Source: Sinorhizobium meliloti | GTDB taxonomy: Bacteria; Pseudomonadota; Alphaproteobacteria; Rhizobiales; Rhizobiaceae | Assembly: GCF_035610345.1 (NCBI RefSeq) | Contig: NZ_CP141215.1 | Span: forward strand, 214,960 to 278,959 | Reading direction: 5' to 3' | Length of the DNA: 64,000 bases | Shown: positions 1 to 64,000 of the stretch, piece by piece | Numbering within the stretch: position 1 is the first letter of the stretch | Layout: every line of letters starts with the position of its first letter | Translations under genes and position numbers: made by a program | The notes under the pieces: model-generated | The model's input: the letters and a program-made list of their open reading frames with translations, nothing else | Database searches by the model: none | What the model was told of the DNA's origin: nothing

Positions 1-1080
1 CTGACGTTTCTGGCAGAAACGTTTGACGGAGGCCAGGATGTCGTCTGCGGATTTCGTCCACCTGTAAGGCTTCGGGTTCTGATTATGGCGTTCGATGAAG
101 CTTCGGATGTCGGCTTCGAGCTGCATTGTCGAAGTGTGGACGCCGCGACGGAGCTGCTTGCGGGTCAGTTCCGCAAACCAGCGTTCGACCTGATTGATCC
201 ATGACGCCGAGGTCGGGGTGAAGTGCACGTGGTAGCGCGGCCGTCGCATCAGCCAGTTTTTGACCGATGCAGTTTTGTGGGTCGCATAGTTGTCCATCAC
301 GATATGAACGTCCAAATCGGACGGTACGCTCGCATCGATCTGCTTGAGGAAATCCAGGAATTCGGTGGCACGGTGCCGCTTGTAGCCTTTGCCGATGACA
401 AAGCCGGAGGCGACATCCAGAGCGGCAAACAACGTGGTTGTGCCGTGTCGGACATAGGAATGCGTGCGCCGTTCCGGCACGCCAGGCATCATCGGCAACA
501 CTGGCTGCTCGCGGTCGAGAGCCTGGATTTGGCTCTTCTCGTCCACGCTGAGAACCAGCGCCCGATTGGGAGGTGACAGATAAAGACCGACGATGTCGCG
601 GACCTTATCGACGAACAAAGGATCGCTGGAAAGCTTGAACGTCTCTGTGCGATGCGGCTGCAGGCCGAAAGCGTTCCATATCCGGCGGATGGTCGTGTGC
701 GAAAAGCCTGTGGCCCCTGCCATCGAGCGGATCGACCAATGGGTCGCAACGCTTGGCGTTGAACGCAGCGTGCGCTCGATCACAGCCGCGATCTGATCGT
801 CGTCGATGGTTCGGGGCCGACCAGGGCGAACTTCGTCGAGCAGCCCATCGAGTCGGTCTTTGAGGAAGCGCCGTCGCCATTTGCCAACCGTATGTTCATG
901 CACGCCGAGCTCGTCCGCAACGACCTTGCTCGGAACTCCCTCGCCACAGCGAAGAATGATCCGGCACCGCTCCGACAGGGAGCGTGCAACACGATGCTTG
1001 CGCACCTGTCGCTCCAGATATTCCCGCTCCGCCTCGCTCAAAACCAATGGGGCCGTTGGTCGGCCAGTCGCATCTGCCAT
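1..1080 (-). CDS. IS630-family transposase, copy A (partial)
   Basis: DDE transposase reading from ATG at 1080 off the window edge. It aligns codon for codon with the 362-residue copy B, with an N-terminal helix-turn-helix ([12 protein letters not shown]) and the catalytic core ([22 protein letters not shown]). No frameshift is apparent. The last visible codons differ from copy B (QKR instead of QKV), so the extreme C-terminus may differ. It would cut and rejoin DNA at TA target sites, as known for the family. Confidence 0.85.
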
Positions 1081-1143
1081 GCCTCAACCTCCAATGAAGA
1101 GGCCAAGCATACAATGTAGTGAATTTTAGTTCCAGGTGACTAG
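1..1143 (-). mobile_element. IS630-family element, copy A, cut by window edge
   Basis: This segment is nearly identical to the copy at about 1700-2877, offset by 1734 bases, with only scattered substitutions (for example at 69, 752 and 1068). The shared right end reads TAGTTCCAGGTGACTAG and similarity stops at 1143, where copy B stops at 2877. The left end lies outside the window. Confidence 0.85.
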
Positions 1144-1190
1144 TATAGCCGCTCGGACGCTCGGAGAGGCGTTCAGGCAGGAGCCCGACC

Positions 1191-1505
1191 ATGATCAAGA
1201 TGAGCGTCTATTATCCGGCCGATGGCGGCTCGAAGTTCGATCACGATTACTACCGCACCCGCCACATGCCACTGATCAAGGAACGGCTCGGCGATGCCTG
1301 CCTGCGCTACGAGATCGATAAGGGCCTTGCGGGCCGCGAACCTGGAAGCGCGCCGGAGTTCGTTGCGGCGTGCCACGTCTACTCGCCGACCCTGGCGGTA
1401 TTCCAGGAGGCGTTAGGTCCCCACCGCGCGGAGATCGCCGCGGACGTCGCCAACTATACGGACATCGCGCCCATCGTGCAGATCAGCGAAATCGTTGGAG
1501 GGTAG
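1191..1505 (+). CDS. EthD-family protein
   Basis: A 104-residue protein of the EthD family, small dimeric alpha+beta barrel proteins of about 100 residues. The N-terminal strand MIKMSVYYPADGG followed by DYYRTRHMPLIKERLG is the hallmark (the YY..HMP segment). An AGGAG ribosome site precedes the ATG. EthD itself is needed for ethyl tert-butyl ether degradation in Rhodococcus, but most homologues have unknown substrates and nothing here identifies one. It stands alone between two IS630 copies in the same orientation, so it could be passenger cargo of a composite transposon. Confidence 0.8.
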   Translation: MIKMSVYYPADGGSKFDHDYYRTRHMPLIKERLGDACLRYEIDKGLAGREPGSAPEFVAACHVYSPTLAVFQEALGPHRAEIAADVANYTDIAPIVQISEIVGG

Positions 1506-1699
1506 GGGCCTCGGCGTGTCAGGCGTAGCCGTTGAACTTTCCCGGATCGGCTCTGCTGGCGCACCTGATCCATGGTGTGACGTGGCCGGTGCCGAAGCGG
1601 TCGACGTCGGGAACATGTGGTTGCCGTCGAAGCGAAAACTACCTCGCTCTCGTCAAACTCGCTTCAGCCAAAATCTGGATGCACTTTATGCGTCGGTGA

Positions 1700-2877
1700 C
1701 CTATCATCTGAATCCGAAATTCGTGTCATAAGTCCTGGACTTTCTGGCAGAAACGTTTGACGGAGGCCAGGATGTCGTCTGCGGATTTCGTCCACCTGTA
1801 AGGCTTCGAGTTCTGATTATGGCGTTCGATGAAGCTTCGGATGTCGGCTTCGAGCTGCATTGTCGAAGTGTGGACGCCGCGACGGAGCTGCTTGCGGGTC
1901 AGTTCCGCAAACCAGCGTTCGACCTGATTGATCCATGACGCCGAGGTCGGGGTGAAGTGCACGTGGTAGCGCGGCCGTCGCATCAGCCAGTTTTTGACCG
2001 ATGCAGTTTTGTGGGTCGCATAGTTGTCCATCACGATATGAACGTCCAAATCGGACGGTACGCTCGCATCGATCTGCTTGAGGAAATCCAGGAATTCGGT
2101 GGCACGGTGCCGCTTGTAGCCTTTGCCGATGACAAAGCCGGAGGCGACATCCAGAGCGGCAAACAACGTGGTTGTGCCGTGTCGGACATAGGAATGCGTG
2201 CGCCGTTCCGGCACGCCAGGCATCATCGGCAACACTGGCTGCTCGCGGTCGAGAGCCTGGATTTGGCTCTTCTCGTCCACGCTGAGAACCAGCGCCCGAT
2301 TGGGAGGTGACAGATAAAGACCGACGATGTCGCGGACCTTATCGACGAACAAAGGATCGCTGGAAAGCTTGAACGTCTCTGTGCGATGCGGCTGCAGGCC
2401 GAAAGCGTTCCATATCCGGCGGATGGTCGTGTGCGAAAAGCCTGTGGCCCCTGCCATCGAGCGGATCGACCAATGGGTCGCATCGCTTGGCGTTGAACGC
2501 AGCGTGCGCTCGATCACAGCCGCGATCTGATCGTCGTCGATGGTTCGGGGCCGACCAGGGCGAACTTCGTCGAGCAGCCCATCGAGTCGGTCTTTGAGGA
2601 AGCGCCGTCGCCATTTGCCAACCGTATGTTCATGCACGCCGAGCTCGTCCGCAACGACCTTGCTCGGAACTCCCTCGCCACAGCGAAGAATGATCCGGCA
2701 CCGCTCCGACAGGGAGCGTGCAACACGATGCTTGCGCACCTGTCGCTCCAGATATTCCCGCTCCGCCTCGCTCAAAACCAATGGGGCCGTTGGTCGGCCA
2801 GTCGCATTTGCCATGCCTCAACCTCCAATGAAGAGGCCAAGCATACAATGTAGTGAATTTTAGTTCCAGGTGACTAG
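1700..2877 (-). mobile_element. IS630-family element, copy B
   Basis: Complete second copy. The right end is shared exactly with copy A (to 2877). The left end is uncertain: a loosely matching inverted sequence (GTGACCT ... AAATTC) lies at 1695-1722, just outside the transposase stop codon. IS630-group elements insert at TA. Confidence 0.75.
1726..2814 (-). CDS. IS630-family transposase, copy B
   Basis: Full-length transposase of 362 residues. Residues about 20-75 form helix-turn-helix regions ([32 protein letters not shown]). The DDE domain starts near residue 170 with [14 protein letters not shown], followed by [13 protein letters not shown] and [21 protein letters not shown], giving the Asp, Asp and Glu ligands. 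Length is normal for the family. The start is the ATG next to the element's right end, followed by a basic N-terminus. It appears intact. Confidence 0.92.
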
Positions 2878-3481
2878 CCTAACGCGCAGCGTCCGCTGAC
2901 GGCTCGATCCCGGCTCAGAGAGAAGAATACAACTTACGGGAACTCTCGGGCCTGGCGGAGAGAGCGCTACCGGGTGCGTTCCGACGCTCATTGTGGAGAC
3001 GATCACAACCGGCAAAAAGAGCTTGCTGCCTTTTCTAGTAGGCACTTGGAGCCGGATTCGGCGAATTGCGGTCCTGAGCGGCAGGAGGGCGCTAGAATTG
3101 TTGAGAACACCGGTGCGGCCATACAAGGACTCGTAACGGATATCGGTTTGGCCGTCCGGCGGCTGGATAGTTTCCGGGTCTCGCACGCGAGCTAGACACG
3201 CAGATTTCGTTGTTTATATCGGCGCGGACACCCGCTTGGCCGTCAAAAGGCGTTCCGGACGTGTTATGCTGGTAGTTCGTAGTAACCTAGTTGGTGACTG
3301 CAATCTCTCAACTCCTGAACCAGCGGGCGGCTCGCATTGACGGCCAGCCAAGGACGGATAGACGGCGGTCACCGGCAACTATTCGCGTTGCGATAGCGTT
3401 GCATTAGCGTTGCACAAGCGCTGCCGAAGCTTTGGCCGGCTGACGCTGTCTTCCACAGAGGTGATACGGACGGAGGTGAGC
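2878..3481. other. Intergenic region, no gene recognised
   Basis: Between the IS630 right end and the DUF2254 gene. Open frames here are short and resemble no known protein. A short reiterated GCGTTGCA motif occurs at 3390-3416. A good ribosome site, GGAGGTGAG, sits at the downstream end and belongs to the gene starting at 3482. Confidence 0.5.
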
Positions 3482-4774
3482 ATGCCGCGTTGGCAATGGT
3501 TGATGGCGCAGCTGACGCGGCGGCTCTGGGTGCGCGCCACACTAATCGGCGCGCTGGGAGTGCTGGCGGCGATCCTCGCGGCGGTGGTCGATCGCTATAT
3601 CCCCTTGGGGATGCCCGGGAGGATTGGCGCCGATGCCGTCGACAGCATTCTCACTATTATGGCTTCCAGCATGCTCGCTGTGACAACTTTCTCGCTCAAC
3701 ATTATGGTCTCCGCCTACGGATCGGCCACCAGCAACGTCACCCCGCGTGCCACCAAGCTGCTTATCGAAGACCGCCTGACGCAGACGGTGCTCTCGACCT
3801 TCATCGGTTCCTTTCTGTTTAGCATCGTCGGCTTGGTCGTGCTCAAAACGGGCGCCTATGGCGAGCGCGGGCGTGTCGTTCTGTTCGTCTTCACGATCGT
3901 GGTCATCACCCTCGTGGTCGTGTCGTTGCTGCGTTGGATCGACCATCTGACCCGCCTCGGCCGGGTCGGTGAAACGACCGTACGGGTGGAGGAGGCGGCG
4001 CGGAAGGCCATCGAGATGCGGCTAGCGGAGCCCTATCTCGGCGGAACGGCCTTGTCAGAACGGGTGAGCAGCATCCCGGAAACGATCGTCGCGGTAACCG
4101 GAGACGTAATCGGTTATGTTCAGAACGTCGATATGCCTGCGCTGTCGCGGCTCTGCGACAAGCATAACACTCGGATATTCCTCAACGTTATCCCCGGAAC
4201 GTTCGTCTACGCCGACACGCCGATCGCCTGCATTGGAGCAAGTGATGGGGATACTGACCTGGACGCGCTCCGCAAGGCAGTGAGTGCGGCTTTCTCGATC
4301 GGCGACGAAAGGTCATTTGATCAAGACCCGCGTTTCGGCCTCGCGGTAATGAGCGAGATCGCCTGTCGAGCCCTGTCCCCAGCAGTCAATGATCCAGGCA
4401 CCGCGATCGACGTCATTGGCCGCTCAACCCGGCTACTAAGTATCTGGGCGCACGGACGGCGCAATGGATCGTATCAGGAGGAACCGAAGCATCCAAATGT
4501 CCATGTGCCACCGCTCGCTACTGCGGACCTGTTCGAGGACGCATTCATGGCCGTGGCGCGCGACGGCGCAGGCCTGATCGAGGTGCAACTCCGGATCCAA
4601 AAGGCACTCCTGGCTCTCGCCCGCATGGGTGACGGTGACTTCAAATCTGCCGCCCTGCGCCAATCGCGCATCGCCTTTGATCGCGCGGCCTCCTCTCTCC
4701 CGTTAGAGGCAGATAGGGCTCGCCTGCACGAGCTGGTTGTCGACTTTGGTGCAGCAGCGGAATATAGGCAGTGA
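3482..4774 (+). CDS. DUF2254 family membrane protein
   Basis: A predicted inner-membrane protein of 430 residues matching DUF2254. Four hydrophobic segments lie in the first 170 residues (LIGALGVLAAILAAVV, ILTIMASSMLAVTTFSLNIM, TFIGSFLFSIVGLVVL, VVLFVFTIVVITLVVVSLL), followed by a long cytoplasmic part with the family signature ...CRALSPAVNDPGTAIDV. The ATG at 3482 is chosen over the upstream in-frame ATG at 3410 because GGAGGTGAG stands just before it and the added 24 residues look non-coding. Function is unknown in the family. Confidence 0.88.
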   Translation: MPRWQWLMAQLTRRLWVRATLIGALGVLAAILAAVVDRYIPLGMPGRIGADAVDSILTIMASSMLAVTTFSLNIMVSAYGSATSNVTPRATKLLIEDRLTQTVLSTFIGSFLFSIVGLVVLKTGAYGERGRVVLFVFTIVVITLVVVSLLRWIDHLTRLGRVGETTVRVEEAARKAIEMRLAEPYLGGTALSERVSSIPETIVAVTGDVIGYVQNVDMPALSRLCDKHNTRIFLNVIPGTFVYADTPIACIGASDGDTDLDALRKAVSAAFSIGDERSFDQDPRFGLAVMSEIACRALSPAVNDPGTAIDVIGRSTRLLSIWAHGRRNGSYQEEPKHPNVHVPPLATADLFEDAFMAVARDGAGLIEVQLRIQKALLALARMGDGDFKSAALRQSRIAFDRAASSLPLEADRARLHELVVDFGAAAEYRQ

Positions 4775-4799
4775 AATCCGGTCTGGGAGTAGCAACAAT

Positions 4800-5780
4800 C
4801 TATTCAGAGGTGTCTCCGGTGACGGCGATGCCGATTTTCCGCCCCTCGCCATTGGCGAACATCGCGAAGCCGATTTGTGTCGCATCAGAGCTTAAAAGTG
4901 TCCCCCCATTCTGTGGATCCTGGAGCCACTGATCGACGAAGTAGCGAATGTCGGCAGCGGTAGGTTTCGCGCCACAACCTCCGCATCCGCCCGCTACAAC
5001 TTCAATCTTCTTCCACTGGGTTTCAGAATCTTCTGGTAAAAGGTCGTAAAGTCTGTCGGGCTGCTTCATAATTCTTTCCTCGGACTCGCCCTTCGGCACG
5101 AGACGCTGAGCGACTGCATTGAGCGCGCCGCTTGCCTTCACGGGAGCGAGACCCTCCCGTCGGCGCTCCCGGTTTATCATTCGCGCGGCAACGTCCACCT
5201 GCTCGGGCGGGGAGAGCTCTGCAGCTTCTTCGTCGGGCTGTAGGGCGACGGGAACACCCGGGCCGGCAAAGGTTTGCACGGCAAACTCCCTGCCGCTCTC
5301 CCCGATTATGCCGAATCCGAAGCTTTCCAGCCCGTTGGCCAGAATGTTCTGGCGATGGCCGGGACTGTTCATCCATCCTTGCTGAAGTTCAGCAACGCGT
5401 GAGGCGCTTGGTACGGCAGGACAGCCGGTGCAGCGCGCGATGTTCTCTGCCACCTTTTTCCAGCGGCTCCCGCCGCGATCGCGGTAGCGGTCGCTGATAG
5501 TCTCGCCTTCGGGAGACGTGTGGGAATAATAGTTGCGCCGGAGCATGTCTTCCGCGTGCGCCTGTGCAGCCGAATTGAGTATCTCAGTCGATTGCAAGGG
5601 GTTGAGGCCGTGCTGTTTGCGAGCAGCGTTTACAAGAGAGAGCGCCTGAGCCCGCAACTCCGCTAGTCGTCCTGACTCCGCGGCCACTGCGGGTTGGCCC
5701 AACAAGAAGGGTACTATAACACTGGCGACGGTCAGGCTGTGGCCGGCGCGTAGGAACGAAGAGATGAGCCCAATTGTCAC
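4800..5780 (-). CDS. Secreted CAP-domain (SCP/PR-1-like) protein
   Basis: A 326-residue exported protein. A signal peptide (about residues 1-33, ending AVAA) is followed by a CAP domain at about 40-170: LVNAARKQHGLNPL, then AQAHAEDMLRRNYYSHTSPEG with the conserved His, Glu and His, then VAENIA and GWMNSPGHRQNIL. The C-terminal half (LINRERRREGLAPVKASG...) resembles a second, degenerate CAP-like repeat and carries a Cys-rich GGCGGCG stretch. The GTG start at 5780 follows an AGGAGG site. Bacterial CAP proteins have varied or unknown roles; it probably acts in the periplasm or outside the cell. Confidence 0.85.
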   Translation of the reverse strand: MTIGLISSFLRAGHSLTVASVIVPFLLGQPAVAAESGRLAELRAQALSLVNAARKQHGLNPLQSTEILNSAAQAHAEDMLRRNYYSHTSPEGETISDRYRDRGGSRWKKVAENIARCTGCPAVPSASRVAELQQGWMNSPGHRQNILANGLESFGFGIIGESGREFAVQTFAGPGVPVALQPDEEAAELSPPEQVDVAARMINRERRREGLAPVKASGALNAVAQRLVPKGESEERIMKQPDRLYDLLPEDSETQWKKIEVVAGGCGGCGAKPTAADIRYFVDQWLQDPQNGGTLLSSDATQIGFAMFANGEGRKIGIAVTGDTSE

Positions 5781-5886
5781 GGATACATCCTCCTAATCCA
5801 AGTTCTCGCTCGATTGCTGCCGACCTCGCACGCTGAAGAGGAGTGCCCTTCAGAGGCACTCCCCGCAAATTCGATGGGTTCCACTA

Positions 5887-6735
5887 TCATTGAGCGGTGT
5901 TGGGAGCAGGCTGGGTGCTTGATGTGGTGCCCTGGTCTGTCGCGCCCTTACGCTGCATCTTTCCGTACTCGAACACCTGCACGACAGTCACTTCATCGGG
6001 TCCGTAAGGAATATCATAGCGTGCGGGATCTCTTGTCCAAGCCGCCGCGCCTGTATACGGAAAAGCGTAGTAACCTCGACCACTTGCGCCCCTGACGTCG
6101 GAAACGACCGCGGCAAGCTTGCCATCATTCACGATGAGGTCGTTCACATAACCATAGCGCTGGTTATTGTTGAGGTATGCGCCGTCTCCCATTATATCCG
6201 TGGCTTTGAACAGACCGGAACCTGCGGCAGTGTCCTCCTCGACCGTCGCAACCTGCCCGGTCTCACTTTTTCGGATGGTCCCGCGATCACCGGCGGCGGC
6301 GGCGTAATCGTCGGCGGTTTCCTCGGTGACGGGTACGGTGATCCGGGCAGCGTCTTGCGAGAGTTCCACCTCACTCCAGGGAATGCTGACGTGAGTGTCA
6401 CCAATGTCCCAAAGACCGCCAACCTCGGCTATCAAAGCCACAACATCGCCTTGCTCGTTGAAGATGATGTTTTCGACGTCGCCGATCTCCTCACCGTCGC
6501 GGCCCACGACCGCGGCCTCATCGAAGACCTGATCGACGCTCCAACCGGAGGCGTAGAGTGGGTCATAGCGCCACTCGGACAAGACGATAGTCTTGCTCGG
6601 ATCGGTTTGGGTCTGTGGCGCAGTCTGGTTTTGCGGCTGGGTCTGGTCCGCTTGATTGGGTTGCGTTTGGTCCTGCGCGAACGCAGGGGCTATAAGCACG
6701 GCCATCAGGCCGGCGCTGTAAACTAGCGCTTTCAA
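5887..6735 (-). CDS. Exported PRC-barrel domain protein, TTG start
   Basis: A 282-residue periplasmic protein. From the TTG at 6735 it begins MKALVYSAGLMAVLIAPAFA, a textbook signal peptide, and GGGAGG lies 6 bases upstream; the longer ATG reading (to 6855) would bury this signal. A Gln/Thr-rich linker (about 22-50) is followed by a PRC-barrel (about 70-135: VVGRDGEEIGDVENIIFNEQGDVVALIAEV) and a second barrel-like region (about 185-240: NQRYGYVNDLIVNDGKLAAVVSDV). PRC-barrels are small beta domains found in RimM and photosynthetic reaction centres. In rhizobia such exported proteins are often stress-induced, and a stress-type promoter lies upstream. Confidence 0.85.
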   Translation of the reverse strand: MKALVYSAGLMAVLIAPAFAQDQTQPNQADQTQPQNQTAPQTQTDPSKTIVLSEWRYDPLYASGWSVDQVFDEAAVVGRDGEEIGDVENIIFNEQGDVVALIAEVGGLWDIGDTHVSIPWSEVELSQDAARITVPVTEETADDYAAAAGDRGTIRKSETGQVATVEEDTAAGSGLFKATDIMGDGAYLNNNQRYGYVNDLIVNDGKLAAVVSDVRGASGRGYYAFPYTGAAAWTRDPARYDIPYGPDEVTVVQVFEYGKMQRKGATDQGTTSSTQPAPNTAQ

Positions 6736-6801
6736 GGTACACCTCCCTAGTTTTTGAGTTGGCTTTCGCATGAGCGGCGTCCGGGCCACCCATAGCCGCC
6801 G

Positions 6802-6826
6802 AACCGCAGTGTCACAGGGATGTTCC
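6802..6826 (-). promoter_or_regulatory. RpoE2/EcfG-type stress promoter for the PRC-barrel gene
   Basis: On the minus strand GGAAC (6826-6822) is followed after 16 bases by GGTT (6805-6802), fitting the rhizobial consensus GGAAC-N18/19-TT. It lies 67 bases upstream of the TTG start of the PRC-barrel gene. Confidence 0.5.
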
Positions 6827-7162
6827 GAGTATGAACAAGATTTAATGTTTCTCAATGAGCTGCATCTTGCAGCATCAAACGAAGAACGCGGCCAATTCAG
6901 CGAACTCGCATCCGACTACAGAGAAGGAGAGCTTATCATTCCACAGGACAGATCAGACAGCAGGAACAAGCAGTTCTACTTCGGCTTATCAAGTACCTGT
7001 GCCTTCAGCAGGATCTACTCTGCTTCCTCAATCACAGAGATGACAAGACAAATTTATACTTTAAGATGCATTAAGGTGGAGCGACCGCAACCTGCAGCCG
7101 GTTGCGGCGTCTGCATGCTCGGGCCAACCTAATTAATCTTATCCGAAAGAGGAGTTGGAACG

Positions 7163-7363
7163 ATGCAGCAAGCTACCAACGACCGTTCTCATCCGATTTC
7201 TCCAGAGGAGCTGAACGATCTGCAGGTGCTTTTGCGCAGAGTTTTGAATGAGAGAAATCTCGCGATGGAGAGCGCCGAAGCGGAAGACATAGCAGCGACA
7301 CTCATTGAGCTCTATCAGGGAGGTGTACGGGATCTTTCTGCCCTCCGGGCGCTCGTAGGCTAA
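7163..7363 (+). CDS. Small conserved hypothetical protein
   Basis: A 66-residue acidic, helical protein (ISPEELNDLQVLLRRVLNERNL... DIAATLIELYQGGVRDLSALRALVG). AGAGGAG ribosome site 9 bases before the ATG. No domain recognised. It sits among stress-type genes. A possible GGAAC-N18-TT site lies about 180 bases upstream (6963-6987), but it is weak as evidence on its own. Confidence 0.6.
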   Translation: MQQATNDRSHPISPEELNDLQVLLRRVLNERNLAMESAEAEDIAATLIELYQGGVRDLSALRALVG

Positions 7364-7479
7364 AGCAGATCCACGGGTGATGCCCGTCAGCCCTGTCTCA
7401 TGACGCTCCGGACGGAACTGGACAGCGCCCTAAAACATCATTCGCATGCTACTTCGACCAGCATCTTACGGGAGAGGCA

Positions 7480-7797
7480 ATGAAGCAGGTAAAAAACCGT
7501 CGCAAGCAGGAGGCGAGCCTTGCTGAGACGACTGGCAGCAAGACACGTCACGAGCGCCCGATGGGGCGCCCGGACACCGGCGATTTGACCGATCCGACGG
7601 AGGTTTGGAGGGATGCCGAAACCACGCCGCAAGGTGAACCGCGCCGAGGTCAAACCAAGGCGCTCGGACAACGTGTGGCGGACGCCGGTGATCTCAAGGG
7701 AGGTGAACCCAGCCCGTACGACATTGAAGTTCAGGCGGACAGCATCGCCAATCGAACGCAGCGCGATAAAGGATCAACAAAGAAGACTAAAAAATAG
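7480..7797 (+). CDS. Small hydrophilic hypothetical protein
   Basis: A 105-residue, very hydrophilic, low-complexity protein rich in Arg, Lys, Asp and Gly with no hydrophobic core (MKQVKNRRKQEASLAETTGS...KKTKK). A GAGAGG ribosome site precedes the ATG. It is probably intrinsically disordered and ends 51 bases before the next PRC-barrel gene, so the two may be co-transcribed. Function unknown. Composition recalls the 53-residue ORF at 15558-15719. Confidence 0.5.
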   Translation: MKQVKNRRKQEASLAETTGSKTRHERPMGRPDTGDLTDPTEVWRDAETTPQGEPRRGQTKALGQRVADAGDLKGGEPSPYDIEVQADSIANRTQRDKGSTKKTKK

Positions 7798-7848
7798 CTC
7801 GTTGCGTAGCGTGGAATTGTGCTGCCGCACCTCAGGAGGAGCGAGAAA

Positions 7849-8520
7849 ATGCTTTGGAGTGCATCTGGAGTGAAGGGCTGCAGCATCGATGCCAGCGGCG
7901 GGTCCATCGGCACTGTAAGCGATCTCCTGTTCGACGACCAAACGTGGTCCCTTCGGTGGATTGTAGTCAGCATGGGGCTGCTCTCAGGGCGCCAGGTACT
8001 CATGCCGCCTTCCGCAGTGGTTTCGGTGGACTCCGTCGGTCGCTCGCTCGCCGCCGACGTGACCCGTGAGCAGGTCGAGGATAGTGCTGAGCTGGATGTC
8101 GACGCGCCCGTTTCGCGTCGACACGAGCGCAGTCTTTCCGGCCACGGATGGAAGCCGTATCGGTCTCACGGGCGGCCTGATGAAAGTGATCCACATTTGC
8201 GTTCGATCAGCGAAGTCACAGGCTATTATGTGCACGCCCGTGATGGCTATATCGGCCACATCGAAGACTTCGTCGTCGACACCGATGCGTGGGCTTTCCG
8301 GTATTTGGTTGTCGACACCGTCAATTGGTGGCCGGGAAAGCAGGCGTTGGTCTCACCGGCCGCATTTTCTGAAATCAACTGGGAAGCGAAAACGGTGAAC
8401 GCCGATCTGACGCGAGATCAGATACAGGGTGCCCCGGAGTACTATCCCGGCCAACTCATTGATCGAGCCTACGAGGCGCTCTATCACGATTATTACGGCT
8501 ATCCCTATTACTGGCAGTGA
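7849..8520 (+). CDS. Cytoplasmic protein with two PRC-barrel repeats
   Basis: A 223-residue protein without a signal peptide. Two PRC-barrel repeats are visible: residues about 4-75 (MLWSASGVKGCSIDASGGSIGTVSDLLFDDQTWSLRWIVV) and about 115-185 (ITGYYVHARDG-type strand, YIGHIEDFVVDTDAWAFRYLVVDTVNWWPGKQALVSP). The tail is Tyr-rich (YHDYYGYPYYWQ). The ATG at 7849 is preferred to the one at 7819 because AGGAGGAGCG lies directly before it. Role unknown. Confidence 0.85.
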   Translation: MLWSASGVKGCSIDASGGSIGTVSDLLFDDQTWSLRWIVVSMGLLSGRQVLMPPSAVVSVDSVGRSLAADVTREQVEDSAELDVDAPVSRRHERSLSGHGWKPYRSHGRPDESDPHLRSISEVTGYYVHARDGYIGHIEDFVVDTDAWAFRYLVVDTVNWWPGKQALVSPAAFSEINWEAKTVNADLTRDQIQGAPEYYPGQLIDRAYEALYHDYYGYPYYWQ

Positions 8521-8541
8521 GTGCGCTCGCAGGAGGAACTC

Positions 8542-8835
8542 GTGAGGTACGGCGCTGCAGAGCCGCCGGGGGTGGTGCTTTCTCTGCCGCTACCCAGTCC
8601 TGGGCAAACGCCCATCGGGGAAGCCTCATGGGAGCACGCCGAGGTAAACAGTCAGGGGGCTGAGGGGCGATTGAAACAGCTCCGCCTCTCAAATTCGTTG
8701 GAACAATGCGTTCTGAGGAAGGTTCGAGGGTCGCTGTTGCGCACTGGGCGGCTGATCGCTCGCGTGACAAGTGGAGACAGCGATACCCGTTGGGCGGACC
8801 GAATAGCAAAAAGGTGTACGCTTCCCGACATTTGA
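8542..8835 (+). CDS. Doubtful small ORF
   Basis: A GTG start at 8542 follows a strong AGGAGG, giving 97 residues (MRYGAAEPPGVVLSLPLPSP...). The protein resembles nothing known, and the 3' half overlaps a likely stress promoter at 8700-8724 for the catalase gene. It may be non-coding leader sequence. Confidence 0.2.
   Translation: MRYGAAEPPGVVLSLPLPSPGQTPIGEASWEHAEVNSQGAEGRLKQLRLSNSLEQCVLRKVRGSLLRTGRLIARVTSGDSDTRWADRIAKRCTLPDI
8700..8724 (+). promoter_or_regulatory. RpoE2/EcfG-type stress promoter for the Mn-catalase operon
   Basis: GGAAC at 8700-8704, 16 bases, then GGTT at 8721-8724. It lies 205 bases upstream of the catalase ATG with no other convincing gene between. Confidence 0.5.
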
Positions 8836-8928
8836 GCCGCGTCTCCGCGAAGCAGCGCACAGCTGTTCATATCACGTTTCGGCGAGGGACCCGTCGAAGA
8901 GAAGCACGAACCTGCAAAGGACAGAACA

Positions 8929-9891
8929 ATGTTCCATCACGTGAAAGAACTTCAGTTTGATGCGCGTGTATCGAAGCCGGACCCGCGCTTCGCAGCGCTC
9001 CTTTTGGAGCAGTTCGGCGGCGGCAACGGCGAATTGAAGGCCGCCATGCAGTATTTCGTCCAGGCTTTCGCTGCACGACAGCCATTTCCCGATAAGTACG
9101 ACCTGCTGATGGACATCGCCACGGAAGAATTTAGCCATCTGGAAATTGTGGGCGCCACAATCACGATGCTGCTCGATGGCGTGAACGGCGAGCTCAAGAA
9201 TGCCGCAGAGGCCAACCCGATAACCAAGCTGAACGGGAAGTCGGCCAAGGAGAACCTCATCCACGAGGCGCTCGTGAACCCCCAATTTCTCACTCTTACC
9301 GGAGGGGGGCCCGCACTGACCAACAGCCAAGGCGTGCCTTGGACTGGCGCATACGTGAATGCTAATGGCGATCTGACCGTCGACTTGCGGTCGGACATAG
9401 CTGCGGAGAGCCGCGCGAAAATCGTCTATGAATACCTGTTGCAGTTCACGGATGATCCGCATGTGCAAGACACGCTTCGCTTCTTAATGACGCGGGAGGT
9501 GGCCCACTTCCAGATGTTTTCGGCTGCACTCGAAACCATCCAGCCGAATTTTCCGCCGGGTGTCCTGCAGGGCGATCCCCGCTTCACTCATGAGTATTTC
9601 AACATGTCGAATGGCGCCGATACCCGCGGCCCCTGGAACGAAGGGCAGGGGCCATGGGCCGAGGGCGAGCAGTGGGAGTACATCGAGGATCCCATCAAAC
9701 ACGTCATTGATACAATGGGTGAGGCCAATCACAAGCCCAGCGGAACGAGCCGATCGCAGAAAGACGTCCAGCGATTGGACAAGGAAATGAGCAAACAGCG
9801 CAGTGAAGAGATCAAGTCGATGTTGCCGAAGGGTGAAAATCAATGGTCGTCCTATCCGCAGAACGACGCTCCGAGACCCAAGAGCAAGTGA
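8929..9891 (+). CDS. Manganese catalase
   Basis: A 320-residue non-haem catalase (2 H2O2 -> 2 H2O + O2) with a four-helix ferritin-like bundle and a dimanganese site. Ligand motifs are present: E35 in NGELKAAMQYF, E67/H70 in TEEFSHLE, E160 in AAESRAKIVYEYLL and H193 in TREVAHFQMF. The C-terminal region (FNMSNGADTRGPWNEGQGPW) is typical of the longer family members. AAAGGA lies before the ATG. The last codons overlap the next gene, so the two form an operon, and a GGAAC-N16-GGTT promoter upstream suggests induction by general stress. Confidence 0.95.
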   Translation: MFHHVKELQFDARVSKPDPRFAALLLEQFGGGNGELKAAMQYFVQAFAARQPFPDKYDLLMDIATEEFSHLEIVGATITMLLDGVNGELKNAAEANPITKLNGKSAKENLIHEALVNPQFLTLTGGGPALTNSQGVPWTGAYVNANGDLTVDLRSDIAAESRAKIVYEYLLQFTDDPHVQDTLRFLMTREVAHFQMFSAALETIQPNFPPGVLQGDPRFTHEYFNMSNGADTRGPWNEGQGPWAEGEQWEYIEDPIKHVIDTMGEANHKPSGTSRSQKDVQRLDKEMSKQRSEEIKSMLPKGENQWSSYPQNDAPRPKSK

Positions 9892-10739
9892 CCGATCCCT
9901 CGGCAAAGGCCGCATCGGCCTCGAGACAGAGTGACGGGGCGGCGGTTGGGGCCGCCGTCGAGGCGGTCTACTACACCGATCCGCTTTGCTGCTGGTCATG
10001 GGCATTCGAGCCGCAGTGGCGGCTGTTGCGATATGCCTTTGCAGGGCGACTCGCATGGCGCTATCGCATGGGCGGAATGCTCAGGAGTTGGGAAGTTTAC
10101 GGCGATCCGGTCAACGCCATCCACCGGCCTGCCCAAATGGGTCCGCTTTGGCTTCAGGCGCACCACATTTCTGGAATGCCGTTGGACGTCCGCATCTGGA
10201 CTGAGGATCAGCCATCATCGTCCTGGCCCGCTTGCATTCTGTTCAAGGCGGCCGAGCTGCAGTCGTCTCTTGCAGCCGAGCTGATCCTCCGGCGGCTAAG
10301 AGAAGCGGTGATGACAGAGCGGCGCAACGTTGCTCGCCATGAGGTTTTGTGCGAGCTCATCGATGCTTGCGCTGAGGCGTATCCTGACGTTATCGATCCG
10401 CACCGTCTGCGTCGTGACATGGCTGGTGAAGTAGCTCGCGCACACTTCATGGACGACGTAAAGGACGCACGCTTTCGTCAGATCGGGCGATTTCCCGCCC
10501 TTGTCATCCGCCGCCCGCGATCCGTTGGGACGTTGATAATAGGGTGGCGTCCGTTCGATGCTTTGCTGGAAACCGTGAGGCGCGTGGTACCGGAACTGGG
10601 CGCTGGGCGCCGACCCGCGGATGAGGAGGAATATTGTTCGTTCTGGCCTCAAGCGAACCCTTGCGAGCTTAAAGTGGCACTAGGGTCGGCGGCGGCTGCC
10701 AGCCAGTCCGCCGCCGACCCTCTGTGTTCGCCACGGTAA
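9888..10739 (+). CDS. DsbA-family thioredoxin-fold protein (YjbH/FrnE-like)
   Basis: A 283-residue thioredoxin-fold protein. Residues about 25-45 (AVEAVYYTDPLCCWSWAFEPQWRLL) match the DsbA/YjbH pattern D-P-[LM]-C-x-W-[SC]-W, with Cys-Cys-Trp rather than a classical CxxC, followed by the helical insertion. The likely start is GTG at 9888, whose last bases form the TGA stop of the catalase gene, a usual coupling arrangement; an ATG at 9843 would give a 49-base overlap. No signal peptide, so probably cytoplasmic. YjbH in Bacillus is an adaptor for ClpXP; the role here is inferred only as redox or stress protection together with the catalase. Confidence 0.7.
   Translation: MTDPSAKAASASRQSDGAAVGAAVEAVYYTDPLCCWSWAFEPQWRLLRYAFAGRLAWRYRMGGMLRSWEVYGDPVNAIHRPAQMGPLWLQAHHISGMPLDVRIWTEDQPSSSWPACILFKAAELQSSLAAELILRRLREAVMTERRNVARHEVLCELIDACAEAYPDVIDPHRLRRDMAGEVARAHFMDDVKDARFRQIGRFPALVIRRPRSVGTLIIGWRPFDALLETVRRVVPELGAGRRPADEEEYCSFWPQANPCELKVALGSAAAASQSAADPLCSPR
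10682..10721. repeat. Perfect 14-bp inverted repeat at the 3' end of the DsbA-like gene
   Basis: AGGGTCGGCGGCGG at 10682-10695 and its exact complement at 10708-10721, separated by 12 bases. It lies in the last codons of the DsbA-like gene. No T-run follows, so it is either a rho-dependent or attenuating hairpin or a short repetitive extragenic element that has extended the reading frame. Confidence 0.6.
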
Positions 10740-10921
10740 ACGGCGATTTTACCGGCGTATTGCGGTGGCGTTTGTGGCCGACCCTTATCGGACGGCGGTG
10801 ACGGGTGCTCGCCCCGTGCCGGGGCGGTGGGGGCAGCGGCAGTAGCCGCAAAAGTGCTCATCGGTCCGAAGACACAAAGTTTGGCTTTACCCATGCTAGA
10901 CCGTGGCAAGTTGGCTCCGGC

Positions 10922-11731
10922 TCAATCTCCCGCGGCGCCCATCTCACCGCCTTGGTTCTGCATTTCCCTGCGAAGGAGTTCTATTTCGCGCTTGAGTTCG
11001 GCGAGTTCGATGGAGCCGGCGATCTCGCCGTCGCTTGCTTGCGCCTCCTGACCAACGAAGAATGTGGCAAAGCTCGCGGTGATATACCCGAACATCGCCA
11101 GTCCATACATCGCCAGGAGCAGTGCGAGCACTCTTCCTTCCGGCGTCTCGGGCCAAAAATCCGATCCTATTGTTGTGACCAGCATCGCGGTCCACCAGAG
11201 TGCATCCCCGTAGTTGCTGAAGCCGCCTTCGATCTCGCGGACGGGCTCAAATGCGAGCATTCCGCCTGCCCCAAGGAGAACAACGACGACCGTGGCAAGA
11301 AGTACGTAGCCCAATCCCCTGCGATCGAAGCTCTTGCGCAACGCCATCAACCCTCTGTTGGCGGTGCCGACGATCCGTACCAAGCGCAGCCCGCGGGCGA
11401 GACGCAGGAAGCGCAGCGCATTGAGGAACCGAAACGCCAGCGCCAACAGTGCGATCACGGTCACCGGATTGCGCCGCAGGAATTGCCATTTCCGTGGCGC
11501 AAGAGCCAAGCGAAGGAGAAACTCCAGGACAAAAAGGATCCAAATGATGGTTCCGAGTAGTTCGAAGGCGCCCGATGTGGCCCACGCAAGTTCAATCAAG
11601 ACAAGTGACAGCCAAATGAAGGAAAGGATCAGCATTGGCTTTTCAAGCGATTGTTCCAGCTGATGCAGAACCTCCCAGCGCTCCTCCTGCTCAGGAGATT
11701 CGTCACGACGCAGCTCCGGCTGGGGTGCCAT
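10922..11731 (-). CDS. Voltage-gated-type ion channel
   Basis: A 269-residue membrane protein of the ion-transport (Kv-like) superfamily. There are six hydrophobic segments. S4 carries regularly spaced arginines (RFLNALRFLRLARGLRLVRIV), and the pore loop reads WWTAMLVTTIGSDFWPETPEGR, a variant of the potassium filter TT[IV]GYGD in which the Tyr-Gly-Asp is replaced by Ser-Asp-Phe. The C-terminus is a short coiled coil (SIELAELKREIELLRREMQNQ), a usual tetramerisation element. It is the last gene of the MgtC-DUF421-channel operon, 12 bases after DUF421. Ion selectivity cannot be assigned. Confidence 0.88.
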   Translation of the reverse strand: MAPQPELRRDESPEQEERWEVLHQLEQSLEKPMLILSFIWLSLVLIELAWATSGAFELLGTIIWILFVLEFLLRLALAPRKWQFLRRNPVTVIALLALAFRFLNALRFLRLARGLRLVRIVGTANRGLMALRKSFDRRGLGYVLLATVVVVLLGAGGMLAFEPVREIEGGFSNYGDALWWTAMLVTTIGSDFWPETPEGRVLALLLAMYGLAMFGYITASFATFFVGQEAQASDGEIAGSIELAELKREIELLRREMQNQGGEMGAAGD

Positions 11732-11743
11732 TATGCCCTCCTT

Positions 11744-12250
11744 TCAATTGGTAGCGGAGCTGGTGCCAGAGACACCGTTCTGAACTACACTCAAGGAACC
11801 GTCCGTTTCGAGCACGACGCATGCGGCGGCTTCAATCGTGAGGAGCCCGTGTTGCCGAACGGCGGCATCTATCTCCTCACGCGTGATACGTTGGCTCTGC
11901 ATCGCGTTGTTCAGGCAGACCCCGTTTCGGACCAGCAATGTTGGCTCGCTCTTCACCATCTCCCGAACCCGTTTCGAACGAACCGACAACCATGTGATTG
12001 AGAATTGCAAACCGACAAGCAGCGCGAGCCCCATTGCCCCATCGGCCAGAGGGACGCTCCGATCCATCAGTACAGTCGCGAGCGTTGATCCCAGAGCAAC
12101 GGTGATGACGAGGTCGAATGCATTCATTTTGCTGAGCGTGCGCTTTCCGGAGACACGCAAGACGAGGACCAGAAACGCGTAGGCTGCGCTGCCCACGATG
12201 ATGATCCGCAAAAGGCTCTCCCACCCGTGAAACAGCATCGACCCACTCAT
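11744..12250 (-). CDS. DUF421 (YetF-type) membrane protein
   Basis: A 168-residue protein with about three N-terminal membrane helices (residues 12-90) and a soluble C-terminal domain. The family signature VLRVSGKRTLSKMNAFDLVITVALGSTLAT is at about 30-58, and the C-terminal domain contains PTLLVRNG...NAMQSQRITREEIDAAVRQHG. YetF-domain proteins have no settled biochemical role. Its start overlaps the stop of the MgtC gene by 4 bases (ATGA), and the channel gene follows. Confidence 0.88.
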   Translation of the reverse strand: MSGSMLFHGWESLLRIIIVGSAAYAFLVLVLRVSGKRTLSKMNAFDLVITVALGSTLATVLMDRSVPLADGAMGLALLVGLQFSITWLSVRSKRVREMVKSEPTLLVRNGVCLNNAMQSQRITREEIDAAVRQHGLLTIEAAACVVLETDGSLSVVQNGVSGTSSATN

Positions 12251-12729
12251 CCGCTGCTCTCATCTTCGTCGCTACGAATGCCGAGGTATGCCAAGGCCAA
12301 AAGGCTGATGAGATTGATGGCGCTGAGCACGATAGCTATGTTGAGGCTTCCCAACCCTACCGCGGCACCAATGGCGCCGGCATTCCAGATGCTCGCCGCC
12401 GTAACCAGCCCCTTCACATTGCCGCGTTGCTTAACGATGGCACCGCCACCTATGAACCCTATGCCGGTGATGACGCCTTGTAGGACGCGCGCCTGAGCTT
12501 CCGCGGCCGCTGGAGAATTGGTGTCCACCAGGAGCGCGAAGCCGCAGGCAGCTACCGATACGATTGGAAGCGTTCTGAAGCCGACGCTGTAGCGGCCTCG
12601 ACCGCGTTCCCATCCGATCGGAAATGCCAGAGCGAAGGCGATTGCGACGGTCACCACATCAACAAATAGCCGTTCAAGATCGAGCCCCAGTTCCATCATC
12701 TCCTTCCCACGGGTCGCTAGGAACCACAC
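12247..12729 (-). CDS. MgtC/SapB-family membrane protein
   Basis: Up to 160 residues with about four membrane helices and the MgtC N-terminal domain: FPIGWERGRGRYSVGFRTLPIVSVAACGFAL (about 40-70), VLQGVITGIGFIGGGAIVKQRGNVKGLVTAASIWNAGAIGAAVG (about 88-130). MgtC proteins regulate Mg-related and F-ATPase functions in enterics; most environmental members are uncharacterised. The start is uncertain: GTG at 12729 follows GGAGG too closely, and ATGs at 12699/12696 follow AAGGAG too closely. First gene of a three-gene operon with a stress-type promoter upstream. Confidence 0.88.
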   Translation of the reverse strand: MWFLATRGKEMMELGLDLERLFVDVVTVAIAFALAFPIGWERGRGRYSVGFRTLPIVSVAACGFALLVDTNSPAAAEAQARVLQGVITGIGFIGGGAIVKQRGNVKGLVTAASIWNAGAIGAAVGLGSLNIAIVLSAINLISLLALAYLGIRSDEDESSG

Positions 12730-12774
12730 CTCCGTTGCGGGTGTCGGCGCCGACTGAACGAGCCGGGAAGATCA

Positions 12775-12799
12775 AACCGGGGTTAGCCGGATTGGTTCC
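12775..12799 (-). promoter_or_regulatory. RpoE2/EcfG-type stress promoter for the MgtC-DUF421-channel operon
   Basis: On the minus strand GGAAC (12799-12795), 16 bases, then GGTT (12778-12775), about 50 bases upstream of the MgtC start region and divergent from the LysM gene promoter. Confidence 0.5.
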
Positions 12800-12875
12800 G
12801 GCCGGCGCCGGTAGCGCAAACGGTATTCTTTTCCGTTTGGGCGGTTGCTTCAGGCAATCACAACGGCGTGTCCCA

Positions 12876-12900
12876 GGAACCAGAACGCCCAAGCTCTGTT
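12876..12900 (+). promoter_or_regulatory. RpoE2/EcfG-type stress promoter for the LysM gene
   Basis: GGAAC at 12876-12880, 16 bases, then TGTT at 12897-12900, 34 bases before the ATG at 12935. Fits GGAAC-N18-TT. Confidence 0.5.
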
Positions 12901-12934
12901 AGGTCGATGCAGAATTAGTCAGAGGAGGCGACGG

Positions 12935-13645
12935 ATGCTGCAATTGAAAGCCAAACTAGGCATGCTCGCTGTGACGCTTTTTGCCGTTTCGCCGACAGTC
13001 GCTGCACAGGTTTGCGGAAAGACCGAGGTGGTGGACGAGGGGGAGACGCTGGAGCAGCTCGCGGCGCGGTGCGAAACGACTGTGGATGCTGTGCTCTCCG
13101 CGAATCCCGCACTAGACGCCGATGATATCCAGGCGGGGCTCCAGTTGAAGATGCCGGAATCCGCAGAGGGTGACTGGCTGAGCCGCGCAAGACAGGCAGT
13201 CAGCGTGGCGGGTGAACGCGTGAATGAGGCTGCGGAAGCTGCGGGAAGGTCGGTTTCAGACTACCTTTCCGATCAACCGGACCTCAACCGGGACATTCTT
13301 GAAATGGGCGAGCGGCTCGGACTCCCGGGCGTCTCAACCAGTCAAAGTCGGGGAGCTGAGCTGATGGTCATTCCGAAAGATGTAGGTCCCGGCGACAAGG
13401 TAGACCTCAATGCAAACGGCCTACCAGGTGGGGTCGAGGTGACAATGGGTGTTCGCATCGGCGATGAATCGGATTTTCGAGCCATCTCTCGGGCGCGCAC
13501 TAACGAAGCGGGATTGTTGGAGGCAACAGTCCCTGTTCCTGAACAGGCACAAAAGGGAGACGAAATCGCCTTTGCCGTCGAGACGGTGGATGGCCGCGTC
13601 CGTGTGGTTTCCGAACCGTTCAATGTTGGTCCTACTACCGACTGA
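12935..13645 (+). CDS. Exported LysM-domain protein
   Basis: A 236-residue exported protein. A signal peptide (MLQLKAKLGMLAVTLFAVSPTVAAQ) is followed by a LysM peptidoglycan-binding domain at about 28-75 (VVDEGETLEQLAARCETTVDAVLSANPALDADDIQAGLQLKMP). A C-terminal beta-rich region of about 90 residues (VGPGDKVDLNANGLPGGVEVTMGV) looks immunoglobulin-like. The start at 12935 is fixed by AGAGGAGG and the signal peptide; the frame upstream of it is non-coding. It probably binds the cell wall in the periplasm. Confidence 0.87.
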   Translation: MLQLKAKLGMLAVTLFAVSPTVAAQVCGKTEVVDEGETLEQLAARCETTVDAVLSANPALDADDIQAGLQLKMPESAEGDWLSRARQAVSVAGERVNEAAEAAGRSVSDYLSDQPDLNRDILEMGERLGLPGVSTSQSRGAELMVIPKDVGPGDKVDLNANGLPGGVEVTMGVRIGDESDFRAISRARTNEAGLLEATVPVPEQAQKGDEIAFAVETVDGRVRVVSEPFNVGPTTD

Positions 13646-13685
13646 TGTCGCCGCTGCTTCTGTCTGTCCACAGACTTGCTCGCCC

Positions 13686-14312
13686 TCACCCTTGAAAGAG
13701 TGACGACACGACTGTGAATAGGATGAAGCCGCCAAGGAAGAAGGCCGCGGACGCGCGAGTGTCTTCGGCCACCTCGTGGGCCTCCTTGAGCATGTCCTCC
13801 ACGGCCGCCAGCAGCAGAATCCCGGCCGTAAACGCGAGCGCCGCCAGTTGCATACTTTCCGCTTGCCCGCGTAGCAACCAAAATCCGACACTCGCCCCCA
13901 ACAAACAGGGCAATACGAAGGACGCAGACAGGATAAGCCGTTGTGCTCTCGGCGCACCGCGGTGCTTGAAATTGGCGATCGTCGCAAAGCCCTCAGGCGC
14001 ATCGGCCATCAGTTGCCCAACGGTTAGAACGAATGCAAGATGGAAAGAGACATTGGAGCTGATGCCTATCATCAGACCATCGCTGAAGAGGTCCACGGCT
14101 ACGGCTGCGTAGATCATCCATGCACCGGGCGCCTCGGCGCCGCGGATGGCATCCATGGTCCACTCCAGCAGCACGTAGAATGCACCGCCAAGGCCCAGTC
14201 CGGCGACAACAGCCCAGAGCGGCGCGGAACCGCTCATAGCGGCTGGCAGCAGTTCCACGGCAACGACAGCGAGCACAATGCCGGAGGCGACGTGCAGAGC
14301 ACGACTGAGCAT
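13686..14312 (-). CDS. ZIP-family metal transporter, N-terminally truncated
   Basis: A 208-residue membrane protein of the ZIP divalent-metal permease family. Helices carry the metal-site motifs: DLFSDGLMIGISSN (about 73-88), LMADAPEGFATIANF (about 102-117) and ILLLAAVEDMLKEAHE (about 163-178). The recognisable ZIP frame continues upstream of the first ATG (AEFVATSR at 14316-14339) and then runs into a glucose dehydrogenase fragment at about 14350, so the first membrane helix is missing. The protein may be inactive or start internally. Confidence 0.75.
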   Translation of the reverse strand: MLSRALHVASGIVLAVVAVELLPAAMSGSAPLWAVVAGLGLGGAFYVLLEWTMDAIRGAEAPGAWMIYAAVAVDLFSDGLMIGISSNVSFHLAFVLTVGQLMADAPEGFATIANFKHRGAPRAQRLILSASFVLPCLLGASVGFWLLRGQAESMQLAALAFTAGILLLAAVEDMLKEAHEVAEDTRASAAFFLGGFILFTVVSSLFQG

Positions 14313-14356
14313 CGACCTGGAAGTGGCGACAAACTCAGCAACGGCGCCCCCAGCCC

Positions 14357-14857
14357 CCCGACGCCACCACGCGTGTCGTCACCCGGGAGGGCGAGCCGGT
14401 TTTCAACGAGAACTTCGGTGCGCCTTATGCCGCGACCATGGGCCCCTTCTACTCGCCGCTGAACTTGCCTTGCCAGCAGCCGCCCTGGGGCTATGTCGCC
14501 GGCGTCGATCTGACCACCGGCAAGACGGTTTACCAGCACGTAAACGGCACAGCGCGGGATCTCTCTGGGCCGCTCTCTCTGCCTTTTGAGATGGGGGTTC
14601 CGGGCATTGGTGGGCCGATTGTGACGGCGGGCGGTGTGGCGTTCCTGAGCGGAACGCTGGACTACTACGTGCGCGGCTATGATCTGCGGACGGGAGAGCA
14701 ATTGTGGCGCGCCCGGCTGCCGGCCTGCGGTCAGGCGACACCGTCCACATATCGCGGCGCGGACGGTCGGCAGTATCTCATCGTTGTCGCCGGTGGCCAC
14801 GGGTCGACTGGCACAAAGGCAGGTGATTCGGTCATCGCTTATGCGCTACCCCGATGA
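14357..14857 (+). pseudogene. gcd: C-terminal fragment of PQQ-dependent membrane glucose dehydrogenase
   Basis: About 166 codons encode the end of a quinoprotein glucose dehydrogenase: FGAPYAATMGPFYSPLNLPC, PPWGYVAGVDLTTGKTVY, GGPIVTAGGVAFLSGTLDYY, ARLPACGQATPSTYRGADGR and the C-terminus GDSVIAYALPR. The normal enzyme has about 800 residues, so four fifths are absent. The break abuts the truncated ZIP gene, showing that one rearrangement cut both. Confidence 0.9.
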
Positions 14858-14943
14858 CTGACGGAGGCTACTTTAGAATAAGTCGTATCATCCGCGCGAA
14901 ATCCAGCGGCTGGGGATCTCCCACAAGCAACAAGGTGGAAGAC

Positions 14944-14968
14944 GGAACGAGATGTGTTTCCGTCAGTT
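14944..14968 (+). promoter_or_regulatory. RpoE2/EcfG-type stress promoter for the DUF982 gene
   Basis: GGAAC at 14944-14948, 16 bases, then AGTT at 14965-14968, 27 bases before the DUF982 ATG. Confidence 0.45.
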
Positions 14969-14995
14969 TTGGGAAAGAGAAACTGGGAGGTCCGA

Positions 14996-15274
14996 ATGAA
15001 ACAGGTTCTTTGGCGTGTGCCTCTCTCAGTGACCCTTCAAAACGGTATGCCACGCAGGTTTTGCGGACCTTATGACGCTCTGGACTTCTTGGAACACGAG
15101 TGGCCAAGCCACGGCAAATGGCGGCACCGTGCAGTGCGTGATTGCCGCGCTGCCCTGTCCGAACTTCTTGACGCTGAGGCGGCAAGAGCGTCATTCACGG
15201 CTGCTTGTATCGAGGCATCAATGGCGTGCCGCGACGCGCAACGTGCCGTCGGCACGACGGAAGTGCGGCGGTGA
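14996..15274 (+). CDS. DUF982 family protein
   Basis: A 92-residue protein matching DUF982, a small family abundant in rhizobia: WRVPLSVTLQNGMPRRFCGPYDALDFLEHEWP, then HRAVRDCRAALSELLDAEAARASFTAACIEA. The ATG at 14996 follows GGGAGG; the earlier ATG at 14954 lies inside the putative promoter. Function unknown. Confidence 0.82.
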   Translation: MKQVLWRVPLSVTLQNGMPRRFCGPYDALDFLEHEWPSHGKWRHRAVRDCRAALSELLDAEAARASFTAACIEASMACRDAQRAVGTTEVRR

Positions 15275-15557
15275 CGTGTGGGACCTGCGTCGCTGAATAT
15301 GGCCGCACACCTTCCCGAGGAAGGTGATTATAATGATCGATGAGCGAGAAACGCATCTGGCGGCGTGCCTACGAGGGTAGGCCGAGCCTGAGAGCAGGCT
15401 ATTGGCGAGATAGAGAATGCCGGATGAAGCGTCAATGCGAGCTAGTCAACCAGCTTCGGCGCAGCCGGATAGATGATCAGCCTGAATGCCGGAGGCGTAC
15501 GAAGGCACCAGCAAAACAAGCTTCAAATAAGCAAGAGGAGGCTGTCGGTGCAATTGG

Positions 15558-15719
15558 TCAACGTTTCTCTTCGGTCGCTTCGGGATGCGTACCATCGGAG
15601 ACGGAGCCCGGGTGGGGGTCGGTAACCTTCTTCTCATCCCGGGAGTGGTCTCCTTTCGGATTTCTTTTTGCCGGTGCTAGGTGCGACTGCTGTTGGCTCG
15701 TACGGGTTTTCTTTTCCAC
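15558..15719 (-). CDS. Small hydrophilic ORF (53 residues)
   Basis: GTG at 15719 lies 5 bases after a perfect AAAGGAGG. The product is 53 residues, strongly charged and without hydrophobic segments (starts MEKKTRTSQQQSHLAPAKRN, ends GTHPEATEEKR). Composition is like that of the 105-residue ORF at 7480. A GGAAC-N19-TT site lies 48 bases upstream on the same strand. Unknown function; probably disordered. Confidence 0.45.
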   Translation of the reverse strand: MEKKTRTSQQQSHLAPAKRNPKGDHSRDEKKVTDPHPGSVSDGTHPEATEEKR

Positions 15720-15745
15720 AGCTGCCTCCTTTTGTGAATTTGATC

Positions 15746-15771
15746 AATGCTTCACGCAGCAAGAGTGTTCC
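15746..15771 (-). promoter_or_regulatory. Possible RpoE2/EcfG-type promoter for the 53-residue ORF
   Basis: On the minus strand GGAAC (15771-15767), 19 bases, then TT (15747-15746). Weaker than the others because only the 19-base spacing fits. Confidence 0.3.
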
Positions 15772-16168
15772 ACGCTTGGCGATTGCGCCGGAAAACAAAA
15801 CGGGCGTATGCGGCTGGCTAGCCAGGAAAACCTTCTTCCGAATTGAACGCGTGCTTCAGCCAGCTCCGAGCTCGCTCTTCCCCTGTCCGTTTGGTGCGGG
15901 TGGGAAACGGCCGGGCATTTCCTTGTAATGCAGATAACGGATGCTCAGCGGTCACAGGAGCGTGCCCTCTTGCCTCCCACTGGGTCTCAGGCGTTCGGAT
16001 GCTCACAGTCAAGGGATTGACGTTCAGGGTATTGGTGAAAACGTGGGCCAAAGGATCGCACTTCCGCCGGAGAAACGGTTGCAGTAGATTGAAAAGCATC
16101 GCGAATTCATCACCGCACTTACCGGGCTGGGAACCCTGGCCGTCTGGGGCAATCTACCTGGAACAGCC
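15772..16168. other. Intergenic region, no gene recognised
   Basis: Between the 53-residue ORF and DUF305. A plus-strand stretch at about 16098-16180 could encode EFITALTGLGTLAVWGNLPG, resembling part of an export signal, but has no start codon. Nothing else was seen. Confidence 0.4.
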
Positions 16169-16663
16169 TTAGCCGGAGCCATTCAGTCTCGCTCTGATCG
16201 CGTTCATCTGCTCGATTTCTTGGCGCTGCCCTTCAGAGATTTGTTTGCACAGCTCGGTCAGTTCCTCGTCGGTGAGGTTCGCTTCGCGGCACATCAGAAT
16301 TGCTCCAGAATGATGCGGGATCATCGAGGCGATGAACTGGTTGTCGTCGATCAACGCCTGGGCGCGAGTTCCCGCAAACGCCACAACAAAGAGGGCCGCC
16401 AGGCAGAGGTAAATGGCCACATTCAGTCCCCTGTTCCTATACATCCCACCCATCATCGCCAGCATGATGATTCCCATCGGAGCGACCATCGTCAGCGCCA
16501 TGTAGAACATGTTGAGATTGTTACGAAAATCGGACCAGCCGTCGATCATCGAAAACATCACGAAGTACATGACGACCAGGCTGAGCGCCATGTTGACAGC
16601 GAGCATGAGGTAATGGTGAATTATCGTGTCTGGATGTTGCATTGAGTGCTTGTCTTCTTTCAT
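16169..16663 (-). CDS. DUF305 family membrane-anchored protein
   Basis: A 164-residue protein with three to four membrane helices in the N-terminal 110 residues (LMLAVNMALSLVVMYFVMF, LNMFYMALTMVAPMGIIMLAMM, VAIYLCLAALFVVAFAG) and a DUF305 ferritin-like segment: DDNQFIASMIPHHSGAILMCREANLTDEELTELCKQISEGQRQEI. The His-His and acidic residues may bind metal. The ATG at 16663 is preceded by GGAGCG; the longer frame to 16918 runs through the promoter. DUF305 genes are often linked to copper or metal handling. Confidence 0.85.
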   Translation of the reverse strand: MKEDKHSMQHPDTIIHHYLMLAVNMALSLVVMYFVMFSMIDGWSDFRNNLNMFYMALTMVAPMGIIMLAMMGGMYRNRGLNVAIYLCLAALFVVAFAGTRAQALIDDNQFIASMIPHHSGAILMCREANLTDEELTELCKQISEGQRQEIEQMNAIRARLNGSG

Positions 16664-16718
16664 GATCACGCTCCGCTTCGTAGACAGTTGCAGCGTATGA
16701 ACTTGGGATTGCTGGAGG

Positions 16719-16743
16719 AACCGGCGGTCCGGCCGTTCGTTCC
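16719..16743 (-). promoter_or_regulatory. RpoE2/EcfG-type stress promoter for the DUF305 gene
   Basis: On the minus strand GGAAC (16743-16739), 16 bases, then GGTT (16722-16719), 56 bases upstream of the DUF305 ATG. Confidence 0.5.
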
Positions 16744-17044
16744 ATCGAAGGCGGTATTGCGCCTCTGCAACTGAGCTGGTCAAGCGCACTCGGAAACTCG
16801 CAAGTCGTCGCGGGCACCCGCTGCCCCTGGAGTCAGGAGTGCCGGCCTGCTGATCTCGGATAGTCCGGCTTTGGATTGCTTCTAGGTACCTCGTGGACTT
16901 CCTGTGTCGGCCCGACACTCGGGGCAGCGTCGGTAATGCCGGCGAGAGAAGAAAACCTCTTTGCCAACATCCCGCCGAAGACCAACGGAAGGGGTCCTTC
17001 GTTTTCTCGCGCTGGGTCTATCGGCAGCGGAACCTATGATCTCT

Positions 17045-17150
17045 CACTTTTTAAGTGTGATGAGTAGGATGTCCCTTTTGACCGGTCACAACCCGAAGGT
17101 AGAAGTGCTTTCCGACCTTGAGCGCCGCCGTTGGTCGAACGCGGACCGGC
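17045..17150 (+). pseudogene. Remnant of an IS3-family orfA start
   Basis: Frame LTGHNPKVEVLSDLERRRWSNADRR matches the start of the orfA at 21076 (MTSIKHKIEVLSGPERRRRW), and the leader before it (TTAAGTGTGATGAGTAGG) resembles that of the same IS (TTAAGTGTGTAGGAGTAG). The rest of the transposase is absent. Confidence 0.65.
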
Positions 17151-17542
17151 GACACGACTCTGACTGGCGAGGCGAGGGCAGCTCGACGAGATCAAGAAGC
17201 GCCTCCTCAGGCGACGGCCGGCGGAGCCTGGTCGTCTCGCGATACGCAGAGTACGACGTTGATGACGAGGGTTCGCTCAATGCCGAGAAAATCGACTTCA
17301 TTTTCTCCACGTTGTACCGATAGTGACGTTTGAGGGAGAGGCGGCGCTTTCCATCCGCAGCTAAGGCTAAGGAAGCGGCGTAGGATCGCCCGCGTACGGG
17401 CGTCCTGCCGTCGAGTTCGATGCGAGAAGCTACGCCAACAAAGTACCGTCTCACGCGGCCGTAGCGCCTCCAGCCATGATTCTGCTTCAATAATAATCGA
17501 TATTAATCGTAGTGATTGAAATAGAATCGATAGGTGCTAAAC
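17151..17542. other. Intergenic region upstream of the toxin-antitoxin pair
   Basis: No gene recognised. The last 50 bases are AT-rich with repeated ATCGAT motifs (17497-17502, 17526-17531), a likely promoter and operator for the autoregulated antitoxin. Confidence 0.4.
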
Positions 17543-17803
17543 ATGGAAACCAAGGTGCTGACCGCGCACGTGCCACTGCCGCTCGCCGAGAAAGTCGATC
17601 AGATCGCCGCGCGCCTTGAGCGCTCGCGTGGGTGGATCGTCAAGCAGGCGCTGACCGCCTGGGTCGATCAGGAAGAGGAGCGCCGACGCTTGACGCTGGA
17701 AGCGCTTGCCGACGTCGACGCTGGCCGCGTTATCGATCACCAGGCCGTCCAGGCCTGGGCCGACAGTCTTGATAGTGACAAGCCGCTATCCTTACCGCTG
17801 TGA
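17543..17803 (+). CDS. Ribbon-helix-helix antitoxin (CopG type)
   Basis: An 86-residue protein with an N-terminal ribbon-helix-helix: the strand TKVLTAHVPLPLAEKVDQIAARLERSRGWIVKQALTAWV is classic, and the C-terminus (EALADVDAGRVIDHQAVQAWADSL) is the toxin-binding part typical of ParD/CopG antitoxins paired with ParE. A GTG at 17534 is an alternative start. Its stop codon overlaps the toxin start (TGATG). It would bind its own promoter, whose AT-rich ATCGAT repeats lie just upstream. Confidence 0.9.
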   Translation: METKVLTAHVPLPLAEKVDQIAARLERSRGWIVKQALTAWVDQEEERRRLTLEALADVDAGRVIDHQAVQAWADSLDSDKPLSLPL

Positions 17804-18078
17804 TGAAGCTTGAGTGGACGCGTAAGGCAGTCGCCGATCTTGGGCGCCTCTATGATTTCCTGGCAGCGGTAAATCGGCAAGCTGCGGCTCGTACTGTGCA
17901 ATCGTTGACGAGCGCTCCAGCACGCCTGCTCGAACAACCACGTATCGGCGAACGGCTGGAGGAATTCGACCCTCGAGAGGTTCGGCGAATTCTCGTTGGC
18001 CATTACGAAATACGGTATGAGATCCGGCAGTCGACGATCTACGTGCTGCGGCTTTGGCATACGCGTGAAGAGCGGTAG
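17803..18078 (+). CDS. RelE/ParE-family toxin
   Basis: A 91-residue toxin of the RelE/ParE fold: KLEWTRKAVADLGRLYDFLAAVNRQAAARTV, then PRIGERLEEFDPREVRRILVGHYEIRYEI and IYVLRLWHTREER. The final Leu-x-x-x-x-x-R-E-x-R pattern is usual for ParE (gyrase poison) rather than ribosome-cutting RelE. The ATG shares bases with the antitoxin TGA, so the two are translationally coupled. Confidence 0.9.
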   Translation: MKLEWTRKAVADLGRLYDFLAAVNRQAAARTVQSLTSAPARLLEQPRIGERLEEFDPREVRRILVGHYEIRYEIRQSTIYVLRLWHTREER

Positions 18079-18130
18079 GAAGAAAGGCGCCAATCGGAAC
18101 GACGTTCATTGTGGTAAAGGGAACTGTCCT

Positions 18131-18433
18131 GTGACAATCGGCGAGGATGCGATCCTGCGGCGCGCCGAAGAACTCGGCCCGTCCTTCCGTTCGGCCGGCT
18201 CCGAGCTGCTGACCGATGACGACGTCGCCACACTCACGCGTCTCGCCGGCGAAGGCATGGGCACGCTTGATTGTCTTCAGGCGGTTGATTTGGCCTTCCG
18301 CCTGTTGCTGACTGGCCGGGAGGCCCTAAACCTACCAATGGAAACAACCGAGCATCAGGCCGTGCAGACCATCGTTGGCGACGCTGCGGGACGATCGAGG
18401 GGCCAATCGGCCACAATCGATTCGCCGAACTAG
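18131..18433 (+). CDS. Hypothetical protein downstream of the toxin
   Basis: A 100-residue soluble protein from GTG at 18131 (MTIGEDAILRRAEELGPSFRSAGSELLTDDDVATLTRLAGEGMGTLDCLQAVDLAFRLLLTG...). No domain recognised. It lies 52 bases after the toxin in the same direction and its last four bases overlap the 3' end of the convergent antiporter gene. Confidence 0.5.
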   Translation: MTIGEDAILRRAEELGPSFRSAGSELLTDDDVATLTRLAGEGMGTLDCLQAVDLAFRLLLTGREALNLPMETTEHQAVQTIVGDAAGRSRGQSATIDSPN

Positions 18434-19539
18434 GGCACGGCGGAAAGCAGGAGAAAAACAACAAATATCGAGAGGTGAACGGCACCTTGGAGCACGGTGG
18501 TTCTGCCGGTGCCGAGGGTGATCGTGCTGACAAAGAGTGTCAGGACGAGCATCACGAGGTTCTCCGGGCGGAGCCCCAACGTAATGTTCTGCCCAAGTGT
18601 GACGGAGATCGCAGCGACCACCGGAACTGTCATACCTATGCTTGCAAGGGCTGACCCGAGAACAAGATTTACGCTGTTTTGAAGGCGGTTCAGCAATGCT
18701 GCTTTGATCGAGGCTATGCCCTCCGGCAGGAGAACGACACCCGCGATGACCACGCCAACCACGGCTTGTGGCAGCCCCATCGCGTCGACTGCGCTGTCGA
18801 GGGGATGAGAAAGCAGCTTGGCCAACAAGACGACTGCCACGAGGGCCAGCACGAGCAGGCCTCCAGTTACCGGCATATTGCCCTTCGGGCGTTCATGCTC
18901 GGCCGGAAGCGCCTTGCCGTCATCGATGGCACCCGTGTGATCCATGAAATAGTCGCGATGGCGGACCGTCTGCACGTATAGAAACACGCCGTAGAGGACC
19001 AGCGACACAAGTCCAATGATGGCAAGCTGTATTCGATCGAATTGCTGGGGCTGTCCCGCGATGACGAAATTCGGCAGCACGAGAGACAGTGTCGCGAGTG
19101 TGCCAAGCACCGCCAGTGCCGCCGAGGCCGCATCCAACTGAAACGACTGCTCGTGGTGGCGGCGGCCGCCAACCACCAGACAAAGTCCGATGACTCCGTT
19201 AAGCACGATCATAACCGCCGAAAAAACCGTATCTCTCGCGACCTCTTCATTTCCCTCTGCGCCCGATAACATTATGGAGACGATGACCGCCACTTCGATG
19301 ATTGTCACGCAGATGGCGAGCAGGATCGCTCCAAAAGGCTCACCCACCCGCTCGGCAAGAACTTCGGCGTGATGCACCGCCGCAAAAACAGCACCTGCAA
19401 GCAGGGCCGCGGACGTCAGCAGTATCAGGACAGAGTCTTGAGGCAGCACGTGCGCAAGTGCCAGAGCCGCAGTCACGCCACCGAGGAGCGGAATGATCCA
19501 AGACCACAGCGGCACGTGTTTCGAGGTGCTATCTTGCAT
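18430..19539 (-). CDS. Cation/proton antiporter, ChaA-like (CaCA superfamily)
   Basis: A 369-residue integral membrane protein with about eleven helices and two CaCA alpha-repeats: GEPFGAILLAICVTIIEVAVIVSIML (about 70-95) and GVVLLPEGIASIKAALLNRLQNSVNLVLGSALASIGMTVPVVA (about 270-315). It exchanges Ca2+, Na+ or K+ for protons across the inner membrane. The ATG at 19539 (MQDSTSKHV) is preferred over 19578 because AAAGGCGACA precedes it and the extra residues add nothing. Monocistronic. Confidence 0.9.
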   Translation of the reverse strand: MQDSTSKHVPLWSWIIPLLGGVTAALALAHVLPQDSVLILLTSAALLAGAVFAAVHHAEVLAERVGEPFGAILLAICVTIIEVAVIVSIMLSGAEGNEEVARDTVFSAVMIVLNGVIGLCLVVGGRRHHEQSFQLDAASAALAVLGTLATLSLVLPNFVIAGQPQQFDRIQLAIIGLVSLVLYGVFLYVQTVRHRDYFMDHTGAIDDGKALPAEHERPKGNMPVTGGLLVLALVAVVLLAKLLSHPLDSAVDAMGLPQAVVGVVIAGVVLLPEGIASIKAALLNRLQNSVNLVLGSALASIGMTVPVVAAISVTLGQNITLGLRPENLVMLVLTLFVSTITLGTGRTTVLQGAVHLSIFVVFLLLSAVP

Positions 19540-20234
19540 TGTCGCCTTTATCTTCCCATCAGCTGTTAACGTGAACACGCCGTCTGATCTCGCTCGGCGC
19601 TCCGGGCAGAGGAGACGCGAAATCGGGCGACATTGCTACCACCTCTCGTCAGATTGGTGAGCAGGATCGGTTTTTGCCGGCTTCAAAGCAAACGCGGGAA
19701 CGTCGCTCATCAAAACCGTTGCTAAGGCGACCCAATCGCCCCCAGAAGGGACCGCAGGACATTTTGCCGGAGAGTCAAAAAGCGGCGCGAGAGAGACCAG
19801 CCTCGACCCACGAAAGAGGTGCGGGTATTTGCCGCCAAACTGCGCCTGCATGATCCCTCGCTGGCAGTTCTAGAGCCTCGATGGATAGTCGAGAGCACAT
19901 TCCCGCGCAAGATGTAGTGCGAAGTCGTACAGCTTTAAATCCGCGTTCGAGCAGGCGCTCTGCGCGTCCGGCCTCTATCTGCTCGTCAGCGCTAGACTAG
20001 CCGTTCCGCGGCTCATCTGGCAGGAACGTTCCTGCCGCATTGCTCGAGCACGCATCGCCGCTCAGTTGGGAGCCCATAGATTTCACCGGCATTTATTTCT
20101 GGGGAGATGAACAGCAAAGTGCTTCAGACCTTTTTCGACTTCCCGGAAGAATCCTGCGGGTAGCGCGATGGTATCCTCTGTTTGGCCACAGCGTACGATT
20201 TCGAGCAGTTCTTGTTCCCACCCCGGAAGGGGAG
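19540..20234. other. Intergenic region, no gene recognised
   Basis: Upstream of the antiporter. No frame resembles a known protein and no clear promoter was recognised. Confidence 0.4.
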
Positions 20235-20522
20235 GGCAATACAGCCGTTGGCGGACGCGCAGGTCTGGCCCGCATTGCGGATCGCGCCATCGACGGCTGC
20301 GTCGATATCCGCGTCATCGAAGACGATGAAGGGAGCGTTGCCGCAGAGCGCGAAGCTGATCCGCTCTGATCTGGTCCGAGCACTGCCGCATCAGCAACCG
20401 GCCAACCTCGGTCGACCCGGTGAAGCTGATCTTTCGCACTTTCGGATTGGAACAGAGCTCGCGGCCGATTACGTCGCCTTCCGACGCATAGACCAGATTG
20501 AGAACAGCTCTGCACCGATCTC
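20235..20522 (-). pseudogene. Internal fragment of an aldehyde dehydrogenase (GabD type)
   Basis: The minus strand reads [46 protein letters not shown], then after a one-base frameshift [20 protein letters not shown] and [14 protein letters not shown], which are the nucleotide-binding loop and catalytic-cysteine region of succinate-semialdehyde dehydrogenase. Both ends are missing. Confidence 0.85.
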
Positions 20523-20559
20523 ATGCTGATTTGCTCGAGTGTCTCTCCGGTGTCGCTCA

Positions 20560-21005
20560 GGGGCGCCCGTATCGGGTGCGAGGCGCTTGAATGGGGCGCC
20601 ACATCAACGACCACCGCGACGCTTGGTAGATCGTTTGAAGGGCGGATCACACCAACATTGATCCTCGGCAGCTTTCATAGGCTCGCGCGCAAGATCGAAC
20701 CGAACACGAGCCGCTCTATACCGGGCGACAAGATCTTCATCGTCCAGCTCGCTGACGCTCCTCTCATCGACATGGACCTGCTGTACTGGAGCCGGCGCTT
20801 CCGAAACATGCCCGGCGAGGGTGACCTGCCCGTCGTGGACTTCATGCGGGCTGTTGCTGCCACGGGTTATGGCGGCCCGTTGTCTTTGGAAATCTTCCAT
20901 GATCAGTTCCGCGGAGGATCGGCGAGGGCAATCGCCGAGGATGGCCACCGCTCGTTGGTCAACTTAATGGACCAGGTGGTAAGGCAGCAGCCAGACATCC
21001 GTATC
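20560..21005 (+). pseudogene. Sugar-phosphate isomerase/HPPD-like protein, 5' part of remnant
   Basis: The frame EWGRHINDHRDAW, RSIPGDKIFIVQLADAPLID, LLYWSRRFRNMPGEGDLP and GGPLSLEIFHDQFRGGSARA matches bifunctional TIM-barrel isomerase/hydroxyphenylpyruvate-dioxygenase-like proteins (QuiC-type dehydroshikimate dehydratases). The start is lost, small deletions disturb the frame near 20620-20660, and an IS3 element interrupts it at 21006; the frame resumes at 22323. Confidence 0.8.
20988..21005. repeat. 18-bp direct repeat, left copy flanking the IS3 element
   Basis: CAGCCAGACATCCGTATC, repeated exactly at 22323-22340 on the other side of the IS. Much longer than the 3-5 bp target duplications usual for IS3. 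Confidence 0.85.
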
Positions 21006-21075
21006 TGAATTAGCCCCCGAAAGGCCCGGACATGCTCCGTCACTTAGTTAAGTGTGTAGGAGTAGTGTCGGTATT

Positions 21076-21468
21076 ATGACTAGCATCAAGCATAAGATAG
21101 AGGTCCTCTCCGGGCCTGAACGACGGCGGCGCTGGAGCACGGCAGAGAAGCTGGCGATCATCCACGAGACCTATGAGGCGGACGCGACGGTGAGCATCGT
21201 CGCGCGTCGGCACGGCATCCAGCCGAACCAGTTGTTCGCCTGGCGCAAGCTGGCGTCCCAAGGGGCACTAACGGCGACTGCCGCCGAAGAGGAGGTCGTT
21301 CCGGCTTCCGAATACCGGGCGCTTCAGGCCCAGGTGAAGGAGTTGCAGCGCCTGCTGGGCAAGAAGACGATGGAGAGCGAAATCCTCAAGGAAGCCCTCG
21401 AAATCGCCGGAGGCCCAAAAAAACGGATGTTGCGCTCGATCTCTCTTCCGAGGGGAATTTTGGAATGA
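21076..21468 (+). CDS. IS3-family transposase OrfA
   Basis: A 130-residue helix-turn-helix protein (KIEVLSGPERRRRWSTAEKLAII, then VSIVARRHGIQPNQLFAWRKLASQG) with a leucine-zipper-like segment YRALQAQVKELQRLLGKKTMESEILKEALEIA. A run of seven A (21416-21422) lies near its end, a likely slippage site for making the OrfAB fusion. Its stop overlaps the orfB ATG by 4 bases. Confidence 0.92.
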   Translation: MTSIKHKIEVLSGPERRRRWSTAEKLAIIHETYEADATVSIVARRHGIQPNQLFAWRKLASQGALTATAAEEEVVPASEYRALQAQVKELQRLLGKKTMESEILKEALEIAGGPKKRMLRSISLPRGILE

Positions 21469-22295
21469 AGGCCGTCTGCGAAACTCTAGGTGTCGCCCGG
21501 TCGAATATCGCTGCGCGTGCCGCAAATTCCCCTTCCAGAGCCAGAGGACGTCCACCACTCCCGGATCGGGAACTGGTGGAGGATATCAAGGCCATCATCG
21601 CCGACATGCCCACCTACGGCTATCGGCGTGTCCATGCCATCCTGCGCCGCAATGCCCGGAAAGACGGGCGTTCGTGGCCCAATGCCAAGCGCGTTTACCG
21701 GGTCATGAAGCTGCACAATCTGCTGCTGGTGCGCCACACCGGAGCGGCCGATGATCGCCTCCACGACGGTCAGGTCGCTGTCGAACGTTCGAACATCAGA
21801 TGGTGCTCCGACGGCTTCGAGATCGGCTGCGACAACAAGGAGAAGGTCCGGGTCGCCTTCGCTCTCGACTGCTGCGACCGAGAGGCAATCGCCCATGTCG
21901 CCACCACCGAGGGCATCAAGAGCCAGGACGTGCAGGACCTCGTGATCACCGCAGTGGAGAACCGCTTCGGCCGCATCAACATGCTGTCCGAGCCCATCGA
22001 ATGGCTCACCGACAACGGCTCCTGCTTCATCGCCAGGGACACCGCGTCCTTGCTGCGCGACATCGGCATGGAACCGTGCACGACGCCGGTGCGCAGCCCG
22101 CAATCGAACGGCATGGCCGAGGCCTTCGTCAAAACCTTCAAGCGCGATTACGTCGCCGTGAACCCCACCCCGGATGCCGAAACCGTCATGGCGCAACTGC
22201 CGTTCTGGTTCGAGCATTACAACAATCTTCACCCGCACAGCGCCTTAGGGTATCAATCTCCACGCGAATTCATCAGCTCGAAATCTCAAGCCTGA
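21465..22295 (+). CDS. IS3-family transposase OrfB
   Basis: A 276-residue DDE integrase: RELVEDIKAIIADMPTYGYRRVHAILRR at the N-terminus, catalytic Asp in WCSDGFEIGC, second Asp in EWLTDNGSCF, Glu in SNGMAEAFVKTFKRDY, and a C-terminal HPHSALGYQSPREF. Intact. Normally expressed as an OrfAB fusion. Confidence 0.93.
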   Translation: MKAVCETLGVARSNIAARAANSPSRARGRPPLPDRELVEDIKAIIADMPTYGYRRVHAILRRNARKDGRSWPNAKRVYRVMKLHNLLLVRHTGAADDRLHDGQVAVERSNIRWCSDGFEIGCDNKEKVRVAFALDCCDREAIAHVATTEGIKSQDVQDLVITAVENRFGRINMLSEPIEWLTDNGSCFIARDTASLLRDIGMEPCTTPVRSPQSNGMAEAFVKTFKRDYVAVNPTPDAETVMAQLPFWFEHYNNLHPHSALGYQSPREFISSKSQA

Positions 22296-22322
22296 GCATG
22301 TCCGGTCTTTTGGGGGCAACTC

Positions 22323-22410
22323 CAGCCAGACATCCGTATCGACGTCCCGCAAATGCCAGACCGGATTGCGACTAGAGGTGTTGAGTTCGTTGAGTTTACC
22401 AAGAGGGCCG
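22323..22410 (+). pseudogene. Sugar-phosphate isomerase/HPPD-like protein, 3' part of remnant
   Basis: After the IS3 the frame resumes as QPDIRIDVPQMPDRIATRGV EFVEFTKRAEE, the linker into the second domain of the interrupted gene, and breaks off at about 22410 just before the first nif-type promoter. Confidence 0.75.
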
Positions 22411-22458
22411 AAGAAAAAAGAACCTCAGCCATCAGCTTTACTCGCAACTCCTGCGGCC

Positions 22459-22474
22459 TGGCACGACTTTTGCA
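22459..22474 (+). promoter_or_regulatory. Sigma-54 -24/-12 promoter of the first nifH-type leader
   Basis: TGGCACGACTTTTGCA is a perfect match to TGGCACG-N4-TTGCA, with GG and GC ten bases apart. It lies 83 bases before the nifH ATG. No TGT-N10-ACA site was found within 140 bases upstream, so NifA activation may be lost. Confidence 0.88.
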
Positions 22475-22556
22475 CGATCACCCAGTTGGGCGCGCATGCT
22501 GTGCGCATTCAATTGTCCCGAACAACCGAACTAGTTTAAACAACAAAGGAAGCAAG

Positions 22557-22605
22557 ATGGCAGCTCTGCGTCAGATCGCGTTCTACGGTAAGGGATATCG
22601 GCAAG
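22557..22605 (+). pseudogene. nifH: nifH 5' remnant
   Basis: AAAGGA ribosome site then MAALRQIAFYGKG, the exact start of nitrogenase iron protein including the first half of its P-loop. A small deletion then shifts the frame (the DNA still reads ATCGGCAAGTCTAC, encoding IGKST in the other frame), and homology ends near 22605. The rest of nifH is gone. Confidence 0.88.
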
Positions 22606-22995
22606 TCTACGAGGATCGCCGACCGATTTGGCACGTGTTTGCAAGCGCTCCCTTCGTGTTTGTGAGCATAGCACCACGGCCTCCACAAATCCTCCTGCGC
22701 CATACAGGCTCCAGTGAAGACCATAACTGAGTCCACGGTCGAAGACGAGATCCTTGGTTTCCCGTTCGGATAACGAAGTGCTCTTCCAAAGCCGCATCAA
22801 CGTCATGTCGCGCATGCGCGGCGACAGGCTCCCGCGTTCCGCCCGATGCCGTCAACACTTAGAGGACGGCACCACGCTCGGCGAGCGCAAGGATAGGACG
22901 CGCCTTGCCGCTAATGCAAAAGTTTCGGAAGAGCGCCCACGCCTCCACATGCTCGGACGCGTGACGACCATCCATACGACATTGTTCGTCACCTT
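22606..22995. other. Unidentified sequence between the two nif-type leaders
   Basis: Minus-strand frames here (for example DLVFDRGLSYGLHWSLYGAG at about 22700-22760, and HVEAWALFRNFCISGKARPI at about 22880-22940) look like decayed coding sequence, but I do not recognise the family. Confidence 0.35.
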
Positions 22996-23011
22996 TGTCG
23001 GCTTTACGACA
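22996..23011 (+). promoter_or_regulatory. NifA upstream activator site
   Basis: TGTCGGCTTTACGACA fits TGT-N10-ACA exactly. It lies about 77-92 bases upstream of the second -24/-12 promoter, the normal distance for NifA-activated promoters. Confidence 0.75.
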
Positions 23012-23087
23012 CCGATCGTGTGGTCAATTTCCAGATCTAACCATTTGAAAGAAAGCAATTATCATTGCTTCAGTCACTCCTGCGGCC

Positions 23088-23103
23088 TGGCATGACTTTT
23101 GCA
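23088..23103 (+). promoter_or_regulatory. Sigma-54 -24/-12 promoter of the second nifH-type leader
   Basis: TGGCATGACTTTTGCA, one base from the first copy and matching the consensus with correct 10-base GG-GC spacing. The leader that follows is similar to the first down to the ATG. Confidence 0.88.
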
Positions 23104-23180
23104 CGATCACCCCTGGGCGCAATGCTGTTGCGCTTCATGTGTCCGAACAACCCAAATCATTGAACAACAAAGGAAGCGAG

Positions 23181-24869
23181 ATGGCAGCTCTGCGTCAGGG
23201 CGTTCCACTGCAAGAAACACAAGCCGAAGCGGGTACCGTGTCCATCGCTGCGAGGGAACCAGCCGCGTCCGATGTCGCGGCATCACCTCGCACTCAGCCA
23301 CCGACGGGCACTTGGAAGACCATGACTTTCGCGACCACGGCTACCATCGAAATATCGCTACATAGCTGGCGCAGCATCGCGGAGCTTCGCTCTGACAGTT
23401 GGACATCATTGGTGGACGATCTGGGGCTGCTCTCGACTATTTCCCCGGACCATTCCGATTTCGTTACAACCCTCGAGCAGGTGGCCCACGCTATCAAGAC
23501 TCTGTCCCCCATAGAGACCTACTGGGCTTTTCCCGGTGCGCGTTCCTTCGCCGAACTGAAAGGGTTGGTCGAACGACGGGAACTGGTCCAGGCCCATCTC
23601 GCCGCGCGGCGGATTCACAAGATGCTCGCCAGGCAGACCTATCGCCGCCAAAGAGTGTTATCGGAGACCGAAGGCGACCTGCCCTCCCAGATCGAAACTG
23701 ACGAACAGCGGCAGGCTCGCCACTACTTCGAGGTGCTGATAGTCGGCCAGATGTCGGACTCCGACCAGGAGGCTCTACGCCGGCGCGTACAGCGCAAACG
23801 CGGCATCGATGACGACTTCGTCTTTGACATAGTCATCGTGCCGACCTTCGAGGACGCTCTGATCGCGACGCTCGTCAACTTCAACCTCCAGGCCGTGGTT
23901 GTCCGTTACGGTTTTCCCTCCCGCTCGCAGGACCACCATCTGACTACGTGGCGTCGGGTCCCCGACGGGCTAGACGCCGGCATCGATGCCGTTCCGGAAT
24001 CCGAGCGCGGCCCGCTGCTCGGCCGCCAGATTGCGCAGCTTCGGCCAGAGCTCGACCTCTACCTCGTAACTGACGGCAATGTCGAGGACATCGCTGCGCG
24101 CATGGGCGAAACGTTCCGGCGCATCTTCTTACGTGAGGAGGACCAAGACGAACTATATTACTCCATCACACGCGGCGTCGCGCTGCGCTACCAGACGCCC
24201 TTCTTCGATGCCGTGCGCAACCACGCCAAACAGCCGGTAAGCGTCTTCCATGCCTTGCCGGTCTCCCGCGGCAAGTCGATCGTTAATTCGAAATGGATCG
24301 ACGATATTGCGCAGTTCTATGGCTTGAACCTGTTCATGGCGGAGACGTCCGCTACCTCAGGCGGCCTGGATTCCCTGCTCGATCCGGCCGGCCCATTGAA
24401 GCTTGCGCAGGTATATGCCGCGCGCGCCTTTGGCGCCAAGCGCAGCTTCTTTGTCACCAACGGGACTTCGACCGCCAACAAGGTCGTGTTGCAGGCGCTT
24501 GTCAAGCCAGGCGACGTGGTGTTGGCCGAGCGAAACTGCCACAAGTCGCACCATTACGGGCTGGTGCTGGCGGGGGCGCAGGTCGACTATCTGGATCCCT
24601 ATCCGCGGAACGATTATTCCATATATGGCGGAGTGCCCTTGCGGGACCTGAAGCGGACCCTTCTCGCCTACAAGCACGCCGGCACGCTCGACCGTGTTCG
24701 TCTGCTGCTGCTCACCAACTGCACCTTCGATGGCATTGTCTATAACGTAGAGCGCGTGATGATGGAGTGCCTGGCGATCGCGCCGCATCTCGTCTTCGTG
24801 TGGGACGAGGCCTGGTTCGCCTTAGCTTACGCGCATCCCATACTCCGGCAGCGCACGCCTGGTCCTTAG
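23181..24869 (+). pseudogene. Orn/Lys/Arg decarboxylase-type PLP enzyme, C-terminally truncated, with nifH leader
   Basis: 562 codons from the ATG at 23181. The first six residues, MAALRQ, and the AAAGGAAG leader are those of nifH, so a nif promoter and start were captured. An N-terminal domain of about 300 residues is followed by the aminotransferase-fold core: NSKWIDDIAQFYGLNLFMAE, FFVTNGTSTANKVVLQALVK, ERNCHKSHHYG, LLTNCTFDGIVYN and FVWDEAWFA with the PLP-binding Asp. It ends soon after at a junction with a recombinase gene, before the catalytic PLP lysine, so it cannot be an active decarboxylase. Confidence 0.85.
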
Positions 24870-25480
24870 GCTGAGGAAAAGCTGTATCGCGCTCACGCAC
24901 GTAGTGGCGAAGGGCAGCCTGGGTCGTCGTGTGAACTGGAACGAGACGGTCCTTGCGGAACTTCGTCTTCCGAACGAGGAGAACCCCGTTGGTCAGATCG
25001 ACGTCGGTACGATCAAGCCTGACCACTTCGCCCGATCGCAGTCCCGAGCTTGCCAACAATCCGATCAGCGTCGCCATCGTGCGCCCCCGGAGGGGGATGC
25101 CTGGCGAAATGCGGGCGCATGCGTCGATGAGCGACGCCAACTCTGACTCGCTGAGGATCCGCGGAGGCGGAATCGCCCTGGACCTGGGGAATACTCTGCG
25201 CTCCAAGGTCTCGGTTTGGGCGTCATAGACGGCGAGATACTCGTAGAATCGGCTGAGCACGCCGTGACGAGTGGCGCGGCTGTTTGGCGGCACCGCCGAA
25301 CGACAGGACGAAGTCCAGCGCCATCGTCCGGGTGGCGGGCGCATCGAGCTGAGCGCGTTCAACATAGCGGACGAAAGCTCGCAACGTGCCGGCTTGCTTG
25401 CTGAAAGAGTAGCCGAGCGACTGGCGCAGTTCGATGTAACGCTCAGCCTTCTCGCCGAGGAATCGGGCAAAGACGGTCAT
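24862..25480 (-). pseudogene. Tyrosine recombinase, frameshifted and truncated (second of a tandem)
   Basis: Starts at ATG 25480 (MTVFARFLGEKAERYIELRQSLGYSF), then near 25290 a frameshift separates the N-terminal SAM-like domain from the rest (RATRHGVLSRFYEYLAVYDA, LIGLLASSGLRSGEVVRLDR with the first catalytic Arg). It is cut at about 24862 by the decarboxylase junction, before the HxxR and Tyr. Its start overlaps the previous recombinase stop by 4 bases, as in recombinase-in-trio elements. Confidence 0.85.
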
Positions 25481-26715
25481 GCCACGCCTCCCGGAAAGGG
25501 GAGTGCGACCTCGGCGAGCTGCGAGGCCGCAACCTTCACGTACAGCGCCGTTGTGTTGATGCTCCGGTGGCCAAGAAGATCGGCGACCTCGTTGATCGGC
25601 CTTCGCTGCCCGACAAGCTGGGTAGCAAGGCTGTGGCGCAGGAGATGCGCACCTGCGACCCGCCCGAGTTCGACCCCGCCATGCCGCAACCGCTTCCGCA
25701 CGATCCTTGAAACAGGCGCCGCACACTTGAACGGTCCCACCGGCGGCGTGAACGACAGGAACAGATACGGACTATCCACCCTCGGTCGAGCGCGCAGGAT
25801 GTAATCGGCGAGTGCGGCGCCGGTCTCCTCGAGGAGTGGCACCACCCGATCACGCTTGCCTTTGGTCCGCCGGACAAAAACCTCGCCAGTACGCCAGTCG
25901 ATATCGCGAAGCCGAATGGCGCGTAACTCGCCGTTGCGAATGCCCGTGGTGGCGAGCAGCAGCAGGACGGCTCGATCGCGGATGCCGACCGGCGTCGTTG
26001 CGCCGATTGCATCGATCGCGTGCCGAACGTCATCCCATGCAAGGCGCGGCGGCAAATGCGCCAAACGCCAAGAGGGCGTCCTTGGGACGATGCGGGCGAG
26101 ATCTTGGTGATGGCGACCAGCCCAATATAAAAACCGAAGAAATGTTCGAATGTGAGAAGTCGCTGCCGTGCGGCTCCCGGAGGTTGTCGATAGCGACAGC
26201 CGATACTCGACAGCAGCAAGGACCTGCTTGGCCGTCAACGCCTCGATGTCCTGGCCGGGATGGTGATGGCGGCACCAATCCAGAAAGCGGCGGCCGCCCA
26301 GAAGAACGCCTTCGCGGGACTTCGGCTCCAGGCCCCGTACCCTGCGCAGATAGTCCGAAAAGGAGGCCAGAAGCGGAGCATCCGGATCATCCTCTTCACT
26401 TGGAACAGCAATAATGAACCGCTCCGGAGCCACTCGCCGTGCGTGTCCTAGCGCCGACACAGCTCCAATGCGCGGCGTATCCGCAGGAAACGTGCGCAAA
26501 TAGCTATCGACGACATCTTGATGGATCGGCATCGGACCGCAGCGTGTCCCGGCAAACCGGCTGAAGCGCGCAATTCGGCTCAGATAAATCTTGGCCGACG
26601 CTCGTTTGTAACCAAGTCTGAAAAAATGCTCCGCGAGGCGATCCATCTCGCCACCGAGCGCACCACTACGAAGGCGCTTGAGCACCCCACCGTACGAAAA
26701 ATAGAACTCGAGCAT
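25477..26715 (-). CDS. Tyrosine recombinase/integrase (RIT-type tandem)
   Basis: A 412-residue tyrosine recombinase. The N-terminal core-binding region lies at about 1-180, and the catalytic domain follows with LLATTGIRNGELRAIRLRDI (Arg), KGKRDRVVPL (Lys), HLLRHSLATQLVGQ (HxxR), LLGHRSINTTALYVKV (His and catalytic Tyr). The ATG at 26715 follows GGAGGGG; the longer frame to 26769 lacks a ribosome site. It overlaps the next recombinase, suggesting a recombinase-in-trio (RIT) element whose third gene was lost. It interrupts an IS66 tnpB. Confidence 0.9.
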   Translation of the reverse strand: MLEFYFSYGGVLKRLRSGALGGEMDRLAEHFFRLGYKRASAKIYLSRIARFSRFAGTRCGPMPIHQDVVDSYLRTFPADTPRIGAVSALGHARRVAPERFIIAVPSEEDDPDAPLLASFSDYLRRVRGLEPKSREGVLLGGRRFLDWCRHHHPGQDIEALTAKQVLAAVEYRLSLSTTSGSRTAATSHIRTFLRFLYWAGRHHQDLARIVPRTPSWRLAHLPPRLAWDDVRHAIDAIGATTPVGIRDRAVLLLLATTGIRNGELRAIRLRDIDWRTGEVFVRRTKGKRDRVVPLLEETGAALADYILRARPRVDSPYLFLSFTPPVGPFKCAAPVSRIVRKRLRHGGVELGRVAGAHLLRHSLATQLVGQRRPINEVADLLGHRSINTTALYVKVAASQLAEVALPFPGGVA

Positions 26716-26772
26716 ATTACCCCTCCGGAATAGCGGCGCAGGGGAATCCCACGCCCATCCGAGAGGCACGAA

Positions 26773-26842
26773 ATATTATGTGGCGGAGAATTCCAGATTT
26801 GGCGGGCCTCGGCTGGCGCCGAGACGGGCTCCGCCACATAAT
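26773..26842. repeat. 14-bp inverted repeat at the recombinase-element end
   Basis: ATTATGTGGCGGAG at 26773-26786 and its complement at 26829-26842, 42 bases apart. It lies between the recombinase start and the broken IS66 tnpB, where the end of a RIT-type element would be. A related motif forms the palindrome at 55814-55861. Confidence 0.75.
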
Positions 26843-26858
26843 CTCGCTCGACGCATAA

Positions 26859-26978
26859 ATAGGGATCGGCCGCAAGCGCTGATGCCACCAAAGCCACCAG
26901 GCCATTCATGCCGCGCCGGAAGTCGACAGGCTGCGTCGCCACCATGATCTTCACGCCATTCGGCGAAACTCCGATCAC
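26859..26978 (-). pseudogene. tnpB: IS66 TnpB (Orf2), 5' fragment
   Basis: Forty codons from MIGVSPNGVKIMVATQPVDF RRGMNGLVALVASALAADPY, the conserved TnpB start. The frame then enters the recombinase-element end at 26858. It overlaps tnpA by 4 bases, as usual in IS66. Confidence 0.88.
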
Positions 26979-27445
26979 CGGCGTCCTCGCAACGCCGCCA
27001 CCATCGCCTGCGCCAACTCGGGCGCCACCGAGCCGATCACGGTCATGCGCGCCCCGGCAATCTCGATCTCAATTCGGCCGGAAGCGACGGAAGCGATATC
27101 CGACGGCCCGCTCTGGTGAAGCGTTCGTTCTCCAACCACGGTCACCGGCACGAACATCGCCTGCTGTGCGCAGGCTTGCTCTGATCGTCGAGAGGAAAGC
27201 CCGGCTTCGCGGCGCCAGACATTCAGCAAGCCGCGATTGACGCCCCAACGCCGGGCAACAGCCGAGATGTTCACTCCGGGTTCAGCGCTCTCCGCAAGGA
27301 TCCGCGCCTTCTCCTCGTCGGTCCAATTCCGCCGCTGGCGTCGCCCGGTGATCAGCTCGATCCGCCGGTAGGCTCCATCATGCCTGGCTTCATCCATGGC
27401 TTCATCCATGACTCCAAGCATGGCACCAGCGCGATCTCCAACCAT
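26975..27445 (-). CDS. tnpA: IS66-family TnpA (Orf1)
   Basis: About 156 residues, with a helix-turn-helix DNA-binding region typical of IS66 Orf1: RRIELITGRRQRRNWTDEEKARILAESAEPGVNISAVARRWGVNRGLLNVWRREAG. The C-terminus (IEIEIAGARMTVIGSVAPELAQAMVAALRG) is also standard. The start is uncertain; ATG at 27445 has GGAG nine bases upstream, and ATGs at 27421 and 27409 are alternatives. The element is no longer complete because tnpB is broken and tnpC absent. Confidence 0.85.
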   Translation of the reverse strand: MVGDRAGAMLGVMDEAMDEARHDGAYRRIELITGRRQRRNWTDEEKARILAESAEPGVNISAVARRWGVNRGLLNVWRREAGLSSRRSEQACAQQAMFVPVTVVGERTLHQSGPSDIASVASGRIEIEIAGARMTVIGSVAPELAQAMVAALRGRR

Positions 27446-27490
27446 CCCGTTCCACTCCTGTCGATGACGGAGCTTATCTCGCGGTCTCAA

Positions 27491-27682
27491 TCAGCAAAGG
27501 CAAGGTGGGCTGTTCGTAGCGCTCACGATTGATCGGAAAACGGTGACTACGACGCTGATACTGATCGGCTCATTTCCGGGCTGGCAACCCGAGTGCTTCT
27601 GCACGAAACACTCATCGACTTCAGCCCAAGAAGCGAGACCGGCGCGCAGCGAATGGCCAGCGAATTTTTGCCCGCATTCCAC
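27491..27682 (-). pseudogene. C-terminal remnant of a tyrosine recombinase
   Basis: Frame FAGHSLRAGLASWAEVDECFVQKHSG matches the HxLR...A.VDER.VQKQLGH region of a phage-type integrase; after a frameshift QYQRRSHRFPINRER gives the Tyr-containing tail. No N-terminal domain present. Confidence 0.75.
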
Positions 27683-27867
27683 CTCTCGGTCGGTTCAATC
27701 GGTCCCGGCCCAACATCCTTGCCCTGGGCGCAAACGCGGCGGAAGAGGGGCGGGTCTCCGGCGGGAACAGGGTGAGCAAATCTGCGCGAAAATTATCAAG
27801 CGCAGATGTCTCGATATTTGGGGTCGCTATTGACCGCCTCTCTCGCCGACGCTCGAAGTGGGAGCAT
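27683..27867. other. Short intergenic region
   Basis: No gene recognised between the recombinase remnant and the LysR regulator. Confidence 0.4.
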
Positions 27868-28827
27868 TTATCCCGATGCGCGGACTCTCGAGCGTGAGGC
27901 CGAGGCGACTTCGGGTAAGATTGTGGGCCATTTACCGCTTTCGGCAAGCAAATGAACTACTTCCGTGATCAAGGCGCGAACCGCGTTCACCTCGACGGAA
28001 CGCTCGTCTTTCGGATTGACGGCAAGGACAACCGTACGTGTGATGGCCGGTTCAACAATTCTCACGATCCGGATCTGGCCAAGACAGACCTCGCGCTGAA
28101 TGGCTGATGGCGTCAGTATCGAATAGGCTTTTCCGTCCATGACCATGCTGATGATGGACGACAGGGAATCGACTTCGAATCGCACATCCAATGTGCAACC
28201 GTGCAGAGCCACGACATCCGCCACCGAGCGCCGAACGTTGTTGACTCGCATTGGGACAGCCAACGGATATGCATGCAAATCGGCCAGCCTGATTGTTTCT
28301 TCGAAAGGAGGTTGGTCGGGAGGCCCAACTAGACAAAATTCCTCGCTGGCAAGCACTTCAGCGTCGCCCGGCCTTTCAACCGTTTTATAGAGGATTGCAA
28401 TGTTGAAACGACCAGCGGCCATCCACTCCTCAACCGGACCGCTCATCCCTTCGACGATCTTAAGCGAAACTCTCGGGAGCCTCTCTTTCGCAATCGCGAG
28501 TAGCTCAGCTACCATTACGCGGGCTGCCCCAGAAGGGATCCCAATTGTAACTTCTCCGCTCGGTGATTTCACCTTACTGGTCAATTCCTGTTCGGCTCGG
28601 CTCACCTGGTCCAAGATAATGCGCGCGTGATTTAGCAACTTCGAGCCTGCTGAAGTAAGCGTGACTCCAGTTCTATCCCGAATCAAAAGCTGCGTCCCAA
28701 AACCTTCTTCCATTTGCCGCACATGAAGACTGAGCGCGCTCTGCGCGACATTCAGTTGCGCTGCGGCTTTCGTGAAGCTGCCCGCCTCTGCAACGCCAAC
28801 GAAATATTTAAGTTGTCTAAATTCCAC
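27868..28827 (-). CDS. LysR-family transcriptional regulator
   Basis: A 319-residue regulator. N-terminal winged helix-turn-helix (MEFRQLKYFVGVAEAGSFTKAAAQLNVAQSALSLHVRQMEEGFGTQLLIRDRTGVTLTSAG), linker helix, then the periplasmic-binding-like effector domain from about residue 90 (GEVTIGIPSGAARVMVAELL). It resembles Cbl/NAC-type LysR proteins. It is divergent from the methylaspartate gene cluster and probably controls it; the effector is likely a pathway acid such as mesaconate (inference). A decayed second LysR copy lies inside the cluster at 32780. Confidence 0.92.
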   Translation of the reverse strand: MEFRQLKYFVGVAEAGSFTKAAAQLNVAQSALSLHVRQMEEGFGTQLLIRDRTGVTLTSAGSKLLNHARIILDQVSRAEQELTSKVKSPSGEVTIGIPSGAARVMVAELLAIAKERLPRVSLKIVEGMSGPVEEWMAAGRFNIAILYKTVERPGDAEVLASEEFCLVGPPDQPPFEETIRLADLHAYPLAVPMRVNNVRRSVADVVALHGCTLDVRFEVDSLSSIISMVMDGKAYSILTPSAIQREVCLGQIRIVRIVEPAITRTVVLAVNPKDERSVEVNAVRALITEVVHLLAESGKWPTILPEVASASRSRVRASG

Positions 28828-29333
28828 TTATCAGTTCCCCTGCACGGAAAGGCGTACCGGTCCCGGCCGCTCTGTTATTTTTTTGTCATTTATCCTCACC
28901 GTAGCTTGAAACGAGATGGCTGAACAGCCAAAGTTAGACTTGCGTACAGAGGTCACACAGGACCAGTTCGCAACGCACTCCTCGGGTGCAGAAGGATGCA
29001 CCGCAGTTGTCAATGCTGTTATGTCCGATCGGTCTCCAAAGTCGCCGCGACCGATTGGTTTGACACAGCATCCACTCCGAAGTTGACGCGCGCAGGAGTG
29101 AGATTGCCGCGGCTTACGGTATCGGCGGTGATTGCCGGACGCCGGCGCAGTTATCGCATCTTCCTGTCGTTCTTGCGCGGATAGCTGCAACCATGTTTTA
29201 GCGTAAAGGCACTTGTCTATTGCCGCTGCACACGAAGGGCGGAATACGACCCCATCATCTTACGCAACGGGCTTGAGAGCGAATTAGAACCTCGTCTATC
29301 TGGAAAAGCGATGGTGGCCTTCGGGGCATTATA
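28828..29333. other. Divergent regulatory region, LysR / methylaspartate cluster
   Basis: About 500 bases between divergent genes, expected to hold both promoters and LysR sites. No confident -35/-10 or operator could be named. Short frames here resemble nothing known. Confidence 0.4.
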
Positions 29334-30683
29334 TTGGCATCACAAGGTGAGAGTAGTGCATGCTTTTTTAGCCAAACATCCACGAAATCGGCAGCCAAAG
29401 TGGCGCAGCCCAACTCGAGTACAAAAATCGTGCAAATCAAAGATGTCATTCTCACGCGCGGCGACGGTGCTTTTTTCTATGACGACCAGGCCGCCATTCG
29501 CGCTGGAGTTGATCATGATGGATTCCTGTACGTTGGCGAGCCGCTGACACCTGGGTTCCCCTCGATACGTGTGCCAGCATCCTGCCTGAGCGTCGGCCTT
29601 GTGTTGGCGGACGACACCATCGTCTGGGGCGACATGATGGGCGTCCAGTACTCGGGTGCGGGTGGTCGTGATCCACTCTTCGATGCCGACCAAATCAAGG
29701 CGCTCACGTCCCAGGTCGTCGTTCCGCGGCTCTTAAAAGCCGATGCAAGCCGCTTTCTCGACGCTTGCTCTCTGACATTCCAGTGGTTTGAAGGCAAGCG
29801 GCTGCCACTGTCCATTGAGTATGGCGTCAGCCAAGCCCTACTAAGCGCCGCTGCGCATGCAGCAAGATCCACGATGAGCGAGGTGGTCTGCCGTGAATTC
29901 AGCTTGCCACTTCCGCGAGGTCGCGTTCCGATCTATTGCCAAAGCGGAGATGCTCGCGAGATCAACGTCGACAAGATGATCTTGAAAGGCGTGGACGTGC
30001 TCCCGCATGGCTTGATCAATTCCCGCAAAAAGTTCGGTGCAGACGGCCAGACATTCATTGAGTTCGTGAAATGGGTCGCGCGGCGGGTGCGCGAAATCGG
30101 CCCGGCTGACTATAGTCCGGTGCTGCATTTCGATGTTTACGGCTGGATCGGCTTTGAGATTGGTTCAGATCCCCAGACGATCGCCGACTTCATCTGTAAG
30201 GTCGCGGACATGGTACCAGAATTCATCCTGAATATTGAGTCCCCCGCGGATTTCGGTTCTACAGCGGCGCAGGTCGACGATTATGCGCGGATCGTCGCAA
30301 TCTTGGATGCCCGCGGTGGACGAGCACGCGTCGTCGTCGATGAGCAGTGCAACACTCTTGACGATGTCCGCCTCTTCGCCGAGGCCAAGGCCGCCCATCT
30401 CATTCAGATCAAGGCTCCCGATGTCGGATCGATGGCAGACACTGCACGTGCCGTTCTCATATGCAAAGAAAACCGCGTCGGAGCCTATGTAGGTGGAAGC
30501 TGCAGTGAAACGGACATTTCTGCTCGCGCCACGGTTCACGTATCCGTAGCCACGCAAGCCGACATGATGCTTGCCAAGCCTGGGATGGGCGTCGACGAGG
30601 GTTTGACTATCATCGGAAACGAACAAAATCGGCTGCTTGCTGTGCTTGAACGCGGTCGAACGCAAACCGGAAACAATGCATAG
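29334..30683 (+). CDS. mal: Methylaspartate ammonia-lyase
   Basis: Converts L-threo-3-methylaspartate to mesaconate and ammonia (EC 4.3.1.2), an enolase-superfamily enzyme. Up to 449 residues with YDDQAAIRAGVDHDGFLYVG at the start and the conserved LKGVDVLPHGLINS (H225), metal ligands D267 in HFDVYGWIG, E302 in LNIESPADFG and D336 in VVVDEQCNT, catalytic base K360 in QIKAPDVGS, and YVGGSCSETDISAR. The TTG at 29334 gives about 30 residues more than known enzymes; GTG at 29400 or 29429 is a possible start. First gene of the catabolic operon. No glutamate mutase is present, so methylaspartate must come from elsewhere. Confidence 0.93.
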   Translation: MASQGESSACFFSQTSTKSAAKVAQPNSSTKIVQIKDVILTRGDGAFFYDDQAAIRAGVDHDGFLYVGEPLTPGFPSIRVPASCLSVGLVLADDTIVWGDMMGVQYSGAGGRDPLFDADQIKALTSQVVVPRLLKADASRFLDACSLTFQWFEGKRLPLSIEYGVSQALLSAAAHAARSTMSEVVCREFSLPLPRGRVPIYCQSGDAREINVDKMILKGVDVLPHGLINSRKKFGADGQTFIEFVKWVARRVREIGPADYSPVLHFDVYGWIGFEIGSDPQTIADFICKVADMVPEFILNIESPADFGSTAAQVDDYARIVAILDARGGRARVVVDEQCNTLDDVRLFAEAKAAHLIQIKAPDVGSMADTARAVLICKENRVGAYVGGSCSETDISARATVHVSVATQADMMLAKPGMGVDEGLTIIGNEQNRLLAVLERGRTQTGNNA

Positions 30684-30694
30684 GAAGCGCCCAG

Positions 30695-31864
30695 ATGAGA
30701 AAAAGTCTCAAGGATATTACGGTGGTGGCTGTCGAACAGGCAGTCGCGGCACCATACGCTTCCTCGCGCCTGGCGGATGCGGGGGCGCGGGTCATCAAGA
30801 TCGAGAGACCAGAAGGCGATTTTGCTCGCAATTATGACAAGTTGGTGCGGGGGCAGAGCGCCTATTTCGTCTGGCTGAACCGGGGCAAAGAATCTGTCTG
30901 CCTGGATCTGAGATTGGAATCTGATCGGGCGGTCTTGGACGCCCTCATCGCGCAGGCAGACGTCTTCATTCAGAACCTGAAACCGGGAAGTATTGACAAG
31001 CTTGGTTTTGCATCATCCGATCTTCGTCGCCGTTTTCCCCGCCTCATTGCCTGCGACATCTCCGGTTTCGGTGAGGGCGGTCCGTTCTCCCATCTCAAGG
31101 CCTACGATCTCATCGTCCAGGCTGAGTCGGGACTGAGCGCGATCACGGGGACCCAGGAAGGCCCAGCCCGCGTCGGTGTCTCGGTCTGCGACATCTCAGC
31201 AGGAATGACCGCGCACGCCGCGATTTTGGAAGCGCTGTTCCATCGGGAGCGAACCGGTGAGGGCGCATCTATCCAAGTTTCGTTGTTTGATGCGATTGTC
31301 GACTGGATGAATGTTCCAGTTCTTCAACACGACTACAGCGACTACCAAACCGTTCGAGCCGGTGTAAACCATCCATCGCTGGCGCCCTACGGTGCGTATC
31401 GTTGTACCGACGGGAAGGATGTCATCTTCTCGGTCCAGAACGATCGCGAGTGGGTCAATTTTTGCGCGATGTTCCTGAAGAGACCTGAGCTGACGCGCCA
31501 GCCCGGCTTTGCGGACAATATGGAACGAGTAGGGATGCGCAAGCTTCTCGACGAAATAATCAAGGCCCGCTTTTCTGAACTCTCGAGCGACGGGGCGATG
31601 CTTGAGCTTGAGGCGGCAGGCCTGGCCTATGGGCGATTGCGCGACATTCCGGCTGTCTCGAAGCATCCACATGTGCGCAGAACATTGGTAGATACCCCGG
31701 AGGGGGCCATCGACGTTATAGCGCCTGCTGCAATTTTCAATAATGAGAAGCCCTCGTTCGGCCCTGTACCTGCGCTTGGAGCCCACACGACGTCTGTCAA
31801 AGAAGAGCTTTGCTGGTGGCCGGGAAGACCTAGTGAAGGATTTTTCCATACCGGCCAGGATTGA
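30695..31864 (+). CDS. Family III CoA-transferase (CaiB/BaiF type)
   Basis: A 389-residue family III CoA-transferase, 11 bases after mal. Conserved features: LADAGARVIKIERPEGDFAR (N-terminal Rossmann part), LNRGKESVCLDL, FGEGGPFSHLKAYDLIVQAESGL and the catalytic Asp166 in GVSVCDISAG, the residue that forms the acyl anhydride. In this context it most likely activates citramalate or mesaconate with CoA from succinyl-CoA or acetyl-CoA. Substrate is inferred from neighbours only. Confidence 0.9.
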   Translation: MRKSLKDITVVAVEQAVAAPYASSRLADAGARVIKIERPEGDFARNYDKLVRGQSAYFVWLNRGKESVCLDLRLESDRAVLDALIAQADVFIQNLKPGSIDKLGFASSDLRRRFPRLIACDISGFGEGGPFSHLKAYDLIVQAESGLSAITGTQEGPARVGVSVCDISAGMTAHAAILEALFHRERTGEGASIQVSLFDAIVDWMNVPVLQHDYSDYQTVRAGVNHPSLAPYGAYRCTDGKDVIFSVQNDREWVNFCAMFLKRPELTRQPGFADNMERVGMRKLLDEIIKARFSELSSDGAMLELEAAGLAYGRLRDIPAVSKHPHVRRTLVDTPEGAIDVIAPAAIFNNEKPSFGPVPALGAHTTSVKEELCWWPGRPSEGFFHTGQD

Positions 31865-31868
31865 TGTC

Positions 31869-32738
31869 ATGACCGATAGCCCTCGCTGGAGATCGTTGCT
31901 GTTCGTTCCCGCACATAGCCGCAAATATGTGGCCTCGGTCCATGAACGTGGCGCTGATGGCGTCATCTTGGATCTCGAAGATTCGGTGCCAATTGACCAG
32001 AAGATTGATGCGCGGCGTGAACTTCCTGACAGTATCGTCTCGGTGGGACGTCAGGGCGGATCCGTCTTGGTTCGCGTCAATCATGATTTGTGCACTTTGG
32101 CAGCCGATCTCAACGCCTCTATCATACCGGGTGTCGATGCAATTGTTCTTCCCAAGGTAGAATCGAAGGACTGGGTGGCAGAGGTGGCCGACGCCGTCAC
32201 TCGGTTAGAAAAAGCGAGAGGAATTCCCCATGGAACGGTGCGGTTTCTGGCCCAGATCGAGAGCCCCCGTGGCTTGCAACGCCTGCCAGAGATAGCATCA
32301 TCTGATGCAAGGATGGCTGCCTTGGCCCTCGGCCCTGAGGATTTCTGTGCGGCCGTGGGTGGCTCTCCCGAGTTCGATCTTCTCTTAGCGCCAAATTTGC
32401 AGGTGCTTTTTGCGGCAAGGGCAGCAGGATTGCTTCCCTTGGGCTTTGTAGGCTCCATCGGGGAGTTCCAGGACAGCCAGAAACTGCGACAAACTTCCGT
32501 CCATGCGCGCCGGCTCGGTTTCGCGGGCGCCTTGGCTATTCATCCAGCCCAGGTCACCATTTTCAACGAGGCTTTCTCGCCGAGCGCAGATGAGATCGAG
32601 TGGGCATTAAAAATTGTCGATGCGCAGCAAGACGCGTTCAAGAGCGGACTTGGTGCGTTCGCTGTCGATGGAAAAATGGTGGACCCACCGGTGATCCAGC
32701 GCGCGCACCAAGTCTTGGCTCTTGCCGGAAAACCATAA
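31869..32738 (+). CDS. CitE-like CoA-ester lyase (HpcH/HpaI family)
   Basis: A 289-residue TIM-barrel lyase of the CitE/citramalyl-CoA/malyl-CoA lyase group: RSLLFVPAHSRKYVASVHERGADGVILDLEDSVP (metal and substrate loop), QIESPRGLQRLPEIA with the metal Glu, and ALGPEDFCAAVGGSPEFD. The ATG at 31869 lies 4 bases after the CoA-transferase stop, so the genes are coupled. Expected reaction: (S)-citramalyl-CoA to acetyl-CoA and pyruvate; a beta-methylmalyl-CoA lyase is an alternative. Confidence 0.9.
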   Translation: MTDSPRWRSLLFVPAHSRKYVASVHERGADGVILDLEDSVPIDQKIDARRELPDSIVSVGRQGGSVLVRVNHDLCTLAADLNASIIPGVDAIVLPKVESKDWVAEVADAVTRLEKARGIPHGTVRFLAQIESPRGLQRLPEIASSDARMAALALGPEDFCAAVGGSPEFDLLLAPNLQVLFAARAAGLLPLGFVGSIGEFQDSQKLRQTSVHARRLGFAGALAIHPAQVTIFNEAFSPSADEIEWALKIVDAQQDAFKSGLGAFAVDGKMVDPPVIQRAHQVLALAGKP

Positions 32739-32779
32739 TGTTGTTTGGTCGGGAACACTCGCGGCTGGGCGCTGCGTAT

Positions 32780-33130
32780 CATGGAACTCAGGCAACTTAG
32801 ATGTTACATCGGCGTGGTGGAGCTGTCAGTTTCACCCTCCCTCAGCCTGCATATTCGACAACTGGAGAGGGTTTTGGTTCCCAGGTACTCTTGCGCGAGA
32901 GAAAGGGTGCCGGGGTGACGGATTCAGGACAAAAAATTGCTTGCGCACGCGCGCACGATACTCACAAGAAATCCAGCTCGTGGAAGCTTAACTCACCAAC
33001 AAGATTGGCTGCCTGGCGGCCGAGCGACGATCAGCATTCCTCCAGTCGCTGCACAAGTACTGGAGGATGGTGGAGACCAGGTGACTGCCAGCGGACACAA
33101 GCGCCTGAAACAGGAATTTGATAGATTTTT
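32780..33130 (+). pseudogene. Decayed LysR regulator copy
   Basis: From ATG 32780 the DNA reads MELRQLRCYIGVVE, then after a deletion SLSLHIRQLERVL, then in a new frame SQVLLRERKGAGVTDSGQKI and ACARAHDT/LAHARTIL, corresponding to residues 1-75 of the intact LysR at 27868 (MEFRQLKYFVGVAE, ALSLHVRQMEEGFGTQLLIRDR). Later pieces (GRATISIPPVAAQVLEDG) match its effector domain start. Several deletions and frameshifts; non-functional. Confidence 0.8.
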
Positions 33131-33299
33131 CCTTCTCAGGTTGGTGGTAGTTGGTGGTATCTAGGTTCGAGATGGACCTCGACAATATTCGATATTTGAC
33201 TGCACGCTTTGATCACGATGAAGTCAGTCAGGTTCCGGGCGAACTCTGTGGACGCGAACTCTGCTCGTGCCGGACATCTTCGTGCAATTGGAGCAAGTT

Positions 33300-34721
33300 A
33301 TGTCCTACACCAGAAGCTACCAGCTCTTCATCAATGGTAGCTGGCGAAACGCCAGCGGTGAGGCGCCCATCCCGGTTATCAGCCCGGTTACGGAAAAACC
33401 AATTGCTGCGGTCGCTTCAGCAACTGCGCAAGATCTCGACGACGCGCTCGGGGCAGCTGACCGCAGCGGCAAAGCCTGGGCGATGTTGCCTCCGAACCAA
33501 CGCGGCGCGATTCTCATCAAAGCCTCGAAATTGCTCGCAGAAAAAATCGACGCCGCTGCAAAAGATCTGTCCGATGAACAGGGAAAAACCATCGCCGAGG
33601 CGACCGGTGAATTTAAGCGGACAGTTGAGACGTTCGAGTGGAACGGTACACATGCCGAACGGCTTTGCGCTGTTTCACAGATCGACCAAAACCGGACGAT
33701 AAAGCCCGAACCTGCCGGCACCGTCGCAGCGTTTACCCCCTGGAACTACCCGGCCGTGCTGATTGCGCGAAAGTTGGCGCCCGCGCTGGCAGCTGGCTGC
33801 ACAGTCATCCTCAAGGGTGCCGAGGAAACGCCCAGTGCTGCCGTCCATATTGTAGAAGCATTGGAAGAAGCAGGCCTTCCCGACGGCGTTGTCAACCTGG
33901 TGTTTGGTGTGCCGGCGAAGGTCTCTACGCATCTTCTCGCATCGCCCATTGTGAAAATCTTGACATTCACCGGCTCGACCCCGGTTGGAAAGCATCTTGT
34001 AAAGGCGGCAGCCGACAATTTGCAGCGCTGCATTCTGGAGCTCGGAGGACACTCGCCGGTGGTCGTGTGCGAGGATGCAGACCTTGCGACGGCGGTGCCT
34101 GCCATTCTCGAATACAAATTCGAATGTGCAGGGCAAAGCTGCAATGCGCCAAGCAGAATCCTTGTTGCTCGTGCCATCTATGCCGATTTTGTGGCTCGTC
34201 TTACGAACGCCGCCCGTGCGATTAAAATTGGCGCCCCGGATGACCCGGCGACGGAGATGGGACCCATGGCCAACGCGCGCCGTATTGAAGCAATGCAGCG
34301 CTTGGTTAAGGACGCGGTTGAACGCGGCGCCCGCCTTGAACTCGGCGGTGCTCGCCTCGACCAGGAGGGCTACTATTGGCCACCCACGATCCTCACAGAA
34401 GTGTCGAGCGATGCCAAAGTGCTGCACGAGGAGCCATTTGGTCCGATTCTAACGGTTGCGCCCTTTGATGACATTCAGGAGGCAATCGACCAAGCCAATG
34501 CCACAGAGTACGGTTTGGCAGCTTACTTCTTTACGGAACAACCGGAGACCAAAGAAGCGCTCGCAAACGGTTTGTCGGCAGGTGCGATCAGCGTAAACTT
34601 CCTCAAGGGTGTTTCTGCCGATTCCCCCTATGGCGGCATCAAACAGAGCGGTTATGGATATGAAGGGGGCGAACATGGATTCCGAAGCTTCCAAAACCTG
34701 AAGCTGATCAATGAATTGTGA
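33300..34721 (+). CDS. NAD(P)-dependent aldehyde dehydrogenase
   Basis: A 473-residue aldehyde dehydrogenase with the full set of motifs: PWNYPAVLIARKLAPALAAGC, LTFTGSTPVGKHL (cofactor loop), catalytic Glu247 in LELGGHSPVVV, nucleophile Cys281 in FECAGQSCNAPSR and EEPFGPILTVAPF. The ATG at 33300 follows GGAG; the frame upstream (33267) belongs to other sequence. It resembles succinate-semialdehyde dehydrogenases and, with the class III aminotransferase at 37.1 kb, could oxidise an omega-semialdehyde to the acid. Exact substrate unknown. Confidence 0.92.
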   Translation: MSYTRSYQLFINGSWRNASGEAPIPVISPVTEKPIAAVASATAQDLDDALGAADRSGKAWAMLPPNQRGAILIKASKLLAEKIDAAAKDLSDEQGKTIAEATGEFKRTVETFEWNGTHAERLCAVSQIDQNRTIKPEPAGTVAAFTPWNYPAVLIARKLAPALAAGCTVILKGAEETPSAAVHIVEALEEAGLPDGVVNLVFGVPAKVSTHLLASPIVKILTFTGSTPVGKHLVKAAADNLQRCILELGGHSPVVVCEDADLATAVPAILEYKFECAGQSCNAPSRILVARAIYADFVARLTNAARAIKIGAPDDPATEMGPMANARRIEAMQRLVKDAVERGARLELGGARLDQEGYYWPPTILTEVSSDAKVLHEEPFGPILTVAPFDDIQEAIDQANATEYGLAAYFFTEQPETKEALANGLSAGAISVNFLKGVSADSPYGGIKQSGYGYEGGEHGFRSFQNLKLINEL

Positions 34722-34739
34722 TTGCTACGGTGACATCCG

Positions 34740-36284
34740 ATGAGTGAGCATGCACGGACGATACGGGGAGCGGACATCGTCAAGAGCGTTGCCGACGCCC
34801 TACAATACATATCCCATTTTCATCCACCCGACTACATTCGATATCTGTCGAAAGCGTACGACCAAGAGCGCAACCCAGCAGCGCGCAACGCGATTGGGCA
34901 GATTCTGCTCAATTCGCGGATGTCGGCATTTGGTCGACGTCCCATATGTCAGGACACCGGCCTTGTGGTGGTCTTTGCCAAAGTGGGCATGAATGTTCGC
35001 ATTGATGCCGAGGGCAGTTTCGCAGCGCTTGTGAATGAAGGCGTACGACGAGCTTATCTCGACGAATACAATCCACTGCGCCCCTCGATTGTAGCCGACC
35101 CGATTGGAACAAGGACCAACACAGGCGACAACACGCCAGCTGTTGTACATGTCGAACTCGTGCCTGGCAGCGAAATCGAGATCACCGTCGCTGCCAAAGG
35201 CGGCGGATCGGAAAACAAGGCGCGATTTGCAACGCTGAACCCTGGAGCCTCTGTCGCAGACTGGGTTGTTGATACGGTCACGTCTTTGGGGAGCGGCTGG
35301 TGTCCCCCCGGTCTAATTTCGATTGGGATCGGTGGTAGCGCCGAAAAGGCAATGTTACTGGCGAAGGAGGCTATGAACGAACCCATCGACATCGCAGACT
35401 TGATGGCGAGGGAAGCGTCCACGCCCGAAGAAGCGCTGCGAATGGAGCTGTACGAGAGGATCAACGCACTTGGTATTGGAGCGCAGGGCCTCGGTGGACT
35501 GACCACCGTCGTCGATGTGAAAGTGGCATCCTTCCCGACACACGCGGCGTCCAAGCCCGTCGCTCTCATTCCACAATGTGCCGCCAATCGGCACCTGAAA
35601 TTCACACTGGACGGGTCGGGACCGATTGAGCTTGTTGCCCCCGATCTTAGTGCATGGCCCAACATTGATGGTGCAGACCTCAAAGCGGTCAACGTGAAAC
35701 GGGTGAACCTGGATACGCTTACCAAGGAGGAAACAGCATCATGGCGGACAGGGGAGACCCTGCTGCTGTCTGGGAAAATGCTGACAGGCCGTGACGCGGC
35801 TCATAAACGGATGGCCGTCCTCATTGACGAGGGAAAGCCACTACCCGTCGATCTTAGTGGGCGGGTGATCTACTATGTCGGTCCCGTTCGCGCTGTAGGC
35901 AGTGAGGTGGTTGGACCGGCAGGGCCTACTACATCCAGCCGTATGGACGCGTTTGCGGAGAAGATCCTTGCAGGAACCGGCCTCTTCGCGATGGTGGGCA
36001 AGGCGGAAAGAGGTTCAGCAGCGATCGACGCTCTTGTACGACACAAGGCGCCGTATCTCATCGCTGTCGGTGGGGCGGCGTACCTGATTTCGAAATCGAT
36101 CACGTCTGCGCGCGTTGTTGCTTTCGAGGATTTGGGAATGGAGGCGGTCTACGAATTCGAGGTGCACGATATGCCGGTCATTATGGCTGTCGACGTGTTG
36201 GGCAACTCCATCCATACCACAGGGCCAGCCGAGTGGCGCAGTCGAATGGCAGCTGATTGCATTGCCCGCAGCATCGAGATCTAA
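34740..36284 (+). CDS. Class I fumarase-like hydratase, probable mesaconase
   Basis: A 514-residue iron-sulfur hydro-lyase of the class I fumarase family, alpha and beta regions fused. The three 4Fe-4S cysteines are present: C70 in RRPICQDTGLVV, C188 in GSGWCPPGLISIGIGGS and C280 in PQCAANRH. The beta region contains GRDAAHKRMA and YYVGPVRA...GPTTSSRMD. Class I fumarases can hydrate mesaconate to (S)-citramalate, and the family member in Burkholderia xenovorans does so. Next to mal, CoA-transferase and CitE this points to mesaconase. It follows the ALDH gene by 18 bases. Confidence 0.9.
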   Translation: MSEHARTIRGADIVKSVADALQYISHFHPPDYIRYLSKAYDQERNPAARNAIGQILLNSRMSAFGRRPICQDTGLVVVFAKVGMNVRIDAEGSFAALVNEGVRRAYLDEYNPLRPSIVADPIGTRTNTGDNTPAVVHVELVPGSEIEITVAAKGGGSENKARFATLNPGASVADWVVDTVTSLGSGWCPPGLISIGIGGSAEKAMLLAKEAMNEPIDIADLMAREASTPEEALRMELYERINALGIGAQGLGGLTTVVDVKVASFPTHAASKPVALIPQCAANRHLKFTLDGSGPIELVAPDLSAWPNIDGADLKAVNVKRVNLDTLTKEETASWRTGETLLLSGKMLTGRDAAHKRMAVLIDEGKPLPVDLSGRVIYYVGPVRAVGSEVVGPAGPTTSSRMDAFAEKILAGTGLFAMVGKAERGSAAIDALVRHKAPYLIAVGGAAYLISKSITSARVVAFEDLGMEAVYEFEVHDMPVIMAVDVLGNSIHTTGPAEWRSRMAADCIARSIEI

Positions 36285-36465
36285 GTGGAGGTCCTTTATT
36301 CCCGATTGCAGCTGACGAGCGACTGCAAATTACCGCGCATATGCGAGAACAGAACGTCGCAACGGTATCGAAAAATACGGAGAAGCACTGACCTGCCATT
36401 TCGGCGTGGATTTCACCTTGCGGAAAAGTTTTGTGACGAGATGCTACGGGGCTTCGCAGGAAACA

Positions 36466-36996
36466 ATGAGAGATAAAAATCCCGCTACCCGCCTGGACAA
36501 GTGCGACCTGCGAATATTGTCTGAGATCCAGACGGACGGTCGGATCTCTAAAAGCGAACTCGCGAAGCGCGTCCATCTCTCCACGTCAGCCTGCTCCGAA
36601 CGGATGCGGATGCTGGAGACTTCCGGAATTATCGAAGGCTATCATGCGAGGCTCAGTCCGGCCCTGATTGGAGGGCTGCTTTATATAATGGTGGAGGTGG
36701 TCCTGGATCACCATCGGCTGGAGGACCAACGGCACTTTGAGAGCGCGATTGTAAACATTCCTGAAATCCTCGATTGCTGGGCAATTGGAGGTCGAGTGGA
36801 CTATCTCATGCGTGTCGCATCGTCATCAATGGCGGCCTATCAAGCGTTCATGGAACGATTATTGGAAGCCGGGCTTGGTATCGATCAGTACTACAGCCTG
36901 GTCGTCACAAAGCCGGTCAAGGCAAATTCTCCGATCCCGCTGTCTAGCCTTCTACTTGACGGCAGGACAGGCGTTTTTGCGGACAAGCCGCCATAA
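36466..36996 (+). CDS. Lrp/AsnC-family transcriptional regulator
   Basis: A 176-residue regulator. N-terminal helix-turn-helix (LDKCDLRILSEIQTDGRISKSELAKRVHLSTSACSERMRMLETSGIIEGYHARL) and a C-terminal RAM domain (LYIMVEVVLDHHRLEDQRHFESAIVNIPEILDCWAIGGRVDYLMRV). AGGA lies before the ATG; the upstream frame to 36406 is not coding-like. It sits between the hydratase and the aminotransferase and probably responds to an amino-acid substrate. A second regulator besides LysR suggests two inputs to the cluster. Confidence 0.9.
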   Translation: MRDKNPATRLDKCDLRILSEIQTDGRISKSELAKRVHLSTSACSERMRMLETSGIIEGYHARLSPALIGGLLYIMVEVVLDHHRLEDQRHFESAIVNIPEILDCWAIGGRVDYLMRVASSSMAAYQAFMERLLEAGLGIDQYYSLVVTKPVKANSPIPLSSLLLDGRTGVFADKPP

Positions 36997-37120
36997 CCCG
37001 TAAGTTCACATGCTGCGGCCCCGCATTACCGCGAAACTGACACCGCGATCAGGATTATAATCTGTAGCATTCGAGGCGGTTGACCGGTGTCTCCGCGGGA
37101 GCAAATAGAAGGAAAATGCA

Positions 37121-38527
37121 GTGACGTTGACCAATTTGGGAACTGAACAGGTGCAGGAGAAGGATCGGAACTATGTTTTCCATCCATCGACGCACCTCGC
37201 CAAACACAGCCGGGGAGAAACGCCCAACCGCATCATGGCGGGCGCAGAAGGCGTATATATCTGGGATACCGAAGGCAAAAGAAGCCTTGATGGCTTCGGT
37301 GGCCTTTACTGCGTAAACATGGGATACGGCTGCACGGAGATCGCTGACGCCATCAGCAAACAGGCGCACGAGCTACCATTCGCTCACGTCTACGCCAGCC
37401 AAGGGACCGCTCCCGTTGCCCGGTTGGCCGAAGAGGTGGTCGAATATTTCGGTCAGAATATGCGCAAGGTTTTCTTCGGCTTGTCGGGATCCGATGCGAA
37501 CGAGACCAACATCAAACTGGTCTGGTATTACAACAACATCCTGGGTCGCCCCCAAAAGAAAAAGATAATTTCCCGTCACAGGGGTTATCACGGCTCTGGC
37601 TTGGTCACCGGCAGCCTTACAGGCCTGCCGTTTTTCCACCAGCTCTTCGATCTGCCGCTCGATCTTGTGCGACACACGACGACGCCGCATCATTACCGAC
37701 AAGCGACAGGACAAGAAAGCGAAGAGGACTTCTCAAAGCGCTGCGCATGTGAACTGGAGGCGCTCATTCTGGCTGAAGGCCCCGACACAGTCGGCGCGTT
37801 TATTGGCGAGCCCGTTTTAGGTACCGGCGGCATAATACCTCCTCCCACCGGATATTGGAGCGCCATTCAAGCGGTGCTGGACAAATATGATATCCTGCTG
37901 ATCGCAGACGAGGTTGTGTGTGGCTTTGCGCGGACGGGTGAAAAGTTTGGCTCGCACCTCTACGGCATGCGGCCGGATTTCGTCACCATCGCCAAGGGGC
38001 TTAGCTCGGCCTATCTCCCTATCTCAGGCTCAATTATTGGCGATCGCGTGTGGTCCGTCTTGGAACAGGGCACCGAAAAACACGGAGCGCTTGGCCATGG
38101 CTGGACATATTCCGGCCATACTCTTTGTGCGGCAGCGGCTTTAGCAAATGTCGAGGTACTACATAAGCGAAATATTCTTGAGCACGTTCGTGACGTGGGA
38201 CCGTACTGGCACGCTCGAATGAAAGCCGAATTGGAAGGACATCCGATTGTCGGTGAGGTCCGTGGCGTCGGGATCCTTTCAGCTGTCGAATTCATGAAAG
38301 ACCCTAAGGCGCGCATCCCATTCGAGTCGGAACTTCAAGTTGGCGCTCGTGCGGCTGCAGTCTTGCTGGAAAACGGCGTTATCGCTCGCGCCATGCCTCA
38401 TGCCGATACGCTTGGATATGCTCCGCCGCTGATCATCACGCGGGCCGAGGTTGACATCATTGTCGATGCTACGGCACGGGCTGTGGAAACAACCTATGGC
38501 TCTTTGAAAAGAGAGGGCGCGCTTTAA
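37121..38527 (+). CDS. Class III aminotransferase
   Basis: A 468-residue PLP-dependent omega-aminotransferase: VYIWDTEGKRSLDGFGGLYCVNMGYG, FGLSGSDANETNIKLVWYYN (phosphate-binding loop), SRHRGYHGSG, D263 in LLIADEVVCGFARTG and Schiff-base Lys292 in TIAKGLSSAYLP, then GHGWTYSGHTLCAAAALAN. GTG at 37121 follows AAGGAAAA. It groups with beta-alanine, GABA or putrescine-type transaminases using pyruvate or 2-oxoglutarate; ectoine-pathway diaminobutyrate transaminases are also class III. It could feed an omega-semialdehyde to the ALDH at 33.3 kb. Confidence 0.92.
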   Translation: MTLTNLGTEQVQEKDRNYVFHPSTHLAKHSRGETPNRIMAGAEGVYIWDTEGKRSLDGFGGLYCVNMGYGCTEIADAISKQAHELPFAHVYASQGTAPVARLAEEVVEYFGQNMRKVFFGLSGSDANETNIKLVWYYNNILGRPQKKKIISRHRGYHGSGLVTGSLTGLPFFHQLFDLPLDLVRHTTTPHHYRQATGQESEEDFSKRCACELEALILAEGPDTVGAFIGEPVLGTGGIIPPPTGYWSAIQAVLDKYDILLIADEVVCGFARTGEKFGSHLYGMRPDFVTIAKGLSSAYLPISGSIIGDRVWSVLEQGTEKHGALGHGWTYSGHTLCAAAALANVEVLHKRNILEHVRDVGPYWHARMKAELEGHPIVGEVRGVGILSAVEFMKDPKARIPFESELQVGARAAAVLLENGVIARAMPHADTLGYAPPLIITRAEVDIIVDATARAVETTYGSLKREGAL

Positions 38528-38877
38528 ATATGACCGCGCGGTGGGATGTGTCACGGTCCCATCGCGCACATATCTTTGAAGTGGAGTCACGAAAAGAGTG
38601 CCCTATCCAAAGACGGATTTCTTGGACAGCTCGTAAACTGACATGTCGAATTTAAGAATGTGGCGATGTGAAAGAAGACCGTTACCGTAAGGCGCGCATC
38701 GCGACATTGCCTTTTCCTTTGAGGGCAAATGATGGCGTTGGCGTGCGAACGCTGCCGCGCGGCTATCGCGCATTCACGTGCTGCTCAGACGCGAGGGGCA
38801 CCTGCTTTACCTGGATCGGCTTCTCGTTGAATGTGAGCGTCCGGCGAAGGCATTTTCGCTTGGTCGAGAGGCCGATA
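38528..38877. other. Intergenic region, no gene recognised
   Basis: Downstream of the aminotransferase. A short inverted sequence follows the stop codon (GCGCGGTGGGATGTG ... CCCATCGCGCACA, 38534-38569), a possible terminator stem without a T-run. No gene seen. Confidence 0.4.
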
Positions 38878-39171
38878 TTATAGGCCGCGTTTCATCTCGT
38901 CGGCCATAACGCGTTCGCCCACATCCGGATCGCATTGTTCATCGACGAGAAACTGGCGGATTCCACCATCCCATGTCCGTATGTCGGCGAGGAGATTTTG
39001 GAGTTCGTCCACGCCGTTCTCGGTCAGGCCCTTTGTGCCGTATTCGCTGCCGTCGCGGACAAAAAGCAATTCGCCCTCGCTGATATTATCCGAGTTGGCG
39101 GTCACCTCTTCGATCAACTCGAGGTTCTCGCCGATCATCTCAGCGACCTCTTTGAGGGTATAGCTGCGCAT
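38878..39171 (-). CDS. Conserved hypothetical protein
   Basis: A 97-residue acidic protein (MRSYTLKEVAEMIGENLELIEEVTANSDNISEGELLFVRDGSEYGTKGLTENGVDELQNLLADIR...). The N-terminus (YTLKEVAEMIGEN) resembles a small helix-turn-helix or excisionase-like helix pair, but the family is not recognised. It ends beside the left end of an IS21 element. Ribosome site weak. Confidence 0.6.
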   Translation of the reverse strand: MRSYTLKEVAEMIGENLELIEEVTANSDNISEGELLFVRDGSEYGTKGLTENGVDELQNLLADIRTWDGGIRQFLVDEQCDPDVGERVMADEMKRGL

Positions 39172-39194
39172 TTCGCAAAAGCCGGACAGGGATT

Positions 39195-39234
39195 CCGCTA
39201 AGTCGCGGACATTCGTTTCACTAAGTCGCGGACA
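39195..39234. repeat. IS21 left terminal repeats (2 copies)
   Basis: CTAAGTCGCGGACA occurs at 39198-39211 and 39221-39234, 23 bases apart. Confidence 0.85.
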
Positions 39235-39270
39235 GTTTGGCGGCGGTGGTCCTCGGGTGCCTGGTTGTCT

Positions 39271-40047
39271 TCATGGGTGATTGATTTCGCCGTTTTCGCC
39301 GCCGGTCAAGAGCGGCGGCGCTTTTTGCTTTCGCATGCTGTCGCCCTGGAGGGTGATCCGATGGGCATTGTGAACGATCCTGTCGAGAATGGCGTCGGCG
39401 ACCGTGGGATCGGCGATCAGGTCATGCCATCTGCCCACCGGGACCTGGGCGGTGATCAGGGTGGATTTGCGTCGATAGCGTTCCTCAACGATTTCGAACA
39501 GATGGAAGCGCTGCTGATCGGTGAGGGAGTGGGTTCCGAAGTCGTCGAGGATGAGGAGTTGCACGCGCGTGAGCTTGTCGATGAGGCGGGGGTAGCGGCC
39601 ATCAAGGCGGGCGAGCGCCAGGTCCTCGAAGAGCCGTGGAACGCGCAGGTAGAGCACGGAATGATCGAGCCGTGCCGCCTGACGGCCGAAGGCACAGGCG
39701 AGCCATGACTTTCCGGTGCCGGTCTGGCCGGTGACGATCAAGTTCTCATGCGCCTTCAGCCATTCGCCCTGGGCGAGCGCCATGGTATTGCGGCGGTCCA
39801 GCCCGCGCGGCGCGGCAAAATCGATGTCTTCGATAGAGGCCTCGGGAAAGCGCAGCTTGGCTGAGGCGAGCCGGTTCCGGACGCGCTTGTCGGCACGCAT
39901 GGCGATCTCGCGGTCGAGCATCAGGCCGAGCCACTCGTCGCGGCTGAGCTCTTGGGCGTTGGTCTGCTCGGCCAGCTGCCGCCAGGCGGCGGCCATGCCA
40001 GCCAGGCCGAGCGCCTGCATCTGGTCGAGTGTCGGGTTGGTCAGCAT
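39271..40047 (-). CDS. istB: IS21-family helper ATPase IstB
   Basis: A 258-residue AAA+ ATPase: Walker A in [20 protein letters not shown], Walker B in [15 protein letters not shown], and IstB C-terminal [20 protein letters not shown]. It loads the IstA transposase onto target DNA. The ATG at 40047 follows AAGGAAAGAAGA. Intact. Confidence 0.93.
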
Positions 40048-40063
40048 TCTTTCTTCCTTTCCT

Positions 40064-41582
40064 TCACTGGTAATAGCTGCTGCCGCGGATGTTGCCGTGC
40101 GCCGGCGTCGGCTTTGCCGGCTCTGTGGTGCTCGCCCGGTCGAGGCCGGACTTGAGAATGGCGGTGACGGAGGCGTAGGTGATCGCGTTGATCGTGAGCG
40201 CCCGCTCGCAGGCCGCCTCCGTGCGCTCCTGCCCATAGCGCGGCGAAAGCGACAGGATGCCCATGGCGGCGCGGTATCCCTGTTCCGGATGCGGCCGGTC
40301 GCGCATCAGGCGCTCGACCAGGATGGCGGCGTTGGGCCCGATTTTGGCGGCCCGAGCGATCAAGGTGGCCGGCGTCGTATTTGCGTAACGCTGATGCGCC
40401 TTCGGCATGTGGGCGTTGACGGTGACATGACCGGAGCGTTGCGAACGACGGACATGGCTGGCGACGCGCTGGTGATCGTGGAAGATCTCGACCACCCGAT
40501 GGGTGAGCCGGACCTGGACGGTGCGGCCGATCAGCCGATGTGGCACCGAATAGAAGGTCTTGTCGACCTCGACATGGTAGTCGGGATGGACCTTCGCCGA
40601 TCTCCATTCCGCGTATTCGAACGGCGTTGCCGGCAGCGGCCTTAAGGCTGCCCGCTCGATCTCCTCGAACAGTTCGCGGCGGCTTTTGCCGACATGGCGC
40701 ATTGGCCGGTTGTTCAACTCCTCGAGCAGTTCGGCGATCGCCGAATTGAGCTCGGCCAGCGAGAAGAACGTCCGGTTCCTGAGCCGGGCGAGAATCCAGC
40801 GCTCGACGATCAGCACCGCGCCCTCGGGTTGGCAGGATCGTGGTGTCGTAATGCTCGGCCATCGCGGCAAAGGTCGCGTTCAGCGTCGGCTCGAACCACA
40901 GCGCCTTGGCGACCCCCGCCTTCAGATTGTCGCAGACGATCGCCTTGGTGACCCCGCCGAAGAAGGCAAGCGCCCGCACCTGGCCGTCGATCCAATCGGG
41001 CAGCTTTTGACTGAAGCTGGCAAAGGCGAAGGTCAGGTTGGAGGCGCCCAGCACCGCGACAAAGATCTGCGCCGGGAAAATGACGCCGGTCGCCGGATCG
41101 ATCACCGGCACCGTCTGCCCGGCATAGTCGGTCTGCATCACCGCGCCCGCCGCATGCCGGTTGCGGAACGTCGGGCTCGCCCGCCGCCGGAAGGCGGCGA
41201 ACCGGTCGCAGAACCACGTGAAGCCGTAGCCGTCGGGATGGGCGGCGCGATATTCCTGCCACAGAAGTGTCAGCGTCACCCCTTCGCGCTTCAGCTCCCG
41301 GGCAACCAGCGCCCAGTCCGGTTCCCTCAGGTCCTGCGGCGGGCGGCCCATTCGGTGAAACAGACGCCGTTCCAGCGCCGCATCGTCATCGTAGGCCGGC
41401 GCCAACGGCCAGCTCGACAGCCCCGCCTCCCGCGCCCGCAGCAAATAGGTCGAAACCGAGGTCTTGCCGATCTTCAGCCGCTCGGCCACCTCGCGCACCG
41501 ACAGACCCTGTTCATAGGTCAGGCGCAGGATCGTCCGGATGTCCCTCACGCTCGTTCGTCTCGCTTGCTTCCGTCTTGGCAT
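40064..41582 (-). pseudogene. istA: IS21-family transposase IstA, frameshifted
   Basis: The N-terminal part from ATG 41582 (RRTSVRDIRTILRLTYEQGLSVREVAERLKIGKTSVSTYL, helix-turn-helix) runs through the first catalytic Asp region (VMQTDYAGQTVPV) and IVCDNLKAGVAKA. Near 40825 a short deletion at a repeated GAG fuses TTILPTR to [11 protein letters not shown] and shifts the frame; the remainder ([20 protein letters not shown], ending [14 protein letters not shown] at 40064) continues in another frame. The catalytic Glu neighbourhood is damaged, so it is probably inactive. Confidence 0.88.
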
Positions 41583-41663
41583 GGCCCCTCTCAACGTCTC
41601 GTGAGAGGCCAGATTGCCAGAACGGCGCAGCCGAAGACCGACCATCAAAATCCGCCCGGTAAC

Positions 41664-41749
41664 TGTCCGGGACTTAGCGGAATCGCTGTCCGCGACTTAG
41701 CGGAATTGCTGTCCGGGACTTACTGAAATCGGTGTCCGGGACTTAACGA
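41664..41749. repeat. IS21 right terminal repeats (4 copies)
   Basis: TGTCCG[GC]GACTTA at 41664, 41687, 41710 and 41733, each 23 bases apart, inverted relative to the left end. Confidence 0.88.
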
Positions 41750-41783
41750 AACACGCAGGTATAGATGATCCTTGAGCGTGCCA

Positions 41784-41890
41784 TCACGCAGCCTCGTACC
41801 GGTCTTTTGCCGGAGTCCACTGCCACGGGAGCAGTTCCTCAAGTCGATCCTTCGGATGGCTCTGGATCCTGGTCAGGACGTCTGCCAGAT
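41784..41890 (-). pseudogene. tnpC: IS66 TnpC, C-terminal tail
   Basis: The minus strand encodes LADVLTRIQSHPKDRLEELL PWQWTPAKDRYEAA and a stop, the conserved TnpC end. Only about 34 codons remain. Confidence 0.85.
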
Positions 41891-42245
41891 AGGCTTCTGG
41901 ATAACCTGCGGACGGTGTGGGCGGCGACTAAGTGTTGCCTATACGGGCAATCCGCAAAGTCGGCCGGTCTATCGCTGCGACAAGCCAAATCTGATGATGG
42001 GCTTGCCGCGATGCATGACGTTCGGCGGCCCGCGGGTCGACGCGGCGGTTGCGCGCGAGTTGTTGCGCGCGGTAGAACCGTTAGCAATCGAGGCGACCTT
42101 TGAAGCAGAGCGGATGCACCGGGAGCGACAGGAAGATCAGCGCCACATTCACGATTTGGAACTGCGGCAGGCCCGCTACGAGGCTAGCCTTGCCGAGCGG
42201 CGCTATGCGGCATGTGACCCCGACAACCGTCTGATTGCTGCGCAG
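41890..42245 (+). pseudogene. Serine recombinase, zinc-ribbon and coiled-coil fragment
   Basis: The frame reads FWITCGRCGRRLSVAYTGNP, VYRCDKPNLMMGLPRCMTFG, GPRVDAAVARELLRAVEPLA and LRQARYEASLAERRYAACDP DNRLIAAQ, matching residues about 340-450 of the complete recombinase at 50880. The catalytic N-terminal domain is missing and the frame ends in unrelated sequence. Confidence 0.85.
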
Positions 42246-42373
42246 CAAGGAATCCTCACGCCGATTCCGCTTTCATTGGACGCGCTCCTAGTGTCAGCAC
42301 TAATGCTGATTCTAATGCCAGAACATCGCCTAACTGGCTGGTTCAGCAAAATCCGCTCACCGGACGCTCACCG

Positions 42374-42617
42374 TTGAATCGCCCAAGTCTCGTCAAGGAC
42401 GCCCATCTTCATCCAACGGTTATAGCGCCGCTTGACTTATCCGCCCAGATACTCGGCAGGCTCGCCAACGACCGACGACGCCGGAACGCCACCTCCGAAA
42501 GGGCACCTAGCAATGTTTGGTTCGGTGCGGGCGACGCATGCGTCTGGTTCCACCTGGTTCAAAGGTCTTGATTCTTTCCCATTGGTCATCCGTCACCCAA
42601 ATGTAGTCCATCGCCAT
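42374..42617 (-). pseudogene. Degenerate IS5-family transposase remnant
   Basis: From ATG 42617: MDYIWVTDDQWERIKTFEPG, then PHRTKHC with a stop, then VKRRYNRWMKMGVLDETWAI in another frame, as in the N-terminal region of IS5 transposases (DDQWERI...; RRYNRW.K.GVWD). Heavily decayed. Confidence 0.7.
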
Positions 42618-43085
42618 CGTCGTCTCAGTCTTGAGGACCCTGCGGGAATTGATCCCACCAAATCTGTGTGTTCATCTCAAAGCCAGATGACCGCGATACA
42701 GAGATTGAATTTGACGCGAACCCTGCAGCAGGTGAGGATCTTGGCAGTTCAAAAGCCAAGAACACGGTACCGGAGACAACAATAAGCCTTGCTGCGGGAC
42801 GCGACGATAAAAGCGCTGTGCTTGGTGGCCGGCTGGGCGGTGCCATGTTTGATGAGGCGCTGCGCGGCGGATCACAGCCGTTCGAGGCCGATGACCGCAC
42901 CCAGGAGAGCAGCCGTCATATACAAGTTCAAATACATAGAGGACGAAGTGCTTGTGTGGTTGCGCCCATTTCGGTGCTTCGCACCTGTAGGAAAAGCAAG
43001 AGCGAGTATACAAAAACCCGCAGCATATTCTTAGCCTCGGCTGGCTGTGAAGCCACCGGGCCAAAAAACGTAAAGGAACGGGAAC
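42618..43085. other. Region upstream of the binding-protein gene
   Basis: A plus-strand frame at 42662-42915 (ISKPDDRDTEIEFDANPAAGEDLG...) has coding-like composition but no start signal and no recognised family. AAAGGAACGGGAAC at 43072-43085 is the ribosome site of the next gene. Confidence 0.35.
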
Positions 43086-44690
43086 ATGACGATCTCACGA
43101 CGCAATCTCTTTAAAGCTGGCATTGCCGCCGGGACGGCCTTTGCGATGCCATCGATCCTGCGAGCTCAGACGACTGCCGCCGACCGGACAGTCCGCATGG
43201 TCTTAGGCGACCTTCAAGTCTTCGATCCCATAGTTACGACGTCTGATATCACCATGAATCATGCCTTGGCGATTTACGACACGTTGTTCGCTTTGGATTC
43301 CGATCTTGTGGCGCAGCCGCAAATGGTGGGAAAGTGGGAGGTATCCGACGACAAGAGGACCTATACTTTCGAGCTGCGCGAGGGCCTGGGCTGGCACGAC
43401 GGCACCCCCGTTACTGCGGCCGACTGTGTCGCCTCCATTCGTCGCTGGGGCCAAGTTGATCCTTCTGGACAACTGATTATGGAGCGGGCCGCGGACCTCG
43501 CGAGTAAGGACAAAACCACATTCACTATCACGCTTAAGGAGCCGCTGGGGTTGCTGATCGACCTACTGGCGGCTTCGTCCGGTCGTCCCCTTTACGTTAT
43601 GCGCGAGCAGGACGCAACTCTCCCCTCAACGGAGCAAGTGACAGCAAATATTGGATCGGGTCCGTTCAAGTTCAATGCGGCACTGGCCAAGCCCGGTTCG
43701 ACCGTTACGTACGATCGCAACGAACATTACGTACCTCGCCAAGAGCCGGTGAGCGGCTACGCCGGCGGTAAGGTCGTGAACGTTGATCGTGTCGTCTGGG
43801 AAAATATCTCCGATTCGCAGACGGCGGTTGGGGCCTTGCAGGCCGGTGAGATCGACTTCTTGCTTGAGCCACCTGCCGATCTATATCCAGCGATTGAGAG
43901 CGATCCAAACCTTGAACTCAAGGTTCTGGTCAATTCAGGTATGGACTACTATGTGAGGATCAATTTCCTGCAGCCGCCGTTCGACAATGTCAAGGCACGC
44001 CAAGCGTTACTTCATCTCATTGATCAAGAGGCCTTTTCAGCAGTCGTGTCGGCCGACCCAAAATACAGCGGCGTCGTTACCTCGCTTTTTGGGAAGACCG
44101 CCTATTCGAATGACGAAAACACGGGATGGTACAAGAAGGGTGGCGACCCTGAGAAGGCCAAGCAGTTGTTCAAAGAGGCCGGATATGCCGGCGAGAAGGT
44201 CCTCATACTCGCCCCGACGGACTGGGCGGAGGGCAACAATAGCTCCCAGCTACTTGCGAATGCGTTGCAGAAGATTGGGGTCAAGGCAGAACTTGCGCCA
44301 ATGGCCTGGGGTGAACTGGCTACTCGCCGGGGGAATAAGGGCCTCACGGCGAACGGCGGCTGGAGTCTCTTCATTTCATCTCAGTCGGACTTCAGCCTCG
44401 GCAATCCGATTGGCTCCCCATTCTTCCTTGCCAATGGCGAAAACGCTTGGTACGGCTGGCCGAAGAGCGATGAATTTGAAACCCTGCGGGCGAAGTGGGC
44501 TGATATCGAAGCCCTTGAAACACGCAAGCAACTAGCGCGCGAGATGCAGCGCGTTTGGTGGGAGTTCGTAGGGACCGTTTTCCTGTGCCAAACTTTGACG
44601 CCAACTGCTCATCGCAAGACACTTAACGGCCTCATCAGTACTGAAGGCAGTTATCGCCCGATGTGGAACATGGAGAAGGTCCAGGCCTGA
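43086..44690 (+). CDS. ABC transporter substrate-binding protein, peptide/opine type (SBP family 5)
   Basis: A 534-residue periplasmic binding protein. The N-terminus MTISRRNLFKAGIAAGTAFAMPSILRAQ has a twin-arginine-like SRRNLFK motif and a signal peptide. The family 5 body includes YDTLFALDSDLVAQPQMVGKWEVSDDKRTYTFELREGLGWHDGTPVTAADCVASIRRW and GSGPFKFN. It captures di/oligopeptides or similar compounds. The downstream permease is only a remnant, whereas matching ATPases lie at 61.9-64 kb on the other strand, suggesting one operon was split. Confidence 0.93.
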   Translation: MTISRRNLFKAGIAAGTAFAMPSILRAQTTAADRTVRMVLGDLQVFDPIVTTSDITMNHALAIYDTLFALDSDLVAQPQMVGKWEVSDDKRTYTFELREGLGWHDGTPVTAADCVASIRRWGQVDPSGQLIMERAADLASKDKTTFTITLKEPLGLLIDLLAASSGRPLYVMREQDATLPSTEQVTANIGSGPFKFNAALAKPGSTVTYDRNEHYVPRQEPVSGYAGGKVVNVDRVVWENISDSQTAVGALQAGEIDFLLEPPADLYPAIESDPNLELKVLVNSGMDYYVRINFLQPPFDNVKARQALLHLIDQEAFSAVVSADPKYSGVVTSLFGKTAYSNDENTGWYKKGGDPEKAKQLFKEAGYAGEKVLILAPTDWAEGNNSSQLLANALQKIGVKAELAPMAWGELATRRGNKGLTANGGWSLFISSQSDFSLGNPIGSPFFLANGENAWYGWPKSDEFETLRAKWADIEALETRKQLAREMQRVWWEFVGTVFLCQTLTPTAHRKTLNGLISTEGSYRPMWNMEKVQA

Positions 44691-44920
44691 TGGCTGTCGA
44701 TGTGTTTCGCAACATTGTTTCGACCATCGCCGTCATGGAGATGGTGGGGATGTTCGTCTTCCCTGCTTCTCAGCCTGGCGCCTGGCAACCCGGCCATGAT
44801 CGCGGGGTCGTTCCAGGCGGAGATGATCGCCGAGGCTGGCGAGCAACTGGCATTGTTCGACCCGCTGCCGGCTCATGCGAGCGACTGCCGAACCAGTCTT
44901 TTTATCCCACACAAAAATAA
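44690..44920 (+). pseudogene. Remnant of DppB-type permease genes
   Basis: The DNA after the binding-protein stop contains pieces of permease sequence in changing frames: DVFRNIVSTIAVM, then LLLSLAPGNPAMIAG (the DppB motif L.LAPG.PA), then AEMIAEAGEQLALFDPLPAH. Large internal deletions have removed most of dppB and all of dppC. Confidence 0.65.
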
Positions 44921-44933
44921 TGGATGCATAAAA

Positions 44934-45773
44934 ATGACACACCGTGTACACTCGTCGGCCAAAGTATGTGCGGTGGCGGAGAAAAATGGAAATTGGCGGC
45001 CAGTCCAACCGTTGATTGCGGTTTCGGCGGATGTTTGCGAGTTGTATAATTATCCTTGGCATGCAGCGCCCCATCAGTATCTTGAGGCGGCGGTAGCTGG
45101 GGCAGGTGTATTTCCTCTGGTGGTCCCTTCCCTGGGGGAGCGGCTTGATCTCGATCGACTCTTGGATGCTGTCGACGGTGTGATGATAACGGGTTCTGGG
45201 TCGAATGTTCATCCCTCTATTTATGGCGGTGATGCGAGTGAAATAAACGGCCCTTATGACCCAGCGCGTGATTCAACCACGCTGCCCCTGATCTGTAAGG
45301 CAATTGAACGGGGGATTCCGCTCCTCGCCATCTGCCGTGGTATACAAGAAATGAATGTGGCACTTGGCGGCACGCTTGCAACCGAGATCCACGAGCGCCC
45401 CGGAATGCTTGATCATCGGGAGCCATCGAACGAGAACCGTGACGAGCGATTCGCCATCCGACAGGCGCTAACAGTCAAGCCGAAGGGCTACCTCTCCGGG
45501 GTCCTCGGGGACAGCAACATTCAGGTAAACTCTCTTCATCGCCAAGCAATCGATCAGCCAGGATCACAGCTAGAGGTCGAAGCAGTGGCTGAGGACGGCA
45601 CGGTGGAAGCGGTGTCAGTGCGTAATGCGCGGAGCTTCGCCATTGGCGTTCAATGGCATCCCGAGTATTGGGTAAAGTCGGACAGAGCATCCGCACTCAT
45701 CTTTCGTGCATTCGGAGATGCGGTTCGTGCGCACGCGGCGATGAGGATTGGCATTAAGAACGCTACAGAATGA
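44934..45773 (+). CDS. Class I glutamine amidotransferase-like hydrolase (PuuD, peptidase C26)
   Basis: A 279-residue hydrolase of the gamma-glutamyl-gamma-aminobutyrate hydrolase family: PLIAVSADVCELYNYPWHAAPHQYLEAAVAGAG, DGVMITGSGSNVHPSIYG, nucleophile Cys in PLLAICRGIQEMNVALGG, VNSLHRQAI and the His-Glu pair in AIGVQWHPEYW. PuuD cleaves gamma-glutamyl amides to glutamate and an amine or amino acid. The ATG at 44934 is chosen; the frame upstream is permease debris. Next to transport and hydrolase genes it suggests uptake of a gamma-glutamyl compound. Confidence 0.9.
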   Translation: MTHRVHSSAKVCAVAEKNGNWRPVQPLIAVSADVCELYNYPWHAAPHQYLEAAVAGAGVFPLVVPSLGERLDLDRLLDAVDGVMITGSGSNVHPSIYGGDASEINGPYDPARDSTTLPLICKAIERGIPLLAICRGIQEMNVALGGTLATEIHERPGMLDHREPSNENRDERFAIRQALTVKPKGYLSGVLGDSNIQVNSLHRQAIDQPGSQLEVEAVAEDGTVEAVSVRNARSFAIGVQWHPEYWVKSDRASALIFRAFGDAVRAHAAMRIGIKNATE

Positions 45774-45916
45774 TTTCCGATGCTGATAGGCGTCCGGCGT
45801 ATTCAACCTACGATGCAACACAACTATGACGATTTTGGAAGTGGATTACGGAGGCGACACGCTTCATTCAGGCTCCTCCAAACGGACCTTCATCATGGTC
45901 ATACAGGAATGGATTA

Positions 45917-47053
45917 ATGACACTGCCTATACAGTTCCCGCCGCCCTTTCCCATCCAAGAATACCGCTCGCGTCTGGCGGCATTGCGATCCTTCATGGCC
46001 GAACGAAAGGTTGACCTGCTCATCGTCAACCAGCACGAACATATGGAATATTTCGCGGGGTATGCGCCAACGGCGGCCATGTATCAAGCCATCTTAATTC
46101 CACTTGACGGCGAGCCGGTCGCTGTAATCCGTGCTCTCGATGCCTCGGTCTTCAGTGAGACTAGTTGGCTAACCGACTATGTTGCGTTCGCTGATAACGA
46201 AGATCCAATTGAAGTGGCGTCAAATACGATTGTTTCGCTCGGGCACGGAGGCTCCGCAATAGGTGTTGAGCGCGATAGCTATTTTTTCACAATCAATCGA
46301 GCGGTCGCTTTCGAAGGTTTCCTCCCCAATGTCAGGTTCGTTGATTTCTCCGCTATCCTGTGGCTTATGCGGCAGGTTAAATCGCCTCTCGAACTTGCCT
46401 GCCTCCAAGTAGCCGCGGGCATTTGTGATCGGGCGACAATGGTGGGCTTCGAGGCGGCTGAGGCTGGTGTCAGTGAGCGCGAGGTCTTAGCGGTGATGAT
46501 TTCCGAGGCGTTGCGCAACGGAGCGGACAACGCGCAGCTCGTTCAGCTGGTATGTGGACCCCGATCAGGATCCCTGCACGGCGCGCTCGGTAATCGCATT
46601 TTGGCAGAGGGCGACATCGTGCACGCAGAGCCGGTACCGCATTTTCGTGGCTATACCTCGCGGATGATGCGTCCGAAATCGATCGGGGCTCCAACCGATG
46701 AACAAATGCTAATCGCAGAAGCGACGATCCGGGTCCAGGATGAGCAGTTCCGAGCGATGAAGCCCGGGGCGGAAGCAAAAGAGGTGGACAAGATCTTACG
46801 TGAGGGCATGTTGTCCGCTGGATTGCGCGACCGCTACACCAATGTCACCGGCTATACACTCGGCCTAAAGCACCCACCCCGTACAAGTGACTTCACGCGT
46901 GTTTTCCTCGCCGACAGCGATTGGAGGCTTCTGGAAAATCAGGTGTTTCACATGTACACCGGGGCAGGTGGCATGGCGTTCAGTGAAACAATCGTCGTCA
47001 CGCCTGAGGGAGGTAGACGATTAACAAAAATGGAGCGCAGGCTGTTCTCCTGA
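45917..47053 (+). CDS. M24-family hydrolase (ectoine hydrolase/creatinase-like)
   Basis: A 378-residue pita-bread-fold protein. N-terminal creatinase-type domain (about 1-145), then the M24 domain from MRQVKSPLELACLQVAAGICDRATMVGFEA. The aminopeptidase metal site is not conserved: where metalloenzymes have D-x-G...Y-x-x-D-x-T-R, this reads HAEPVPHFRGYTSRMMRP, with both Asp replaced. Retained features are VTGYTLGLKHPP (His) and GMAFSETIVVTPEG (Glu), as in ectoine hydrolase DoeA and creatinase, which act on C-N bonds without two metals. Probably opens a cyclic amidine or cleaves a non-peptide C-N bond. Confidence 0.85.
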   Translation: MTLPIQFPPPFPIQEYRSRLAALRSFMAERKVDLLIVNQHEHMEYFAGYAPTAAMYQAILIPLDGEPVAVIRALDASVFSETSWLTDYVAFADNEDPIEVASNTIVSLGHGGSAIGVERDSYFFTINRAVAFEGFLPNVRFVDFSAILWLMRQVKSPLELACLQVAAGICDRATMVGFEAAEAGVSEREVLAVMISEALRNGADNAQLVQLVCGPRSGSLHGALGNRILAEGDIVHAEPVPHFRGYTSRMMRPKSIGAPTDEQMLIAEATIRVQDEQFRAMKPGAEAKEVDKILREGMLSAGLRDRYTNVTGYTLGLKHPPRTSDFTRVFLADSDWRLLENQVFHMYTGAGGMAFSETIVVTPEGGRRLTKMERRLFS

Positions 47054-47169
47054 TTTGCAGCCACTGACCGCTCAATCATGCCTATTAAGCACGACGTTTA
47101 AGCTAGATACTGATATCGCGTACTGTGAAGGCGTCAAGTTCTGCAAACTTGGGCGGTCATGAGTGCTGG

Positions 47170-47330
47170 TCATGCGGCTTGACGGAGTGCGAGTTTTCTT
47201 GTGCTCTCGCAGATCGTCCATGTTGATGTAGCGATTGGCCTCCATCCAGTTTTTGGGTTTCGACGGCGAGCGCGCGGACGAGGCGTCGGCAGCTCTCGGT
47301 ATTGGGAAAGATGCGCACGACGTAGGTTCG
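47170..47330 (-). pseudogene. IS256-family transposase, C-terminal fragment
   Basis: The minus strand encodes YVVRIFPNTESCRRLVRALAVET, KNWMEANRYINMDDLREHKK and, after one extra A, LALRQAA and a stop, the standard end of IS256 transposases. Just beyond (47331-47376) VRLKVTLDHVEP resembles the start of a pRiA4b ORF-3-type protein. Confidence 0.85.
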
Positions 47331-47376
47331 ACGTGGTCAAGGGTGACCTTCAGTCGGACCAGGGAGGCCGGCATCT

Positions 47377-48105
47377 TTAGGCCGCCAGCCTGTGCGCCGC
47401 CGCCGTCGCGCTCTTCCAATGCCAGGGCAAGAGCTCATCGATCCGATGCGCGGGATATCCGGCGATGCGGTGAAGTACGTCGGCGAGCCAGGCTTGCGGA
47501 TCGACGCCGTTCATCTTGGAAGAGATAATCAAGCTGTACATGGCGGCGGCGCGCTGGCCACCGCGGTCCGTACCGGCGAATAGCCAGCGCAGGGCGCGTT
47601 CGGCGGCATTGTTCGAGAGACAGACACGCCCGTCGTCGAGGAAGAGGGTGAAGGCAGGCCCGCGGTTCAGCAGGTAATCGAAGGCTTTGGCGAGATCATC
47701 GTTGCGCGACAGCTTGGCACGTTGAGCCTTCATCCACGGTTCCAGGTCCAGGACCAAAGGTTTGCTACGCTCCTGACGAACGGCCTTGCGGACCTCCGCG
47801 CTCGGACCGTTGATCTCGCGCTCGATGGCGAACAGGGCATCGATCCGTTGCACCATATCCAGCGCGATCGGCGATAGAACGGCCGGCTTCTTGCCCTGGG
47901 CTCTTCGGCGCGCATTCGCCTCGACGTCGGCCATCGCGTAAAAGGGCCGCCTCGCATGGACCCAGCAGGCTGTTTCCGTTATCGGGCCTGGCCGTCGATC
48001 CGGAAGATAGAGTTTGATGTAGCCGGTATAGGCATCCGCCTGCAGAATGCCGCTATAGCCGGCGAGATGCGCCTGCGGGTGCTCGCCCTGTCGGTGCCGG
48101 AACAA
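47377..48105 (-). pseudogene. tnpC: IS66 TnpC, C-terminal half
   Basis: 242 codons of the IS66 transposase: GEHPQAHLAGYSGILQADAYTGY, HARRPFYAMADVEANARRR, DDLAKAFDYLLNRGPAFTLF, DDGRVCLSNNAAERALRWLF (DDE Glu region) and SSKMNGVDPQAWLADVLHRI. The N-terminal half is replaced at about 48106 by the left end of an IS21 element. Confidence 0.9.
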
Positions 48106-48211
48106 TACTCCCCAAATGTGCCGTTTGAATCTTCCCCAGTTTGCGCCGTGAGCGGTCTTCCGGCGCGCGCCCCGGAAGATCGGTCACATGTCATCACCGA
48201 TACTGCTTCCG

Positions 48212-48718
48212 ATGGTCGGAAGGGGGATTTCGGTGATCAAGCTAAGGGAGATGATGATGATCCTGGATCTACATCGGCAAGGTCTGTCGGTGTCAGCGAT
48301 CGCCAGGCAGGTTGGTATCGATCGCAAGACTGTGCGCAAATACATCGAGCGCGGGCTGGAGGCTCCGGTCTATGGCCCGCGCAAGCCAAGAGCGACGGTG
48401 ATCGACCCGTTCGCGGCCTATCTTCGCGAACGCGTGCAGGCCTATCCCGGCGTGACAGCGCGGCGGCTTTTCCGCGAGACCAAGGATCTCGGCTATTCCG
48501 GCGGCTACACGGCGCTGACCGACTTCTTGCGTGACGTTCGACCACCGAGCGAGCAAGGGTTCGAGGTTCGCTTCGAGACGCCGCCGGGCGAGCAGGCGCA
48601 GGTCGATTTTGCCCAGTTTCATGTCGTGTTCACCGATGAACCGACGACGCCGAGGATCGTCTGGTTGTTTTCCATGGTGCTCGGCTACAGCCGCCTCATC
48701 TGGGCGCGCTTCGTCATG
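48212..48718 (+). pseudogene. istA: IstA, exon 1 (N-terminal part)
   Basis: MVGRGISVIKLREMMMILDLHRQGLSVSAIARQVGIDRKTVRKYIERGLE is the IstA helix-turn-helix; the DDE domain starts with GEQAQVDFAQFHVVFTDEP. At 48718 (..RLIWARFVM) the frame meets a group II intron; it continues at 50658 with HQNLPTVLRC. An alternative start is ATG 48188. Confidence 0.88.
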
Positions 48719-49101
48719 GTGCGCCCGGCATGGGCGCATTCCTGCGGGTGGAAGTCCCGCCACGAGCTGGTCACAGCGAGTGAAGTGAAGCGCAACTGCG
48801 TGAGGGTGACCGAGCGTGGGGAGGAAGCGTGGAGCGTAAACCGCGTGCCGATGAACAAGAACCGGATATGAGGCGGTGCCGACCAGGGCGAGCGGGCCAT
48901 GAACCGCGAAGCTCTCGTGACCAAGGGGCGGCGGCGTAGATCCGGCGGTAGTGCGGTGAAGGAATGCGTTCTTACCCGGGGAGATCTCGCCTTGCGCCTG
49001 AAAGGGCGACGGTGTCGAGCCGGAGCGAGAAAGTCAGCAGAGGTTGTAGTAGCCGTATCCGCGGCGAAGGACCGAACAAAGAGGAGTGCTTGAGGCATAG
49101 C

Positions 49102-49188
49102 GATGCAGGAAGCCAGGCATCAGATGCCCGCGAGTGTCAAGCGAAGCGAGGAATTGACCCCTTGGGCGAAACGAAGATTTGAGCCCCT
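49102..49188 (+). pseudogene. Intron-encoded protein, N-terminal stub
   Basis: MQEARHQMPASVKRSEELTP WAKRRFEPLH then a stop. This has the form of the start of rhizobial intron reverse transcriptases; the continuation was replaced by the IS256 fragment. Confidence 0.6.
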
Positions 49189-49215
49189 TCATTGATTGTT
49201 CGGTTCGTTTGTTTC

Positions 49216-49259
49216 AAGCGCTGCTCCGGCCTTCTGCAGAAGGCCGGAGCGGCGCTTTT
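49216..49259 (+). terminator. Strong hairpin in the IS256 left end
   Basis: A 28-base perfect palindrome (49223-49250, centre CTGCAG) extended by near-perfect flanks to 49216-49259 and followed by TTTT. It looks like a rho-independent terminator just upstream of the IS256 transposase start, likely to block read-through from outside promoters. Confidence 0.7.
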
Positions 49260-49332
49260 CGCGAAGCCGGTAGCGGGACTGTCAGGAATTCTGTGCGGTG
49301 GGCCATGATGATGAAAAGGAGAGAATCATCAC

Positions 49333-49731
49333 ATGGCTATCGAGAAAGAACTTCTGGACCAGCTCCTGGCTGGACGTGATCCATCCGAGGTTTTCGGCAA
49401 GGACGGTTTGCTGGACGATCTGAAGAAGGCGCTTTCAGGGCGCATCCTCAATGCGGAGCTTGACGACCATCTCGACGTCGAGCGCCTGGAGGGCGGCCCC
49501 GCCAACAGGCGCAACGGTTCCTCCAAGAAGACGGTTTTGACTGGCACATCGAAGATGACGCTGACCATCCCGCGCGATCGGGCGGGTACCTTCGACCCAA
49601 AGCTGATCGCCAGGTATCAGCGCCGGTTTCCCGATTTCGACGATAAGATCATTTCGATGTACGCCCGTGGTATGACAGTGCGCGAGATCCAGGGGCATCT
49701 TGAAGAGCTCTACGGCATCGATGTGTCGGCG
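49333..49731 (+). pseudogene. IS256-family transposase, N-terminal fragment
   Basis: About 133 codons: MAIEKELLDQLLAGRDPSEV, LNAELDDHLDVERLEGGPAN RRNGSSKKTVLT, IPRDRAGTFDPKLIARYQRR and YARGMTVREIQGHLEELYGI DVSAD, the usual Mutator/IS256 N-terminus. Fused at 49731 to the reverse transcriptase. Confidence 0.9.
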
Positions 49732-50570
49732 GATTGTCGTGGACGTCGATCTGGAGAAGTTCTTCGACCGGGTCAACCACGACATCCTGATCGACCGCCT
49801 CAGCAAACGGATATCAGACAAGCGGGTTATCCGCCTGATCCGGGCCTATCTGAACAGCGGCATCATGGACCATGGCGTGGTCCAGGAGCGGGTGATGGGC
49901 ACGCCGTAAGGCGGGCCGCTGTCGCCGCTTCTGGCCAATGTGCTGCTCGATGAGGTGGATAAGGAACTGGAACGCCGGGGCCATTGCTTCGTGCGCTATG
50001 CGGACGACTGCAACGTTTACGTTGGCAGCCGCAAGGCCGGCGAACGGGTCATGGAGCCTCTGCGGCGGCTTTACGGACGGCTGCACCTGACGATCAACGA
50101 GGGCAAGAGCGCGGTTACCAGTGTGTTTGGCCGCAAGTTCCTCGGCTTCAGCTTCTGGCGGCCGGGATGGCGCGGTCAAGCGCAGGGTGGCCAACAAGCC
50201 GCTCAAGGCGTTCAAGCGCCGCGTCCGGCAACTGACCCGCCGTTCGGGCGGGCGCAGCATGGCGGAAGTGGCCGAGCGCCTGCGCGTCTATGTTCTGGGT
50301 TGGAAAGCCTACTTCCGGCTGGCACAAACTCCAAGGCTCTTCAAGGAGCTGGAGGAGTGGATGCGTCACCGGGTGCGCGCGATCCAGCTCAAGCACTGGA
50401 AGCGTGGCAAGACCACCTACAAGGCCCTGCTTGCCAAGGGCGCCAAGCCCGAAGTGGCACGGCAGATCGCGGTCAACAGCCGCAGATGGTGGCGCAACAG
50501 CGGCATGTTGCTCAATTCGGTCCTAACCCTCAGGTGGATGGATGCCCTCCGTAACCCCCGCCTCGCCTGA
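49732..50570 (+). pseudogene. Group II intron reverse transcriptase/maturase, 3' part
   Basis: IVVDVDLEKFFDRVNHDILI begins RT motif A. Motif B region reads QERVMGTP, TAA stop at 49907, then GGPLSPLLANVLLDEVDKEL: the conserved Q of PQGGPLSP has become a stop. RYADDCNVYV (YADD catalytic box) follows. A frameshift near 50165 moves into the maturase domain (KAFKRRVRQLTRRSGGRSMA, YVLGWKAYFRLAQTPRLFKE). Three independent lesions. Confidence 0.9.
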
Positions 50571-50582
50571 CCTCAACTCTTC

Positions 50583-50657
50583 GAACCGCTCGGTGCGGAC
50601 CCGCATGCCGGGTGGTGTGGCAGAGGCGCGGTCATAACGACCGCCCCCTATGCCGAT
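50583..50657 (+). ncRNA. Group II intron domains V and VI
   Basis: GAACCGCTCGGTGCGGACCC then GCATGCCGGGTGGTGT (50583-50618) folds as a domain V-like stem, and GCGGTCATAACGACCGC forms the domain VI hairpin. The element ends at 50657 with AT. Both follow the maturase stop as expected. Confidence 0.65.
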
Positions 50658-50876
50658 CATCAGAACCTGCCGACCGTGCTGCGTTGCCATGTCGCCGCCT
50701 TCGAGGCGATTGGGGGCGTTCCGCGCGAGATCCTGTACGATCGGATGAAGACGGCAGTAATCGGCGAAGGCGAGACAGAGGGTATTGTCTATAACCGTGC
50801 GCTTGTTGATCTCGCGCGTCACTACGGCTTTCATCCCAAAGCATGCCGTCCCCATCGGGCCAAGACGAAGGAGCAG
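50658..50876 (+). pseudogene. istA: IstA, middle part
   Basis: HQNLPTVLRCHVAAFEAIGG VPREILYDRMKTAVIGEGET and YNRALVDLARHYGFHPKACRPHRAKTK, the central IstA catalytic region. At about 50876 it meets the serine-recombinase unit. Confidence 0.88.
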
Positions 50877-50879
50877 ACA

Positions 50880-52868
50880 TCACGATGCACCTTGTTGGAT
50901 TTGTTGAGCGTCAATTAACCGGGGTTGGCGGCTACCATATCGGCCGCCGACGCCTTTTGCGAGTCTGACGTTGCCCGGTGGCTCATACAGGTAGCGGTGG
51001 TTGGTAGCGTAGCGATGGCGCTTGAGAACACCATCGCGTCCGAGTTGGTGTACGGTTGTGGCGCTTACGCCAAATCGACGAGCCACTTCCTCGCCAGTTA
51101 GCATGCCGCTCTCGCGCAACCGTTCGAACCGGGTCTTCAGCCCATAGGCACGACGCACGAGCATAACTTTCTTCAAGGTAAAAGCCTCACCGCGCCAGTT
51201 ACGATGCCCGAGTGCGTTGAGGCGACTGGCAATCTGCTGGTCGTTGTCGGTCTCCAGCAGTTCGTTGATCAGTGCCACAACCGCTTCGGGTGTCTTGCGG
51301 ATCACGGCCATGGGCCGGGGACGAGCTACTGCCAGGCTTTGCGTGCGACCTCCGCGCCAGCGTATGTGCATGTTGATCTGCTCGTCGACCAGCAGTGTTA
51401 CGTCTTCGATGAGGAGGCCAAGCATGCGTTTACGCTCGACCGGGTTCTGACGCTCATGTTCGCGCTGAAGCGTATCGAGGTCGCGTAGCTTGCCATTCCA
51501 GTCCGCTTCGAGTGCGTCGGCAACCAAGCGGTTGTCGGGATCGACCTTCAGATAGCGGCGGCGTGCGAGTTCAGCCTCATACCGGGCGCGCTGTAACTGC
51601 TTGTCGCGCAGCGAGGCAGCTTGTTCGACACGCTGCGAGATCTCCTCCTGCACCGCAAGCGCGACCTCTATCGCCGTCGGTGCCATTGCTTCGAGTAGCA
51701 AGGCGCTGACCGCTTCATCGATCGCTGGTCCTCTTGCCCATTGGCAAGCCTTGCCCGCGTGGCGCACGACGGCCTCGTTGCAGATGTAATAGGGACGAAG
51801 ATTGCCCTCGAACTGTTCATAATGGACCCGCATGCGAGCGCCGCAACGACCGCACAAAACTCTTCCTTGCAATAAGCCGTTGCCTTGGCGAGGCATACGA
51901 CCCCGCAGGCCCGGAGAAAAACCGACTGCATTTTGTTCGAGACTTGTTTGATTGCGCTCGAACTCGTCCCACGAGATGTAGCCTTCATGGGCCTGAGGGA
52001 TGAGCACCTGCCAGTCGGACCTCGGCATCTTCTGCTGTACGGACTTAAGCTTGGCATTGTAGATCGTGCGTGTGCGTCCGTATGCGAAAGCACCAGCGTA
52101 TCGTGGATTGTGCAAAATCTGGATCACGCGAGAGTGGTCGATCTCGCTCCACAGCACGTCGCCCTTGCCGATGCCGCGACGGATACGACGGGGAAACAGG
52201 ATCTTCTCGTTACGCAGGCGGCGCACGACCGCACAGGCTGAGCCCACCTCCCGGAAGGTATCGAACAGCATGCGCACCGTGTCCTGGATCTGGCGATCCG
52301 GATCGAGCACCACGCGCATATCAGGCGTATAGACCAGTCCGATCGGCAACGGTAACTCGAGCTCGCCACGACGCGCCTTGTTGAGAATGCCGCCTTGCAG
52401 CCGAGACTTCAGGATGTGGAGTTCGGCCTCGCTCATCGTGCCCTTCAGGCCGAGCAGCATACGATCGTTGAACGACGCGGCGTCGTAAACGCCATCTTCG
52501 TCCATGATGAGCGTGCGCGACATCGCGGCCAGCTCCAAAAGGCGATGCCAGTCCGCATTGTTGCGAGCCAGGCGAGATACTTCCAGCCCCAGCACGATCC
52601 CTGCGTGCCCCATTGCGACCTCGGTCACCAAGCGCTGAAATCCATCGCGGTCCTGCGATTGTGCGCCGGAAAGGCCGAGGTCGTTGTCGATGACGTGGAC
52701 GCGCTCAATCGGCCAACCCAGAGCCACCGCGCGGTCCCGTAATGCATATTGTCGCTTCGTGCTCTCGGTGTTCTCGAACACCTGACGAAGGGAGGATTGG
52801 CGAACGTAGAGAAATGCATCGCGCCGCAGGTGATCGGCACTAATCTTCATGGCATTATCAGTAGACAT
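50880..52868 (-). CDS. Large serine recombinase (resolvase/invertase N-terminus, zinc ribbon)
   Basis: A 662-residue recombinase. Resolvase domain at about 15-160: AFLYVRQSS (nucleophile S25 or S26), RDRAVALGWPIERVHVIDNDLGLSG, and LGLEVSRLARNNADWHRLLEL with catalytic Arg. Then the recombinase domain (about 190-300), zinc ribbon LCGRCGARMRVHYEQFEGNL RPYYICNEAVV, coiled coil (RVEQAASLRDKQLQRARYEAELARRR) and a C-terminal helix-turn-helix (GEEVARRFGVSATTVHQLGR). Its ATG overlaps the preceding small ORF by 11 bases. Appears intact and would drive site-specific integration and excision. Confidence 0.92.
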   Translation of the reverse strand: MSTDNAMKISADHLRRDAFLYVRQSSLRQVFENTESTKRQYALRDRAVALGWPIERVHVIDNDLGLSGAQSQDRDGFQRLVTEVAMGHAGIVLGLEVSRLARNNADWHRLLELAAMSRTLIMDEDGVYDAASFNDRMLLGLKGTMSEAELHILKSRLQGGILNKARRGELELPLPIGLVYTPDMRVVLDPDRQIQDTVRMLFDTFREVGSACAVVRRLRNEKILFPRRIRRGIGKGDVLWSEIDHSRVIQILHNPRYAGAFAYGRTRTIYNAKLKSVQQKMPRSDWQVLIPQAHEGYISWDEFERNQTSLEQNAVGFSPGLRGRMPRQGNGLLQGRVLCGRCGARMRVHYEQFEGNLRPYYICNEAVVRHAGKACQWARGPAIDEAVSALLLEAMAPTAIEVALAVQEEISQRVEQAASLRDKQLQRARYEAELARRRYLKVDPDNRLVADALEADWNGKLRDLDTLQREHERQNPVERKRMLGLLIEDVTLLVDEQINMHIRWRGGRTQSLAVARPRPMAVIRKTPEAVVALINELLETDNDQQIASRLNALGHRNWRGEAFTLKKVMLVRRAYGLKTRFERLRESGMLTGEEVARRFGVSATTVHQLGRDGVLKRHRYATNHRYLYEPPGNVRLAKGVGGRYGSRQPRLIDAQQIQQGAS

Positions 52869-53127
52869 GGCTTCCTCCTGTCTCTGCTGCCAGCACCATA
52901 TTGGCGAGCATGTGCACGAGCTGGCGGTCGTGCGCGACCATTGAAGTTGTCTTGAACCGAGGCGCGGACTGCTGTCGCGCTACCGCGGATTGATGTGGTG
53001 CGATCAGTACTGCCAGGCCGCGCCACAGTCCGTGGAAGACGATGGCGCCCATGCGCCTCGCGCAAGCCGTGCCGCAAATAACATCGGCGCGGAGCGCTTC
53101 GTAAACATCCTTGCCGCTCTCCGACAT
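52858..53127 (-). CDS. Small protein or C-terminal domain of a slippage fusion
   Basis: From ATG 53127: 89 residues (MSESGKDVYEALRADVICGTACARRMGAIVFHGLWRGLAVLI... ending GGSHVY). No family recognised. No ribosome site precedes the ATG. The frame is open upstream through DEEPTHAIA to the A9 run at the end of the helix-turn-helix gene (53156-53164), so it could be translated as a fusion with that protein after slippage. The stop overlaps the recombinase start, so the two are coupled. Confidence 0.6.
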   Translation of the reverse strand: MSESGKDVYEALRADVICGTACARRMGAIVFHGLWRGLAVLIAPHQSAVARQQSAPRFKTTSMVAHDRQLVHMLANMVLAAETGGSHVY

Positions 53128-53149
53128 GGCGATTGCGTGCGTCGGCTCT

Positions 53150-53599
53150 TCATCGTTTTTTTTTACGCGCCACCGCGCGTTCGATGCTGCGAGGATGGAC
53201 GCTGATGCCCAGTCTCGCATGCACCAGGTCCGCCAGAGAGCGGGCCTGCAGTTGGCCGTTCGCATCGAGATGTTCCTCGACGAGACGCATCACCTCGCCA
53301 GTAAGCTTGTGGGCTGACTTCGGCCCGCGGGTGCGCGGCAAGAGGCCGGACATGCCATCGCGCTCGAACGCGGCCTCCGCTTGATAGTAGGTCTGCCGAG
53401 ACAGCCCGAAGAGCGCGGCCGCGTCCGCTTTGTTGGTGCCTTCTTCGCGGGCGTGCCGAAGCATCTCATACTTCACTTGCACGAGATCGAGCGGATCAAA
53501 GAAACCTGCTTCCCGGAACCAGGGGGCGCGGACGCCCTCGGGCTTGGGGTTCAGAGCGCCCATCTGGCGCAGGCGATCGGGCTTGCCTTCTTTGGTCAT
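53150..53599 (-). CDS. Helix-turn-helix protein of the recombinase unit
   Basis: A 149-residue protein with a homeodomain-like helix-turn-helix: EGTNKADAAALFGLSRQTYYQAEAAFERDGMSGLLPRTRGPKSAHKLTGEVMRLVEE, a pattern shared with transposase DNA-binding domains, and a second helical unit (RSLADLVHARLGISVHPRSIERAVARKKKR). It ends in KKKR encoded by a run of nine A, directly followed by the next ORF in a shifted frame. Possibly an accessory factor for the recombinase. Confidence 0.8.
   Translation of the reverse strand: MTKEGKPDRLRQMGALNPKPEGVRAPWFREAGFFDPLDLVQVKYEMLRHAREEGTNKADAAALFGLSRQTYYQAEAAFERDGMSGLLPRTRGPKSAHKLTGEVMRLVEEHLDANGQLQARSLADLVHARLGISVHPRSIERAVARKKKR
53156..53164 (-). promoter_or_regulatory. 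A9 slippery run between two ORFs
   Basis: Nine consecutive A on the coding (minus) strand. Slippage by one base would skip the TGA at 53150-53152 and join the helix-turn-helix protein to the downstream ORF. Confidence 0.45.
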
Positions 53600-53778
53600 G
53601 GGAGCCTCCGTGTGTAATGTAAATTATGCCTCACTTTGCTCACACGTCAATTAAATTATATCTCAAATATCGCCAAAACCCATGCCTTGTCGGGCGTTAC
53701 CCGTTGCCTTGATGATCAATGACATCGCGTCCGGCATAATTAGCCTTACATATGCGGCGTAATTTACTTGACGCTTCG

Positions 53779-54030
53779 TCACCCTTCCCGGCGCTTAATG
53801 CGACCAATCAACGACGCCAGCGCCGACAGATCGTCTGGGCGGGAGAAGGACCGACCTGCAGCAACCTGACTGAACAAGTCGGCCTCATTGACATCGGTCC
53901 ACGAGGCCGGAAGTGAACGCAACCGTCCTTGGGCGTCGTAGAACATGACGCGGTCTTCGCCCCAGTTCTGTTTGCGTGTCGACAGAACGAAGCGCTGTCC
54001 GCGCCACGGATGGAACGGGTGCGTAACCTC
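53779..54030 (-). CDS. DUF5372 family protein
   Basis: About 80 residues: EFEVTHPFHPWRGQRFVLSTRKQNWGEDRVMFYDAQGRLRSLPASWTDVNEADLFSQVAAGRSFSRPDDLSALASLIGRIKRREG, which matches the DUF5372 pattern (HPFHP..G..F.L......WGEDRV.F.D..G.L.SLPASWT). The start is unclear: the frame is open back into istA DNA and no ATG lies at the expected place, so a non-standard start is likely. DUF5372 genes commonly accompany such recombinases, as I recall. Confidence 0.75.
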   Translation of the reverse strand, partial: EVTHPFHPWRGQRFVLSTRKQNWGEDRVMFYDAQGRLRSLPASWTDVNEADLFSQVAAGRSFSRPDDLSALASLIGRIKRREG

Positions 54031-54072
54031 AAACTCTATGCGGGCTTGAGTGTCAGTACGAACTGCAGTCCG

Positions 54073-54630
54073 GTCGAGTGACCGTTTCGCTATATTCGAG
54101 AAGACTTCTTCCTGGCGCGCTCGTTCCGCAACCTCGACGACCTCAACGCTCAACTGCGGCACTGGTTGGACAGCGTCGCCAATCCGCGCACGCATGTCAC
54201 CACCTTACGCGTCGTCAATGAGGCTTTCGCCGAAGAACGGCCGCATTTGCGACCGCTTCCGCTCGCCGCTTTCCGCTCGGTTCTGAAGTTGGAGCGCCGC
54301 ATCTCCCGCGAAGGCATGGTCAGCGTCGGCGGCAATGCCTACAGTGTTCCCGACGCGACCCGCAGCCGGACGGTCGAAGTCCATTCGCTCGCGGACGAGG
54401 TCCGCATCTTCGAGAACGGCACGCTGATCGCCGTCCATCCTGTCCTCGAGGGGCGCAGGCAACGACGCGTCCACCCCGATCATCGTCGAAGCATGGCCTG
54501 CCAGCGTTCACTGCCGCCGTCCACCGATAGCAGCGTCGTTTTTCACGGCGCTGGCGACAGAGTCTCTCATCGGTCGCTAGCGTTTTATGACGCCGTCGGC
54601 AAAGCCATGGCACGGGAGAACCGCCCATGA
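54073..54630 (+). pseudogene. istA: IstA, C-terminal part
   Basis: PFRYIREDFFLARSFRNLDDLNAQLRHWLDSVANPRTHVTTLRVVNEAFAEERPHLRPLP and GNAYSVPDATRSRTVEVHSL continue the IstA frame broken at 50876. At the junction a CGA (Arg) appears as TGA. The stop overlaps the istB ATG by 4 bases. Confidence 0.88.
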
Positions 54631-55155
54631 GCGTCGCCCTCGATACTGCATCCTCAATGATCGATCGCATTCGGCACGATCTCGTCGGCCTGAAGATGCC
54701 CCGTGCGCTCGAGGCTCTCGATCACGTTGTTCGTCGCCTGGAGCATGGCGAACTCTCCGCATTGGAAGCCATCGACATCCTGCTCTCCGAGGAGCTGACG
54801 CTGCGCGAGAATAGCCGTATCAAGACCGCGCTGCGGATGGGGCGGCTTGCGACGATCAAGACGCTGGCCGGCTTCGACTTCTCCTTCCAGCCATCGCTCG
54901 ACAAGGATCGGATCTTCACCCTCGCACAGCTCTGCTTTATCGAGCGGTGTGAGGCTGTCCGCTTCCTCGGCCCACCGGGAACCGGCAAAAGCCACTTGGC
55001 CACCGCTCTCGGCGTCGAGGCCGTTAAGGCCGGAAAGAGCGTCTACTTCACAACGCTCGCCGATCTGATCGCCGCGCTCTCACGCGCCGAACGGGAAGGC
55101 AGGCTGCAGGAGCGCATCCGCTTCTTCTGCAGGCCAAGCCTGCTGATCGTCGACC
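54627..55155 (+). pseudogene. istB: IstB, 3'-truncated
   Basis: MSVALDTASSMIDRIRHDLVGLKMPRALEALDH, then Walker A RFLGPPGTGKSHLATALGVE and the start of Walker B (FFCRPSLLIVD). IS66 sequence follows at about 55155, removing the last third. Confidence 0.9.
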
Positions 55156-55512
55156 AGGACCGGAACCGTCGTGTCGTCGCCGTGCAACCGCTCTGCCGCA
55201 AATGTATGGGCTTCGATCGCGGGATGGCGTGGAAGGGGACCGGGCACGACGACGCGTTCGCGCGGAAGATGCTCGGGCAAAGGCTTCTTTACCGGCCGGC
55301 TGCGGGTAAAGCCGGCGACATTGACGGTGGCCGCGACCGCCATTTCGGCAGCGAGCTCGTCCTCGGTCGCCGCCATCTCCAACTCTACCAGTTGGAACTC
55401 CATCTGGTCGATCAGCCGGGCACGACGCTCCGCCTTCGGGCCATAAAGCTGCCGCTGAGCTCTGCCCGTAGGGCAGCAACATCGTCGGGAAGCAAATCAG
55501 GGCTGTTTCCAT
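55148..55512 (-). pseudogene. tnpC: IS66 TnpC, N-terminal fragment with internal deletion
   Basis: DLLPDDVAALRAELS, (frameshift) RLIDQMEFQLVELEMAATED ELAAEMAVAATVNVAGFTRS RPVKKPLPEHLPRERVVVPGP, then a jump to RHPAIEAHTFAAERLHGDDTTVPVL, a segment normally about 100 residues further on. The rest is cut off by istB. Confidence 0.85.
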
Positions 55513-55588
55513 GCCCGCAGTGAATCACAGAAGCCCTGATTTGCCTAATTTCAAAGGGCTTATCCCGGAATATTCGTCCCCGAACAGC

Positions 55589-55826
55589 TCACCCCGCGCT
55601 GGTCGGACGCCAGGTCTGCTGCGGGTTTCGCCAATCGATCCCTTCCAGCGGATAGGACATCTGACCGGCGGTCAGCGCGATCGCACCACCCTCCGTTGCC
55701 GGCCAGATGAAACGCCCGCGCTCGAGCCGCTTCGCATACAGCGACAGGCCGATCCCATCATGCCAAAGAGCTTTTATCAGTCGGCCGCTGCGCCCCCGAA
55801 AGACGAAGACATCGCGCCGTTGAACG
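55589..55826 (-). pseudogene. tnpB: IS66 TnpB, C-terminal fragment
   Basis: DVFVFRGRSGRLIKALWHDG IGLSLYAKRLERGRFIWPAT, QMSYPLEGIDWRNPQQTWRP and a stop: the normal TnpB end, upstream of the tnpC fragment. Its 5' side stops at the palindrome at 55814-55861. Confidence 0.88.
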
Positions 55827-55861
55827 GTTATGTGGGGTGCCACATAACCGTTCAACGGCGC
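55814..55861. repeat. 22-bp-arm palindrome joining two tnpB fragments
   Basis: Left arm 55814-55835, spacer GGTG, right arm 55840-55861, arms perfectly complementary. The inner part is GTTATGTGG/CCACATAAC, related to the recombinase-element end at 26773-26842. Confidence 0.88.
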
Positions 55862-55945
55862 GCTTTCCGTCTTCCGGGCCAAACGAGCGGACAGAGTGAA
55901 GATCGTCTGGTGGGACGGCTCCGGCGTCTGCCTTTATGCAACAAT
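55846..55945 (+). pseudogene. tnpB: IS66 TnpB fragment, opposite orientation
   Basis: The plus strand reads FNGALSVFRAKRADRVKIVW WDGSGVCLYA, another TnpB whose 5' side also ends at the palindrome and whose 3' side stops near 55945. Confidence 0.75.
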
Positions 55946-56419
55946 CGGCGTTCATACTACACCTCTTTTCTCGCCAGTTGATGTTTTTGGCTCAGTGTGC
56001 GTTTGTCGGCGCGCAGCAGCGCGATCTTCAAGTTGGTTCCATCGGCTGCATTGCTTTCGCGGCAGGTCTCCCTCAGGCATTTCGTATAGGCTGTAGTGTC
56101 CATTGTAGGCATGTCTGGTGACGAGGCCATCCCGGAAACCGGGGGCGCAATCATCTCGGAACGAAGGGGCGGCTAGGTCGTTGCCGTGTTAGGAACACGC
56201 GTTGCGGAAACCATCTTGGCCAGTGGTCATGTGCGACGCACACACAAAGGCCGCACATATGGAAGCAAGCGATCCAATCAAAAAATCTGTAAAAAACACT
56301 TGCAAGTGGGAGCCGTCCACATATGGAACTACGCCGCCTGAACGGCCGCGGCTTGTCGCTTACGGCTCCACAGCCGTCAACGCTTTCGATCCGGCCACAA
56401 TTTGGGCTGGCAGCAATGT
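55946..56419. other. Intergenic region, no gene recognised
   Basis: About 470 bases between IS66 debris and the M20 gene; short frames resemble no known protein. Confidence 0.4.
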
Positions 56420-57583
56420 TCAAGCCCCAAGTGCCCTCTCTACCAGCTTCACCCAGTAGGCGATGCCATAGGGAAGCGCCTCGTCGTTGAAATCGAAAGC
56501 AGAATTATGCCACGTAGGTGTCAGTCCATTGCCTATCATCATATAGCTTCCCGGCCGGACGGCTGACATGTAGGAGAAATCTTCCGAGCCCATCGACAAG
56601 GGATAGTTGTCGCTGACAGAGGCGCTTGTAACAAGGTCAGTGGCCGCCTTGATCGCAAGCTCCGTCTCAGCCTGATGGTTGAAGGTAACCGGCTCGAGGC
56701 TTCGATACGCGAACTCGTAATTACCGCCGAAGCCACGTGTGATTGCTTCAACACAGTCACGTATTCTCTGTCCAGCTGATGCTCCTAGTTTCTCCGACGC
56801 AGTGCGAACAGTACCCTTCAGGGCAACACGGTCCGGGATCGTGTTATAGCCCTCGCCAGCGTGAAAGCTGGTGACTGTCACCACAAGCGAATCAAGTGGA
56901 TCGATAGCGCGGGACACAATAGTCTGCAGCCCCAAGACGATTTGAGACGCCACGACGATTGGGTCGACGCACTTGTGGGGTTCCGACGCATGTCCCCCTG
57001 TGCCTAAAATCATGATGTCAAACTCATAGAGCCCAGCAAATAAGGCACCGTACCGAGTTGCGAACGTCCCAATTTCTAGACTTGGATCGCAATGCAACCC
57101 AAACACCTGTGAGATGCCGAAACGCTCCATCACACCTGCTTCTACCATCTTCTTGCCACCCAGGCCCTCTTCTTCGGCTGGTTGGAAGATCAGCGCGACC
57201 GCGCCCTTGAAATTTCTCGTTCTTGAAAGGTGCTTCGCGGCACCAAGCAGCATCGCTGTGTGTCCGTCGTGGCCACATGCATGCATCTTGCCCGGTATGG
57301 CGGATGACCACGGTTTATTTGACGCTTCATGAATCGGCAGGGCATCCATGTCGGCCCTAAGCCCTATAGTGGGCCCTTCCCCGCCTCGGCCCTCAATGAG
57401 GGCTACGATACCAGTTTCGGCGATACCGGTTTCGATGTGGTTGATTCCGAACGACGCCAGTTTCTCTGCAACAAACTGAGCAGTCTTCTCCAGCCGATAT
57501 CCAAGCTCCGGATTTTGGTGAAGATAGCGGCGCCAGGCCGTAGTTTCGCTGTGCAGGTCAATCTGGTCGCTAAACAAGTTCAC
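56420..57583 (-). CDS. M20D-family amidohydrolase (aminoacylase/hippurate hydrolase type)
   Basis: A 387-residue dinuclear metallohydrolase. Metal-site motifs: TIGLRADMDALPI, MHACGHDGHTAMLLGAAKHL, FQPAEEEGLGGKKM (catalytic Glu) and GLHCDPSLEIGT, then the dimerisation domain (FDIMILGTGGHASEPHKCVDPIVVASQIV) and GSEDFSYM. It removes acyl or amide groups from N-acyl amino acids. The GTG at 57583 follows GAGGAGCG. No signal peptide, so it acts on imported substrate. With CapA and the peptide ATPases it forms the second half of the uptake and hydrolysis block. Confidence 0.92.
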   Translation of the reverse strand: MNLFSDQIDLHSETTAWRRYLHQNPELGYRLEKTAQFVAEKLASFGINHIETGIAETGIVALIEGRGGEGPTIGLRADMDALPIHEASNKPWSSAIPGKMHACGHDGHTAMLLGAAKHLSRTRNFKGAVALIFQPAEEEGLGGKKMVEAGVMERFGISQVFGLHCDPSLEIGTFATRYGALFAGLYEFDIMILGTGGHASEPHKCVDPIVVASQIVLGLQTIVSRAIDPLDSLVVTVTSFHAGEGYNTIPDRVALKGTVRTASEKLGASAGQRIRDCVEAITRGFGGNYEFAYRSLEPVTFNHQAETELAIKAATDLVTSASVSDNYPLSMGSEDFSYMSAVRPGSYMMIGNGLTPTWHNSAFDFNDEALPYGIAYWVKLVERALGA

Positions 57584-57943
57584 AGTCGCGCTCCTCAGGT
57601 AAAAGCTCTGTTCAGATACAGCGCCTTAGTCTGCGAACGGTCAAATTCAGTTTATCGATTTTTGCGATCTCGGGGCGAGATGGCACTGCGAAGTCAGCTT
57701 TATTTGACCTGGAGATGCGGCTCGCGCACCTCTGGAAAGTAATGCTGTTAACATAGCGAATGTGATCGTTTTGACATTCCAAGACGTAGCCCTACGGCTC
57801 GAAGGACGCAATTAGCCCGCCCGGCCCCGCTCAGGAAGTAGGGGCAAGGAGACCCCATCTGGCGCAGGGGTCAGCGTCGAATACCGTAGCGCACGTTGTG
57901 AGCCGAAGTGAGCTTCTATGTCTGCGCCTAGAGAACGTCCACT
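57584..57943. other. Upstream region of the M20 gene
   Basis: About 360 bases expected to hold its promoter; no confident motif or gene seen. Confidence 0.4.
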
Positions 57944-58095
57944 TTAATCCGGGTCATATCCTGCTGCTGCGAAGTAGTTCGCACACTCTTGTGGCTCGAA
58001 GAGTTTGACGATGTCGAACGGTGTTCCACAGGGCGTCGGCGGAGCGTTCGGCCCTTGCCCGCAGAAGCGCCTTGAGCTTTGAGAAGGGGTTGTGT
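57944..58095 (-). pseudogene. IS630-family transposase, C-terminal fragment
   Basis: KLKALLRARAERSADALWNT, frameshift, then FDIVKLFEPQECANYFAAAG YDPD and a stop, the end of an IS630 transposase of a different group from the 1-2.9 kb copies. Confidence 0.8.
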
Positions 58096-58131
58096 GCGTC
58101 AAGTGCAAAATTGGACGGTCATGCGTGCTGG

Positions 58132-58872
58132 TCATGCGGCTTGACGGAGTGCGAGTTTCTTGTGCTCTCGCAGGTCGTCCATGTTGATGTAGCGATTGGC
58201 CTCCATCCAGTTTTCGTGGGTTTCGACGGCGCGCACGGACGAGGCGTCGGCAGCTCTCGGTATTGGGAAAGATGCGCACGACGTAGGTTCTGCGGCGGAT
58301 TTCCTCGTTGAGGCGTTCCAGCATGTTGGTGCTCTTGAGGTGCTTGTGATGCTGGCGCGGCAGACGAAAGAAGGTCAGCGTCTGCTCGATGGTTTCCTCA
58401 ACCCAGGAGGTCAGGCGCGGATAGCGGACCGACCATTTTCCCAGCCGCGGCGAAATCGGCCTTCGCCTCATCAAGGTCGCGGCGATCATAGAGCCATCGA
58501 AGCTCCTGCAGGCAATCGTCGCCATGTTTGCGCGGCAGGTGATCGAGGGCGTTCCTGAGGAAATGCACGTAACAGCGCTGCCAGGCAGCTTCCGGGATCA
58601 CCTCGCCAATTGCCGCGACGAGACCCGGCATGGTCGTCGGAGACCACCAGTTCGACGCCCTTCAAACCGCGCCCTTTCAGCCTGACGAGGAAGTCCTTCC
58701 AGGCGGAACGGCTTTCACGGCCGGCCATCTCGACCGACAGGATCTGCCGCCGCCGTCCCAGTCGATGCCGACAGCGATCAACACCGCCTGGCTCATCACC
58801 ACACCGGCCTCGCGCACCTTCTCATAACGGGCATCGAGGTTCAGGTAGGCGAACGGCTCTTGAAGCGGGCGC
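58132..58872 (-). pseudogene. IS256-family transposase, C-terminal two thirds, frameshifted
   Basis: Pieces in order: EPFAYLNLDARYEKVREAGV V, GVELVVSDDHAG, AAWQRCYVHFLRNALDHLPRKH, LPRQHHKHLKSTNMLERLNEEIRRRTYVVRIFPNTESCRRLVRA, HRYL-type tail and QAA stop. Several frameshifts. It has the same end as the fragment at 47170. Confidence 0.85.
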
Positions 58873-58879
58873 TCGGCAA

Positions 58880-58930
58880 AGGTGCGAGTTTCACAAAGTT
58901 CGGGACAAGGATTTCAGTAAGTCCGGGACA
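58880..58930. pseudogene. IS21-type end remnant
   Basis: TTTCACAAAGTTCGGGACA and TTTCAGTAAGTCCGGGACA at 58887-58929 repeat the IS21 terminal iteron (TAAGTC.CGGACA) with decay. Confidence 0.65.
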
Positions 58931-58999
58931 CCGATGGAATGCACCCCTCAACTGAGACATATTAAGTAGCGGACAGTTTCTCGAATACAGGAACTGGAA

Positions 59000-59090
59000 A
59001 TGGTTGGAAGAAAGCCGAGATTTAGCGAAGAAGAGAAGCTCTCCATGCTCGCGCGGATGAACAACGGGGAGAACGTCAGCCGTCTGGCAG
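59000..59090 (+). pseudogene. Transposase OrfA N-terminal remnant
   Basis: MVGRKPRFSEEEKLSMLARM NNGENVSRLAEL, a helix-turn-helix start like that of IS3/IS66 orfA proteins, cut after about 32 codons. Confidence 0.6.
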
Positions 59091-59274
59091 AACTTGACGC
59101 ACACAACCCCGGCGGATTGACGTTCATGGTCTTTCCGGCGGGCGTTTTGGCCGGAATGTCTGCTGCATGGACAGCGGTGGCCACCCATTCGGCACGGACG
59201 GGACGCATGATATCGAGCGCTGGGTGAACGCTCTTGCCTTCCGTGGCATTTTTGGAAGTACCGCGTGTTGGGCA

Positions 59275-60150
59275 TCATGACGTGTCGCACCGGAAAGATG
59301 AGGGTCGAGGCGGAGCCACCGGCGGAATGTTGATACCTGTCCTGCGCATGGGGCGCCGGCAGTCTGGGCATTCGTAGGACTTCCCGCGTTGTGTTTCGCT
59401 GGAATGGGATTGCCCGCCTGGGGGCGATGGCTGCCCAAGGAGCATCCTGCACAGAGAAATGCGAACCCGTCGATGACTGTTGGCGATAAAGCCGAAGTGA
59501 TGCATGCGGTGGAAGCCGTCGGGAAGCAGGTGCAAGAGAAACCGCCGGATGAACTCGTGAGGATGAAGGCACATGATCTTCTCGCGATCACATCCATTGC
59601 GCCGATAATCCTTCCATCGGAAGGCAACATGGTCGTCATCAAGTTCGACGATGCGGCTGTTGGCGATGGCGACGCGATGGGTGTATCGGCCGAGGTAGGC
59701 GAGCACCTGGTCCGGACCGCCAAAAGGCGGCTTTGCATAGACGACCCATTCGATGCTGCGCGCACATGCGAGATGGCGGCTGAACACGGCGTCGTTGAGA
59801 TGGGCGAGGTCGTTGAAGAGGTGCAGTTCGCCTTGAGCGAAGGATTTGGCGAGAGCAGTTAGAAAGAGCCGTCGGAACAGGCGTGACAGCACGCGCACGG
59901 GCAGAAAGAAGTCCGGCCGACATGCGATCCACGTCGACCTGTCCGGCGAGAGACCTCCACCCGGCACGACGCAATGGACATAGGGATGGTGGGTCATCGC
60001 CTGGCCCCAGGTGTGGAGCACGGCGGTGACGCCGATCTCGGCGCCGAGCCATCTGGGGTTGGCGGCGATGGTCTGCAGTGTCTCAGCCGAGAGCCGCATC
60101 AGCAGTGTTGTCGCAATGCCGACAAGATAAGCCCGGCCGCCAGGTGAGCA
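59275..60150 (-). pseudogene. IS91-family transposase, 5'-truncated
   Basis: The frame from about 60150 to the stop at 59275: LSAETLQTIAANPRWLGAEI GVTAVLHTWGQAMTHHPYVH CVVPGGG (HUH-type HxH motif), LAKSFAQGELHLFNDLAHLN, YAKPPFGGPDQVLAYLGRYT HRVAIANSRI (Tyr region) and a Cys-rich C-terminus YECPDCRRPMRR. The N-terminal zinc-binding part is missing. Confidence 0.88.
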
Positions 60151-60259
60151 TACACTCGAGCCACCGAGTTGGGTTGACGCGTGAACTCGCAAGAAGGAGG
60201 CAGATGGCCTGATCGTTCGGTCCGAGTCGCGAAAGATTCCGTTAGTTCCAGTAGCCGTC

Positions 60260-60375
60260 GACGAGGCGACGAGGTGCACTTGCAGCGGGTGATCCGCGCG
60301 GTGCGGTCGGCATGATTCCACCCGGCGTGAAGGTGTTCCTCGCGATTCATCCGGTCGACTTTCGCAACTATGCGG
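60260..60375 (+). pseudogene. IS66 tnpA end / tnpB start fragment
   Basis: EVHLQRVIRAVRSA and stop (TnpA end) overlap ATGA with MIPPGVKVFLAIHPVDFR (TnpB start); homology then ends. Confidence 0.75.
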
Positions 60376-60468
60376 CGACTATGAGAGGATGGAAAAACTC
60401 GAATTTTGAGCGCGATGGCGCCAAGAGCGTACGAATTTAATCCGCTGTGAATTCGCGTTGCTACGGCG

Positions 60469-61869
60469 TCAAGACGACGAACCACGCTCCAGGGTTATTG
60501 TACCAATGTCATCATCAATGACAATTCGAGTCGCGAAGGGTGCAGAGAGCTTCTGAAGACGTTCGAGAATGGCCCTCGCTTGCGGCCCGGTTACGAGCCG
60601 TGGTACGCCGCGGTTTGCGAACCTCTTTGAATAGCCCAATTCGATCGGGTACAGTCGCAACTGGACCAGTTGATTCTGCTCAAAACGGCTTACCGTAATG
60701 ATGCTCTCGTAAAAAATTGTCTGAGAGAGGGCGCCCACAAAGCCATCGACGGTAGGATAACCCTTGGCTTCTTCGTCGACCGTCACCTCGGCATCAGTGT
60801 CTCGCCGCGGGTCCTTGCCGTACGCCTCGAACATATCCGCCCCGACCGGAGTTCGCAGATCGTCGTAGAAAAAATTCCCCAAGCCATAGAGGATCGGTCG
60901 GCCCTTATAGATCTCGATCCCACGAATTAGGTGTGGACCGTGCCCGACATAAGCGTCTGCTCCCGCGTCGATGAGCTTATGCGCCAAGGATTGCTCATAA
61001 TCCGGTGGATGTTGGCTAACCTGATGAGTCCAGTTAGGCTCGTGCCCGTGATTGGTGACAACGCAGAAATCGGAAAACTGTTTGCCCCGACGAACATTTC
61101 GCAAGATTTCAGCGACGTCACTCGGGCTAGGCTCGTAGCTGTAGCCAGCTTCGTCACCCGCTTTGAAAATCGCTCCTGCGACTACGACGCGGGCCGGATC
61201 GTTATCGTCTGATCTAGTACCAGGCAGCGTCGCGCGCAGCTGCCGTAAATTTTTCAGAATTTCCGGAGGGACGACGATGCTCTCTGTCAAACGGAGCGGG
61301 TTCAGTCCTGGCCTGCCTGGAGCCTCTCCGGCAGGGTCACATGCACGAAACATCGGCCCAAATGTCGTGCCGAACGACACCAACGCGACTCGACCACGTG
61401 CAGTCTCCAAAAAGCGAGCGGCGCCGGCTTGCGCAAGGTTTTCGCCTGCACCTGCATGGACGATCCCACTCTCATCCAATATGCGGCTCGTCTCGCGCAT
61501 GCCTTCAATGCCCCAATCAAGCGTATGATTGTTTGCGCGGCTCATAAGGTTGAACCCCATAGCCTTCAGATCAGGTCCAAGCTCCGGAACGCTGATGTGA
61601 TACGCACCCCCGTGCTCCGCCTGCGGGCTTCCGTCGAATGAGCGAATGTCGAAGATTAGAGTTTCCATGTTGCCGAACGTGGCATCGGCGTCGCGAAGGA
61701 TTTGGACGATCTCATCAAAACCCGGATGGTTGCCTTCAGTCAGCGGCCGAGACAAGATGAGGTCGCCCACTGCCACCATCGTGAAGCCGTCAGCAACGTT
61801 CGTATCAATCGAACCCACCGTGTCGTAGCCGTCACCGTGGGTCGGGTGCTCGTGTGAATATTCTTCCAT
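60469..61869 (-). CDS. CapA-family protein (poly-gamma-glutamate-type metallophosphatase fold)
   Basis: A 466-residue CapA-family protein: TMVAVGDLILSRPLTEGNHPGFDEIVQIL, ATFGNMETLIFD, LMSRANNHTLDWGIEGMRETSRILDESGIVHAGAGENL, FCVVTNHGHEPNWTH and AGADAYVGHGPHLIRGIEIYKGRPILYGLGNFFYDD. These are the Asp, Asn-His and His-x-His positions of the calcineurin-like fold. There is no signal peptide or membrane anchor, unlike capsule PgsA, so it probably acts in the cytoplasm. Members next to peptide ABC genes are uncharacterised; hydrolysis or modification of a glutamyl compound is inferred. AGAGGAGAAGAGG precedes the ATG; it lies 52 bases after the ATPase gene. Confidence 0.9.
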   Translation of the reverse strand: MEEYSHEHPTHGDGYDTVGSIDTNVADGFTMVAVGDLILSRPLTEGNHPGFDEIVQILRDADATFGNMETLIFDIRSFDGSPQAEHGGAYHISVPELGPDLKAMGFNLMSRANNHTLDWGIEGMRETSRILDESGIVHAGAGENLAQAGAARFLETARGRVALVSFGTTFGPMFRACDPAGEAPGRPGLNPLRLTESIVVPPEILKNLRQLRATLPGTRSDDNDPARVVVAGAIFKAGDEAGYSYEPSPSDVAEILRNVRRGKQFSDFCVVTNHGHEPNWTHQVSQHPPDYEQSLAHKLIDAGADAYVGHGPHLIRGIEIYKGRPILYGLGNFFYDDLRTPVGADMFEAYGKDPRRDTDAEVTVDEEAKGYPTVDGFVGALSQTIFYESIITVSRFEQNQLVQLRLYPIELGYSKRFANRGVPRLVTGPQARAILERLQKLSAPFATRIVIDDDIGTITLERGSSS

Positions 61870-61921
61870 AGTGCCTCTTCTCCTCTTTCGCCGGATTTCG
61901 AATGATGCGCGTGTGTCCGTG

Positions 61922-62989
61922 TCAGCGGTGCACGCCAGATGCTCGACCGGCTGACGGTGCCTCTACGGCATGTAGCGAAGAATTCGCCGTCGCAGCGGAA
62001 TGGTTCGGCATGCCTGTAGCCGGAGCGCGGACATGGCAGGCCACGGCGCGGCCGTCCGCCATCGGCATCAAAGGCGGGAGGTCTACACGGCAACGCTCGA
62101 CGGCGAGTGGACAGCGCGGATGAAAGGCGCATCCGCTCGGCGGGTTGATCGGGCTTGGCACCTCGCCATCTACGGGCGCTTCAAGCCGAATGTGTGCGGG
62201 ATCCGGCACAGGTGCCGCTGCGATTAGCGCCTCGGTGTAGGGGTGGACCGGCTTTGCGAACAGCACCTCGCATGCGGCCAGTTCCACGATCCGGCCGAGA
62301 TACATGACCGCGACGCGATGCGCGATATGCTCAACAACGCCGAGGTCGTGCGAGATGAAAACAAAGGCGATGCCCATCTGCTGTTGCAGATCCATGAGCA
62401 GGTTCAAGATTTGTGCCTGCACAGAGACATCAAGGGCCGAGACCGCCTCGTCGGCGATAATGAGCGAGGGCCTAAGGGCCAGCGCCCGCGCGATGCCCAG
62501 CCGTTGGCGCTGGCCACCCGACAACTCGGACGGAAGCCTATGCATCATTTCAGGCGCCATCCCAACCTTCTGGAGGAGGTCCGCAGCAAGCGCGATGCGC
62601 TGCTTGCGGCTAAGACGCTCGAAATTTTCCACAGGTTCGGTGATAATCTGGCCGGCGGTGAGGCGCGGGTTCAGCGACGAGTAAGGATCCTGAAACACCA
62701 TCTGCATCCGACGTCGATGCGCGCGAAGCTCGTGCTTACTGAGGCCTGCAATATCGGTCCCCTCGATCCGGACGCGTCCGCCAGTCGGATCGGTAAGCCG
62801 CATCAAGAGCCGTGCGATGGTGGATTTGCCGCAACCGGATTCGCCGACGATGCAGAGCGTCTCACCGGCCTCGACGAAAAAAGACACATCATCCACTGCT
62901 CGCACCACAGAGAATGGCTTCTTCAAGAACCCCGCACCAATCGGATAATGCTTGGAAAGATTTTCAACTGTTAGCAAAGGATTGCTCAT
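61922..62989 (-). CDS. Oligopeptide-type ABC transporter ATPase (DppF/OppF)
   Basis: A 355-residue ATPase: Walker [16 protein letters not shown]-loop [15 protein letters not shown], signature [16 protein letters not shown], Walker [13 protein letters not shown] and H-loop [12 protein letters not shown]. The OppC-type C-terminal extension contains [15 protein letters not shown] with cysteines. Note ADEAVSALD rather than ADEPTSALD. ATG at 62989 overlaps the DppD stop by 4 bases. Works with DppD to power import. Confidence 0.94.
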
Positions 62990-63993
62990 GCGCCTACAAT
63001 CTCCTCTGAGCGCCAGCAAGCCGCGGCGTGTCCGGACTCAACGTCGATCAGAACGGGAGTCTTTTCTCGGCAAATGTCGATGGCGAACCGACATCGCGGC
63101 GCAAAGCTGCACCCGATAATCGGTTGGCGCAGGCTAGGTACAATGCCGGGGATCTCCGGAAGACGGAGCTGCCGCCCCTGCCGGCGGTCCGGCACGGAGC
63201 GCATCAGGGCCTGGGTGTAAGGATGCATCGGACGCGCGAACAGTTCCGTCACGGTCGCTTGCTCGACGATCCGACCAGCATACATCACAATCACGCGTTG
63301 GCAAGTCTCGGCCACAACGCCCAGATCATGGGTGATGAACATCACCGCCGTTCCCATACGCTCTTGCAGGACGACGATCAGCCGCAGGATCTGGGCCTGG
63401 ATCGTCACGTCGAGCGCAGTGGTCGGCTCGTCTGCGATCAACAGTTCCGGCGAGCAGGCGAGCGCCATCGCTATCATGACGCGTTGCCGCATCCCGCCTG
63501 ACATCTCATAGGGATAGTTGTTGACGCGACGCTCAGGGTCCGCGATGCGGACGAAGCGGAGCATTTCTTCGGCCTTAGCCATCGCAATTGAACGAGAGGC
63601 TCCCGTATGAATCTGCACTGCTTCAGCAATTTGGTGGCCGACAGTGTAGACCGGGTTGAGGCTTGTCATTGGGTCTTGGAAGATCATGGCGATCTTGTCA
63701 CCACGGATTTTTCGCATCTCCCGCTCCGACAATTCAAGAAGGTCGCGGCCTTGAAAGCGGACCTCGCCGCCGACAGTCCTGGCGGTCAGCTTCGGAAGTA
63801 GGCGAAGGATCGAGAGGGCGGTAACGCTCTTGCCACATCCCGATTCGCCGACGACCCCCAGCGTTTCGCCCCTCTTCACCTGGAAGCTGATGCCTCCCAA
63901 GGCGCGAGTGACGCTTTCTTCGCCATAAAAATGCGTCTCAAGTTCTCGAACGTCGAGAAGTGTGTCTTCTGCCACCGTATTGTGCATTAGCAT
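62986..63993 (-). CDS. Oligopeptide-type ABC transporter ATPase (DppD/OppD)
   Basis: A 335-residue ATPase: Walker [17 protein letters not shown]-loop [19 protein letters not shown], signature [16 protein letters not shown], Walker [22 protein letters not shown]-loop [14 protein letters not shown] and C-terminal extension [17 protein letters not shown]. The start is near the window end (ATG 63993 or 63987). Permease genes are expected upstream, outside the window. The order DppD-DppF-CapA-M20 is one direction. Confidence 0.92.
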
Positions 63994-64000
63994 GTCAGCG

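Follow-up and report, generated by a model that had tools for sequence, protein, structure and literature searches.

Glutamate mutase, a B12-dependent enzyme, is the usual source of 3-methylaspartate from glutamate. We asked what an operon encoding a methylaspartate ammonia-lyase (MAL) degrades; it lies in accessory DNA of a soil rhizobium, whose genome of four contigs gave 0 matches to glutamate mutase E (PF06368). Our reading, to which we give an even chance as a whole, is of a catabolic operon with two modules: a head that would turn an amine precursor into 3-methylaspartate, and a tail that would take 3-methylaspartate to acetyl-CoA and pyruvate. The tail taken alone is highly probable; that the head feeds it is about as probable as the opposite.

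The features of the locus in the window (the whole 64,000-nucleotide stretch that was analysed) are listed in Table 1. The genes for MAL, a class III CoA-transferase, a CitE-like lyase and a fused class I fumarase, which an earlier note on this DNA had named, were all found as open frames within 29334–36284. That inventory overlooked an aldehyde dehydrogenase (ALDH) gene inside the same range (33267–34721), a decayed LysR remnant (tblastn 34–35% over 110 columns, with E values of 5e-6 and 1e-5) at the place where relatives have a LysR gene between CitE and ALDH, and the Lrp/AsnC regulator and aminotransferase genes just outside the range. MAL starts at TTG 29334 or at a later GTG, its first 34 codons containing no ATG.

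Table 1 Features of the locus (window coordinates).
Feature	Position	Strand	Family or remark
LysR-type regulator	27868..28827	-	PF00126/PF03466; divergent from operon
Methylaspartate ammonia-lyase (MAL)	29334..30683	+	TIGR01502
Class III (CaiB/BaiF) CoA-transferase	30695..31864	+	PF02515
CitE-like CoA-ester lyase	31869..32738	+	PF03328; in-frame ATG
Decayed LysR remnant	32781..33062	+	tblastn match
Aldehyde dehydrogenase (ALDH, SSADH-like)	33267..34721	+	PF00171; start GTG 33267 or ATG 33300
Fused class I fumarase (FUM)	34740..36284	+	PF05681 + PF05683
Lrp/AsnC regulator	36406..36996	+	PF13412/PF01037; start possibly ATG 36466
Class III aminotransferase	37121..38527	+	sister of ectoine-operon Atf/DoeD
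Family 5 solute-binding protein (peptide type), possible accessory	43086..44690	+	PF00496
M24 metallohydrolase, possible accessory	45917..47053	+	PF00557
M20 amidohydrolase, possible accessory	56420..57583	-	PF01546
CapA-like (PGA_cap) protein, possible accessory	60469..61869	-	PF09587
Two ABC transporter ATPases, possible accessory	61922..63999	-	ORFs, identified by eye; the second runs past the window edge

The operon recurs in Mesorhizobium, Bradyrhizobium and Microvirga, with copies common in rhizobia such as Mesorhizobium (M. loti CJ3Sym, for one, has it at locus L011); the Bradyrhizobium loci have no FUM or CitE near MAL. Its proteins are 64–88% identical to those of six relatives, with dN/dS of 0.02–0.13 in the 24 of 40 pairs for which it was computable (dS was saturated and undefined in 16, and two further comparisons gave no match), which argues that the operon is not a chance arrangement. 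Relatives were also found for flanking genes: the divergent LysR is 78–79% identical to LysR genes of loci L061, L068 and L069, the M20 protein 61% to the M20 that precedes MAL in L036, and the CapA-like protein 88% to its counterpart in L049, while relatives of the solute-binding protein lie near MAL in L049, L075 and L082.

MAL scored 620.6 bits against TIGR01502 (cut-off 286.15), and its PDB matches were MALs only (1kcz, 3zvi, 3zvh and 1kko). Eleven of 14 sites checked are kept (Q73, Q172, H194, D238, E273, D307, Q329, K331, Y356, C361 and L384); relative to the solved enzyme, F170 is changed to Tyr, A171 to Cys and T360 to Ser. The residues for the 3-methyl group are nearly invariant (L384 in 85/85 MAL ORFs, Y356 in 84/85), pocket roles being those given in the available part of PMC7241714, so that the methyl pocket, as judged from the alignment, is largely kept. 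We considered whether F170Y marks the mutase-less clade and rejected this, Phe being present in 7/22. In a midpoint-rooted tree the cluster MALs form the sister clade of mutase-linked MALs (support 0.996).

The other tail enzymes likewise keep their key motifs, bearing out the earlier claim of intact active sites in all four enzymes, with the three changed MAL sites noted above. The CoA-transferase retains YDLxxQ and the CitE-like lyase QIES/GPED, which we take to be active-site marks. Families that could serve citramalate cleavage are present, both proteins being 42–48% identical to mutase-linked copies. Assigning their substrate class from PDB or NCBIfam scores was abandoned since the scores do not discriminate: three NCBIfam families scored nearly alike for the CoA-transferase, all under cut-off, and malyl-CoA lyase and CLYBL-type PDB entries scored similarly for the lyase. 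We predict that the transferase activates (S)-citramalate or mesaconate and that the lyase is a citramalyl-CoA lyase. The fumarase keeps, in alignment, three cluster cysteines along with the GPTTSxRMD and K motifs. Its identity is 59–62% with the fumarases that accompany MAL and glutamate mutase in L124 and L123, 61–63% with those of L125–L127, and only 29% with the hydratase of mutase-linked L128 (Gemmobacter). It matches only itself in its own genome, which also encodes a class II fumarase. According to the accessible part of PMC4682846, E. coli FumD, whose gene shares a cluster with those for MAL and glutamate mutase, has a 2–3 fold preference for mesaconate, and class II FumC has no mesaconate activity. 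The fused class I fumarase is predicted to be a mesaconase.

In three annotated alphaproteobacterial loci (L123, L124 and L128, from R. sullae, Ensifer adhaerens and Gemmobacter), glmS/(glmL)/glmE directly precede MAL, CoA-transferase, lyase, LysR and fumarase-type hydratase genes. Because these loci have a matching row of genes behind glutamate mutase and the methyl pocket is largely kept, the route that had been proposed, from 3-methylaspartate through mesaconate, (S)-citramalate and citramalyl-CoA to acetyl-CoA and pyruvate, has good support as a prediction. The reported absence of glutamate mutase was confirmed: besides the empty genome search, a tblastn search of 87 stretches for GlmS/L/E (E 1e-5) gave no match, and the mutase was absent from seven of eight genomes with a MAL match, among them one (G229) whose MAL is only 50% identical. 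One genome (G021) carries a mutase-linked MAL and the mutase-less type side by side. Glutamate was ruled out as the substrate since no glutamate mutase match was found. The earlier substrate argument, which held free glutamate unlikely by the classical route, falls short in leaving out ALDH, Lrp/AsnC and the aminotransferase, genes that suggest an amine or an aldehyde as the precursor of 3-methylaspartate.

We then consider these head genes. ALDH carries the GQSC and ELGG motifs and is only ~38% alike to ectoine Ssd, so it is probably not an Ssd orthologue. In Bradyrhizobium loci it sits immediately ahead of MAL, as it does in two further alphaproteobacterial MAGs without such an aminotransferase (these encode a GMC oxidoreductase or an alcohol dehydrogenase, both named by eye), an arrangement that fits ALDH producing the MAL substrate. 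The aminotransferase is 57–61% identical to eight Atf proteins and sister to ectoine Atf (support 1.0) in a tree of ectoine-operon, cluster and own-genome sequences, in which closer unsampled relatives are possible; that of L067 falls on another branch. All nine non-cluster relatives examined, among 36 listed of 1793 matching records, lie in ectoine operons (eight by annotation, Halomonas by coordinates); a doeB already seen nearby was the reason for picking three of them. The Lrp/AsnC regulator is 38–49% identical to seven AsnC proteins of ectoine operons. The genome holds a separate ectoine gene set (doeA, doeB, eutB, eutC, ssd and atf), so the cluster aminotransferase probably serves something else.

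In the proposed head, hydrolases that vary between loci would free an amine from an acyl conjugate or an ectoine-like ring; the aminotransferase would turn a 3-methyl-branched terminal amine into 3-methylaspartate semialdehyde, and ALDH would oxidise this to 3-methylaspartate. A candidate precursor would be 3-methyl-2,4-diaminobutyrate or an acyl conjugate of it; we know of no natural 3-methyl-diaminobutyrate or methyl-ectoine. In the tail, MAL would deaminate 3-methylaspartate to mesaconate, which the class I fumarase would hydrate to (S)-citramalate; the class III CoA-transferase would make citramalyl-CoA, and the CitE-like lyase would cleave it to acetyl-CoA and pyruvate. We infer all of these reactions, above all the precursor, from gene families, conserved residues, gene order, the lack of a mutase match and the kinship of the aminotransferase.

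The head genes could instead be neighbours with another job, the operon using, in line with the earlier note, free 3-methylaspartate, mesaconate or a simple conjugate, for any of which the tail would suffice. A full aminotransferase occurs, in the stretch examined, in only 16/52 relatives otherwise complete (MAL, CoA-transferase, CitE, ALDH and FUM), which tells against the proposed head; of the other 36, 35 have none and one a partial copy, some loci ending early, and 23 have E1-like or TIR/SLATT genes downstream instead. Upstream hydrolases and transporters also differ from locus to locus; AstE/DoeB-like hydrolases are present in only 16/80 loci, M20 in 11/80 and two kinds of M24 in only 9/80 and 3/80, the M24 of the window being only 26–29% identical to ectoine hydrolase DoeA. 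ALDH, however, stands between CitE and FUM in a conserved block, immediately ahead of MAL in three groups of different organisation, and in 63/80 genome loci of relatives. We rate use of a free substrate as unlikely. Less is to be said for a two-part conjugate, whose omega-amino acid half, such as beta-alanine or GABA, would go to the aminotransferase and ALDH and whose methylaspartate half to MAL and the tail. Amidohydrolase, peptidase-type and peptide-type ABC genes do surround MAL in several loci, the one in the window included, and panD and ATP-grasp ligase genes lie near MAL in a few loci; panD, however, does so in only 2/80 genome loci, and the aminotransferase is closest to the diaminobutyrate aminotransferases of ectoine operons, which makes this distinctly unlikely.

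That same kinship, shared by AsnC, would suit a second ectoine operon in which the head makes aspartate, MAL acts as an aspartase, and fumarate passes through malate and malyl-CoA to acetyl-CoA and glyoxylate. MALs do act slowly on aspartate, with a Km 42–141 fold higher (PMC7241714, available part), and ehu transporter genes lie beside MAL in L005. Against it stand the similar tail behind glutamate mutase elsewhere and the fact that aspartate needs no such tail; and because of the separate ectoine genes and the largely kept methyl pocket we set this reading, and plain ectoine with it, low, as very improbable. In L005, where ehu and doeA-type genes adjoin MAL, the idea of plain ectoine had suggested itself.

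The earlier description of the host as a plant symbiont is unsupported for this genome, because searches for nifH and nodC gave only weak matches, none over cut-off. Among genomes with the operon in the family sample, nifH is present in 4/6, and nif-type promoter boxes in the window, and also many of the relatives, connect the cluster with symbiosis regions. No such box that would indicate NifA/sigma-54 control of the catabolic operon was found ahead of the window's MAL; a TGGCAC..TTGC-like stretch precedes the inner LysR in eight loci (one of them reading TGGCAT), with no NifA site there. Boxes of the -24/-12 type precede 5/6 ATP-grasp (c43) ORFs near MAL, a raw count against 34 boxes in all stretches, and no ATP-grasp ligase of that kind was found in the window. 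Term searches of the M. loti NifA regulon paper (PMC3538637, in part) and of a proteome paper (PMC3750425) turned up no mention of the cluster. It is conceivable, and in our judgement quite improbable, that the operon degrades a nitrogen-rich compound with a 3-methyl-branched diamino acid core, exchanged inside legume nodules or near them, made by some symbionts under NifA control through ATP-grasp ligases and eaten by their kin, much like a rhizopine but built on methylaspartate chemistry.

If the head does feed the tail, 3-methylaspartate would be reachable in aerobic bacteria without B12-dependent glutamate mutase, and several rhizobial genera would possess a pathway devoted to an as yet unnamed nutrient. 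The question of what else rhizobia eat in the nodule or rhizosphere would become testable with purified enzymes and a few candidate amines.

Among the literature matches listed, from a partial library, there was no account of a mutase-less methylaspartate operon. One table, in the part of PMC4417242 available, names a 3-methylaspartate ammonia-lyase in Neorhizobium galegae; in a second N. galegae record, an AtuA-family gene stands next to a fumarase at that place. Such a mix-up of names is described for DUF1446 genes in the accessible part of PMC4682846, and the N. galegae label is one. From mesaconate onwards, the predicted steps resemble mesaconate use by Burkholderia xenovorans (class I fumarase, CoA-transferase and citramalyl-CoA lyase; PMC4682846 and PMC12290011, each in part), a likeness of predicted steps and not of compared proteins; unlike B. 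xenovorans, the present locus adds MAL and an amine/aldehyde head. The ectoine operon (doeA/eutD, doeB/eutE, asnC, ssd, atf) encodes the sister of the aminotransferase (Atf) and an AsnC 38–49% identical to the Lrp/AsnC regulator, but the ALDH is probably not the orthologue of Ssd; DoeB, EutB and EutC gave no match in the window and DoeA only a 27% match. The closest likeness is to the mutase-linked methylaspartate (mesaconate) pathway of glutamate catabolism, known from Clostridium and the E. coli O157:H7 fumD cluster, with which the locus shares MAL, and to its alphaproteobacterial loci, with which it also shares CoA-transferase, CitE-like lyase, LysR and class I fumarase-type hydratase in similar order. 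In place of glutamate mutase it has ALDH, Lrp/AsnC and an aminotransferase, which makes the locus a variant of the known methylaspartate pathway with its head swapped.

The genome comprises four contigs (6.63 Mb), and the window lies on the 338 kb contig C4, which is probably a plasmid. The scans confirmed the four genes named in an earlier note, namely methylaspartate ammonia-lyase (MAL), CoA-transferase (CoAT), CitE-like lyase (CitE) and fumarase (FUM), whereas the aldehyde dehydrogenase (ALDH), the regulators and the aminotransferase had been omitted there.

Features of the MAL cluster in window coordinates
Feature	Position	Strand or orientation	Basis
LysR gene	27868-28827	divergent from + strand operon genes	
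MAL	29334-30683	+	ORF and family scans
Class III CoA-transferase	30695-31864	+	ORF and family scans
CitE-like lyase	31869-32738	+	ORF and family scans
Second LysR, decayed	32781-33062		
Aldehyde dehydrogenase	33267-34721	+	ORF and family scans
Fused class I fumarase	34740-36284	+	ORF and family scans
Lrp/AsnC regulator	36406-36996	+	ORF and family scans
Class III aminotransferase	37121-38527	+	ORF and family scans

Alignment against solved MALs revealed that the catalytic residues are retained in the window MAL. Across 85 MAL ORFs, a few of which are copies of one gene, L384 was present in all 85, and Y356 and Ser at position 360 in 84 each; at position 170, 79 ORFs had Tyr and the other 6 had Phe. 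PMC7241714 describes a 3-methyl pocket formed by Y356, L384 and F170, a T360S mutant with kinetics close to native, and Km values for aspartate 42-141 fold above those for 3-methylaspartate. The window MAL sequence, which carries the F170Y change in this pocket, therefore speaks for a 3-substituted aspartate as substrate. A MAL homologue of Rhizobium sp. 007 (locus L131, 8004-9272) carries V, L, T, F, Y and V at pocket positions 73, 170, 172, 356, 361 and 384 and is probably not a methylaspartate lyase; its neighbourhood includes an ABC transporter and a gene of the octopine/nopaline dehydrogenase family.

The absence of glutamate mutase, already claimed in that note, was borne out: PF06368 (glutamate mutase E) gave 0 matches in the window's genome, and none of GlmS, GlmL and GlmE was matched in any of 87 stretches, made up of the window, the 80 genome loci, five plasmid loci and a further genome. 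Eight genomes had a MAL match, that of G229 reaching just 50% identity, and seven of them lacked GlmE. The exception, G021 (same genus), carries next to its GlmE an additional MAL of 43% identity. A midpoint-rooted tree of 28 MALs placed all 22 sequences of the window's type in one clade (support 0.996), with the five mutase-linked MALs and the odd L131 homologue on the opposite side of the root.

The window aminotransferase shares 57-61% identity with eight ectoine-operon Atf proteins and is their sister (tree support 1.0); Bradyrhizobium copies beside MAL branch next (0.992), the copy from locus L067 falls elsewhere, and the genome's own Atf adjoins S. meliloti Atf, which makes Sinorhizobium the probable genus. 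Of 36 non-cluster relatives among the matches listed (1793 records matched), nine were inspected, and every one belongs to an ectoine operon: annotation shows this for eight, and the position of the doeB match shows it for Halomonas. Three of the nine had been chosen for a nearby doeB already known. The window Lrp is 38-49% identical to ectoine AsnC, whereas the ALDH reaches only ~38% to ectoine Ssd. Ectoine is converted to aspartate by DoeA, DoeB, DoeD/Atf and DoeC/Ssd, as described in PMC5924519. Since a separate ectoine set is present on contig C2 (doeA, doeB, ssd and atf, 90%, 77%, 82% and 88% identical to Pararhizobium, together with eutB and eutC), ectoine use probably does not need the MAL cluster. 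The aminotransferase and ALDH suggest, from sequence, an amine precursor of 3-methylaspartate.

We compared the best 80 of 96 relatives, most of them Mesorhizobium, so that counts are not independent. MAL was found at ≥70% coverage in 79 loci, CoAT in 76, ALDH in 63, LysR in 58, CitE and FUM in 55 each, Lrp in 47 and the aminotransferase in 21. Among 52 loci with MAL, CoAT, CitE, ALDH and FUM, only 16 have a full aminotransferase and one a partial copy, which counts against an obligatory aminotransferase; 23 have E1-like or TIR/SLATT genes instead, and 12 have neither, some since the stretch ends. These Prok-E2/ThiF (E1-like) or TIR-like and SLATT genes lie downstream of Lrp at the aminotransferase's place (e.g. 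L015 19117-20990, L033 16459-17926). Bradyrhizobium has a short form, aminotransferase-ALDH-MAL-CoAT, and in two alphaproteobacterial MAGs (L076, L077) ALDH is directly 5' of MAL, with a GMC oxidoreductase or zinc alcohol dehydrogenase, named by eye, nearby. Upstream hydrolases differ among the 80 loci (AstE/DoeB-like 16, M20 11, two kinds of M24 9 and 3, CapA 5); the AstE-like protein best matched solved Mlr6093 (2qj8, 519.5 bits), followed by N-acetyl-diaminobutyrate deacetylase 6twm (181.7 bits). In L079 and L080, MAL has neighbours resembling, by eye, an amidase, TonB receptor, peptide transporter and SHMT-like enzyme, which may be a third type of head module feeding MALs of this clade.

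MAL at ≥70% identity occurred in six of 296 sampled family genomes, and nifH in four of these six versus 14 of the 290 others (Fisher p = 1.4e-4, post hoc), on the MAL contig in three of the four, ~120-291 kb apart. The window's genome gave only weak nifH and nodC matches below cut-off; within its genus, 2 of 33 genomes had a MAL match, and the sole same-species genome lacked it. Contig C4 seems to carry symbiotic-plasmid pieces, because window 22300-23200 matches Sinorhizobium and Rhizobium plasmid stretches (148 records), and nif-type -24/-12 boxes (at 22459, 22629 and 23088, with a TGT-N10-ACA site lying 92 bases ahead of the third box) precede an Orn/Lys/Arg decarboxylase-like ORF (23139) that is 94% identical to an ORF on a S. 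meliloti SM11 plasmid of 1.63 Mb. Integrase-like genes adjoin this ORF in the same region (window 22300-24869). In relatives, ATP-grasp genes (group c43) lie near MAL in L014, L024, L027 (D-Ala-D-Ala ligase C-terminal family) and L051; sigma-54-like boxes stand ahead of five of six c43 ORFs, L024 and L027 being near copies, hinting at a ligase near the catabolic cluster that may be under symbiotic control.

The proposed route from methylaspartate through mesaconate, citramalate and citramalyl-CoA is sound as a set of predicted activities, and MAL, CoAT, CitE and FUM form a known module. In PMC4682846, the FumD that E. coli O157:H7 encodes in a cluster with MAL and glutamate mutase is reported as a mesaconase/fumarase preferring mesaconate 2-3 fold, and mesaconate activity of class II FumC was not measurable there; the cluster's class I fumarase matches only itself in the window's genome, which has a class II fumarase elsewhere. 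Rhizobium sullae (L123), Ensifer adhaerens (L124) and Gemmobacter fulvus (L128) carry annotated genes that include glmS-(glmL)-glmE-MAL-CoA-transferase-CoA ester lyase, followed by LysR and a hydratase of the fumarase type, with LysR in L123 also between hydratase and lyase. The window's upstream LysR had no match in these three loci. Identity to them was 42-47% for MAL, 45-48% for CoAT and 42% for CitE, and the window hydratase was 59-62% identical to its counterparts in L123 and L124 but reached just 29% with the Gemmobacter one.
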